A DNA stretch of 35,830 bases from a virus. The DNA lies in the IMG/VR virus record IMGVR_UViG_3300035698_022356, positions 1 to 35,830 of that record. The stretch is one strand, 5' to 3'. This document shows, piece by piece, positions 1 to 35,830 of the stretch. The number at the start of each line of letters is the position of its first letter. Position 1 is the stretch's first letter. The notes beneath the pieces are model-generated. The model ran no database searches and was not told the DNA's origin. It saw only the letters and a program-made list of their open reading frames with translations. Made by a program: the position numbers and the translations under genes.

Positions 1-127
1 GGTGATTTGATTGATAGTGTTTTGGTAGCAAAAACTGCTAATACTCTACTGGAAGAATTTGTGGTAATATTAAATAACCATGACTATGTAACAAATGGTG
101 GACGAGTTTTAGTTTGTTATGGTAACC
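1..127. repeat. Terminal direct repeat, left copy
   Basis: These 127 bases are identical to 35704-35830. An exact overlap of this length at both ends is what an assembler leaves when it closes a circular or circularly permuted molecule, and 127 is a common k-mer size. It is therefore probably an assembly overlap rather than a biological terminal repeat. It shows that the unique genome is 35,703 bp and that the gene here continues from the right edge. Confidence 0.93.
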
Positions 128-690
128 ATGACTTATGTAATTGGGGACCGGCTTTAGCTGGTAGTTATGCAGATTTCTCGACTCGGATGCTTGCCGGTGA
201 TGCTCATTTAGATTGTGATAATTATTACCCGTCTGAAGCTGAGTTTACTTCATTTTCTACGGTTTGGAATAATGTAATGTTTGTTGGTTACAGTACAGGG
301 CTTAACGCCTCGATTGTTGCTGATATTGCAAGTTCTAATTATCCGGTTGTTTATTTTCAGCATATAGAACCAACCCCCGTTGCCAGGATAGATGACCCTA
401 TGTTGCAACTAGTTATCTATGGCCACGATCACAGAGGTGTTGCCGCTAAGATAAACGCAGGCAATACATGGGAATTTACTATGCGAGGTTCTATCAGGGC
501 CTCTGAGCCGCAAAATGATAGCGACACAGAGCCAGCTAGTGACGTAACACATGGTAGTGCTGCGATAGTCGAGTTGTTTCCTAATGCTTACGTCGGAACA
601 AGTGGTAAGCGGATGGCTAACTTTTCAATAACGATGTATGACCAGGGGCAAGAATTAACCCGGTCGATGGAAAGCTTTTTGGTGGTGTAA
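1..690 (+). CDS. Calcineurin-like metallophosphoesterase, C-terminal part (gene continues from 35533)
   Basis: This is the larger part of a gene split by linearisation. Joined to 35533-35703 it gives 861 nt, 286 residues, read without a break across the junction. The full product carries the ordered motifs of the calcineurin-like phosphoesterase superfamily: D-P-H-H near the N terminus, G-D-L-I-D, G-N-H-D, a lone H in YFQHIEP, and G-H-D-H. These bind two metal ions and hydrolyse phosphoester bonds, so the active site looks complete. It sits between a small membrane protein and tail genes. Phage metallophosphoesterases may act on nucleic acids, nucleotides or phosphoproteins; the substrate cannot be read from the sequence. 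The gene is richer in A+T than the tail genes at 2400-9900. Confidence 0.9.
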   Translation, partial: GDLIDSVLVAKTANTLLEEFVVILNNHDYVTNGGRVLVCYGNHDLCNWGPALAGSYADFSTRMLAGDAHLDCDNYYPSEAEFTSFSTVWNNVMFVGYSTGLNASIVADIASSNYPVVYFQHIEPTPVARIDDPMLQLVIYGHDHRGVAAKINAGNTWEFTMRGSIRASEPQNDSDTEPASDVTHGSAAIVELFPNAYVGTSGKRMANFSITMYDQGQELTRSMESFLVV

Positions 691-933
691 ATGAAATGCG
701 ATATGCGATGTCTAAAAGAAGGCAGAGATGTATGCTGTCAAGGTTGTGGCAAAATACGAAAAGGGCTTTTTGCTATTGGTGAGATGAAGCGGCGGTTTAC
801 AGCTGATGAATACGAATGGATTTGGAAACAATGGAACATTGAAGGTGATGGATTTTTGACCAGCACAGGTTGCGTACTAGGCGATAAGAAGCCTGAATTT
901 TGTGAAAACTGGCTTTGTTATACAAAGGATTAA
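691..933 (+). CDS. Small cysteine-rich protein, putative metal binding
   Basis: An 80-residue protein that starts immediately after the TAA of the phosphoesterase, so it is probably translationally coupled to it. It has nine cysteines in three clusters: C..RC near the N terminus, CCQGC, and a C-terminal pair in FCENWLC. A conserved-looking middle (GEMKRRF, EYEWIWKQWN) separates them. The pattern suggests zinc or an iron-sulphur centre and is loosely like YkgJ-type CxxCC chelating domains. I do not recognise the family with certainty and infer no function. No signal peptide or membrane segment is visible. Confidence 0.75.
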   Translation: MKCDMRCLKEGRDVCCQGCGKIRKGLFAIGEMKRRFTADEYEWIWKQWNIEGDGFLTSTGCVLGDKKPEFCENWLCYTKD

Positions 934-936
934 ATA

Positions 937-2379
937 ATGTTAGAAAAATGGCTTGCGATAATAAATAACACAACCGGGGCTAATGCTCATATTATATATG
1001 TTGATACTAACGCTGCCGACGATACCAACAGCGGCCAGACCTTAGCTCTTGCCAAGAAAACTATTGACGGAGTGGCCGGTGCTTTATCTGTCACCTCTGC
1101 CGGTGATATGATCGTTATCATGCCGGGTACATATGCAGAGACTGTAACAGTTGATATGGCTATCACGATTATTGGTTGGGACAGAGATACAACTATAATT
1201 GCTTATGATGGTGATGGTCATAGTTTGGCATATTCAACCGATGATGTGACGCTAAAAAATGTTACGGTTAAAGCTGGCACATCGGCGTCAAATTGTGGTG
1301 TTTTTGCTATCAATAGATCCCGTTTAGCTTTTGAAAATGTCTACTTTTCAACTGAAACTACTAATATTGTTAATTCCCCATTTTTACTCACTAATGGAAC
1401 TGGCCATAACTTTAAAGACTGCGAAGTGTCTGCATTTACCACCGGTTGTAAGATGGGCAGTGGGTCGATTGAGAACATGACGTTTGCTTGCGGTGGTGAT
1501 GTTAATAGCATTGTTACCGGTATTAAAGCAACCGGCAGAGTTGTTATTAACGGTGGCGTGTTCAGCATTACGCAGATTCCTAAATATGACGGCAATTCCG
1601 GTAATAATACCCGGTACATTTTATACGCTGACGGAGCCGATGCGAAAATTACTATTACTGATTCTTTTCTCGACTTATCGTTGGGTAGTGCTGATGGTGG
1701 CGATGGTTATTGTATAGGCACGGACGGCGATGGTGAGACTGTCTTTTGCAATCGCTGCGTTATGGATGTTACAGAGGACGGCGGCGGCGGTGCGGTTAAG
1801 GATTTGAATGTAGCAACTGGCTCAACCGTTTACCTGCGTGATTGTAGTTGGGCGGGGACCTACGATGGAGAAGGGACTGTCAATCAGTATCAGAGTGTTA
1901 ATGCGGTTCTTGTCGGTTCGGCTACGCCTGGTTCACTGAGTGCGGCGATTCCCGATACTCCAACCGCTGGCAGCATTTACGAGCGGGTTAAATCTATGGA
2001 TGAATTGACAGAAGCCAGTGGCGACGGCGATCTGGCAGCGATTAAAGCGAATACAATAGATATAGATGGTCATGCTATCGATGCTTATAACTCCGCCTTG
2101 GACGCTTACACTTCTGCTTCAGCTAATACCAGCTTGATTAACGCATTGGTGGCGGGGACAGTAACCGCCCTGAAAGCTTCTACTGGTTGGACCGCTGGTG
2201 ATACGATGACACTTGCCGGGTCATTTAAAGTTGTTACAGCTATACTGGCTGGAAATATTCGGAGTAAGGAAGGATCTGATACGATTAAAGAGATACTCGA
2301 TCCGGACGATGGGACCACAGTAATTGCTGAGGTGACTATCTCTAAGACAACCCCTTATCGACAATTAACGGTATTATAA
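937..2379 (+). CDS. Parallel beta-helix tail fibre or spike protein
   Basis: A 480-residue protein, beginning three bases after the preceding stop. From about residue 18 it reads HIIYVDTNAADD, followed by a rise of repeated short beta-strand segments rich in V, I, T, G and N (IVIMPGTYAETVTVDMAITIIGW, LKNVTVKAG, FENVYFS, FKDCEVS). This is the pattern of right-handed parallel beta-helix (pectate-lyase-like) folds. The start is also typical: a 'time or position' strand followed by GTY.E.V.V. The C-terminal ~130 residues are alpha-rich and Ala/Thr-rich (LIEVE-like ending in KTTPYRQLTVL) and may be the trimerising or attachment part. In this position it is probably a receptor-binding or polysaccharide-binding tail component. 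Confidence 0.75.
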   Translation: MLEKWLAIINNTTGANAHIIYVDTNAADDTNSGQTLALAKKTIDGVAGALSVTSAGDMIVIMPGTYAETVTVDMAITIIGWDRDTTIIAYDGDGHSLAYSTDDVTLKNVTVKAGTSASNCGVFAINRSRLAFENVYFSTETTNIVNSPFLLTNGTGHNFKDCEVSAFTTGCKMGSGSIENMTFACGGDVNSIVTGIKATGRVVINGGVFSITQIPKYDGNSGNNTRYILYADGADAKITITDSFLDLSLGSADGGDGYCIGTDGDGETVFCNRCVMDVTEDGGGGAVKDLNVATGSTVYLRDCSWAGTYDGEGTVNQYQSVNAVLVGSATPGSLSAAIPDTPTAGSIYERVKSMDELTEASGDGDLAAIKANTIDIDGHAIDAYNSALDAYTSASANTSLINALVAGTVTALKASTGWTAGDTMTLAGSFKVVTAILAGNIRSKEGSDTIKEILDPDDGTTVIAEVTISKTTPYRQLTVL

Positions 2380-2381
2380 AA

Positions 2382-2945
2382 ATGTATTTAACTGACGGAG
2401 AATTGGCAGCTTTCTATGCGGGCTGGGGGATGTCGCTCTGGTATGAGGCGGCCAGCGACCCGACGACTACGCCGGGTGCGGCGGCGATGGCGGCCCTGGA
2501 GACTCTGGTGGCTTGTAGCTCGACGTTCCAGACGGCAGTTGCGGCGACCGGGACCGACGAAGAAAAAATAACGTTCGCAAAAACAAAAATATATTTAACG
2601 GCTTATGAGTCGTCTGCGTTTGCCAGGCCGTTTGCTCTGATATGCAAGGTTGGTAACGATCGGAACGTTCGGGCGGGTACGAGCTGCTTTGAGGTTTCAG
2701 GTGATCTGGAGCTGCGACTTGAGACGGCGATCTCGACGGCGAACCAGAAAAACCTGGCGGCTGCGGAGGCGGCGTTCCTGAATTATTACGAGAATGTTAT
2801 TACAGAGATGAAGGCGCTGGCGGCGACGCCGGGGTATTTGCTGGTTCGGGCGATTGACGTGTTGGAAGGGCCGGTTCAGATCGAAGATAAAGCCGGTGTG
2901 TATTATAATGGGATTCGGTTATTGGTTAGCTGGGGGATCGGCTGA
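2382..2945 (+). CDS. Tail protein of unknown function (head-tail or tail completion candidate)
   Basis: A 187-residue Ala-rich protein placed just before the tail tube gene. The first 60 residues are helical and rich in Ala and Thr (GAAAMAALETLVACSS). The last 40 (AIDVLEGPVQIEDKAGVYYNGIRLLVSWGIG) read like the end of a tail-terminator or tail-completion protein. Base composition rises clearly in G+C here compared with 937-2379. I cannot assign a family with confidence. The function is inferred only from position and general character. Confidence 0.7.
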   Translation: MYLTDGELAAFYAGWGMSLWYEAASDPTTTPGAAAMAALETLVACSSTFQTAVAATGTDEEKITFAKTKIYLTAYESSAFARPFALICKVGNDRNVRAGTSCFEVSGDLELRLETAISTANQKNLAAAEAAFLNYYENVITEMKALAATPGYLLVRAIDVLEGPVQIEDKAGVYYNGIRLLVSWGIG

Positions 2946-2969
2946 CTTAATTTTTGAGAGGTTGTTGTT

Positions 2970-3845
2970 ATGGCTAATTTTACAATAGGGTCGATTAAGA
3001 CCGGTGCGGTAGTGATAAATGGTATGCTTAATAGTTCGATAAGCAATAACTTACAGCAGGTTCTGCTGAGTGGGTCCGGCTTTATTGATAATAGTTTTAT
3101 CGCCACTGTTCGCGGTGAGCCGGATATCAGCTTTACGACCAATGCGATTAAGGCAGCACTTGCCGGGCTGGGTGGTATTAGCGGCCTGGCGTTTACGGGG
3201 TCAACAACATATCTCTGGCTGCAGGCGATCGATGGCACAGTTACGCGTAGTGGCAGTAACCACTATAAAGCGACCTTAGTTGCCGGACTGTTTGTGCCCC
3301 GGCAGTTGGTTGCGTCGGCCGGGGCGGCGGTGACTGTCAGTTACGATGTTGCGCTTATCTCCGCTGATGGTACAACGACGCCGATTGCATATGCTACGGC
3401 GGCACTGGACGCGGGCGATTCGGGGAGTGATGAGGCTTATGTGCTGGGCGCTGTTAGTCTGAATGGTACGGCGCTGGATGATGTCAGCCAGGTTACAGTT
3501 GATTTTGGTCTGAATATAGCGAAAACCGGCGGGACGCTGTATCCGAAGTGTGTTGATATTATTAAACGGCAGCCGACAATTACAATTGCAACGTCGTCGC
3601 TGGCAGTGCCGATCGGATGGGGGATTCTCGGTGCGGCACAGACGGCTTCTGATTCGACAATAGCGTTTGATGACCTGACGCTGGGAGCGTCGCGAGGTAG
3701 TAGTCCTATTACGTTGACACTGGACGAAGGGATAATGAACCCGACGACTGTCGGCGGCTCCGACGGAGCGATTGCCCAGGCGGCGATCCAGTATCAGCCG
3801 GTGTGGGATGGGACCACCGATGTGATCGCGTTGTCGGGGCTGTAG
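2970..3845 (+). CDS. Major tail tube protein
   Basis: A 291-residue beta-rich protein without cysteine clusters or membrane segments, preceded by a GAGAGG-type ribosome binding site (TTTTTGAGAGGTTG). It has the features of siphovirus tail tube proteins: an N-terminal GSIKTGAVVINGM strand pair, a long hydrophilic middle, DFGLNIAKTGGTLYPKCVDI, and a C-terminal beta domain ending QYQPVWDGTTDVIALSGL. Its position directly before a small chaperone-like gene, a frameshifting gene and the tape measure matches the conserved tail operon order. The assignment rests on order and composition rather than on a sequence motif. Confidence 0.7.
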   Translation: MANFTIGSIKTGAVVINGMLNSSISNNLQQVLLSGSGFIDNSFIATVRGEPDISFTTNAIKAALAGLGGISGLAFTGSTTYLWLQAIDGTVTRSGSNHYKATLVAGLFVPRQLVASAGAAVTVSYDVALISADGTTTPIAYATAALDAGDSGSDEAYVLGAVSLNGTALDDVSQVTVDFGLNIAKTGGTLYPKCVDIIKRQPTITIATSSLAVPIGWGILGAAQTASDSTIAFDDLTLGASRGSSPITLTLDEGIMNPTTVGGSDGAIAQAAIQYQPVWDGTTDVIALSGL

Positions 3846-3898
3846 TAAGTGGCGATTGTTACGCCTTAAACATTAAACAAAAAGAACTGGAGATCAAA

Positions 3899-4150
3899 AT
3901 GGCTAATAATGAAATGCGAAAAACACCTCTGGCCGAAGCTGTCGAAAGGTATCGGAAGGCGTGCCGTGGTTATGATTTGCTTATACATTCGGCCGCGAAT
4001 CTAACCGCTGACCAGGCTAAAAAGAGAAAGGCCGAGCTTATAAAAGCACTGGCACTCAAGCGAGAGGTGTTCGGGCAGATGCGGGCACTTAACGGCGGGC
4101 GGATCCCGGATATGAATCCTAAACCGATAGCTAAGGAGATCAAGAAATGA
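3899..4150 (+). CDS. Small helical tail-operon protein
   Basis: An 83-residue, charged, helical protein (AVERYRKACRGYDLL, KKRKAELIKALALKREVFGQMRAL). I chose ATG 3899 because GGAG lies 9-12 bases upstream and the in-frame extension towards 3803 overlaps the tail tube gene. Its last bases overlap the next start (ATGA at 4147), which suggests translational coupling. It lies between tail tube and tape measure, where assembly chaperones are encoded, but I see no diagnostic motif. Confidence 0.7.
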   Translation: MANNEMRKTPLAEAVERYRKACRGYDLLIHSAANLTADQAKKRKAELIKALALKREVFGQMRALNGGRIPDMNPKPIAKEIKK

Positions 4151-4863
4151 GTGGATTCGTGTATTTTATCGAAGGGGTTACCGGGCCGGCACCGGAAAAA
4201 CTGATGCCTGTCGGGCTAGATTATGCTGTTGAGCCTAAAACCGCTACCTGGCGGGGCTGCGGTGCGGTAGGCACGGCTAAACGTGGCGGCCAGCTTGTTG
4301 GCGTTGATAGTGCTTTAATAATGGGTAAGCCGCAGCAGCTAACCTGGCAGCAGTCGATCAATAAAAAATACTGGATTGGCTGGGATCCGGCGGCGATACC
4401 GAACGCGGTGGATATTGCCAGGCGGCCACAGATCGCAGGACATCAGGTTAGGATGGGCGACGGGGGAAAATGGCTGATACCAGTTGCCCGAGCGTTCGGG
4501 CAGGCGACGGTTCTGCCGTGCACGCTGATACTGGGGGCCGGCGGTGAGCTGGTGACTGAGCCGATTGCAAGATACGCAGAGTTCGGAAAGCGGGCGGAAG
4601 AGTTATGGCATGATGCACAGATTGAGCTGGGCTGGGCTACGGGGGATCTTAAACTTAATATGACGGCCAGGATGAGGCTGCTGATCGATGCGATGGCGTT
4701 TAATTATCGGGTTGGTATTGACGAAGTGAATATTTTGAAACTTCTCGCTAGTGATAAGATATCTGAGGCGCTGGGCGCTATTGTCGATATGCCCGCGATT
4801 GTTCAGCGGGCGAAGGAGTCGCTTGCCGCCGATAGTAAAAAAAAAGAGGCGACCGATATATGA
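4147..4863 (+). CDS. Tail assembly chaperone candidate with -1 frameshift site
   Basis: A 238-residue protein between the tail tube and tape measure genes. Near its 3' end, nine consecutive A residues (4837-4845) fall in phase as AAA AAA AAA G, which is a good A-AAA-AAA slippery sequence. After a -1 slip, translation continues through 4944-4946 and adds about 33 residues ending HWLEMDS. In lambda, G and GT are made this way, and -1 frameshifting in the gene before the tape measure is widely conserved in tailed phages. The protein body (residues 1-130) has GFVYFIEGVTGPAPEKLMPVGL and a WIGWDP segment; the C-terminal half is helical. The unshifted product ends at TGA 4861-4863. Confidence 0.7.
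   Translation: MSGFVYFIEGVTGPAPEKLMPVGLDYAVEPKTATWRGCGAVGTAKRGGQLVGVDSALIMGKPQQLTWQQSINKKYWIGWDPAAIPNAVDIARRPQIAGHQVRMGDGGKWLIPVARAFGQATVLPCTLILGAGGELVTEPIARYAEFGKRAEELWHDAQIELGWATGDLKLNMTARMRLLIDAMAFNYRVGIDEVNILKLLASDKISEALGAIVDMPAIVQRAKESLAADSKKKEATDI
4837..4845 (+). promoter_or_regulatory. Slippery A9 run, probable -1 ribosomal frameshift site
   Basis: Nine A residues in register with the zero frame as three Lys codons. The -1 frame is open from here to 4946, and no stop interrupts it between the slip and the downstream ATG at 4863. Position (just before the tail genes leading to the tape measure) and geometry match programmed frameshifting of tail chaperones. Confidence 0.65.
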
Positions 4864-4946
4864 TGTTTGTTCGCTGGCGGATGGGGCTGCTTAACGGCTA
4901 TGTTCCGACGTATGCGGATCTGCACTGGCTGGAGATGGATAGTTAA
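4863..4946 (+). CDS. Short -1 frame extension of the tail chaperone
   Basis: A 27-codon open frame, MFVRWRMGLL... ending WLEMDS, whose ATG overlaps the TGA of the preceding gene. It is in the -1 frame relative to 4147-4863 and joined to it without a stop back to the A9 run. It is better read as the C-terminal part of a frameshift fusion than as an independent gene, although ATGA re-initiation is also possible. Confidence 0.6.
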   Translation: MFVRWRMGLLNGYVPTYADLHWLEMDS

Positions 4947-4948
4947 AA

Positions 4949-5434
4949 ATGCTTTTATACGAATTGCATATTTATGATGGGGCTGACGATAAGGGCAAGC
5001 GATTTCCTAAGGAACTGAAGGGAGCGATGATCGGGGCGGCTAAACTGTGGCATAGTAAGATGCTGTTGGGGCATTTTAAGGCGGGGGCGGCAACGAAATA
5101 CGGCTATGCGAAAAGAACGCCTAAATATCTGAAAAGAAAACAGAAAATGGGGGCTAAGCCGGATCTGGTTTATACCGGACGCAGTAGGTTAGCGTTGAAT
5201 CGGAGCTATGCGTTTCGGGTTTCCGGGGCGGGAAAAGGAACTGTTAAGGGAAGGTTTACGGTCGGGCCGCACCTGCGATATTTCTGGATGACACCCGCTC
5301 GCCATCCGAAAAAGGCTCAGGAGATGAAGAGTATGACCAAGCAGGAAGTTGCTCGGCTGACTGATGTTGTTAAGACTCTGACGGCAAAAGCGATGAACGA
5401 AAAGAAATCACGTCGGAAAAGAGTGGTGAGGTAA
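4949..5434 (+). CDS. Minor tail or neck protein, gp10/gpG-like candidate
   Basis: A 161-residue, very basic protein. It contains W-HSKMLLGHFKAG, then YAKRTPKYLKRKQKMGAKPDLVYTGRSRLAL, which resembles the 'T..Y..RK.....L..tG.L' core of phage virion-morphogenesis and HK97-gp10-like proteins. The C terminus is a Lys/Arg-rich helix (KEVARL...KKSRRKRVVR). Family membership is a resemblance, not a firm call. It precedes the tape measure by five bases after its stop and is part of the tail operon. Confidence 0.6.
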   Translation: MLLYELHIYDGADDKGKRFPKELKGAMIGAAKLWHSKMLLGHFKAGAATKYGYAKRTPKYLKRKQKMGAKPDLVYTGRSRLALNRSYAFRVSGAGKGTVKGRFTVGPHLRYFWMTPARHPKKAQEMKSMTKQEVARLTDVVKTLTAKAMNEKKSRRKRVVR

Positions 5435-5439
5435 TAGCA

Positions 5440-7041
5440 ATGGGAAAAAAAGGTGATCTTGATTTTGTGATGTCGTCTAATCCTGATAAGGCGATTGCCG
5501 ATATGTCCAAGGTGCTTGTTAAGCAGGAAGGGATGATTCAAAAGCTTAAAGAATCGAATCGAGAATCGAAAAAACTGGGTAAGAATATGAGTGGGGTTGG
5601 TATGGGGGCTGGCTCCGCGTCCAAGCGTATTACAGAGATTGGACTTGGCTTTGCGTCAGCCGCAACTGCTATGCGGGGGCTCCAGGGAGTGGTTAGCTTG
5701 ATGAAGCTTGATTATGCGGAGTTGATGCGGATGTCGGAGAAGGTGGCTCAGGCTAATGCTGTGTCCGATTCCGGGACGCTTAATTGGGTGACCGGGTGGA
5801 GTAAGGACGCGGACCCGGATATGATCAACGCGAAACTCCAGGTTATGGCTGGTCAAGAAAAAGTACCCAAAAAGCTGCTTGACGACCTGGGCGGGATTGT
5901 TACCGGGGCCAATCAGACCATTCCGGAAGACAGACTGATGGATGTTATACGTACCTTTTCAAAAGGTGATGTTCATGCTGACGCGAGATTGATGGGCAGG
6001 ATTGGCGGTAAGGTCAGTAAGATCGGTGCGTATAAGAGTACGTCAGGTGACGATCTGGCGGATATAACTCAATACCTGGTGCAAAATATGGGCGAGGGGG
6101 CCGCGGGGGCGGCTGAAGGTTTTAAGGGGATATCTACGCTGGAGGCTGCCGGGGTAAGCCCGGATATCGGGTTTGGTATGATGCTGTCGGGTTCGTTAAA
6201 TAACCAGAAAATGCGAGGGTTGTCCAGTATAGCGTCGCTTGTCAGAAAATATGATCCGGTTAAAAAGAAAAAAGGGAAAAAGTTTACTCGTAAAGAAGAG
6301 ATACAAAATCGACTGGCGGTGATGACACCGGATGAGCAGATTGGCTGGATGATGGATAGTCCGGACGATGCGGAGTATTTTTACGGGTCAACTTTTTTGC
6401 AGTATAAACCCTTCCTTGATAAAGCAAAAATTCAACAGGGTCGAGCGGGGATAACGGCGGCACAGCAAGAAAATCTGTTTTCTAAAATGGCGGCCTCTTC
6501 GACAGCAGTCCATCAAAAGGGTAGGGCTCGGCAGACAGTGGATGCGGTTACGGGTAATATGCTGATTGGTAATGCGGAAATGGACTCGCTTGGTTTTACA
6601 AAAAGCAGTTATGAGAAATTACTTGATTCGGATACCACATTATCAGGTAAAAGTAAAACCTATTTAAGGGCAAAACTGGCGATGTGGGGAACTAGCGGCG
6701 CGGATCCGACTGATATGATATACAGCGATTTGCAATCGCTGGAAAAACGATATAGGACAGAAAAAATCACTACGTATGATTATGCTGGGCCCAATCCATC
6801 TGGCAGGCTTTCGGTAAGTAAAAATCCTTCTTATAATCCCAATCAGGCGGAAGGTGTTAGGGCGGTTCGTGAAGCTATTGAAAGATACGCTGCCGATGCG
6901 CAACGTCAGCAGGAGATGTACGAATTAGCCAAGGAACAATTGGCGGCAACGGATAAACAGACGGCTGCAACGAAGGAATTAACGCAGGCGGTGAAAAATA
7001 ACAATACGAATATAGTGGTACCTGCCGGGGCGGTGGAATAA
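5440..7041 (+). CDS. Tail tape measure protein
   Basis: A 533-residue protein with a long N-terminal coiled-coil-like stretch (residues 15-50, many K, E, S), then a hydrophobic helical segment (ITEIGLGFASAATAMRGLQGVVSLM, about residues 66-90) typical of tape measure proteins. A large alpha-helical body follows, and a C-terminal coiled coil (AVREAIERYAADAQRQQEMYELAKEQLAATDKQ). Tape measures set tail length at roughly 1.5 angstrom per residue, so the tail would be short, around 80 nm. It overlaps the next gene by one base (TAATG). Gene order supports the call. Confidence 0.8.
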   Translation: MGKKGDLDFVMSSNPDKAIADMSKVLVKQEGMIQKLKESNRESKKLGKNMSGVGMGAGSASKRITEIGLGFASAATAMRGLQGVVSLMKLDYAELMRMSEKVAQANAVSDSGTLNWVTGWSKDADPDMINAKLQVMAGQEKVPKKLLDDLGGIVTGANQTIPEDRLMDVIRTFSKGDVHADARLMGRIGGKVSKIGAYKSTSGDDLADITQYLVQNMGEGAAGAAEGFKGISTLEAAGVSPDIGFGMMLSGSLNNQKMRGLSSIASLVRKYDPVKKKKGKKFTRKEEIQNRLAVMTPDEQIGWMMDSPDDAEYFYGSTFLQYKPFLDKAKIQQGRAGITAAQQENLFSKMAASSTAVHQKGRARQTVDAVTGNMLIGNAEMDSLGFTKSSYEKLLDSDTTLSGKSKTYLRAKLAMWGTSGADPTDMIYSDLQSLEKRYRTEKITTYDYAGPNPSGRLSVSKNPSYNPNQAEGVRAVREAIERYAADAQRQQEMYELAKEQLAATDKQTAATKELTQAVKNNNTNIVVPAGAVE

Positions 7042-7415
7042 TGAGTTACATAGGCACAATAACTTTCATTCAGATGGTGGGGCCGCAGATACCGTTGCTG
7101 GCAGCGATGATTGAGCCGATAGATCGGTCGGGGACTAATGGGACGGCGTTTCGGTCGAACGCATTGAAGGCCGCGGAAGTTGAGGTCAGGACGATTGAGT
7201 GGGTACTTACTGAATCGGCGGCGAGGGAGTCGGCTGATATGTATGCGTTATTGAAGGGTCAGAAAGTGGTGGTGAGTGACGATCTGGGGCGATCAGTGAG
7301 TAATGTTATGGTGCTGGATTGTCGCGTGCTGCGAGTTCGTGCGCTTACTAATCCGGTTCCTACCGGCTATTCACATCAGGTCGAGGGGGTCTGGGTGCTT
7401 AAGCCCACTGCTTAA
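7041..7415 (+). CDS. Tail-tip-region protein
   Basis: A 124-residue protein in the place usually occupied by distal tail or tail-tip adaptor genes, directly after the tape measure (TAATG overlap) and before the large baseplate protein. It is predicted beta-rich: VEVRTIEWVLTES, YALLKGQKVVVSDDLGRSVSNVMVLDCRVLRVRAL, and a final SHQVEGVWVLKPT strand. I do not recognise a named family. It is probably a structural component joining tube and baseplate. Confidence 0.65.
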   Translation: MSYIGTITFIQMVGPQIPLLAAMIEPIDRSGTNGTAFRSNALKAAEVEVRTIEWVLTESAARESADMYALLKGQKVVVSDDLGRSVSNVMVLDCRVLRVRALTNPVPTGYSHQVEGVWVLKPTA

Positions 7416-7417
7416 CC

Positions 7418-9907
7418 ATGGAACCAAGGTTATACTATAATGTCTATACGAAATTCTACTGGGATGACTCATGGAGGTATTGTGAGTATATAGAACCGAT
7501 ATCTTCAACTTACGCGGTTGCTCCGGGTGTTGGCCAGGCGAAATTTATGCTGAGGTACGGAAAGGGATTATGGGAAAATGGTGTAGCGCTGATCGATGGG
7601 CTGTTCGCCGAAACTTTCCAGCGGATGTATATTCAGGTTCGAGTTACTGAAAATGATGATCAACAGTTTGAGGATACGATCTGGACGGGCTGGATTCCAG
7701 CGGAGCAGTTTAACCTGAAGGGATTGAGCTACGATGTTGACAATGTGCCGATTCGTACAATCGATCAGGAGCTGTCGGCTCAGGATCTTAAGACGCTCCT
7801 GGACACGCGAATCACGGGCGGATGGTTCGCTCCGGACTCTGGGGCGGTAGATAAGCTGGCCGAGATGCCTGTGTTTAATCGCCGGGCCGGTGGAGGGATT
7901 AAGGCGAGTGGCAACCGGTCAAGCGGTCCGATGTTTGCCGGCTCGGATATGCTGACTTATGTATTCAGTAGCGACGGAGCTTTGTGGAGTAATTATGACA
8001 TTCTGGAATATTTAATTGTACATTGCCAGGGGTCCGGAGGTCCGAAGTTTGAATTGTCAACTAGTACCGGGCTTGTTTTGGTGCTTGAGAATATTATAGG
8101 TGTGTACAATATGGAAGGCCGAAGTCTGCGTGAGGCTATTAATGTCCTATTGCCCCGTAGCCGTGGATTTATCTGGTGGGTTAAGGAAAGTTACGGCCAT
8201 GTAACGATTGAGGTTCAGTCGGCGTTGGATACAGCAATTACGATCGGGTCGGCAGTAATGCCGGCTAATGACGATCAGACGAGCCTGTCTTTGTGGAATG
8301 ATGACCGTATCGATGTTACGGTGGTTCAGGATGGCGGACGATTTTATGATGATATAATTGTACGTGGCGAGAAGATGAAAACCTGCTTTACTGTTTCGGT
8401 GGACGACGCCTCGTTAGAGAAGGCGTGGGAGGACGCTGAAGAAACTATATATAAAGAGGCTGCAAAGAATGCCGAGGGTTATAGTAGTTTGCCAGAGCAG
8501 GAGCAGGCGATTAGAAACGATAAATATCGCGGGGCCGAGCAATTCGGGCGGATTTATACAACATATCGAATTCCAGCTAATTTTTCATGGATTATTAAAC
8601 GGGGTGGTGTATCGAATATTATCGTCGCACCGGCACTCGATGAGGATGGTGTGATAGAAGATTATGTCGGGCCGTATTGGAACACAGATAAATTTATTAT
8701 GCCGCAACTGCCTCTAACTGAAGGTGCGGATTATGCTGCCAGTGGCGAGCTTGAATATAGACCGGTCTTTGTGGCCGCTAAGGATAAAGATGGGCTTTAT
8801 GTCGCGGTTGATAAGTATAACCTTACGCCGGCGTCGGTACGGGCTAAGAATTGCGAGATGGCAATTGAGGTCAGGACGCAGCCGGCCTATGGGATGGCTA
8901 GCGATGATTTTGGCGACGCTGAGCCGGGCGAGTATGATGTTACCGATTGGGGGATGGACTGGAACGATCTGGTTGCTACTGTTTTTATGGTGACGGATCA
9001 GGTGGTGCAGGTTTACGCACAGATTAGTGAAGCCAATGCGGTCGATTATCGCAGGCAGCTTGTTATTAATGTGCCCGGTGCGGAGCTCTGGTATATCGCC
9101 GATAATACGGTTGTTGATATTGACGATGCGGGCGAGCTGACTGAGTATGCCGGTTCGAATATTTTAAGAGATGATCGGGAAGGGCTGCGAAGGGTTCTGG
9201 CCGCCGCGGTGGCGTGGTATGGTAATCATCGGAATAAGATAACCCTTCGCATCGATGATATTGACGCGATCGTTAAAATTGGGCAGTTAGTAGAGGACGT
9301 TCGGGTGGTTGAGTCCGGGCAGCCGGAGCAAGCCGGTACGGTTGTTACTAATATCAGCATGAATTTTAGCACACGCACAACGTTGATCCAAACTGACTTT
9401 ATAGACCTGGATGTTCTGGCCGGCTGGCGTGGCGAGGGGGCGGGGGCAACGCCGACGCTTGCCTCAGCGGGCAGGCAGATTGCAAAGATGCAAAGGGATA
9501 TACACGATACCAGGGATATGCTTGGCCGAAAGCCGGATAGGGTTCCTGTCGGTGGTGGTGGCGGTTCTGGCGGCTCGATCAGGAGGGCAAAGGCTCAGGA
9601 GGCTGCACAGACTGACGGTACGTTATCAGTTAAACTGTTGGATTCCGAAGGGGCCGTTACTGGTGACGCGTTTGATGTTTATGTTTTTCCGTCGAAAGCC
9701 GCAACGAATTATACGGACTGGGTGAATTCTGAAACTGGTGTGGCAATTGCGTCTGATGACTATGTGGTAATTAGTAAACAGGGAGATGATTGGATTATGG
9801 TTTCGCCGGTGCTGCTGAATATTGGTGATAGCGACGACACAGTATCAGATACTGCACCTACGATATTCGGTAGAGGCATCTCGAAATGGTTTGGGGTGTG
9901 GAGTTAA
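7418..9907 (+). CDS. Large baseplate / tail tip protein
   Basis: At 829 residues this is the longest gene product. It starts at ATG 7418 two bases after the preceding stop. The N-terminal half is beta-rich with many Trp and Tyr residues, and a gpP/hub-like segment is plausible (LLDTRITGGWFAPDSG, LPRSRGFIWWVKESYGHVTIEVQS). Residues from about 708 form a Gly-rich hinge (VGGGGGSGGS). A small C-terminal beta domain follows (DGTLSVKLLD... DDWIMVSPVLLN) that could be a binding or fibre-attachment module. Position after tape measure and tail-tip adaptor supports a baseplate hub or tip role. The exact counterpart in model phages is not clear. Confidence 0.7.
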   Translation: MEPRLYYNVYTKFYWDDSWRYCEYIEPISSTYAVAPGVGQAKFMLRYGKGLWENGVALIDGLFAETFQRMYIQVRVTENDDQQFEDTIWTGWIPAEQFNLKGLSYDVDNVPIRTIDQELSAQDLKTLLDTRITGGWFAPDSGAVDKLAEMPVFNRRAGGGIKASGNRSSGPMFAGSDMLTYVFSSDGALWSNYDILEYLIVHCQGSGGPKFELSTSTGLVLVLENIIGVYNMEGRSLREAINVLLPRSRGFIWWVKESYGHVTIEVQSALDTAITIGSAVMPANDDQTSLSLWNDDRIDVTVVQDGGRFYDDIIVRGEKMKTCFTVSVDDASLEKAWEDAEETIYKEAAKNAEGYSSLPEQEQAIRNDKYRGAEQFGRIYTTYRIPANFSWIIKRGGVSNIIVAPALDEDGVIEDYVGPYWNTDKFIMPQLPLTEGADYAASGELEYRPVFVAAKDKDGLYVAVDKYNLTPASVRAKNCEMAIEVRTQPAYGMASDDFGDAEPGEYDVTDWGMDWNDLVATVFMVTDQVVQVYAQISEANAVDYRRQLVINVPGAELWYIADNTVVDIDDAGELTEYAGSNILRDDREGLRRVLAAAVAWYGNHRNKITLRIDDIDAIVKIGQLVEDVRVVESGQPEQAGTVVTNISMNFSTRTTLIQTDFIDLDVLAGWRGEGAGATPTLASAGRQIAKMQRDIHDTRDMLGRKPDRVPVGGGGGSGGSIRRAKAQEAAQTDGTLSVKLLDSEGAVTGDAFDVYVFPSKAATNYTDWVNSETGVAIASDDYVVISKQGDDWIMVSPVLLNIGDSDDTVSDTAPTIFGRGISKWFGVWS

Positions 9908-9910
9908 GAG

Positions 9911-10552
9911 ATGACGTCAGATAATCATGTAAAATGGGATACTGCAAATAAAAATTTTACGGCGTACTGTGAGGATGATACGGATGATACGGAAATCGGT
10001 CCGGTTAAATGGGATGACGGCAACAACAAAGCCGAACTGAATTGTGAAAGTACTGATGTTCAGACGAAGTGGGATGGTGGTACAAAAAAATTCGAGGCTC
10101 AGGGGGTTTCGGATGATTGTTGTATCTCTATTACACCGTGTGGTTGTGTTGGATCTGACCCCTCGTCTATTAAAGTAACTTTTAGTGGCATTACAGACTG
10201 TAGTAGTCCCAATTGCAAATGTTCTTCATTATTAAATGATACGTTTACAATATATAGATACACTAACTACACCTTGGGCTGCCGTTATATTTTATTTGAA
10301 TTTTTATATGATGATGAAGATGTTTATCTTGGTAGGGTTGATCTGGCAATTGATTTACGCGATACCTGTATACTTGTACATGCGGGTGCAGGCCTTCAAT
10401 TCCAAACTTGTTTTATTGAAGAAGAAAATACGAATACCTGCGCAGATGTACCTGTAACAATAAATAATTCAAGGACTATTTCTGATTGTTCTGTTGATAA
10501 TAAAAATGGTTACGGTGGAACGTGTCTTATTGAGAGAACAGATGGCTTGTAA
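9911..10552 (+). CDS. Cysteine-rich tail protein with three N-terminal KWD repeats
   Basis: A 213-residue protein. Its first 60 residues hold three copies of a short motif: VKWDTANKNFTA, VKWDDGNNKAEL and TKWDGGTKKFEA, each about 26-30 residues apart. The rest is unusually cysteine-rich for a virion protein (CC, CGC, C..CKCSS and others), so disulphides or metal binding are likely. DNA from about 10180 to 10620 is richer in A+T than the preceding genes, which hints at later acquisition. It lies between the baseplate protein and the zinc-finger/fibre genes. Role unknown; surface exposure is an inference. Confidence 0.65.
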   Translation: MTSDNHVKWDTANKNFTAYCEDDTDDTEIGPVKWDDGNNKAELNCESTDVQTKWDGGTKKFEAQGVSDDCCISITPCGCVGSDPSSIKVTFSGITDCSSPNCKCSSLLNDTFTIYRYTNYTLGCRYILFEFLYDDEDVYLGRVDLAIDLRDTCILVHAGAGLQFQTCFIEEENTNTCADVPVTINNSRTISDCSVDNKNGYGGTCLIERTDGL

Positions 10553-11141
10553 TTATAAAAATGATGGTATATGTAAACTGTTTAGTGTAATAAATAATAA
10601 ATTCACCTATGTACCTAATTCATTTTGTAATAATGAATGTGGTGATACAGATGAGGCTCGGTTAAAGATGTTGAGTGGCCGTGACATATTTGATTTTGAT
10701 CTGGCTGATGTTGAGGCTGGTTATCAAGCAATTGTAGATGGTGTTAGTAAGCGTGAGGAAGAGCTTAAAGCGGAACGCCAGCGAGTAAAGGAAAAACTTA
10801 AAGCTGAACGCCAGCGATTACTTACTGAGTTGCCTAATGGTTTTAAGCTTGCGGAAAACTTAATCAGACACCTGGCAGTAATTGCGGTTTATTACAAAGA
10901 AACCGGGCGGTTAAAAGTATCGCCCGAACAGGAATATGCCCGGCTGGCGGTTTGCCGCCATTGCCCTGATGGTAAGATGATTATAAAAGATGATGTGATG
11001 CGATGTGTGATTTGCGGCTGCCATATGAACAATGCAAAAAACCGTAAGGCCCTGCCCCTGGGCGGCAAAGCAGAATACGAGGTATTAACTTGTGACCTGG
11101 GCCACTGGGCCGAGATTGATAAAGAATATGAGGTAAAATAA
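10542..11141 (+). CDS. Zinc-finger protein of the tail module
   Basis: A 199-residue protein starting at ATG 10542 inside the end of the previous gene, with GAGAG ten bases upstream. It has an N-terminal Cys group (CNYKNDGIC, FCNNEC), a coiled coil with two near-copies of the unit KAERQR (residues ~67-85), and a C-terminal four-cysteine zinc-ribbon-like region: VCRHCP, RCVICGCHM, then LTCDLGHW. The C-terminal layout (CxxC, CxxCGC, C..G.W) occurs in small proteins in the tail modules of many phages, often beside fibre genes. Function unknown. Confidence 0.65.
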   Translation: MACNYKNDGICKLFSVINNKFTYVPNSFCNNECGDTDEARLKMLSGRDIFDFDLADVEAGYQAIVDGVSKREEELKAERQRVKEKLKAERQRLLTELPNGFKLAENLIRHLAVIAVYYKETGRLKVSPEQEYARLAVCRHCPDGKMIIKDDVMRCVICGCHMNNAKNRKALPLGGKAEYEVLTCDLGHWAEIDKEYEVK

Positions 11142-11143
11142 CA

Positions 11144-12496
11144 ATGGCTATAAGATCATTTACAGGCGGAGCGACGGCAGTTGCGCAGGTTGACAGTTTC
11201 ACACCAGCGAACGTCGAGGTTGATGATATATTTACACTGACGGCAACCGGTACGGATGGAACTACCGCGGCGATCGCATTTACTGCGACGGTGGCGACGG
11301 TGGCTAATGTGACTGCCGGTCTGACCGCGGTGTGGAATGCCAGTACGAATACCTTATGTACGGGTGTTACGGCATCGGATGAGACGACGTATGTCAAGCT
11401 AACGGCTGATACCGCCGGTACGCCGTTTAATGTGGCTTCATCGACTACCGAAGGCGGTGGTAATGATACTCAGACCCTTGTTAGGGCAGTGGTAACGGCC
11501 TGTGATGGTCCGAACTACCGGTCAACAGCGGCTAACTGGACCGACTCAACGGCTCCTGTTACCGGCGATACGGCGGTATTTGACGGTCGGACGACGGCGA
11601 GCTGTCTTTATGATATGGATGCGACCGGCGTTGACCTGGCTGCCATGGTTATTCGTAGCAGTTATACCGGTGATATCGGTACCGCCGGCCTGCTTGGCGT
11701 TAATGAGGGACCGCTGATCTTTGAATGCAGCGGGCAGGTGTTGATTGAGGGTACTGGCAACTATTATCTGCAATGTGGTAACGATGTTGCTGATGCGGAT
11801 ATTGCATCGACTATAATTAATACTAATGGCGGCTATGTTGAGCTGTCGAGTCAGAAGAATGCTGCGGCTGGTAATATCTCTGCCTGGACGCGGACCGAGA
11901 TCGTTCAGGGCACACTGTTAGTTACCGGTGACGCCGATGCGGTTGCAACAAATGCCCAAAGCGGTACATATATCGGCGAGCTGTGGGTGGCGGCAACCGC
12001 CAATCGGATGGCTAATGTTACCGTGATAATTGGCGATCAGTGTTATGATCAGAAGAATTCCGCATACACAGATCTGTATATGACTGAAGGGATGCTAACG
12101 TGCTATTCCGCGTTGGGAGATATAATTAAAACAGGCGGCAGGTTAATAATCGGCGGTACGGGTTATAGTATGACGGCTGTTGACGATACGTGGACGTCTT
12201 TTGTGCAGACTGCGGGGCAAACGTATTGGCATCCGTCAAACGTGACGGCTTCTGCCGAGGTTAAGGCCGCTCCGGCTCCTGTAATTACATCCGGTAAAAT
12301 ATTCGGTGGTGATTTTGACGCTAGCGGCATGCTGGAGACTGATACAACAGCCCCAACGATCACCGCATTGTATGTATGGCCACGGGCAACGGTAACCCTG
12401 AATAATGGATATAGCAACATTGTTGTTACTGACCCAATCCACAACTACGGTGGCACAATAACTCTGGCACCAGGGCAAAGTGTGAGTTTTGGTTAG
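11144..12496 (+). CDS. Tail fibre-like protein of planctomycetal character
   Basis: A 450-residue beta-rich protein, the last gene of the tail block. Residues ~1-120 have immunoglobulin-like or jelly-roll composition (VDDIFTLTATGTDGTTAAIAFTATV). Around residue 125 there is a motif NW-T-DSTAPVTGDTAVFDG, followed by YDMDATGVDLAAMVIRSSYTGDIG. This form of repeat (NW....P..GD...F....yg.d..g..l..l.i..sytG.iG) is familiar from large planctomycetal surface and phage proteins. The middle is a likely beta-helix, and the C terminus ends ITLAPGQSVSFG. It is probably a host-recognition fibre. The host link is an inference from motif style. Confidence 0.7.
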   Translation: MAIRSFTGGATAVAQVDSFTPANVEVDDIFTLTATGTDGTTAAIAFTATVATVANVTAGLTAVWNASTNTLCTGVTASDETTYVKLTADTAGTPFNVASSTTEGGGNDTQTLVRAVVTACDGPNYRSTAANWTDSTAPVTGDTAVFDGRTTASCLYDMDATGVDLAAMVIRSSYTGDIGTAGLLGVNEGPLIFECSGQVLIEGTGNYYLQCGNDVADADIASTIINTNGGYVELSSQKNAAAGNISAWTRTEIVQGTLLVTGDADAVATNAQSGTYIGELWVAATANRMANVTVIIGDQCYDQKNSAYTDLYMTEGMLTCYSALGDIIKTGGRLIIGGTGYSMTAVDDTWTSFVQTAGQTYWHPSNVTASAEVKAAPAPVITSGKIFGGDFDASGMLETDTTAPTITALYVWPRATVTLNNGYSNIVVTDPIHNYGGTITLAPGQSVSFG

Positions 12497-12503
12497 TGTG
12501 TAT

Positions 12504-12737
12504 TTGTAGGCACACTTTAGGCACACTTCGATAGGATTATAGGTGATTCAAGGTACTACCAAACCGCACTTGAGGCCATTTAATACGCATTTTTAGGGGA
12601 AAAAGGGGGAGATATACGGATTTTAAGTCCCCAGCGTCTGCCAATTCCGCCACTCGGCCAAGTGGTTTATTTTCAAGTAGTTACAAATAATTTTAACTGC
12701 TACTCAAAAAGGTTGTAGGCACACTTTAGGCACTATT
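12504..12737. other. attP-like site: tRNA half flanked by 11-bp direct repeats
   Basis: On the left, TAGGCACACTT occurs twice in tandem (12507-12517 and 12518-12528). On the right it occurs again (12716-12726), followed by the variant TAGGCACTATT (12727-12737). The 11-bp spacing puts the copies on one face of the helix, as arm-type sites of tyrosine integrases are. Between them lies the 5' half of a tRNA-Leu gene on the minus strand. Arms flanking a tRNA-derived core are the standard architecture of attP. No integrase or recombinase gene is visible in the genome, so the site may be served by a host enzyme or be a relic. Confidence 0.6.
12618..12659 (-). pseudogene. 5' half of tRNA-Leu(UAA), truncated
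   Basis: Read on the minus strand, a GGCCGAG acceptor strand is followed by T-G, a leucine-type D arm (GCGGAATTGGCAGACGC) and an anticodon loop CTTAAAA with anticodon TAA. Pairing of the anticodon stem fails after three base pairs, and nothing like a variable arm, T arm or 3' acceptor follows. It is therefore not a functional tRNA but a tRNA-derived core, with the likely crossover in the anticodon stem-loop. Confidence 0.8.
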
Positions 12738-12920
12738 GAGTGAGCTTTTCCTATAACTTTCCTTGTGTTTATCATCATGGAACGTATCATATAAGCTATG
12801 CTTCGCGGGGGTGGGAACTTTGACGCGATAGCCACAGCCAGGGCATTTAAGATCGTCGCCAGCGAGACTTGAGGGGGCTTCCATTTGCGTTTGACACTCA
12901 GGGCAATTAAATTTGATCAT
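12726..12920 (-). CDS. Small zinc-ribbon protein, planctomycete type
   Basis: The only minus-strand gene: 64 residues starting MIKFNCPECQTQMEAP and continuing LKCPGCGYRVKVP. This is a two-CxxC zinc ribbon with 18 residues between the pairs, of the kind very common at the N termini of planctomycetal proteins. It has an AGGAG ribosome binding site (12927-12931) six bases from the start, and a strong promoter further upstream. The C-terminal 28 residues are hydrophilic without a clear domain. Its stop lies in the right arm repeats of the attP-like site. A regulatory or DNA-binding role is possible but unproven. Confidence 0.8.
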   Translation of the reverse strand: MIKFNCPECQTQMEAPSSLAGDDLKCPGCGYRVKVPTPAKHSLYDTFHDDKHKESYRKSSLNSA

Positions 12921-12967
12921 AATATTCTCCTGAATTTAGAAATAAACCCAGTTGTTCGACGCTGGGC

Positions 12968-12996
12968 ATTATCAAAAATTGGAATAGGTGTGTCAA
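12968..12996 (-). promoter_or_regulatory. Sigma-70-type promoter for the minus-strand zinc-ribbon gene
   Basis: On the minus strand, TTGACA (12996-12991) and GATAAT (12973-12968) are separated by exactly 17 bases. A start site would fall about 40 bases before the start codon of the zinc-ribbon gene. Together with the plus-strand promoter at 13082 it forms a divergent pair. Confidence 0.7.
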
Positions 12997-13081
12997 TAAA
13001 AATATTTTTCGTGGCGGTGAGGGTTATCAGTATCAGTATGGCCGATTGGAAAAAAGTTGTAAAAAAAGCGGTCCCATTCGT

Positions 13082-13109
13082 TTGACAAAGGTGTGGTTTG
13101 GGGTATATT
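13082..13109 (+). promoter_or_regulatory. Sigma-70-type promoter, rightward
   Basis: TTGACA (13082-13087) and TATATT (13104-13109) with a 16-base spacer. It points towards the structured RNA and the HTH genes at 13646-14486, and is divergent from the promoter at 12968-12996. This is the arrangement of an early control switch. Confidence 0.6.
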
Positions 13110-13227
13110 TTATATGTTGGATTGCCGGGGTTGGGTTAGTTCCCGCCTGTGAATTTTTGATTATCAATGGATTAAGTGCGGTATCTCTGCGAATTGAAGA
13201 AAAAAAACAAAATTAGCAATAATTGTG

Positions 13228-13255
13228 TTGACGGAGGAAAAGATTCCGATAACAT
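13228..13255 (+). promoter_or_regulatory. Possible promoter for the structured RNA
   Basis: TTGACG (13228-13233), 16 bases, then TAACAT (13250-13255). The -10 match is moderate. A start about seven bases downstream would coincide with the first base of the long helix that begins at 13262. Confidence 0.4.
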
Positions 13256-13261
13256 CAGACA

Positions 13262-13382
13262 AGCACACTAACTTAATAAAACGTTTTCTTTGCGATAACC
13301 GGATAAAGGGTCTCACTGGAGGTTCCAATTCAGCGTTTTGTTGGTTGGTGTGCTGCCTAAAGTGAGACCCTTATTTTATGGA
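13262..13382 (+). ncRNA. Candidate structured RNA with two interlocking helices
   Basis: Helix A pairs AGCACACTAAC (13262-13272) with GTTGGTGTGCT (13344-13354), one T-G wobble, and continues after an internal loop with AAAACG (13278-13283) and CGTTTT (13334-13339). Helix B pairs AAGGGTCTCACT (13306-13317) with AGTGAGACCCTT (13361-13372), 12 perfect pairs. The 5' strand of B lies inside A and its 3' strand outside, which is the topology of a pseudoknot or of two competing folds. Helix B is followed by ATTTTAT, a weak terminator tail. No reading frame of note crosses it. It could be a small regulatory RNA or an antitermination leader. Confidence 0.5.
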
Positions 13383-13645
13383 TATAACCTCAGACAAGGA
13401 GGTCGTAATGAACACTTCATGATCAGCTAATTTGTGCAATAACTGTTATTTATGCGCATGGAAAAGGGCCAGTGCTGTAACACTGACCCGAATCATCCAA
13501 TACAATCATCCAAATTCCCGTCACAGGAGCTCGATGATGCACGGACAATCTACACTATTATATCACCCTATTTCAAGGGAAAACTCAATTATTTTTCTAT
13601 TTATTCATAAAGGCCCATTCTGCGCGCAGAGACGGGGGTGGGTGA
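13383..13645. other. Leader region without a long gene
   Basis: This stretch has an almost perfect Shine-Dalgarno (AAGGAGGT, 13395-13403) placed before a four-codon frame (ATG 13408 to TGA 13420-13422), which overlaps a three-codon frame ATGATCAGCTAA. Next come a 6-bp dyad AATAAC-T-GTTATT (13438-13450), suitable as an operator half-site pair, and a hairpin built on CAGTG/CACTG near 13470-13492. The motif ATAACATCAGACA (13249-13261) recurs as ATAACCTCAGACA near 13384. I see no credible protein gene; a 73-codon frame starting at 13432 lacks an ATG and a binding site. Confidence 0.4.
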
Positions 13646-13891
13646 ATGAGTGATTTATGGGGAAAGATTGACCAGATCGACCAGCAAATTGCCGCACTGG
13701 AGAAACAAAAGAAACAAATTTTGCAGCAGCTTCGCTGTTCTAAACTACCATCCATGCGGGACTTAAAGATTACACTAGCATATCTGAACGATCGGAAAGT
13801 TGCCCAGATTGCCGCTGAGTTTGGGATCAGTCCGGGCAGAGTGTCTCATATTGTCAAAAAGTGCAGGCCGTTTCTGGCAAAAAACGCCTGA
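13646..13891 (+). CDS. Helix-turn-helix protein with N-terminal coiled coil
   Basis: An 81-residue protein. Residues 5-30 form a short coiled coil (IDQIDQQIAALEKQKKQILQQL). Residues ~48-70 are a typical HTH: RKVAQIAAEFGISPGRVSHIVKK, with the A...G.S.g.VS.Iv pattern of sigma-70 region 4 and LuxR/Crp-like recognition helices. It lies downstream of the divergent promoters and starts the run of early regulatory genes, so it is probably a dimeric DNA-binding regulator. Candidate operators are the dyads upstream. Confidence 0.75.
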   Translation: MSDLWGKIDQIDQQIAALEKQKKQILQQLRCSKLPSMRDLKITLAYLNDRKVAQIAAEFGISPGRVSHIVKKCRPFLAKNA

Positions 13892-14009
13892 AAACTAAAA
13901 AAAGGGTGCGCACTGTAAATGTTTATCTAGCAAAGAGCTATATAGCAATTTTAGGCACAATCGCGCAGGGCCTCAGCATATATACGGAGAGGCAATAGTT
14001 TTTTTAGGA

Positions 14010-14234
14010 ATGAAAAAAATGGAACAAGAAGCAGGGCAAATAATGACAATTCGGGAGCTGGCTAAAAAGTTAGGAGCGCCGCCGCATCGAGTTAAATATG
14101 TGGTGCAGGAGGTGCTTAACCTGCTGCCGGTCAGACCTGACGTGAAGCCAGCAATATATCCGGCCACAGTTTTGGATGTGATCAGGCCGGTCGTTGAGCG
14201 GATTGGTAGTAAAAAGAAAAAGAAGGTGAGCTAA
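14010..14234 (+). CDS. Small DNA-binding protein, MerR/excisionase-like HTH
   Basis: A 74-residue protein preceded by TTTAGGA. Residues 12-35 (MTIRELAKKLGAPPHRVKYVVQEVLNL) form a winged-helix HTH start of the MerR/excisionase kind, and the tail is Lys-rich (GSKKKKKVS). Its stop TAA overlaps the region of the next start (GTG 14235), so the two are probably co-translated. It is likely a regulator or accessory factor; no direct evidence says of what. Confidence 0.65.
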   Translation: MKKMEQEAGQIMTIRELAKKLGAPPHRVKYVVQEVLNLLPVRPDVKPAIYPATVLDVIRPVVERIGSKKKKKVS

Positions 14235-14486
14235 GTGGCTAAGGTGGGAAGAAAAACTAAGGCTAAGAAAATTACCAAAGAGCAGTTGCTTGCTGAATTT
14301 ATGAAACCCGATGAGGTGGCAAAGATGGTTGGGCTGACTATCGGCACTTTGAGAAATATGCGGTGCCGGGGTGCGGGACCGCCATATCACAAATTCTCGG
14401 CTCGTAGCGTCAGATATAACGTAGGTGATATTAAATTATGGATGGATAATCGCAGGATCGTTCCGCGTTATCCACACAGGGCTTAA
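14235..14486 (+). CDS. Excisionase/AlpA-like helix-turn-helix protein
   Basis: An 83-residue protein with a GTG start immediately after the preceding stop. After a basic N terminus (VGRKTKAKKITKEQ), residues ~23-75 read MKPDEVAKMVGLTIGTLRNMRCRGAGPPYHKFS...VRYNVGDIKLWMDNRRI. This is the HTH_17 fold used by AlpA-like regulators and excisionases: the 'L....VA..lg....Tlrn.r..G.GPpy.k....vrY...di..W' pattern is well kept. An excisionase candidate beside an attP-like site without an integrase is notable. Confidence 0.8.
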   Translation: MAKVGRKTKAKKITKEQLLAEFMKPDEVAKMVGLTIGTLRNMRCRGAGPPYHKFSARSVRYNVGDIKLWMDNRRIVPRYPHRA

Positions 14487-14535
14487 TACAATGAATCAGG
14501 CGTGTTTGAAAAACGTTAAACGGGAGTGTGAGGCT

Positions 14536-14664
14536 ATGTCAGAGACACAGACTGATGAGCTGCTTACAGATGAGAAGGTGTTGCAGGCGGTTGGGCAGGA
14601 TATGGATGATCGGTTTGATCGGGAGCCTGCGGATTGGGACTGGATAGGAATAGGGGCGTTTTAG
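14536..14664 (+). CDS. Small acidic hypothetical protein
   Basis: A 42-residue acidic protein (MSETQTDELLTDEKVLQAVGQDMDDRFDREPADWDWIGIGAF). I prefer ATG 14536 because GTGAGG lies seven bases upstream; an in-frame ATG at 14491 would add 15 residues. Acidic, Trp-containing phage peptides of this size are often inhibitors or DNA mimics, but nothing here proves that. Confidence 0.5.
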   Translation: MSETQTDELLTDEKVLQAVGQDMDDRFDREPADWDWIGIGAF

Positions 14665-14666
14665 AG

Positions 14667-14816
14667 ATGGCAGCGGATGATGAATATTTTGTGACGCTTG
14701 ACCGGAGTGTGCTGATTTGTGTGCTGCAAGAGATGCAGCAGATTGTTAGTGAGCTTGAAGAGTTTTATACAGGCCAGGCTGAGCCGTGGGGAGAGGGTGA
14801 GGCAGCAGCGTGTTAA
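14667..14816 (+). CDS. Small hypothetical protein
   Basis: A 49-residue protein starting two bases after the previous stop (TAGAGATGG). One amphipathic helix is visible (VLICVLQEMQQIVSELEEFYTG). Its TAA overlaps an ATG at 14816 that opens a 20-codon frame ending at 14878, which may also be translated. No family recognised. Confidence 0.45.
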   Translation: MAADDEYFVTLDRSVLICVLQEMQQIVSELEEFYTGQAEPWGEGEAAAC

Positions 14817-15032
14817 TGGATAAATATGGAGTTTTCTCTCCTCCTTATGTCGTTGCGGAACCGATCGGGGGCCAGTAACCAGGCCCGGAGGATTCCCCGA
14901 CAGGCCTCTCAGCGGTCGGAACCGCGGCGGCAACTTTTGACAAGTGAAATTTTGCGGGGCGGATGCCTGGGGGTTTTTGGCTCCTTCGCCTCAGGCATCC
15001 ATTTATTGAAAAATTAAGAGCGGCTGGAGTTT
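14817..15032. other. Region upstream of the CRISPR effector gene
   Basis: No convincing gene. Two short overlapping frames exist (14816-14878, 20 codons; and a 63-codon Arg/Ser-rich frame from 14826) but neither looks protein-like. A perfect 9-bp stem, GGATGCCTG (14961-14969) with CAGGCATCC (14992-15000), has a 22-base G/T-rich loop and no T run. TTGACA occurs at 14937-14942 without a convincing -10 element. The hairpin may be a terminator, attenuator or RNA processing site before the effector gene. Confidence 0.35.
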
Positions 15033-15071
15033 ATGTTTAAGGATGATCTCAGGGTAGCGGTTTACTTATGA
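15033..15071 (+). CDS. 12-codon leader peptide coupled to the CRISPR effector
   Basis: ATG 15033 is preceded by GGAG (15026-15029) and encodes MFKDDLRVAVYL. Its TGA overlaps the effector start as ATGA (15068-15071). The effector start itself has no visible ribosome binding site, so translation probably depends on this leader through re-initiation. The length and overlap fit a coupling or attenuation device; expression is inferred. Confidence 0.45.
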   Translation: MFKDDLRVAVYL

Positions 15072-16138
15072 AAATGTCATACAAATATAGGGCTTATATA
15101 ACGCAAACGGTAGAAAATCGCGTTCGGCGTTGTCTTTGGCAGTGCAAGCAGCTTTATAACATAGCTTTATCGCAGAGAATTATGGCTTATAAGTACGAAC
15201 AAAAAACAATATCAAACTTTGACCAGTATGACATTATCCGCAGGAGTGGTGGTTTGGATGGAATCGGATGGATAGGCTTAGATTCTGTCAATATCAGGGT
15301 TTTGCAGAATATACTTAAGCGATTACACCTTGCCTACCAGTCGTTTTTCAGGCGAGTTAAACAGGGGACAGAAAAGGCCGGATTTCCAAAGTTTCAGTAT
15401 CGCAATGAAAGTTTTACGCTTGATTTATGTAATGGCAACCCCTACGGGTGGAGTCTTAATGGAAATATATTAGTCGTAAAGAATATCGGAGCTTTTCGAT
15501 TGCGACTACATCGACCTATTGTTGGTCGCATAAAAACAGTAACAATCAAACAAGAGTGCGACCAATGGTATGTCATATTCAGTTGTGATGATGTGCCGCA
15601 ATTTTTGTATCCTAAGACTGACAAAACAATTGGCATATATATACCGCGTACATATTTTTTGATTGATTCTGAAAATAACATACAGAATGAGTTAAGTTAT
15701 TACCGCAAATCCCTGGCCGGATTAATTGATCGCCAGCGTATTGTCAGTCGGCGGGTAAAGGGTTCAAATCGGTATAAGTTAGCAAAGTTGCACCTGGCTA
15801 AATATCATGCCCGGATAGCGAGGCAACGCAAGTATCGTATCGATAATATCATTAGCTATTACGTCAGGAATTACGATGTGATAAAGGTTAATAAGTTTGC
15901 AGTTGCAAAGGAGCTTGAAGGTACTGGTAAAAAAGGGTTCAGCAGGGAGAAAAATAAAAAAACATTAGACAATGCCTGGTCACTGTTCTGGACAAGGCTT
16001 GAAAATAAAGCCTTAGCCAGTGGCAAACAGGTGATATTTATAGAAAATTTTAAGCCTGACAAAAAGGCTTCGCTCTTTGAAAACACAAAAAATTTAATGG
16101 CTTGTGTAGAGCCAACGTTAAAGCCTGTAAAGGCTTAG
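15068..16138 (+). CDS. TnpB/Cas12-like CRISPR effector with inactivated RuvC
   Basis: A 356-residue protein of the IS605 OrfB/TnpB lineage from which type V effectors arose. Residues 1-45 (MSYKYRAYITQTVENRVRRCLWQCKQLYN.AL) match the OrfB N-terminal HTH domain. G.PKF.YRNESF (~110-120) and VGRIKTVTIKQECDQWYVIFSCDD (~157-180) match the wedge region. KGSNRYKLAKLHLAKYHARIARQRKYRID (~231-259) matches the bridging helix and RuvC core. RuvC-I, normally GIDLG, is GIYIP: the catalytic Asp is Tyr191. RuvC-II, normally VEDL, is VNKF: the Glu is Asn275. The C terminus lacks the zinc ribbon and has no RuvC-III Asp. DNA cleavage is therefore unlikely, whereas RNA-guided DNA binding may remain. The CRISPR array begins 20 bases after its stop. 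No cas1, cas2 or tnpA is present. Confidence 0.85.
   Translation: MKMSYKYRAYITQTVENRVRRCLWQCKQLYNIALSQRIMAYKYEQKTISNFDQYDIIRRSGGLDGIGWIGLDSVNIRVLQNILKRLHLAYQSFFRRVKQGTEKAGFPKFQYRNESFTLDLCNGNPYGWSLNGNILVVKNIGAFRLRLHRPIVGRIKTVTIKQECDQWYVIFSCDDVPQFLYPKTDKTIGIYIPRTYFLIDSENNIQNELSYYRKSLAGLIDRQRIVSRRVKGSNRYKLAKLHLAKYHARIARQRKYRIDNIISYYVRNYDVIKVNKFAVAKELEGTGKKGFSREKNKKTLDNAWSLFWTRLENKALASGKQVIFIENFKPDKKASLFENTKNLMACVEPTLKPVKA
16121..16136 (+). other. Stem-loop at the 3' end of the effector gene
   Basis: AAGCCT-GTAA-AGGCTT gives a perfect 6-bp stem with a GTAA loop, ending at the effector stop codon and 22 bases before the first CRISPR repeat. In TnpB genes the guide (omega) RNA scaffold overlaps this part of the gene, so this could be a remnant scaffold or a processing signal. 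Confidence 0.4.
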
Positions 16139-16158
16139 GCGTAAAACACACCTTATCT

Positions 16159-16524
16159 ATTGTAAGAGACCGGTGTTTGAGGTGTAGTTACAACAACTTC
16201 CTGATAACCCAGCTTGTTATCATGATTGTAAGAGACCGGTGTTTGAGGTGTAGTTACAACCTGACAGCCCATCTTTCTTGCAACTGATGCATTGTAAGAG
16301 ACCGGTGTTTGAGGTGTAGTTACAACGGCAAAGCTGCCGGTAAGTTAAGTATTTAAATTGTAAGAGACCGGTGTTTGAGGTGTAGTTACAACATTGCCGC
16401 GTCCGTCACCTGCCAGCAAAACATTGTAAGAGACCGGTGCTTGAGGTGTAGTTACAACGTTCATACTTCGGTAGATGTTTATTGTTAAATTGTAAGAGAT
16501 CGGTGTTTGAGGTGTAGTTACAAC
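16159..16524 (+). CRISPR. CRISPR array, 6 repeats of 36 nt and 5 spacers of 30 nt
   Basis: Repeats start at 16159, 16225, 16291, 16357, 16423 and 16489, each 36 nt, beginning ATTGTAAGAGACCGG and ending GGTGTAGTTACAAC. The first four are identical; repeat 5 has T18 to C and repeat 6 has C12 to T. Decay at the far end implies that the leader side is next to the effector gene. All five spacers are exactly 30 nt and differ from each other: 16195-16224, 16261-16290, 16327-16356, 16393-16422, 16459-16488. The repeat ends can pair (TTGTAA with TTACAA). I found no match of any spacer elsewhere in the window by eye. Guides would be read on the plus strand. Confidence 0.97.
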
Positions 16525-16552
16525 GCCCGCCAGTTTTTGAGGAATATTATGA

Positions 16553-16756
16553 ATGGTTGAATTTAGCGGGCGAGTGCGGGAATTAATGGCGGCGGGGCCG
16601 CAGATGGAGCTGGCGTGGACCCGATGTCCGGTTTGTTGCGGTAAGAGACGGTTGAGTTTGACCGGGAATGTATGCGAGGTGTGCGGTGGTAAGGGATGGG
16701 TTGGTGAGTTGGTACATAAACCGTTTAATCAAGGAATAGAAGGTACAAATGGATAA
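16553..16756 (+). CDS. Small zinc-finger protein (DnaJ-like CxxCxGxG type)
   Basis: A 67-residue protein starting 28 bases after the array, with GAGG ten bases upstream. RCPVCCGKRRL and VCEVCGGKGW form a four-cysteine pair like half of a DnaJ-type zinc-binding module. Such small zinc proteins are common in phage early regions. Its end overlaps the next start by eight bases (ATGGATAA). No reason links it to the CRISPR system beyond position. Confidence 0.65.
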   Translation: MVEFSGRVRELMAAGPQMELAWTRCPVCCGKRRLSLTGNVCEVCGGKGWVGELVHKPFNQGIEGTNG

Positions 16757-16928
16757 CGGGCCGATTACTCAGACGCCGGATTATTTGATTAAGGAAGCTA
16801 GGTCGGTAGCTGAGCTATTGGGTATTGATATTGATACGATGTTTAACGATGTTTCCGGTCGCAAAGGGTTCCTGGAGCCGAAAAGCTGGGCGAATCTTAA
16901 TAAAGATGGCACTAAGAAAGCAGGGTAA
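16749..16928 (+). CDS. Small hypothetical protein
   Basis: A 59-residue frame starting at ATG 16749 within the end of the previous gene and stopping two bases before the next start. It reads MDNGPITQTPDYLIKEARSV, then a helical acidic centre (AELLGIDIDTMFNDV), then GRKGFLEPKSWANLNKDGTKKAG. Tight packing between two genes and an amphipathic central helix support it. Family unknown. Confidence 0.6.
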   Translation: MDNGPITQTPDYLIKEARSVAELLGIDIDTMFNDVSGRKGFLEPKSWANLNKDGTKKAG

Positions 16929-16930
16929 TT

Positions 16931-17464
16931 ATGGCAGCGGAATATATGAAGATCGAATCGAAGGAATTGCCGGCTAAGCTTGTGAAAGAATTGATTAAGC
17001 AGCATCACGATCGTCACTGGCACCTGCAGGAAGCTAAGATCGGATTGCTTTGGGTTACGCCGGACAAATCCCGCAGTGGTAAAATTGCGATCGCTTCGGC
17101 CAGATGTGTTAGCGGGTTATTACGTTTTTATACCGGGCTGGATTTCATTATTGAGATCAGCCGGGATTATTGGAAGGAAAATCTGTCCGATGAGCAGCGG
17201 CGGGCGGTGATAGATCACGAGCTATGCCATTGCGGTGTTAAATGTGATAAGGACGGATCGCCGGTCACTGTGGATGGGGATCAGGTTAAGTTTGCTGACG
17301 AGAAATATCAGACCGAGGGGATTGTGCTGGCCTATCAGCTCAAGCCGCACGATTACCAGGCGTTTCATTCTGATATTACGGCTATGGCGGCTAATCTGCC
17401 TGGCCTGGATGTGGTTGTTCAAGAGTGTAAGCAGCTTGAGCTTGAATTTAAGGATGCGGTGTAA
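16931..17464 (+). CDS. Putative phage metallopeptidase
   Basis: A 177-residue protein with a zinc-protease motif HELCHC near residues 96-101 (RRAVIDHELCHCGVK), an HExxH-like H-E-L-C-H, supported by a long preceding helix (YWKENLSDEQRR). The layout and length match the 'putative phage metallopeptidase' family, in which an ~100-residue N-terminal beta domain precedes the HEL.H helix and a C-terminal His-containing stretch (LKPHDYQAFHSDI). Substrate unknown; these proteins occur in the early gene clusters of many temperate phages. It may take part in modifying host proteins or in lysis, but no evidence distinguishes these. Confidence 0.8.
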   Translation: MAAEYMKIESKELPAKLVKELIKQHHDRHWHLQEAKIGLLWVTPDKSRSGKIAIASARCVSGLLRFYTGLDFIIEISRDYWKENLSDEQRRAVIDHELCHCGVKCDKDGSPVTVDGDQVKFADEKYQTEGIVLAYQLKPHDYQAFHSDITAMAANLPGLDVVVQECKQLELEFKDAV

Positions 17465-17561
17465 ATAAATTGGGGCCGGGCGAAAAATCACTTCTAACCC
17501 AACCGGACACGCCTGGCTTCAATTTTTTATTATAAATGATGGACAGGGGAAAGGTTAATGG

Positions 17562-18803
17562 ATGCCGCTGGCATTGAGAATACGAGAATGGGACGAACGC
17601 TACGAGGTCAATGATAAGAAAGGATCTTGGAGCGAAGGTCAAAAATTGCGGAAGTCGAGGCTTTTATATGTTCGTTCGCCGGCGAAGGGGCTGACTACCG
17701 ACGAGGAGTGGCACAATTTACGTTTAATGGCTGGTGACGAGATTTTTGCCGTTTTTGGTTTGTTTCGAAAACTCACTGAAGTTGCTGGTTGTCATGAATC
17801 TGGGCATCGCGGCTTTGCATTGACCAGCGATTATAAGGTAATAGGGGCTCATTTGATTGTCAGGTACATGGGCGGCAATGTTGAGAGTGTTAAGCGATGG
17901 TTGGGTTGGTTGTTGTGTGATGAGGTGAAGTGGATTGAAGCTTGTGAATGCGATTTTGCGGTCGAAATGGAGCATCCTTTAAGTGGTGTTGATATTCCTC
18001 AGATGGATTATTCCTGGGACTCCCGGAATTCCAGGAATTCCGGGAACCTTAATAACGAAACCGAAGTGAAAGATAACTTAAATAAAACTAAAACGAAAGA
18101 GGAACAGCCCGCTCAGACGCTAGATCGAGGTGAGAAGTCCGAAATTCATGAATTCTCGGAATGTGTGAATTCGGGCGGTTCAAGACGGGGGCACGCGGAG
18201 AGCGGTGGTTCGGCGGATCTCGATGTTTCGGGGGGCTCGGCCGCCCCTGGTCCCGGGTGTTCGGGTTCGGAGGTTCGGTGTTCGGGAGATTCGGGTTCGG
18301 AGAATTTCGAGGATTCGGATTCGGGGGATTCGGATTCGGATGTTCGGGCGGGGACCAGGGGCGGCCGAGGGCAGCAAGCTGCCTTTCTCTTGGCAAGCCA
18401 GTCGTCGTTGAAGTGGGAGTTTGATTTAGCTTGGATGAACGTTAAGCGTGAGAGTCCGCGTTGTATTTTACAGAATTTATCGAACGATAAGTTTAATGCA
18501 AAGCTGGCGGTGATGGATCGGGCGATGAAGTGGTTTAAGGAATTACTGCCGCAACTTGAGCCGTCAACTACGGCGAGAGATGATGTTCAAAAGCAGGCTC
18601 GCAGTGATATTACTACAATTCATAATCGTATGGATGAGGCGTGGAAGTGCGGTGGTGATCCGGCTGTGGTTGACCTGGTGATGATAATGCAGCAGAAGGT
18701 TATTGCTGTCGAAAAGTCGCGTGGTCGGCTTCATAATGTGATGGCGTTGTGGGGTAAGGAAGTTAAGAAATATCTTATCGAAGCCAAACAGCGGAATCCG
18801 TAG
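17562..18803 (+). CDS. Replication initiator, winged-helix N terminus and repeat-bearing linker
   Basis: A 413-residue protein in three parts. Residues 1-140 (RIREWDERYEVND... LRLMAGDEIFAVFGLFRKLTEVAG... MGGNVESVKRWLGWLLCDEVKWIE) resemble the winged-helix N-terminal domain of phage replisome organisers (DnaD/Lin1244-like). Residues ~145-275 are a low-complexity linker of N, S, G and D (NSGNSGN, SGGSADLDVSGGS, DSGDSDSD). Residues ~280-413 are helical (AWMNVKRESPR... MWGKEVKKYLIEAK), as in proteins that bind a helicase loader. No polymerase or helicase gene is present, so host machinery would be recruited. The linker DNA holds dyads and iterated TTCGGA-like units (18021-18369), so the origin is probably inside this gene, as in lambda O. 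I chose ATG 17562; upstream AAGG is weak. Confidence 0.7.
   Translation: MPLALRIREWDERYEVNDKKGSWSEGQKLRKSRLLYVRSPAKGLTTDEEWHNLRLMAGDEIFAVFGLFRKLTEVAGCHESGHRGFALTSDYKVIGAHLIVRYMGGNVESVKRWLGWLLCDEVKWIEACECDFAVEMEHPLSGVDIPQMDYSWDSRNSRNSGNLNNETEVKDNLNKTKTKEEQPAQTLDRGEKSEIHEFSECVNSGGSRRGHAESGGSADLDVSGGSAAPGPGCSGSEVRCSGDSGSENFEDSDSGDSDSDVRAGTRGGRGQQAAFLLASQSSLKWEFDLAWMNVKRESPRCILQNLSNDKFNAKLAVMDRAMKWFKELLPQLEPSTTARDDVQKQARSDITTIHNRMDEAWKCGGDPAVVDLVMIMQQKVIAVEKSRGRLHNVMALWGKEVKKYLIEAKQRNP
18021..18369. other. Candidate replication origin inside the initiator gene
   Basis: Four elements lie together. A 12-bp perfect dyad with a one-base centre, TCCCGGAATTCC-A-GGAATTCCGGGA, is at 18021-18045. A second dyad around AATTCATGAATT, flanked by CCGA/TCGG, is at 18139-18159. 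A 19-bp perfect inverted repeat has arms at 18236-18254 (CTCGGCCGCCCCTGGTCCC) and 18351-18369. Between those arms, about 96 bp is made of iterated TTCGG(G/A) units (GATTCGG, GTTCGGG). Iterons and dyads within a replication protein gene are the hallmark of lambdoid origins. The in-frame coding product is only a flexible linker, which allows such DNA constraints. Confidence 0.55.
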
Positions 18804-18866
18804 GTGATTGGTTGTAGTGTTTTATTGTGTTGATTTTTGTGCTTATTTTTTGAGAGGGTATGAACG

Positions 18867-19478
18867 ATGGAAACAGTTATGAGTAACGGGATTGAGATAC
18901 CGGTGGCGTTGGTGTGGTGTGCACCAATTGTTATGGTGGTTTTGCAGGCGTTTAGAAACATTGCGGTGTTTGATAAGCTAAAAGGTGCGTTGCCATTTGT
19001 GGCGATGGCGTGTGGTGTTGCGATCGCTTTTCTGGGGATGCCGGACGGTGCGACGGTTAAGGAAATTGTCCTGGCTGGTTTATTGCTGGGGTGTTCGGCA
19101 AGCGGTCTGCATGGTGTGGCTCAGGCTGCGGGGATTGATAAGGTGATTAAGTTTAATTCAGCGACGATGGTGGTGTTGCTTTTGTTTACGTTGATCGCCG
19201 GTAGCCTGGGAGGGTGTGTGGGAGTGAGCTCTGAGTACGAGCAGTTGATTGTTCAGTCGAAGGTGGTTGCTGACAACTGGTGTGATAAGGCGTTGGCTAA
19301 AGAGCCGGCGGCTGAGGTTGCGGTTGAGGCAGCGGCTGAAGGCGAGGCGGCTGATTGTTATGTTGGCGAGCTGACGTGCGAACAGGTGAAATTAATCTTA
19401 TGTCAGAACGCTGAACGCTGGGGGTTGTTTCTTGATGCGGTCCGAGGGGTCGCACCGGAAGGGGGTGATGAGAAGTGA
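18867..19478 (+). CDS. Four-TM membrane protein, holin-like, with internal lipobox
   Basis: A 203-residue protein with GAGAGGG eight bases before ATG 18867. Hydrophobic segments fall at about 13-30, 41-58, 66-85 and 100-117. The first three make a holin-like unit. The fourth reads MVVLLLFTLIAGSLGGC and looks like a lipoprotein signal peptide with Cys117 as the lipidated residue; an in-frame ATG (19167) stands exactly at its start. The remaining ~85 residues are Ala/Glu-rich with several cysteines. It could be a holin fused to, or overlapping, an outer spanin-like lipoprotein. It heads a lysis/membrane cluster with the next three genes. The lytic role is an inference; no endolysin is recognisable. 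Confidence 0.6.
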   Translation: METVMSNGIEIPVALVWCAPIVMVVLQAFRNIAVFDKLKGALPFVAMACGVAIAFLGMPDGATVKEIVLAGLLLGCSASGLHGVAQAAGIDKVIKFNSATMVVLLLFTLIAGSLGGCVGVSSEYEQLIVQSKVVADNWCDKALAKEPAAEVAVEAAAEGEAADCYVGELTCEQVKLILCQNAERWGLFLDAVRGVAPEGGDEK

Positions 19479-19819
19479 CGACGGAACCATTGGTTGATTT
19501 GAATGAGTGGATTAGTAAGTTGCCTGAAGATCTGCAGGTGTTGGCACAGGACGCAGCGCCGGTGTTGTTGAACATGGGGCAGGATGAATTGTTAGAGTGG
19601 ATCACTCATGCGATTGAAGGTGATTACGAGATTGCCTATGCTGGCTATTTTAAGCGGCTGACGACTGAGGAACAATTGGCCGAGGGGCAACGGTTGAACG
19701 CGAGGCTCGTGGTGGCTAATCAGGTAAACTATGCTAGGCGGAAGTATGTGCAGGATCTGGTTAAGTCAGTGGTTACCCTTGGGTTGTTGTATCTGCGTGC
19801 TCGATTTATTGGGATGTAA
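19475..19819 (+). CDS. Small protein with C-terminal hydrophobic helix
   Basis: A 114-residue protein with a GTG start overlapping the previous stop (GTGA). The body is acidic and helical (WISKLPEDLQVLAQDAAPVLLNMG, DYEIAYAGYFKRLTTEEQLAEGQRL). The last 25 residues (DLVKSVVTLGLLYLRARFIGM) form a probable membrane-associated helix ending in positive charges. Translational coupling to the holin-like gene suggests a shared function in the envelope. Family not recognised. Confidence 0.65.
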   Translation: MTTEPLVDLNEWISKLPEDLQVLAQDAAPVLLNMGQDELLEWITHAIEGDYEIAYAGYFKRLTTEEQLAEGQRLNARLVVANQVNYARRKYVQDLVKSVVTLGLLYLRARFIGM

Positions 19820-19827
19820 TTCTATGT

Positions 19828-19856
19828 CATGCCCTGGTTGTTGCGGCCAGGGCATG
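19828..19856 (+). promoter_or_regulatory. Perfect 10-bp hairpin before csrA
   Basis: CATGCCCTGG (19828-19837) pairs with CCAGGGCATG (19847-19856) around a nine-base loop. It lies between the preceding stop and the csrA ribosome binding site (GAAGGGA, 19864-19870), and there is no T run. It may control csrA translation or stability; CsrA proteins often bind GGA motifs near their own start, and one overlaps the binding site here. Confidence 0.45.
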
Positions 19857-19876
19857 GCCAACTGAAGGGATTCGAT

Positions 19877-20020
19877 ATGTTGGTACTGAGTAGGAAGGCT
19901 GGCGAAAGCATTGTGGTCGGCGATGATGTCGAAGTGCAAGTTATAGACATACATGGCGGTCGGGTCAGGCTTGGTATTACGGTACCGGAGGAGGTGGCGG
20001 TTCATAGGAGCGAGGTCTGA
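19877..20020 (+). CDS. csrA: CsrA-family RNA-binding regulator, shortened by an in-frame TGA
   Basis: A 47-residue CsrA: MLVLSRKAGESIVVGDDVEV, then RVRLGITVPEEVAVHRSEV. It keeps the conserved L-x-R-K-x-GE-x-I-x-I-GD start and the RLGI..P.evaVHR RNA-binding strand. The usual ~60-residue protein continues with a C-terminal helix. Here a TGA (20018-20020) follows EV, yet the same frame goes on with EKIKAEEAACDG and a second TGA ending at 20059, which is exactly the expected CsrA tail. So either one base change (CGA to TGA) truncated the protein, or TGA is read through. I chose ATG 19877 from GAAGGGA upstream; the in-frame ATG 19829 lies within the hairpin. Phage CsrA proteins can alter host translation. 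Confidence 0.85.
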   Translation: MLVLSRKAGESIVVGDDVEVQVIDIHGGRVRLGITVPEEVAVHRSEV

Positions 20021-20051
20021 GAGAAGATTAAGGCGGAGGAGGCTGCGTGTG

Positions 20052-20291
20052 ATGGGTGATGTGTTGCAGTTTGTTGCGATGGGGCTGGCGATTACCGGCG
20101 TGGAGATGAACAACCGCCGGCTGCGGTGGTGCTTTGTTGTGTGGTTGATCAGCAATAGTATTTCGTTCTATTACCATGTTGGTTACGGGCTTGGCTGGCT
20201 GGCTGTCAGGGACGCTGTGTTCTGTTTGCTGGCGGTGCGTGGGTGGGTCTTGTGGAGCAAGGGGGGCGGGGGTGCTATGGGTCCTTCCTGA
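20052..20291 (+). CDS. Small integral membrane protein, PnuC-like
   Basis: A 79-residue protein with three hydrophobic segments: VLQFVAMGLAITGVEMN, LRWCFVVWLISNSISFYYHV and LAVRDAVFCLLAVRGWVLW. The order and the R-D-A-V-F and NSISF features resemble small phage membrane proteins related to the PnuC fold. The start ATG 20052 overlaps the end of the csrA read-through frame (TGATGGGTGA). Longer in-frame starts run backwards through csrA and are not credible. Role unknown. Confidence 0.6.
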   Translation: MGDVLQFVAMGLAITGVEMNNRRLRWCFVVWLISNSISFYYHVGYGLGWLAVRDAVFCLLAVRGWVLWSKGGGGAMGPS

Positions 20292-20613
20292 GATATGCCC
20301 CAGCTCGGTCAAGAGGATGGCGCGTGTTTTGTGTGTAAAATGTTTTTTTTGGGCGATGCGCTGGCGGTGGGGGTTTTGGTGGGATGGGAATTTTGGTGAA
20401 TGGAAACTAAATTATCGCGCGCGGGTGTGTACCTTTTTACCTCGCGCCCGCGTGATCATATTATGCGAAAAAAAGGGTTAAACGCGGTTTGGGCGCATTG
20501 GGCGCATTGAGATTTGTTTCAAACGCAGCGCGGTGGGTGGTGAGGCCGCGATATGAATTGGCCTGGGAAAATTAGAATTATGCCGGAACAATATTGATAT
20601 GGAGTGAGTTGTT
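20292..20613. other. Region with copy A of a duplicated ~165-bp segment
   Basis: About 20373-20540 is repeated at 22208-22371 with scattered changes. The shared part encodes, in one frame, GFWWDGNFGEWKLNYRARVC and continues TFLPRA..II.CEK before a stop at 20481; most differences between the two copies are synonymous or conservative, which suggests coding. A possible start is ATG 20318 with a poor binding site. A GC-rich imperfect dyad (CGCGCGGG... CCCGCG, 20417-20455) lies within it. After the frame ends, GCGCATTGGGCGCATTGAG repeats occur. I see no other gene. Confidence 0.45.
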
Positions 20614-20817
20614 ATGGATGTTGAGGCGCGGACTTTGTATCGGCATGCTGCCGGGCCGGTGGTTGTTCTGTGGGTTGTTGGACTTGGGAAATTCCTTCCG
20701 TTTGTTCGGCGGGATTGTGATGACTCGCTAATGAAACTGGATGTGATCGATGGGGCTGGGACGCTTGATGAAGTTGGTGAGCAGTTGGGGCGATATCGGG
20801 GGAAGGAAATCAGTTAG
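20614..20817 (+). CDS. Small hypothetical protein
   Basis: A 67-residue protein. Its upstream sequence, ATTGATATGGAGTGAGTTGTTATGG, is one of three near-identical initiation regions, the others being before 22691 and 22919. They include GGAG nine or ten bases before the start. The protein has a hydrophobic centre (VVVLWVVGLGKFLPF) and an acidic C terminus; it may be membrane-associated. Family unknown. Confidence 0.55.
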   Translation: MDVEARTLYRHAAGPVVVLWVVGLGKFLPFVRRDCDDSLMKLDVIDGAGTLDEVGEQLGRYRGKEIS

Positions 20818-20905
20818 CAGTTAGTAGTTAAGAAAAGCAGTGAATAGTGAATAATGAATAGTGAATAATTGTGGTGTCCGCCGTTGGCGGACGGCTGTTT
20901 AATAT
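20815..20905. repeat. Composite repeat cassette with GTCCGCC hairpin
   Basis: CAGTTAG heptamers are followed by AAGAAAAGCAGTGAATAGTG-type units and a perfect hairpin GTCCGCC-GTT-GGCGGAC (20876-20892). Close relatives stand at 30992-31095 and 32689-32765, and variants with a GTCGC hairpin at 26936-27080 and 31540-31640. Each fills the space between a stop codon and the next ribosome binding site. Confidence 0.85.
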
Positions 20906-20930
20906 TTTTTTATAAAAGATGAGGTGTATT

Positions 20931-21176
20931 ATGAAATTTGAGTTAGGGATTAAGGCAAAAGATGTTGTGACAGGGTTTGAGGGAATAATTACCGGGAGAG
21001 TCTTGTACATTACGGGGTGTGATCAGTACCTTATCCATCCGCCAGTGGATAAAGCAGGTAAGCCTGTTGACCCCCGCTGGTATGACGAAAAACGGATTGA
21101 GGTTTTAGATGATAAGCCTCTAAAGCTCGACATGTCGGGAGATCCGGGACCTTGTGAGGCGGTGCCTATTAATTGA
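20931..21176 (+). CDS. Small phage protein, 'TGFeGiiTGr...GCdqYl' family
   Basis: An 81-residue protein. ATG 20931 follows GAGGTG by six bases; an upstream ATG at 20919 has no binding site. The sequence AKDVVTGFEGIITGRVLYITGCDQYLIHP, followed by DPRWYDEKRIEVL, belongs to a small, widespread phage family of unknown function: a beta barrel of about 70 residues ending in a W(Y/F)DE..I.V strand. The family assignment is from recognition of this motif order. No cofactor-binding residues are obvious beyond one Cys. Confidence 0.7.
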   Translation: MKFELGIKAKDVVTGFEGIITGRVLYITGCDQYLIHPPVDKAGKPVDPRWYDEKRIEVLDDKPLKLDMSGDPGPCEAVPIN

Positions 21177-21197
21177 CCCGGTAAGCAGAAATAATTA

Positions 21198-21254
21198 GTG
21201 CAGACAACGAAACCAGTTGCCGGTACAGCACTAGGCAACAAACGTTGTCTGCAC
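21198..21254. repeat. Palindromic repeat element, copy 1
   Basis: Perfect 12-bp arms GTGCAGACAACG (21198-21209) and CGTTGTCTGCAC (21243-21254) enclose the core CCAGTTGCCGGTACAGCAC...GGCAAC. The core is shared with three more copies (21664, 24060, 25790), whose arms are different but also complementary. The element looks like a mobile stem-loop of the REP or RPE kind. Confidence 0.75.
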
Positions 21255-21302
21255 GGGGCGATCAGGCAGAAATTACAGGATTGAATTTTTAGAGGTGATG
21301 AG

Positions 21303-21605
21303 ATGGGTGATGTTGTTGATGGGGTTCGGGCGTTTGGGGCTGGTGATGTTTCCGAGGCGATGATTGGGTGGAAGGTTCGATATGAGTACAATAAAATGAT
21401 TCTCTTTACCACCATTAAGGCGGTTCGGGTTGTTGGTGGTGAGGTCTGTTTTATTCTGAGTTGGATAACCGATCTGGGGCCGTTGATTGGGGCTGATGTT
21501 ATGCTCAAAAGGAGTGAGTATAAGAGCTTGCCGGGAGCTGACTGGCATAAGTTTGGGGTTGAAGTTGATCAGAGGTGTGGGCGCGGTGGTGTGAATTTGA
21601 ATTAA
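21303..21605 (+). CDS. Hypothetical protein
   Basis: A 100-residue protein with GAGGTG seven bases before ATG 21303. It appears to be a beta-rich single domain: MIGWKVRYEYNKMILFTTIKAVRVVGGEVCFILSWITDLGP, with a KLPGADWHKFGVEV-like end. No known motif. It lies among small accessory genes between repeat elements. Confidence 0.6.
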   Translation: MGDVVDGVRAFGAGDVSEAMIGWKVRYEYNKMILFTTIKAVRVVGGEVCFILSWITDLGPLIGADVMLKRSEYKSLPGADWHKFGVEVDQRCGRGGVNLN

Positions 21606-21754
21606 GATTTTTAACCACGAAGGTTAGAAGATCACGAAGGGAAGAATACAAATAGCAGGTCGGCTAAAACAACTCCAGTTGCTGGTACAGCACGAGGCAA
21701 CAATGGTTTTAGTTGAGCTGCGGCACAAGTAGAAAAAAACTGAGAGGTGATGGG
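21606..21754. repeat. AACCACGAAGG units and palindromic element, copy 2
   Basis: AACCACGAAGG- and CACGAAGGG-type units (21613-21645) are followed by the 49-bp stem-loop element 21664-21712, with outer arms CTAAAAC/GTTTTAG and the CCAGTTGC...GCAAC core. The downstream flank (GAGCTGCGGCAC...GAAAAA) is also shared with the copies inside the terminase genes. In the frame used there, this copy is interrupted by TGA after NNGFS. Confidence 0.8.
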
Positions 21755-21964
21755 ATGGCTAATGGGTTGCGAAAGATGATTGGGTGTGATTGTGATCAGG
21801 GTCGGCCGGAGAGTATAACGGTTGAGTTTTTTGATTTAGGGGCGTGCGATTGCTGGGTGAGCGATGCGAGGTTGGATGATGTGAAACGGATGATGGTGGA
21901 GTTTGGGCGATTGTATAGAAAGGCCGGGAAAAATATTGATGAGGTTAGGCCTTTGTTGAGCTGA
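21755..21964 (+). CDS. Small hypothetical protein
   Basis: A 69-residue protein starting at ATG 21755 with GAGAGG eight bases upstream. It contains MIGCDCDQGRPESI, then FFDLGACDCWVSDARLDDVKRMM, so four cysteines arranged as two CxC pairs, which may bind metal. C-terminal helix EFGRLYRKAGKNIDEVRPLLS. No family recognised. Confidence 0.6.
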   Translation: MANGLRKMIGCDCDQGRPESITVEFFDLGACDCWVSDARLDDVKRMMVEFGRLYRKAGKNIDEVRPLLS

Positions 21965-21972
21965 GGAATCGG

Positions 21973-22086
21973 ATGCCTGGCGTGATTGATGGGCTGTTGA
22001 ATGGCGTTGTCGCACTTAAGGCTACACTGGTTTGTGTGGAAGGGGATCGGGATAGGCTGCAGGCGGAAAAAGAGAAAAATATTTAA
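21973..22086 (+). CDS. Possible 37-residue protein
   Basis: ATG 21973 is preceded by GAGGAA and encodes MPGVIDGLLNGVVALKATLV with a charged helical end (EGDRDRLQAEKEKNI). The frame is short and no relative is known to me. The binding site and the amphipathic helix are the only support. Confidence 0.35.
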   Translation: MPGVIDGLLNGVVALKATLVCVEGDRDRLQAEKEKNI

Positions 22087-22178
22087 TATTAAGATTTTTT
22101 ATCCGCAGATAACGCAGATGGCCGCAGATTGAATTAAGAGATTAACCACGAAGGTTAGAAGGGCACGAAGGGTTTGTT
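22087..22178. repeat. CCGCAGATAACGCAG and AACCACGAAGG repeats
   Basis: Units of the form ATCCGCAGATAACGCAGAT (a second copy is near 27450) are followed by AACCACGAAGGTTAGAAGGGCACGAAGGG, nearly identical to 21613-21645. These are dispersed low-complexity repeats and carry no gene. Confidence 0.75.
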
Positions 22179-22385
22179 ATGACAGAAGAGCAGGGGTTAC
22201 AGGTTGAACGAAGTCGGGGGTTTTGGTGGGATGGGAATTTTGGTGAATGGAAACTGAATTATCGCGCGCGGGTGTGTACCTTTTTACCACGCGCTTGCGC
22301 GATCATTATATGCGAAAAAATGCGAAAAACGCGATTGGGGCGCATTAGGCGCATTGAGATTGGAGCGAAACGCAATGGCGAATGA
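22179..22385 (+). CDS. Small Trp-rich protein (copy B of duplicated segment)
   Basis: A 68-codon frame from ATG 22179. The central ~35 residues, RGFWWDGNFGEWKLNYRARV and the following CTFLPRACAIIICEK, are shared with the frame at 20368-20481. Substitutions between the copies are mainly synonymous (CTA/CTG, CCT/CCA, GCC/GCT, ATA/ATT) or conservative, which argues for selection on the protein. The C-terminal end differs and overlaps the next start. Function unknown; one of the copies could be non-functional. Confidence 0.5.
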   Translation: MTEEQGLQVERSRGFWWDGNFGEWKLNYRARVCTFLPRACAIIICEKMRKTRLGRIRRIEIGAKRNGE

Positions 22386-22674
22386 ATTTAATGTGGTTGG
22401 TGATCTGCTTCTGGATTGTGGGGTTTACCAGACGGTAGAGGTGCCGGAGGGATCGCAGTTTCTGGGTATGAAACTGGATGCGGAGCTTGACAAAATAGTG
22501 GTCTGGTATCTGCGGCCGGGGGAAGTTGAAAAGATGGTGGCGGTGGAGTTTTTGACTTTCGAGACATGGGTTGAATGTGCGGATATTCGCGGGCGGTATC
22601 TGGGTAGTTACCAGGGGGCTTATAAAAATATGAGGCATGTGTTTGTTCGGGAGCTGGTGCCGGAAGAATATTGA
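22375..22674 (+). CDS. Small phage protein, DUF7352-like
   Basis: A 99-residue protein starting at ATG 22375 with GGAGCG upstream. It reads FNVVGDLLLDCGVYQTVEVPEGSQFLGMKLD, then KIVVWYLRPGEVEKMVAVEFLTFETW. This is the pattern of a small beta-sandwich phage family ('...q.i.vP.gaqiL.v......i.lW..v.p....') seen beside other accessory genes. Its stop TGA is part of the ATTGATATGGAGTGA leader of the next gene. Confidence 0.6.
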   Translation: MANEFNVVGDLLLDCGVYQTVEVPEGSQFLGMKLDAELDKIVVWYLRPGEVEKMVAVEFLTFETWVECADIRGRYLGSYQGAYKNMRHVFVRELVPEEY

Positions 22675-22690
22675 TATGGAGTGACTTGTT

Positions 22691-22912
22691 ATGGCGGTTC
22701 GGTCATATGAAAGGGGCTGGCCAATTCATTATTACGATGGTAAGTGGGTGTATTCGGATACCCGTGAAGAAATTACCGGGCGGCGAGCGTGTCGGCGGTG
22801 CGGAAGGTTGCCGACGAAGGATGGACATGATGCGTGTGTTGGACATTTGCCGGGGAAAAACAGTGTGTGTTGTGGCCATGGGGTGTGGGGTTGCAGTATT
22901 GATATGGAGTGA
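22691..22912 (+). CDS. Small zinc-binding phage protein (CRRCGR...DACxG...CCGHG family)
   Basis: A 73-residue protein with the signature RACRRCGRLPTKDGHDACVG and, after HLPGKNSV, CCGHG. This motif, cysteines and histidines spaced CxxCGR.PT..G.DAC.G.LPGV..CCGHG, defines a small family found in many phages and prophages. It very probably binds zinc; its function is unknown. It is preceded by the second copy of the shared initiation region, and its own TGA forms part of the third. Confidence 0.75.
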   Translation: MAVRSYERGWPIHYYDGKWVYSDTREEITGRRACRRCGRLPTKDGHDACVGHLPGKNSVCCGHGVWGCSIDME

Positions 22913-22918
22913 ATTGTT

Positions 22919-23677
22919 ATGGCGGTGATGAGTGATAATCTGGAAGTTACGGATCGGAGCTTTGTTTTTCATGACGGGGCACGGCTGGGCGTTGGTAGGA
23001 CTCCCGGGGGCGGGGTCCTGCTGAGGCTTACCTACGGACGGGAAGAGCTGGCGGTTACGATGGACGGTGAAACCGCCGGGCGGTTGGCTGAGTGGATTAC
23101 ACTCGATGGGCAACAGCGGACGGCCGGGATGATTCTGGCGGAATGTGTCGAGCGCTATGGTCGAAACGGCAGGAAGATCGCAGGGGTTATACTTACTGAA
23201 TATGGCAATCTGGGTGAGTGTGAAGCTGCCAAAGTTGTCGGGCTTTGCAGGCAGACGATTGCGACCGCCAGGGAAACCACTATCCTGCCTGTTGATGCTG
23301 TTGACCTGGTGGAGCAGGTTCGGGCGTGGGGGTTGCCGAGGAGAAAGAGGAAGGAAACTGCGAAGAAAGTTAAGAGTTTAACCACGAAGCCGCCACCGGC
23401 GGTTTTAATACCCGGCAAGCCGGGGAAGGACACGAAAAAGATGGAATGTATTAAATGTGGGTGCACGGATGAGGATTGCGGGCAGTGTGTGGCGGCTCAG
23501 GGGCATCCGTGCCATTGGGTTGGGCCAGGTAAGTGCAGCAGGTGCTTTTGTAAGTGCGGGGAAGAACTTATAACGGATCGTGAAAAAGACGAACACTTGT
23601 GTGAAGAATGTCTGCGGATTAGAGTTAATGGGTTGGGGAAGAAGAGGAAGAAACACGATGATGATAAACAGGATTAG
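22919..23677 (+). CDS. Zinc-binding protein with a repeat-derived insert
   Basis: A 252-residue protein in three parts. Residues 1-65 form a beta-rich domain. Residues ~65-145 contain an HTH-like segment (NGRKIAGVILTEYGNLGECEAAKVVGLCRQTIATARE). The C terminus has a nine-cysteine cluster: CIKCGCTDEDC, CHWVGPGKCSRCFCKCG and CEEC, related to the 'CGCTd..C..gC.WV....CS.C' family. Residues ~152-175 (SLTTKPPPAVLIPGKPGKDTKK) are encoded by the dispersed repeat AACCACGAAG...GGACACGAA, interrupted by two hairpins (CCGCC-ACC-GGCGG at 23390-23402 and CCCGGC-AA-GCCGGG at 23411-23424). So a repeat has been inserted in frame as a linker. Role unknown; DNA binding is plausible. Confidence 0.7.
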   Translation: MAVMSDNLEVTDRSFVFHDGARLGVGRTPGGGVLLRLTYGREELAVTMDGETAGRLAEWITLDGQQRTAGMILAECVERYGRNGRKIAGVILTEYGNLGECEAAKVVGLCRQTIATARETTILPVDAVDLVEQVRAWGLPRRKRKETAKKVKSLTTKPPPAVLIPGKPGKDTKKMECIKCGCTDEDCGQCVAAQGHPCHWVGPGKCSRCFCKCGEELITDREKDEHLCEECLRIRVNGLGKKRKKHDDDKQD

Positions 23678-23801
23678 TAAAAAGTTATGGAGCTGGATTC
23701 GTCCGAAACGTAAGTGCCGCCGGTGCGGGAACTGCTGCAGCGATGTGGGGCGGGACTTCTGGGCGTTTACGGATCATCACAATATGGCGTTGACGGGATG
23801 A
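23658..23801 (+). CDS. Small protein with a CxxCGxCC motif
   Basis: A 47-residue protein whose start (ATG 23658) overlaps the end of the previous gene. After a basic helix it has CRRCGNCCSDVG, which resembles the metal-binding start of YkgJ-type domains but without the rest. Its stop TGA overlaps the next ATG (23798). It could be a truncated gene or a genuine micro-protein. Confidence 0.45.
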   Translation: MMINRISKKLWSWIRPKRKCRRCGNCCSDVGRDFWAFTDHHNMALTG

Positions 23802-23962
23802 AGGAGGTGGAGGTACAGACGGTCAGTATGATTGTTGTTCGTGCTGGGGAGTCAGGGTTCCTGGAAGCGTCCGGTGGAATGGAATTAGGGGCAATGATTT
23901 TAGAGGATGCTCGACACTTTAAATTAGGTGAAGAGTATTGTGTCGAATTTACAAAGGATTAA
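23798..23962 (+). CDS. Small hypothetical protein
   Basis: A 54-residue protein starting with an ATGA overlap. It is mostly beta-stranded (VEVQTVSMIVVRAGESGF, LGEEYCVEFTKD). A longer in-frame version would run back over the previous gene and is less likely. Its position just before the terminase genes is typical of small phage proteins of unknown role. Confidence 0.5.
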   Translation: MKEVEVQTVSMIVVRAGESGFLEASGGMELGAMILEDARHFKLGEEYCVEFTKD

Positions 23963-23965
23963 GAA

Positions 23966-24697
23966 ATGGCGAGTAAAAAAGCCACGAGTAAAAAAACAAA
24001 TAGCAGATCGGCTAAAACAACTAAAAAAGCCACGAGTAAAAAAACAAATAGCAGATCGGCTAAAACAACTCCAGTTGCTGGTACAGCACGAAGCAACAAT
24101 GGTTTTAGTCGAGCTGCGGCACGATCGGAAAAAGACCAGGCAGCCAAACGGGAGGTTGTTTCGGGGGCGTTTCTGGCGGCTGCTTTTGGGGTTGCTAAAC
24201 GAACTGTTCAGTCGTGGAAGAAAAACTATGGGATGCCGGCTATGGTGGCTAAGGATAAATATGATATCGCCGAAGTTGTCGCCTGGTTTGTTCGGTGGAA
24301 GCTGTCCGAAGTGGTTGTCGGGAATGGTGATGAAAAAAGATTGCTTAAGGCTCAGGCGGATGAGCGGGCGGAAAAGGCTAAACAGGCCGAGATGAATACG
24401 CAGCAGAGGAAGGGGGAGCTTATCGATGCCGGGACGGTTCGGCATGAACGGATACAGCGGATTGTTGCTGTTAAAACGGCACTGGAATATCTGGCGATTA
24501 TACTTAGTGAGAAACTTATCGGGGTTAAAGATAAACAACAAGTTCGGATGATCGTCGGTGGTGAGGTTTATAAGTGTCTGGAGAATTTCGCCGATGGTCG
24601 CGAAATAGAACAGGTTAAAAAGAAGAAAATTAAGAAGAAGAAGATCAAGAGTTTAACCACGAAGGGCACGAAGCACACGAAGCACAGCAAGCTGTGA
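23966..24697 (+). CDS. Terminase small subunit, repeat-extended at both ends
   Basis: A 243-residue protein before the large subunit. Residues ~66-112 (SGAFLAAAFGVAKRTVQSWK... YDIAEVVAWFVRWK) form the HTH domain of Nu1-type small subunits, and the rest is helical (NTQQRKGELIDAGTVRHERIQRIVAVK...), as in that family. It would bind packaging sites and recruit the large subunit. The first ~50 residues are made by a dispersed repeat: the 16-residue unit KKATSKKTNSRSAKTT occurs twice in tandem (23975-24022, 24023-24070) followed by PVAGTARSNNGF. The C-terminal SLTTKGTKHTKHSKL comes from AACCACGAAGG repeats and its stop lies in a CACAGC hairpin. Confidence 0.75.
   Translation: MASKKATSKKTNSRSAKTTKKATSKKTNSRSAKTTPVAGTARSNNGFSRAAARSEKDQAAKREVVSGAFLAAAFGVAKRTVQSWKKNYGMPAMVAKDKYDIAEVVAWFVRWKLSEVVVGNGDEKRLLKAQADERAEKAKQAEMNTQQRKGELIDAGTVRHERIQRIVAVKTALEYLAIILSEKLIGVKDKQQVRMIVGGEVYKCLENFADGREIEQVKKKKIKKKKIKSLTTKGTKHTKHSKL
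24060..24108. repeat. Palindromic repeat element, copy 3 (inside the terminase small subunit gene)
   Basis: A 49-bp stem-loop with CTAAAAC and GTTTTAG arms, identical in its core to the copies at 21664-21712 and 25790-25838. Read in frame as SAKTTPVAGTARSNNGF, a flexible polar linker. Confidence 0.85.
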
Positions 24698-24720
24698 TTT
24701 TGCCAGCGGGGCAGTGGGGA

Positions 24721-24810
24721 AAATCAGTTAACAGTTAACAGTAATCAGTTAGCAGTTATCAGTGAATAAATATTTTTTTGACAGGATAACAGGATCTACA
24801 GGATAAGAGA
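24721..24810. repeat. CAGTTAA heptamers and ACAGGATAACAGGAT repeat
   Basis: Heptamer units (TCAGTTAACAGTTAACAG and variants) are followed by GACAGGATAACAGGATCTACAGGATAAGAG. Shorter forms of the second type stand before the portal gene (28074-28090). There is no gene in this 134-bp gap before the large terminase subunit. Confidence 0.75.
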
Positions 24811-24831
24811 TTTAACTACGAAGTTTAATTT

Positions 24832-26943
24832 ATGATCGATATACAACCGGTAGTCTGGACATTGGAGGAACGGGAGGCCTGGAGGCCGGTGCCGCCGCTG
24901 TCGATTGCTGCCTGGGCACGCAAGTATATTAAACTTACTACCGAAATGGGGGTCGCAACTCCGGGAAAATACGATCCGGATATTACGCCCTGGGTGCATG
25001 CGATCTTTGCGGCATATACTAACCGCAGTCGGACGGGGGTTGTGTTCGTAAAGCCGGCACAGATTGGCGGGTCGCTTACCTCTCAAATCATAATCGCATG
25101 GGTGATCGATAATGACCCGTCCAATATCCTGAACTTTATGGATACAGCGGACAACGCTCGCTACGCCAGTACAAAACGGATCCAGCCGATGATCGATGCT
25201 CAGGATCGATTGCGACATAAGGTCGATCCGCCACGAAAAAGAAATAAACTATCGATTGGCTTTGATGGTGGGTCGCTGGACCTGGCGGGGGCTAATTCAC
25301 TTTCACAACTGAGTAATAAGTCGGCACCACGGGTCACACGGGATGAGATCGGTAAGTGGAAGGCGAAACTTGGCGCGGAAGCAGGAGCACTCGAAAACGC
25401 TGCACAGCGGACTAAAGGGCAATATTGGCATATGATGTTCGATCTATCGACGCCGGTGATGGATGGGGATCCGATCCTAAAACGCTACGACATATCCGAT
25501 AAAAATCAGTTCTATCTGCCGTGTCCGATATGCGGTGAATATCAGACCCTGAAGTGGGACCATGTTAAATGGCCGCATGATTCGGAAACGGGGGCTAGCT
25601 GTACGCCGGCTGAAGCTCGGGATAATTCCTGGTATGAGTGTGAACATTGCAGCGGGAAAATAACTGAAGGGTTTAAGCGGTGGATGAACGCCAACGGCGT
25701 TGCCATTAGAGCAGGGCAGACAGTTAACAGTTATCAGTTATCAGTTATCAGTAAAGAAGCCACGAGTAAAAAAACAAATAGCAGATCGGCTAAAACAACT
25801 CCAGTTGCTGGTACAGCACGAAGCAACAATGGTTTTGGCATGGCTGCGGAACAACTGGAAAAGACTGAACGCGAGGCGTTTGGGTGTTTGCAGGAATATG
25901 TTTGCTCGGCGGGGGCGAGTAGCTGGTCGGTTACTCTGCCTTCAGGAAAAATCAAGAAATATAAGATGGCCGGGTCCGCTCCGTTTAATCCGATATTCGG
26001 GCTGCATATTAATCGGCTCTATTCGGTGTTCGAGCCGTGGGGGGTGATAGCTGAGGAATGGCTGCAGGTCGGCTCGGACACATCCAAACTGCAGGCGTTT
26101 ATCAATTCGGCACTTGCCGAGCCGTTCAAACAAAAGACAGTCGATGTTCAAACCGAAGCGGTGATCTCACTCATCGATCGGAACCTGCCACTTGCTACTG
26201 TACCGGATGGGTTTGAATTTATTGTTGTTGGGACCGATTATCACGGACTGCGCTATAACGTTCGATATGTTGCTGTTGCGATCGATGCCGCGTACCGGAT
26301 GGCGATTATTGACTATGGGGAAACGGCGTCTCTGGCGTCACTGGCCGATCGGATCGGCAGCCCGTACGCTAACCAGGCAAAGACGGCGGAGATAACGGCC
26401 GATATGGTAGCGGTCGATGCGGGCTACGAAGCGACCACGATATATGACTTCTGCCGGCAGACGCCGGGAGCGATGCCGATATTCGGACGGACCGGCAAAA
26501 CATATCGACCGACCGATATCAGACCGCTGGATAAGTATCCGGATGGCCGGCCGATGAAGGGCGGGATGAAAATAATGATGGTTAATACGGATAACTGGAA
26601 GGATTATATCCATAACCTGATGACGTTATCGTGGGATGGACATGGTCAGTATGTCCGGATTGCAGACGGGGTCGGAGCGGACTTAATCGAATCGCTTACA
26701 TCAGAAAAAAGAATTGAAAAGACAGATGCGGCCGGGCGAACAACTACTACCTGGAGGCCGAAGGGGTCAGGGAAAAATCACTATTGGGATTGCCTGGTGT
26801 ATGCGACGGCGATGGCTAAATGGTGGGGGCCGCAGATAATCGCACATCGTCAGCAGATAAAACGAAAACAGATAAAGCCGACTCGACGCGATCGGGATGG
26901 ACGGGCTGGTGCGTATTTGGATAATATGCCGGATATCAGTTAG
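24832..26943 (+). CDS. Terminase large subunit, GpA type, with a repeat-derived insertion
   Basis: A 703-residue ATPase-nuclease that cuts and packages DNA into the prohead. The N terminus (SIAAWARKYIKLTTE) is typical of lambda GpA-like enzymes. A Walker A-like loop, KPAQIGGS, is near residues 74-81. RVTRDEIGKWK (~162-172) includes the acidic Walker B pair. A zinc ribbon, CPICG...CEHCSG, is at ~231-273. The nuclease domain shows VVGTDYHG, VAVDAGYEATTIYDF (~527-540) and YWDCLVYATAMAKWW. Residues ~296-336 (VNSYQLSVISKEATSKKTNS...) are encoded by a CAGTTAT heptamer run plus the palindromic element, in frame, just before the segment FGLHINRLYS that normally follows the zinc ribbon. The enzyme probably tolerates it as a surface loop. 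Confidence 0.93.
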   Translation: MIDIQPVVWTLEEREAWRPVPPLSIAAWARKYIKLTTEMGVATPGKYDPDITPWVHAIFAAYTNRSRTGVVFVKPAQIGGSLTSQIIIAWVIDNDPSNILNFMDTADNARYASTKRIQPMIDAQDRLRHKVDPPRKRNKLSIGFDGGSLDLAGANSLSQLSNKSAPRVTRDEIGKWKAKLGAEAGALENAAQRTKGQYWHMMFDLSTPVMDGDPILKRYDISDKNQFYLPCPICGEYQTLKWDHVKWPHDSETGASCTPAEARDNSWYECEHCSGKITEGFKRWMNANGVAIRAGQTVNSYQLSVISKEATSKKTNSRSAKTTPVAGTARSNNGFGMAAEQLEKTEREAFGCLQEYVCSAGASSWSVTLPSGKIKKYKMAGSAPFNPIFGLHINRLYSVFEPWGVIAEEWLQVGSDTSKLQAFINSALAEPFKQKTVDVQTEAVISLIDRNLPLATVPDGFEFIVVGTDYHGLRYNVRYVAVAIDAAYRMAIIDYGETASLASLADRIGSPYANQAKTAEITADMVAVDAGYEATTIYDFCRQTPGAMPIFGRTGKTYRPTDIRPLDKYPDGRPMKGGMKIMMVNTDNWKDYIHNLMTLSWDGHGQYVRIADGVGADLIESLTSEKRIEKTDAAGRTTTTWRPKGSGKNHYWDCLVYATAMAKWWGPQIIAHRQQIKRKQIKPTRRDRDGRAGAYLDNMPDIS
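25718..25838. repeat. Heptamer run and palindromic element, copy 4 (inside the large terminase gene)
   Basis: CAGTTAACAGTTATCAGTTA-type heptamers (25719-25752) are joined to an 80-bp block identical to that in the small subunit gene (25756-25835), including the 49-bp stem-loop 25790-25838. The whole segment keeps the reading frame of the gene. Confidence 0.88.
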
Positions 26944-27158
26944 CAGTTAGCAGTTATCAGTTATCAGTTAGCAGTCAGAAGTTAGAAGTTAGAAGTCAGA
27001 AGTTAGCAGTTAAGAAAAGTAGTGAATAGTGAATAATGAATAATGAATAATTGAGGGGTCGCTTCGCGACGTTATTTAAGAAATAGATCTCTCGGCTCCG
27101 CTCGAGATGACACACAGCAAGCTGTGTATTTGCCTGCAGGGCGAATCGATAACGTAAA
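26936..27158. repeat. Long repeat tract after the large terminase gene
   Basis: In order: CAGTTAG/CAGTTAT heptamers; AGAAGTTAGAAGTCAG units; the AAGAAAAGTAGTGAATAG block with hairpin GTCGC-TTC-GCGAC (27058-27070); a CTCTCGGCTCCGCTCGAGATG element; and the stem ACACAGC-AA-GCTGTGT (27112-27127). No gene. Confidence 0.8.
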
Positions 27159-27170
27159 TGGAAGTTGGTT

Positions 27171-27428
27171 ATGGGTGATTCTTTTTTAGATGATCTGCCG
27201 GACCTTGGGCTGGGTGAGCCGCCGGACAGGGCGAAGAAGAAGCGGCCGCAGGTTCAACTGGAACCTGGGGAGGTGTTTGAGCCGCCGCCGGTTCGGTGTC
27301 CGTTCTGCAATTGCGATGATACGCGGGTTACTAAGACATTAGCCACCGTGCCGATCAGGCGGTATCGGACCTGTCGGGGGTGTGGGAAGAATTTTAAGAC
27401 AGTCCAGTTTGAACAGGGGAGAAGGTGA
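27171..27428 (+). CDS. Zinc-ribbon protein
   Basis: An 85-residue protein starting at ATG 27171 with GGAAG nine bases upstream. The N-terminal half is acidic and Pro-rich (FLDDLPDLGLGEPPD). The second half is a classical zinc ribbon: CPFCNCDDTRVTKTL, then RRYRTCRGCGKNFKTVQ, like the C-terminal ribbons of TFIIS, NrdR and phage Ogr/Delta regulators. It may act in transcription or in head assembly; its place between terminase and the gpW-like gene favours neither clearly. Confidence 0.7.
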   Translation: MGDSFLDDLPDLGLGEPPDRAKKKRPQVQLEPGEVFEPPPVRCPFCNCDDTRVTKTLATVPIRRYRTCRGCGKNFKTVQFEQGRR

Positions 27429-27705
27429 GAAGGGAGAAGTTAAGATCAAGAGATTTGTCCGCAGATAACGCAGATTAACAAAAAAGCTGTTACATGGTTT
27501 TGGCTGTTTGGGGGAATGGGGGGAAATTGCAGTAAATTACTGCAAAATCAGGGGGTTAAGGGTCAATTCTTAAGGTGTTGGGGTTACCTATCTTTCCTAT
27601 TTTCTGGAAAACGAGCGGGCCAATGTCTGCGCGGTGGGAGAATTGCATCAGTTATCAGTTAGCAGTTATCAGTTAGCAGTTATCAGTTAGCAGTGAGGTT
27701 TAAGT
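27429..27705. other. Gap with an operator-like palindrome and heptamer repeats
   Basis: A perfect 9-bp dyad with one central base, TTGCAGTAA-A-TTACTGCAA (27527-27545), is the size and symmetry of an operator. A CCGCAGATAACGCAG repeat lies at 27460-27478 and a CAGTTATCAGTTAG heptamer run at 27648-27695. No credible reading frame. Confidence 0.5.
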
Positions 27706-27909
27706 ATGGCGGCTACTTTGGCGGAACAACTTACAAGCGTGCAGGCGGCGATTGCGGCGGTTGAATCTTCCGGGCAGTCGATTGGAGCTTCTGGGCAAAA
27801 TTGGACTCAGGCGGATCTGGGGGTTCTGTACGCTCGGGAGGAGTCGCTGCTTCGACGGATTGATAAGGCAGCCGCCGGCGGGATCGATCGGACAGTTGCG
27901 GAGTTTTAG
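27706..27909 (+). CDS. gpW-like head-tail joining protein
   Basis: A 67-residue, Ala-rich, two-helix protein: LAEQLTSVQAAIAAVESSGQSIGASGQNWTQADLGVLYAREESLLRRIDKA. This matches the gpW fold seen between terminase and portal genes in many phages (helix, short beta hairpin with 'sG.qs....' and 'T.AdL..L..R...L..ri'). In lambda gpW lets the filled head bind the tail. Position and length fit; preceded by GTGAGG. Confidence 0.75.
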   Translation: MAATLAEQLTSVQAAIAAVESSGQSIGASGQNWTQADLGVLYAREESLLRRIDKAAAGGIDRTVAEF

Positions 27910-28093
27910 ACAGTTAGCAGTTATCAGTTAGCAGTTTAAGAGAGTAACCACGGATTTGATATTTTAATTTCGTGTGGTTCGTGTGGTTTGTGGTTGAAGA
28001 AATATTAATTTAAGAGATTTAACCACGAAAAACACGAAATACACAAAAAAGAAAAAAGCGATTTTATTTTTTAAGACAGGATCTATAGGATAG
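27910..28093. repeat. Inverted TTCGTGTGG/AACCACGAA repeats before the portal gene
   Basis: After CAGTTAGCAGTTATCAG heptamers, TTTCGTGTGGTTCGTGTGG (27967-27986) is the inverse of AACCACGAAAAACACGAAAT (28021-28041), so one dispersed repeat is present in both orientations and the two can pair. A GACAGGATCTATAGGAT unit follows and supplies a weak binding site for the portal start. Confidence 0.7.
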
Positions 28094-29845
28094 ATGCGGG
28101 AAAAAGAACGAAACAAAATTAGTTTCACCAGGCGGCTTAGTCTGTCGATTGATCGGGCGATCTCGGTCCTGTCGCCGAAGGCGGCTTTTGGTCGGGCGAA
28201 TTATCGGTTTGCTTATGATGCGATCGATGGGAGCCGCACACGCAAGAAACGATCGCTTAACGGGGGGACGGCAGATAGCCAGCTTACCGAACATGCTCAG
28301 GATCAGCTGCGAGAGATTTTTCGTGATCTGTGCATAAATAATCCGCTGGTAAACGGACTCCTCAAGACCGAACGGGATGGATTGATCGGGTCCGGTGTGA
28401 AGGTTAAATTTGTTTCATCCGATGAAGCCTGGAATAAAAAAGCTAATGCTCTATGGCGAGCTGAGATGATCGAGTCGCCGTGCGAGGTTACGGGGCGATT
28501 CAATTTTAATCAATACCTGCGGATAAAGTATCTGAGCTATCGGCGAGATGGGGATTCCGGCACGATATTTACAGACTTCGCACTGCAGGCGATCGAAGGT
28601 GAACAGATTGGGACGCCTCTTTCCAAGACATCGAAAAACTACAAGATAGTTAACGGACTGGCGTTCTCCACACAGACCGGCAAATTACTGGGATACTATA
28701 TCGGTAAGCCGGCAGCCTATGGGTATATCGAACCGGACAGTTGGAAAAAGTATGACGCCGAAAATGTTCATATGATGTTCAGTCCGGAGCGGTTTTCGCA
28801 ATCGCGAGGTGAGCCGGTGCTTGCATCGTCGATTGACTGGATTGATAAACTCTGCGGGTATATGGATGCTGAGCTGGTGGCGGCAAAAGTTAATGCGGCG
28901 TTTTCGGTGTTCGTATCTCGGAAAGAAGGGTTTGGTGTGCCGGGTGCATTTACGGGCGGCTCAAGCTCGACGGGACTGGATCCGGATGGGAAGCGGCTGG
29001 AAAAAGTTTCGCCTGGGACGATTATGTATGGCAAGGACGGTGAGTCGGCTACGGGGATTGGGCAAGTCCATCCGGGCTCGCAGTTTGATCCGTTCACAAC
29101 GAAAATGCTGGCGATGATCGGGCGGCCGCTGCTGATGCCGCTTATTTTGATAACGGGGGACTTCAGCGGCGCAACCTTTATGAACGCACGAATCGCATAT
29201 CAAAAAGTACAGGAATCGTGGATCGCTGAGCAGGAGAACGTGGTTAAACCGTTTGTTGTTCGGGTGGCGAGGTGGAAACTTGGGCGGCTGGCAGCAGAGG
29301 GGAAACTTTCCGCGCGGGATGATGTGCGGATCGAGATCCAATGTAATCGATGGCCATATGTCGATCCGTTCAAAGAGGCGAACGCGGACGCAAAGGAACT
29401 GGATAACGGGACCACAACACGCGAGAAAATCTGCCAGCGAAAAGGCGAGGATATCGATGAGGTTACCGACCAGCTGCAGCGTGAGAAACAGGATCGGCAG
29501 GAGAAGGGGCTGGAAGATACTAACGATCCGTCCGGTAAGAACATGGAGAACTACGCACGAGCGGTGCGGTCCGGAGTTCCGATTTCAGTGATAGAGGCGA
29601 GGGTCGGACTTGGACTGCCGGAAGATCCGCCGAAAGGGGACCGGCTGCGGTTTAATGATCAGAATCTACTGCAATATCATATTGAAAATGGGATTGTGAC
29701 AATTAACGAGGGTAGGGCACGGATGGGGCTGCCGTCGGTTGCCTGGGGTGATGTTCCTGTTCGCAAGTCGGGTGTTGCTCCGGTTGAGACGGGCGGCGGT
29801 GAGAAGGATAAGACCGAAGATGAAGATGAGAAAGATGGGGAATAG
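28094..29845 (+). CDS. Portal protein, lambda gpB type
   Basis: A 583-residue protein forming the ring through which DNA enters the prohead. The sequence HAQDQLREIFRDLCINNPLVNGLLKTERDGLIGSGVKVKF, then RDGDSGTIF and ALQAIEGEQIGTP, is characteristic of lambda-type portals: the repeated 'R.R.L..nnp.a......... vG.Gi' stretch, then the wing region. The C terminus is charged (GGGEKDKTEDEDEKDGE), and loses the neck domain motif. It lies between the gpW-like gene and the protease, in the standard order. Confidence 0.9.
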   Translation: MREKERNKISFTRRLSLSIDRAISVLSPKAAFGRANYRFAYDAIDGSRTRKKRSLNGGTADSQLTEHAQDQLREIFRDLCINNPLVNGLLKTERDGLIGSGVKVKFVSSDEAWNKKANALWRAEMIESPCEVTGRFNFNQYLRIKYLSYRRDGDSGTIFTDFALQAIEGEQIGTPLSKTSKNYKIVNGLAFSTQTGKLLGYYIGKPAAYGYIEPDSWKKYDAENVHMMFSPERFSQSRGEPVLASSIDWIDKLCGYMDAELVAAKVNAAFSVFVSRKEGFGVPGAFTGGSSSTGLDPDGKRLEKVSPGTIMYGKDGESATGIGQVHPGSQFDPFTTKMLAMIGRPLLMPLILITGDFSGATFMNARIAYQKVQESWIAEQENVVKPFVVRVARWKLGRLAAEGKLSARDDVRIEIQCNRWPYVDPFKEANADAKELDNGTTTREKICQRKGEDIDEVTDQLQREKQDRQEKGLEDTNDPSGKNMENYARAVRSGVPISVIEARVGLGLPEDPPKGDRLRFNDQNLLQYHIENGIVTINEGRARMGLPSVAWGDVPVRKSGVAPVETGGGEKDKTEDEDEKDGE

Positions 29846-29855
29846 TGAATAGTGA

Positions 29856-29895
29856 ACACAGCAAGCTGTGATTTTGCCAGCGGGGCAGACGGGCG
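29856..29895. repeat. CACAGC hairpin repeat after the portal gene
   Basis: CACAGC-AA-GCTGTG (29857-29870) followed by ATTTTGCCAGCGGGGCAG. The same block stands at 24683-24715 and in variant form at 27113-27145. A mobile or homing simple repeat. Confidence 0.7.
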
Positions 29896-29936
29896 GCATG
29901 AATGAACCCCGATATACATTGGGATTGGAGTTTGTG

Positions 29937-30998
29937 ATGAGTCAGAAAAAAACAGATAAAAAACAGATGCCGGTTGCGGCTTTTAACCTGCCGATCGGAC
30001 AATGCAGCTTTATTGGTGATGGCGATCAGGCTAAAAAACTCAGACTTACACTCTACGACGGCTCGATTGTCAAACATTGGTACTGGGGTAATCTGGCGTT
30101 TGATCTTAGCTCGATGAAGCTGGCTAAAAAGTCCGTTCCGATTCTGGCTGATCACGATACCGCCAGGCGGATAGGGTTTTCTGATAATGCGAGCTTCGAT
30201 GGGAAGTTTGTCCTGGAAGGTAAGCCGCTTAATAACGAAGACGCGGCGGCTATACAGAGGGATTCGGATGAGGGGTATCCGTTTGAGGCGTCGCTGCGGT
30301 TCGATCCGGACAGGTCGAAAATTGAATATATTAAAGATGGACAGGTCGTTACTGTCAACGGCCGGACGCTTACGGGGCCCGGCGCGCTGATATCTAACGC
30401 GATGATAATGGAAGGCAGTGTGTGTACCTTCGGTGCCTTAACCGACTGCCACACGGAAACATTCACAGATTATATGGAGGGCATTGCTATGCCAGAGAAA
30501 GATGAAAAAAACAAAAATGAACAGCAGGTGGCGGCGATGACCGTCGCTAAGTTCACCGCGGAATATCCGGAGATATTCGCAGAGGTGACGAAAAACAGCT
30601 TTGAGGAAGGGCAAAAGGATGTGCGGGATGCGTTCGGAAAGTTCGTCGAGAAGTTCGGCGATGATCCGGAGTTACTGGTTCAGCAGTTCGCCAAAGGGGC
30701 GTCTCTGACAGATGCCATAACGGCACAAAACGCCAAACTCAAAAAGAAACTGGCGGATAAAGACGGCCAGCAGGCGGCCCCGGCGGCGGACGGTAAACCG
30801 GTAGTTGATCCGGCACTGCAGGAGTTCTCCGATGATGCGGCTGACGCTAAACCGGCGGAGGCTAAGCTGCAGACTGATGAGCAACTCAAAGAAACGTTTG
30901 CAAAGTCGGCTGAGCTGCAGGATGAGTTTGGCGGCCGCGTGGAGGACTATGTGGCGGTTGTTCGGGCTGAAGCGGATGGGCGTGTTCATATCAGTTAA
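29937..30998 (+). CDS. Prohead protease-scaffold fusion, Mu gpI/Z-like
   Basis: A 353-residue protein. ATG 29937 has GGAG eight bases upstream and begins MSQKKTDKKQMPVAAF; in-frame ATG 29898 is possible but less well placed. Residues 1-185 resemble Mu-like prohead proteases: ILADHDTARRIG gives the catalytic His (~73), and the turn GYPFEASLRF (~114-121) gives the Ser (~119). Residues 185-353 are acidic, helical and rich in Gln and Lys (EKFGDDPELLVQQFAKG), as in scaffolds. An internal ATG (30489) with an excellent GGAGGG site would produce the scaffold alone. The protease probably cuts the scaffold during prohead maturation. Confidence 0.8.
   Translation: MSQKKTDKKQMPVAAFNLPIGQCSFIGDGDQAKKLRLTLYDGSIVKHWYWGNLAFDLSSMKLAKKSVPILADHDTARRIGFSDNASFDGKFVLEGKPLNNEDAAAIQRDSDEGYPFEASLRFDPDRSKIEYIKDGQVVTVNGRTLTGPGALISNAMIMEGSVCTFGALTDCHTETFTDYMEGIAMPEKDEKNKNEQQVAAMTVAKFTAEYPEIFAEVTKNSFEEGQKDVRDAFGKFVEKFGDDPELLVQQFAKGASLTDAITAQNAKLKKKLADKDGQQAAPAADGKPVVDPALQEFSDDAADAKPAEAKLQTDEQLKETFAKSAELQDEFGGRVEDYVAVVRAEADGRVHIS
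30489..30998 (+). CDS. Internally initiated scaffold protein
   Basis: In-frame ATG 30489 is preceded by GGAGGG (30477-30482). It starts MPEKDEKNKNEQ and runs to the common stop (169 residues). Nested scaffold genes sharing the C terminus of the protease are known in lambda (C/Nu3) and Mu (I/Z). The strong internal site is the evidence; expression is inferred. Confidence 0.65.
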   Translation: MPEKDEKNKNEQQVAAMTVAKFTAEYPEIFAEVTKNSFEEGQKDVRDAFGKFVEKFGDDPELLVQQFAKGASLTDAITAQNAKLKKKLADKDGQQAAPAADGKPVVDPALQEFSDDAADAKPAEAKLQTDEQLKETFAKSAELQDEFGGRVEDYVAVVRAEADGRVHIS

Positions 30999-31098
30999 CA
31001 GTTAACAGTAAACAGATAACAGTCAAGAAAAGTAGTGAATAATGAATAGTGAATAGTGAATAATTGCGGTGTCCGCCGTTGGCGGACGGCTGATTATT
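30992..31098. repeat. Repeat cassette with GTCCGCC hairpin
   Basis: Heptamers (CAGTTAACAGTTAACAG) overlap the stop of the scaffold gene. They are followed by AGTAGTGAATAATG-type units and the hairpin GTCCGCC-GTT-GGCGGAC (31071-31087). It is nearly identical to 20815-20905 and 32689-32765. Confidence 0.85.
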
Positions 31099-31113
31099 AG
31101 AGAGGTGAAAATA

Positions 31114-31545
31114 ATGGCAAGTGATAAAGAAATAATTAGACAACTTACTGAGCGGGTCGAGGAGCTGGTCGAAGCAAACGAGATGCTTACCACACGGCTG
31201 GCTGAGGTGGATCAGCTGGATGCGATAAAGCTGGCCGCTAAAAACACCACGCTCAAAAAGAAGGTTTCCAACCTGACCGATCAGCTTAAGGCTACGGGTG
31301 GGGCGGCTCCGGTGAATATCCGCGGGTTCCTGCTGGGACATACTGACCCGTATGGGATGGGTGCGGTGCGTGCGTATCGAACCTGTGGCGGGCGATCAAC
31401 CCAGCATGATGCGTTGCCGTTTGTGCTGCCGGATAAGGACGCGGCAACTAAGACGGCGATTAAAAGCTATATCGTGCGGGCAGAGGGTGCCGGCGATAAG
31501 GATCGGGCTGAAGCGGCACGGAAGAAGCTGGCTGCTATCAGTTAA
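31114..31545 (+). CDS. Coiled-coil protein between scaffold and major capsid genes
   Basis: A 143-residue protein starting at ATG 31114 with AGAGAGGTGA upstream. Residues ~5-70 are a coiled coil (IIRQLTERVEELVEANEMLTTRLAEV). Residues 70-143 are a small domain with HTDPYGMGAVRAYR and a basic end. Its stop overlaps the next repeat (ATCAGTTAACAG). It may be an assembly or decoration factor; no family recognised. Confidence 0.6.
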   Translation: MASDKEIIRQLTERVEELVEANEMLTTRLAEVDQLDAIKLAAKNTTLKKKVSNLTDQLKATGGAAPVNIRGFLLGHTDPYGMGAVRAYRTCGGRSTQHDALPFVLPDKDAATKTAIKSYIVRAEGAGDKDRAEAARKKLAAIS

Positions 31546-31715
31546 CAGTTAGCAGTTATAAGTTAGCAGTTAAGAAAAAGTGAATAGTGAATAATGAATA
31601 GTGAATAATTGTGGTGTCGCTTTGCGACGTTGTTTATTCGCGGATTTAAAAAACAGTTTAACCACGAAGGACACGAAGGGTACGAAGGCTTTGTGAAATT
31701 CGGAAATAGAGATTG
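31540..31715. repeat. Repeat cassette with GTCGC hairpin and AACCACGAAGG units
   Basis: CAGTTAACAGTTAGCAG heptamers, AAGTGAATAGTG units, hairpin GTCGC-TTT-GCGAC (31616-31628), and AACCACGAAGGACACGAAGGG units (31661-31690) before the capsid gene's binding site. Confidence 0.8.
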
Positions 31716-31727
31716 TGAGGTAATACG

Positions 31728-32687
31728 ATGAGTGCAGCATCATTAGGATCAAGAGCGATTATAGGCCGGTTCTTCGCTGAACTGGCCGCGTATATAGGGG
31801 CAAGCTGGATACCAAACATATCCATGTTGTTTACAAGTGATCAGGAGTCGGAAACCTATAAGTGGCTCGGCCAGTCGCCGATGCTTCGTGAGTGGATTGG
31901 CGGTAAGAACGCTAAGGGGCTCCGCGATTTCGGGATGACTATCACGAACAAAGACTTCGAAGCGACCCTGGAAGTACTCCGGTCAGAAATCAGACGTGAT
32001 AAAACCGGCCAGGTAATGATCCGTGTGGCCGAACTTGCTAAGCGGGCTGGCGGGCACTGGGCTAAACTGCTTAGTACGTTGATTACCAACGGGACCGGTG
32101 ATACGAGCGGTAATTGTTATGACGGTCAGTATTTCTTTGATAGTGACCATAGCGAAGGCGACTCCGGTACGCAGCTTAATCTGTTGACTAACTCGCAGGT
32201 TGGGGCGCTGGATGTGACAACCGCTACGGCTCCGACACAACTGGAGGCAGCCAAGGCGATACTCGGTGTGATCGGGTATATGCTTGCCTATAAGGACGAC
32301 CAGGGTGAGCCGATGAATATGGATGCCAAACACTTTATCGTGATGACGTCCCCGGTATTGTGGCAGTTTCTTGCGCCTGCTGTTTATAGTCAGCGGGCGG
32401 GATCTGGCGAGACCAATCCGGCTCGTTCCATAATTGATAACAGCGGCTTTAAGATTGATGTCGTTGCTAATCCGTACCTGGCTTATACGACACAGTTCGC
32501 GACCTTCCGTGCCGACGGCGGTGTCAAACCGTTTGTTTGTCAGGAAGAGGTACCGATCCATATGAAGGTGCTGGGCGATGGCTCTGATGTTGAGTTTCTT
32601 AAGGCTAAGCACCTGTATTCAGCGGAAGCGGTGCGGAATGTCGGTTATGGCTACTGGCAGCATGCGGCTCACGCGACCATGAGCTGA
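31728..32687 (+). CDS. Major capsid protein, Mu gpT-like
   Basis: A 319-residue protein. The N-terminal part (SAASLGSRAIIGRFFAELAAYIGASWIPNISMLFTSDQESETYKWLGQSPMLREWIGGKN) matches Mu gpT-like major head subunits, including the conserved 'Y.WLG..P.mReW.G.r' motif. The middle contains LSTLITNG, the usual core of the spine helix region, and the C-terminal portion includes the P-domain beta sheet. No scaffold-cleavage site can be identified directly. It forms the icosahedral shell; the following genes are its decorating proteins. Confidence 0.9.
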   Translation: MSAASLGSRAIIGRFFAELAAYIGASWIPNISMLFTSDQESETYKWLGQSPMLREWIGGKNAKGLRDFGMTITNKDFEATLEVLRSEIRRDKTGQVMIRVAELAKRAGGHWAKLLSTLITNGTGDTSGNCYDGQYFFDSDHSEGDSGTQLNLLTNSQVGALDVTTATAPTQLEAAKAILGVIGYMLAYKDDQGEPMNMDAKHFIVMTSPVLWQFLAPAVYSQRAGSGETNPARSIIDNSGFKIDVVANPYLAYTTQFATFRADGGVKPFVCQEEVPIHMKVLGDGSDVEFLKAKHLYSAEAVRNVGYGYWQHAAHATMS

Positions 32688-32688
32688 T

Positions 32689-32765
32689 GAAAAGTAGTGA
32701 ATAGTGAATAGTGAATAATGAATAATGAATAATTGAGGTGTCCGCCGTTGGCGGACGGCTGATTA
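32689..32765. repeat. Repeat cassette with GTCCGCC hairpin
   Basis: AAAAGTAGTGAATAGTG- and AATAATGAATAATTG-type units with hairpin GTCCGCC-GTT-GGCGGAC (32740-32756), the third close copy of this cassette. Confidence 0.85.
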
Positions 32766-32790
32766 ATAAAAAAGAAATGAGAGGTTTATA

Positions 32791-33585
32791 ATGGCAACTT
32801 TGACAGCGGATTCACCGGTAACGACGGTGATTGGCGATAACGCTATCGGTATTATTGCTTCTGACATAGTTTATGAAGGGGCGATGGTAGGTGATAACGG
32901 GTCTGGTTATGGCAGGCCACTTGCGGCAGGTGATAAGTTTCTTGGCCATGCAATATCCAGAGTGACAAACGCAGTTGCTACGGCAGGGCTTTACAACATA
33001 ACTGTACGAACGGGCCGTTACCGTTTATTGGTAACGCTGGCTGGTTACATTACAGACGTTGGCCAGCCGGTTTACGCTTCGGACGATTCTGTCTTGACGT
33101 TTGTCGGTGCGGGCGTAGCTACAGGTAATAGTTACGTCGGCGTGGTGACACGTTATGTCAGTGCAACGCAGATGGAAGTCGAGTTCAGGCCCGGTGAAGT
33201 TGACGAGTTCGGTCCTAACACGGTTAATAGAATAATCACGGCGGCAGATGTTGCAGCAGGGCTTGCTGATAGCGGCAAGATAATCTATGTCACTGTAACC
33301 ACAAAGATTGTCTCAATGGGTGCTATAGCTACACTATTGAGTGGTTACAAGTTGACTATAGTTAATGCTGGCAAAGCAAGTGCTACCGTTGGTAACTTGA
33401 TTGTGGTTGACCCTGACGGAACAGAAGTTATTTCTGGCGGTTGCGGTCTTGCGGCTGGCGCTGCTGGTAAGAAGTTTTCTAACACTGCGGCAACAGCGAA
33501 GCGTGGTGATTATATCCAGCTTGCAGGCAACGCAACTGGGTGGAGTATTATCGGCCTGCGTGGAACGTGGGCGATCGAGTCGTAA
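32791..33585 (+). CDS. Capsid decoration protein, paralog 1
   Basis: A 264-residue protein, the first of two tandem paralogs. Residues 1-135 (AIGIIASDIVYEGAMVGDNGSGYGRPL... FLGHAISRVTNAVATAG) resemble the capsid cement or decoration proteins (DUF2190-like) encoded beside capsid genes. Residues 135-264 are a Thr/Gly-rich beta domain (VSMGAIATLLSGYKLTIVNAGKA). It shares its RBS region GAGAGGTTT.ATATGGCAACTTT with the second copy. Such proteins bind the outer capsid surface and stabilise the shell. Confidence 0.75.
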   Translation: MATLTADSPVTTVIGDNAIGIIASDIVYEGAMVGDNGSGYGRPLAAGDKFLGHAISRVTNAVATAGLYNITVRTGRYRLLVTLAGYITDVGQPVYASDDSVLTFVGAGVATGNSYVGVVTRYVSATQMEVEFRPGEVDEFGPNTVNRIITAADVAAGLADSGKIIYVTVTTKIVSMGAIATLLSGYKLTIVNAGKASATVGNLIVVDPDGTEVISGGCGLAAGAAGKKFSNTAATAKRGDYIQLAGNATGWSIIGLRGTWAIES

Positions 33586-33589
33586 AAAG

Positions 33590-33733
33590 TAGATAAGGCA
33601 GAAGGCAGAAGTTAGAAGTTAGAAGTCAGAAGTTAGAAGTCAGAAGTTAGAAGTCAGAAGTTAGAAGTTAGAAGTTAGAAGTCAGAAGTCAGAAGTTAGA
33701 AGTCAGAACAGAATTGGCGGGCATGGCCCGCCC
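33590..33733. repeat. AGAAGT repeat tract and GGCGGGC hairpin
   Basis: About 100 bases of AGAAGTTAGAAGTCAG units (33600-33705), then GGCGGGC-ATG-GCCCGCC (33716-33732), a perfect 7-bp hairpin of a type widespread in planctomycetes and other phyla. It separates the two decoration-protein paralogs. Confidence 0.8.
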
Positions 33734-33760
33734 TACAAAATAAAGATTGAGAGGTTTGAT

Positions 33761-34543
33761 ATGGCAACTTTAGCGGCTGATACACCTGTAATAGGGGTAA
33801 TCGGAAATAATGCTATTGGCATTATCGCTTCCGATATTGTCTATGAAGGTGCGATGGTAGGCGATAATGGGTCTGGTTATGGAAGGCCACTTGTGGCAGG
33901 TGATAAGTTTTTAGGGCACGCAATATCGAGAGTGACAAATGCCGTTGCTACGGCAGGGCAGTATGAGATAACTTTGCCAGCCGGTCGGTATCGTATGGTG
34001 GTTGACTTAGTTGGCCTGGTTACAGACGTTGGCCAGCCGGTTTACGCTTCGGACGATTCTGTCTTGACGTTTATCGGCGCCGGTGCTTCCGTAGGTAATA
34101 GTTATGTTGGCGTTATATCGCGTTATGTCAGTGCAACGCAAATGGAAGTTGAGTTTCGACCGTTGGAATGCGACGAGTTTGGCCCCAATACGGTTAATCG
34201 AATACTCAAGTCGGCGAATTACACGGCGTTACTGGCTGATAGCGGTAAGATAATCTATGTTGATACTACTACTGTAGTTATCACAATGACTATTATAGCT
34301 ACGCTGTTGAGTGGTTATGAGTTGACGGTCGTTAATGCCGGCGGTTTTGGTACGGTAATTACCGAAATCGACCCTGCTGCATCTGAGGTTATGTCGGGTG
34401 GTTGTGGTCTTGCGGCTGGTAGTGGTGGCGAGAAGCTTTCTAATACTAAGGCAACGGCACAGCGGGGCGATTTTGTGAAGATTGCCGGTAATGCAACTGG
34501 ATTCTCAACTATTGCGCAACGTGGTACTTGGGCTATGGCGTAA
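33761..34543 (+). CDS. Capsid decoration protein, paralog 2
   Basis: A 260-residue paralog of the preceding gene with the same domain order. It has one long identical DNA stretch with copy 1 (33050-33102 = 34020-34072, 53 bases), whereas neighbouring DNA differs at many third positions. This uneven identity suggests recent gene conversion. The C-terminal third differs most in sequence (ITMTIIATLLSGYELTVVNAGGF). Two decoration proteins allow mixed or alternative capsid surfaces, an inference. Confidence 0.75.
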   Translation: MATLAADTPVIGVIGNNAIGIIASDIVYEGAMVGDNGSGYGRPLVAGDKFLGHAISRVTNAVATAGQYEITLPAGRYRMVVDLVGLVTDVGQPVYASDDSVLTFIGAGASVGNSYVGVISRYVSATQMEVEFRPLECDEFGPNTVNRILKSANYTALLADSGKIIYVDTTTVVITMTIIATLLSGYELTVVNAGGFGTVITEIDPAASEVMSGGCGLAAGSGGEKLSNTKATAQRGDFVKIAGNATGFSTIAQRGTWAMA

Positions 34544-34585
34544 AAAGCAGGTAGTACACGAGAGGCAGCTTGACGGGGTTTGTTA

Positions 34586-34620
34586 GCGGGGGCCGGGCCT
34601 GGCCCGGCCCCGCTTTTTTT
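34586..34620 (+). terminator. Strong intrinsic terminator
   Basis: GCGGGGGCCGGGCC (34586-34599) and GGCCCGGCCCCGC (34601-34613) form a stem of 13 pairs with one bulged G and a one-base loop (in practice a small tetraloop), followed by seven T. It is the clearest intrinsic terminator in the window and ends the decoration-protein transcript. Confidence 0.9.
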
Positions 34621-34685
34621 AGTGAATAGTTAAGTCAGAAGTTAGAAGTTAGAGGTCAGAAGTCAGAAGTCAGAAGTGAATATTA
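34621..34685. repeat. AGAAGT repeat tract
   Basis: AGAAGTTAGAAGTTAGAGGTCAGAAGTCAG-type units, closely similar to 33600-33705. Confidence 0.75.
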
Positions 34686-34688
34686 AGA

Positions 34689-35051
34689 ATGAGTAGTGAA
34701 TTTCAAACAGCTATGGCGGCGGCTAATACCGCGATCATTACCAAGATGGGTCAGGCGGTGACCTATACGCCCGACGGCGGGGATGATCAGGCGATTGACG
34801 GTGTGTTTACTGATGCGGCTGGGCAATATAACAATGGCGAACGGGGAGAGACCGAAATTAAGACGGCGACACTGCTGATTAATAGTAGCGATGTGGCGAC
34901 TGTTGGAGTTGATGATGTGGCGACCGTCGGCGGTGTGCGGTATCGGGTTGAACATTATAGTGATGCTGCCGGGATGTGGCTGTTGGAACTGGTTGCCGAA
35001 ACGGTTAATAGTAAACATCATTCGCAGTTGCGGGATCGGCAGGGCAGTTAG
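34689..35051 (+). CDS. Head-tail joining or completion protein
   Basis: A 120-residue protein starting at ATG 34689. It is a single beta domain (ITKMGQAVTYTPDGGDDQAIDGVFTDAAG, GGVRYRVEHYSDAAGMWLLELV). The pattern 'm...vtyt..Gg....i.gvf', then 'v.v.g..Y.V.....d..G...L.L', resembles gpFII-like head-tail attachment proteins. Its position after the capsid genes, though separated by a terminator, fits. No obvious RBS is seen (AGAATG precedes the start). Confidence 0.65.
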   Translation: MSSEFQTAMAAANTAIITKMGQAVTYTPDGGDDQAIDGVFTDAAGQYNNGERGETEIKTATLLINSSDVATVGVDDVATVGGVRYRVEHYSDAAGMWLLELVAETVNSKHHSQLRDRQGS

Positions 35052-35217
35052 TCAGTTAACAGTTAGCAGTTAACAGTTATCAGTTATTAGTTATCAGTTA
35101 TCAGTTAACAGTTATCAGTTATCAGTTATCAGTTATCAGTTATCAGTTATCAGTTATCAGTTATCAGTTAAATCAGAAATCAGTTAAATCAGAAATCAGA
35201 AATCAGTTAACAGTTTA
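35045..35217. repeat. Longest CAGTTAT heptamer tract
   Basis: Over 160 bases built of CAGTTAT, CAGTTAA and CAGTTAG units, with ten almost uninterrupted CAGTTAT copies in the middle, ending in AAATCAGAAATCAG variants. It begins at the stop of the head-completion gene. It is a microsatellite and probably length-variable. No gene. Confidence 0.95.
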
Positions 35218-35231
35218 AGAGGGTTAAGGTT

Positions 35232-35477
35232 ATGGAATTGGGTGAACAAGACTGGGAAGTTGTAAAACTCATTACCAAAAATGAGCTGACTGAATTAAGT
35301 AAAGAACTCAAGAAGTGTATTAAGGACGGTATTTCCGAGGCTGTTTTGCAGCATCAGAATAATTGTCCGCATAAGGCGGAGATTGCCAGAGGTAAGGCGT
35401 TTTTTGCGGGAATGATGGTGTCGGCGAGTTTTGTCGGTGGTGTTATGGTTTTGTTAGTTAAAAAGATAATTGGTTAG
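35232..35477 (+). CDS. Coiled-coil protein with C-terminal membrane helix
   Basis: An 81-residue protein starting at ATG 35232 after GAGGGTT. Residues ~8-40 form a coiled coil (WEVVKLITKNELTELSKELKKCIKDGI), and residues ~55-78 a single TM segment (FFAGMMVSASFVGGVMVLLV) ending in KK. This layout, coiled coil then TM, is like XhlA-type membrane proteins that assist phage lysis. Lytic function is a guess. The gene is separated from the phosphoesterase by about 55 bases. Confidence 0.6.
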   Translation: MELGEQDWEVVKLITKNELTELSKELKKCIKDGISEAVLQHQNNCPHKAEIARGKAFFAGMMVSASFVGGVMVLLVKKIIG

Positions 35478-35532
35478 CCTGGGCCGAGCGGATGGCAGTG
35501 GAGGCAATGGCCGGGCTAATAGGTAAAAATAT

Positions 35533-35830
35533 ATGAGTGTAAAATTTGGAATAATTACAGATCCGCATCACACTGATCGCTTGAATACGCACTGGCCTAT
35601 TATATGGGATGGTGAATGGCGATTGTATGAGGATGCACTTACCCGAATCAGTAGGGCTTTAGATTGGTTTTATGCTCAAGGTATAAAACTTGTGCTTGTG
35701 CCAGGTGATTTGATTGATAGTGTTTTGGTAGCAAAAACTGCTAATACTCTACTGGAAGAATTTGTGGTAATATTAAATAACCATGACTATGTAACAAATG
35801 GTGGACGAGTTTTAGTTTGTTATGGTAACC
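35533..35830 (+). CDS. Calcineurin-like metallophosphoesterase, N-terminal part (continues at 1)
   Basis: Start of the gene that continues at 1-690 once the circle is closed at 35703/1. It begins MSVKFGIITDPHHTD, the D-x-H metal-binding motif on the first strand, and includes VPGDLIDS. Only 57 codons are unique to this end; the rest repeats the left terminus. The start is supported by being the first ATG before the DxH strand; no strong ribosome binding site is visible (GGTAAAAATAT). Confidence 0.9.
   Translation, partial: MSVKFGIITDPHHTDRLNTHWPIIWDGEWRLYEDALTRISRALDWFYAQGIKLVLVPGDLIDSVLVAKTANTLLEEFVVILNNHDYVTNGGRVLVCYGN
35704..35830. repeat. Terminal direct repeat, right copy
   Basis: Identical to 1-127. 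The position where linear assembly overlaps itself; count these bases once. Confidence 0.93.

Follow-up and report, generated by a model that had tools for sequence, protein, structure and literature searches.

A palindromic repeat lies in frame in both terminase subunit genes of a tailed phage

Terminase genes and copies of the repeat

The genes for the terminase small subunit (TerS) and large subunit (TerL) lie on the plus strand at positions 23966 to 24697 and 24832 to 26943, respectively, of the window, which is the whole of the 35,830-bp virus record IMGVR_UViG_3300035698_022356. The 243-amino-acid TerS matched PHROG 57 (1.6e-17) over residues 56 to 215. The 703-amino-acid TerL is of the GpA type (PHROG 15, 1.2e-129), with a GpA ATPase domain (PF05876, residues 42 to 289, 172 bits) and a GpA nuclease domain (PF20454, residues 389 to 667, 131 bits), both scoring above the cut-off. 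In a fold search these domains matched only large-terminase folds, and the catalytic-core positions D171, E172, D469, D529, and D653 are conserved.

Each of the two genes carries a copy of the same repeat. The copy in terS (24022 to 24132, with a hairpin at 24054 to 24112) and the copy in terL (25752 to 25862, with a hairpin at 25784 to 25842) are identical over 85 nt (24022 to 24106 and 25752 to 25836), and the similarity runs on without gaps to 111 nt at 91% identity. Both stand in frame 0 of their own open reading frames (ORFs) and give the peptide ATSKKTNSRSAKTTPVAGTARSNNGF, in agreement with the original prediction of an identical block translated in the same frame. Immediately upstream in terS, sequence inspection and blastn self-matches revealed an exact partial tandem copy consisting of the left 48 nt of the element (23974 to 24021). 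Two further copies are intergenic. The one at 21642 to 21740 (hairpin at 21658 to 21716) is 90% identical to the terS copy over 99 nt; its hairpin is kept, and its core is followed by an in-frame stop codon; its existence shows that the block is not merely a protein motif. The other, a variant at 21198 to 21254, retains the core CCAGTTGCYGGTACAGCACKARGCAACAA (82% over 41 nt) between different 12-bp arms that are perfectly complementary, just as had been predicted. The shared unit thus spans 99 to 111 nt with a 59-nt hairpin inside it; the repeat and stem-loop first described as a block of about 80 bp are real, but the shared block is longer than the hairpin.

The core pattern GTTGNNGGTACAGCACNANNCAAC occurs four times, always on the plus strand, against 0 expected from 100 shuffles. 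All four copies fall within 4.7 kb (21.2 to 25.9 kb) around terS and terL in the same orientation. Four of the six reading frames of the element are open, so the frame shared by TerS and TerL was not forced by stop codons alone. Third codon positions do not hold an excess of the differences among copies.

Hairpin structure

The hairpin consists of an outer stem of 8 to 12 bp, an inner 6-bp stem (GTTGCY/RGCAAC), and a 12-nt loop, 10 nt of which, GGTACAGCAC, are invariant in all four copies. Its folding energies were below those of shuffled sequences in every copy (z = -5.5, -3.2, -4.1, and -2.5). The outer stem pairs close to the ends of the hairpin, but the flanks of the copies are unrelated. 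The copy at 21642 to 21740 had been called decayed, but its stem is complete, with 11 bp that include G-U pairs, and it is the terL copy that has diverged, its outer right arm being altered so that 8 bp of the outer stem are left.

When the four copies were aligned, 92% of cells paired, versus 22 to 54% when the alignment was slid by 1 to 3 columns. Three stem pairs change on both sides among the copies, including A-U to C-G (columns 10/52) and U-A to C-G (columns 26/39), and shortening of the arms between copies is nearly symmetric. The covariation counts are small, because there are only four copies, and were reached by 17 to 44 of 500 shuffles; the compensatory changes are therefore suggestive rather than strong. 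A comparison with the 4,227 Rfam families (E values up to 5) gave no relevant match.

The insertion in TerL and the extension of TerS

In TerL, the element is part of a larger insertion at about 25702 to 25914 (residues ~291 to 361), composed of heptamers, the element, and a 53-nt tail. The heptamer array, (CAGTTAN)4 at 25721 to 25748 on the plus strand, is likewise in frame and belongs to a repeat family that is also found between genes, so that the insert unites two repeat families that occur separately elsewhere in the genome. Residues 291 to 361 have no counterpart in 87 aligned TerLs (occupancy 0.00). The stretch from G289 to S398 comprises 110 residues here, versus 25 to 48 in the listed relatives among about 130 GpA-type TerLs, and the insertion site is the interdomain linker between ATPase and nuclease, which is naturally variable in length. 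Judged against some 130 homologs in these alignments, the segment is a genuine insertion. The original prediction had held that GpA homologs would lack the segment, and that finding it in the terminases of unrelated phages would speak against an inserted repeat; it was looked for there and did not occur. An AlphaFold2 model of TerL built with 50 sequences had a mean pLDDT of 83, with both domains well predicted and the insert at 33 to 43, and the insert is accordingly predicted to be disordered. Translational bypassing of the insert was considered and set aside as unnecessary, because the frame is open throughout.

The situation in TerS is less clear-cut. The conserved, helix-turn-helix (HTH)-like part begins after residues 1 to 59, which are derived from the repeat and, like residues 216 to 243, are predicted by AlphaFold2 to be disordered. 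By eye, no in-frame start codon separates the element from the conserved domain, and the element is therefore translated if TerS is. The closest TerS relatives (L163 and L135) have N termini that are unrelated, and for this reason the segment is more safely described, from sequence comparison, as a repeat-derived N-terminal extension than as a firm insertion. Insertion into both subunits, as first proposed, thus holds for TerL and is less certain for TerS. The disordered C terminus of TerS is itself made of repeats, a CACGAAG 9-mer repeat and the CACAGCAAGCTGTG palindrome (24655 to 24697, plus strand).

Distribution of the element

Strict and relaxed hairpin patterns, as well as the CACAGCAAGCTGTG repeat, were found in IMG/VR only in one other contig, IMGVR_UViG_3300005935_002708 (L004; 10,070 bp), which is 100% identical to positions 22257 to 32326 of the window. 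The element DNA had no match among phage and plasmid records. A search of 84,980 species genomes for its exact 19-nt core gave 32 matches, all attributable to chance and lacking the flanks of the element, and there was no match in 301 genomes from the phylum to which an Anaerolineae locus (L010) belongs; a planctomycete host gained no support. A covariance model run on 82 relative loci and 18 records or genomes recovered the four copies of the window alone, besides one weak match (E value of 0.2). A single-protein query found no close TerL relatives. Close relatives by capsid carry divergent terminases and for that reason gave no empty site at the DNA level.

Relation to known repeats

In-frame palindromic repeats that are tolerated in proteins are best known from Rickettsia, and what we observe appears, by analogy, to be the same phenomenon in the terminase genes of a phage. 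The Rickettsia palindromic elements (RPEs) are repeats of ~100 to 150 bp, found between genes and in frame within conserved genes, where they have a fixed frame and give a tolerated hydrophilic peptide (PMC2229807, PMC10969869); a guanylate kinase that carries an RPE is reported to be both translated and active (PMC2229807). The element described here, with a shared unit of similar length, has an RPE-type placement in that it stands in frame 0 in TerS and TerL, only two genes, and has two intergenic copies. It differs in belonging to a phage and not to Rickettsia, in having only four copies, and in sharing its insert with heptamer arrays. No sequence match to RPEs was found with the exact 19-nt core as the query in species genomes, and terminal repeats with target duplication were not recognized. 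The predicted resemblance thus stands as an analogy, the element seemingly working like RPEs, and homology is not established, nor is membership in the RPEs or in the miniature elements known as MITEs.

The same applies to bacterial small mobile repeats such as Correia/NEMIS, ERIC, and RU-3, which are likewise short, form hairpins, and become fused in frame to ORFs (PMC2229807), but here neither a signature of terminal inverted repeats and target-site duplication nor a parental transposase was recognized. By eye, the alignment revealed no target-site duplication around the copies, and no empty allele was seen. The sole transposase-like gene seen was a TnpB/Cas12f-like ORF (15068 to 16138), with no copy of the hairpin near it, and no TnpA was among the genes scanned. 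The palindromic amphipathic repeat coding elements (PARCELs) are likewise coding repeats with dyad symmetry that may be mobile (PMC2996958). PARCELs, however, are 25-residue tandem amphipathic domains, whereas the peptide here is rich in Lys, Ser, and Thr, is predicted to be disordered, and occurs once per gene apart from the partial duplicate.

Interpretation

We believe that the locus probably reflects a lineage-specific palindromic repeat that spread by copying inside this phage genome, its in-frame copies being tolerated as a disordered linker or tail. A repeat of about 75 to 110 nt would have been copied to four sites within 4.7 kb in one orientation, and two of the copies would have landed in frame, one before the DNA-binding domain of TerS and the other in the permissive linker that joins the two domains of TerL. 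Both would be translated as a Lys/Ser/Thr-rich disordered peptide that is tolerated and, presumably, functionally neutral. Mobility is suggested by the copy number and by the fact that the components of the composite insert also occur independently. The repeats may have spread by ectopic recombination with one another or by template switching, with the hairpin perhaps assisting. The confinement to one short stretch and one orientation counts against copying or mobility, since local duplication or local function would fit it as well. Further points against are that neither a target-site duplication nor a transposase nor an empty allele was recognized and that the element is known from this virus only.

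A local function could be that of a nucleic acid signal, such as a regulatory RNA or a pac or cos site to which TerS binds when packaging begins, the coding position then being secondary. Some phages have their pac site within terS, and a signal would account for same-strand copies around terS and terL as well as for an invariant loop between stems that change with pairing kept. Nevertheless, one copy is buried well within terL and has lost part of its outer stem, relatives with homologous terminases are without the hairpin, and Rfam provided no match, all of which makes this reading unlikely. We regard as similarly doubtful a broader proposal, that the invariant loop and co-varying arms mark a hairpin family not described before, under selection as RNA or DNA (a packaging signal, an RNA regulator, or a self-copying hairpin) and spreading in frame through coding genes.

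Alternatively, recombination might have carried the Lys/Ser/Thr-rich N terminus of TerS over to TerL, where it would be of use as a basic tail for binding DNA, with the palindrome incidental. The peptide is indeed basic, the identity between terS and terL is the highest of all (85 of 85 nt, including flank outside the hairpin), and the 48-nt tandem copy in terS keeps the frame. Against this, the copy at 21642 to 21740 keeps the hairpin despite its stop, the variant-arm copy has only the hairpin core in common with the others, and the differences do not cluster at third codon positions, so that we consider the explanation quite improbable. From an unusual composite insert in a single metagenomic virus, one could suspect that the assembly is chimeric or that the terminase genes are degenerate and the insert meaningless. 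This is very hard to reconcile with two intact ORFs that keep their conserved residues and with the 100% identity of the second contig across the region, though that contig possibly comes from the same sample.

If the copying of a tolerated repeat is indeed the explanation, then the essential motors of viruses can absorb repeat-derived disordered segments, even in a compact phage genome and in both terminase genes, and the TerL insert shows where GpA-type terminases can accept extra sequence, namely between their ATPase and nuclease domains.

Other repeats and genome features

Dense short repeats extend from 20811 to 35220, all on the plus strand and mostly at gene ends, and are absent from the left 20 kb. 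They include the heptamers CAGTTAN and GAAGTYA, octamers AGTGAATA, 9-mers CACGAAGGN, and GTCCGCC and CACAGCAAGCTGTG palindromes. A AACCACGAAG repeat with the short palindromes CCGCCACCGGCGG and CCCGGCAAGCCGGG (23380 to 23440, plus strand) is in frame in the ORF at 22919 to 23677. The closest relatives by capsid, L133 and L134 (69% identity), have neither the hairpin nor the heptamers of the window. Other 7-mer arrays and CACAGAGAA 9-mers are found at gene boundaries in L133 (926 to 1065), L134 (1015 to 1060), and a further relative, L136 (389 to 495), and in one relative the array forms the start of a protease ORF (MSNEKRETRNGL). Since close relatives also have boundary repeats, the piling up of short repeats at gene boundaries, at times entering ORFs, appears to be typical of this phage group, and the terminase-gene hairpin is the most striking case of repeat accumulation here.

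Besides its GpA-type terminase, this tailed phage has a lambda-family portal and a Mu gpT-like capsid protein. Positions 1 to 127 and 35704 to 35830 are identical, and these 127-bp ends indicate a circular or terminally redundant genome. A virion-protein gene is duplicated in tandem 3' of the capsid gene (32768 to 33585 and 33738 to 34543; ~78% DNA identity); L133, L134, and L141 have one homolog, placed before the capsid gene. The TnpB/Cas12f-like protein of 356 amino acids (NCBIfam guided_TnpB, 132.7 bits; PADLOC Cas12f, 94 bits) is followed after ~20 nt by a CRISPR-like array of six 36-nt repeats with 30-nt spacers (16159 to 16524), the spacers having no match in the window or in the fetched loci. 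By eye, its C-terminal zinc finger is absent, and so are the RuvC catalytic residues (GID to GIY; E to N); the protein may accordingly be related to phage TldR, guided by the array but dead as a nuclease.
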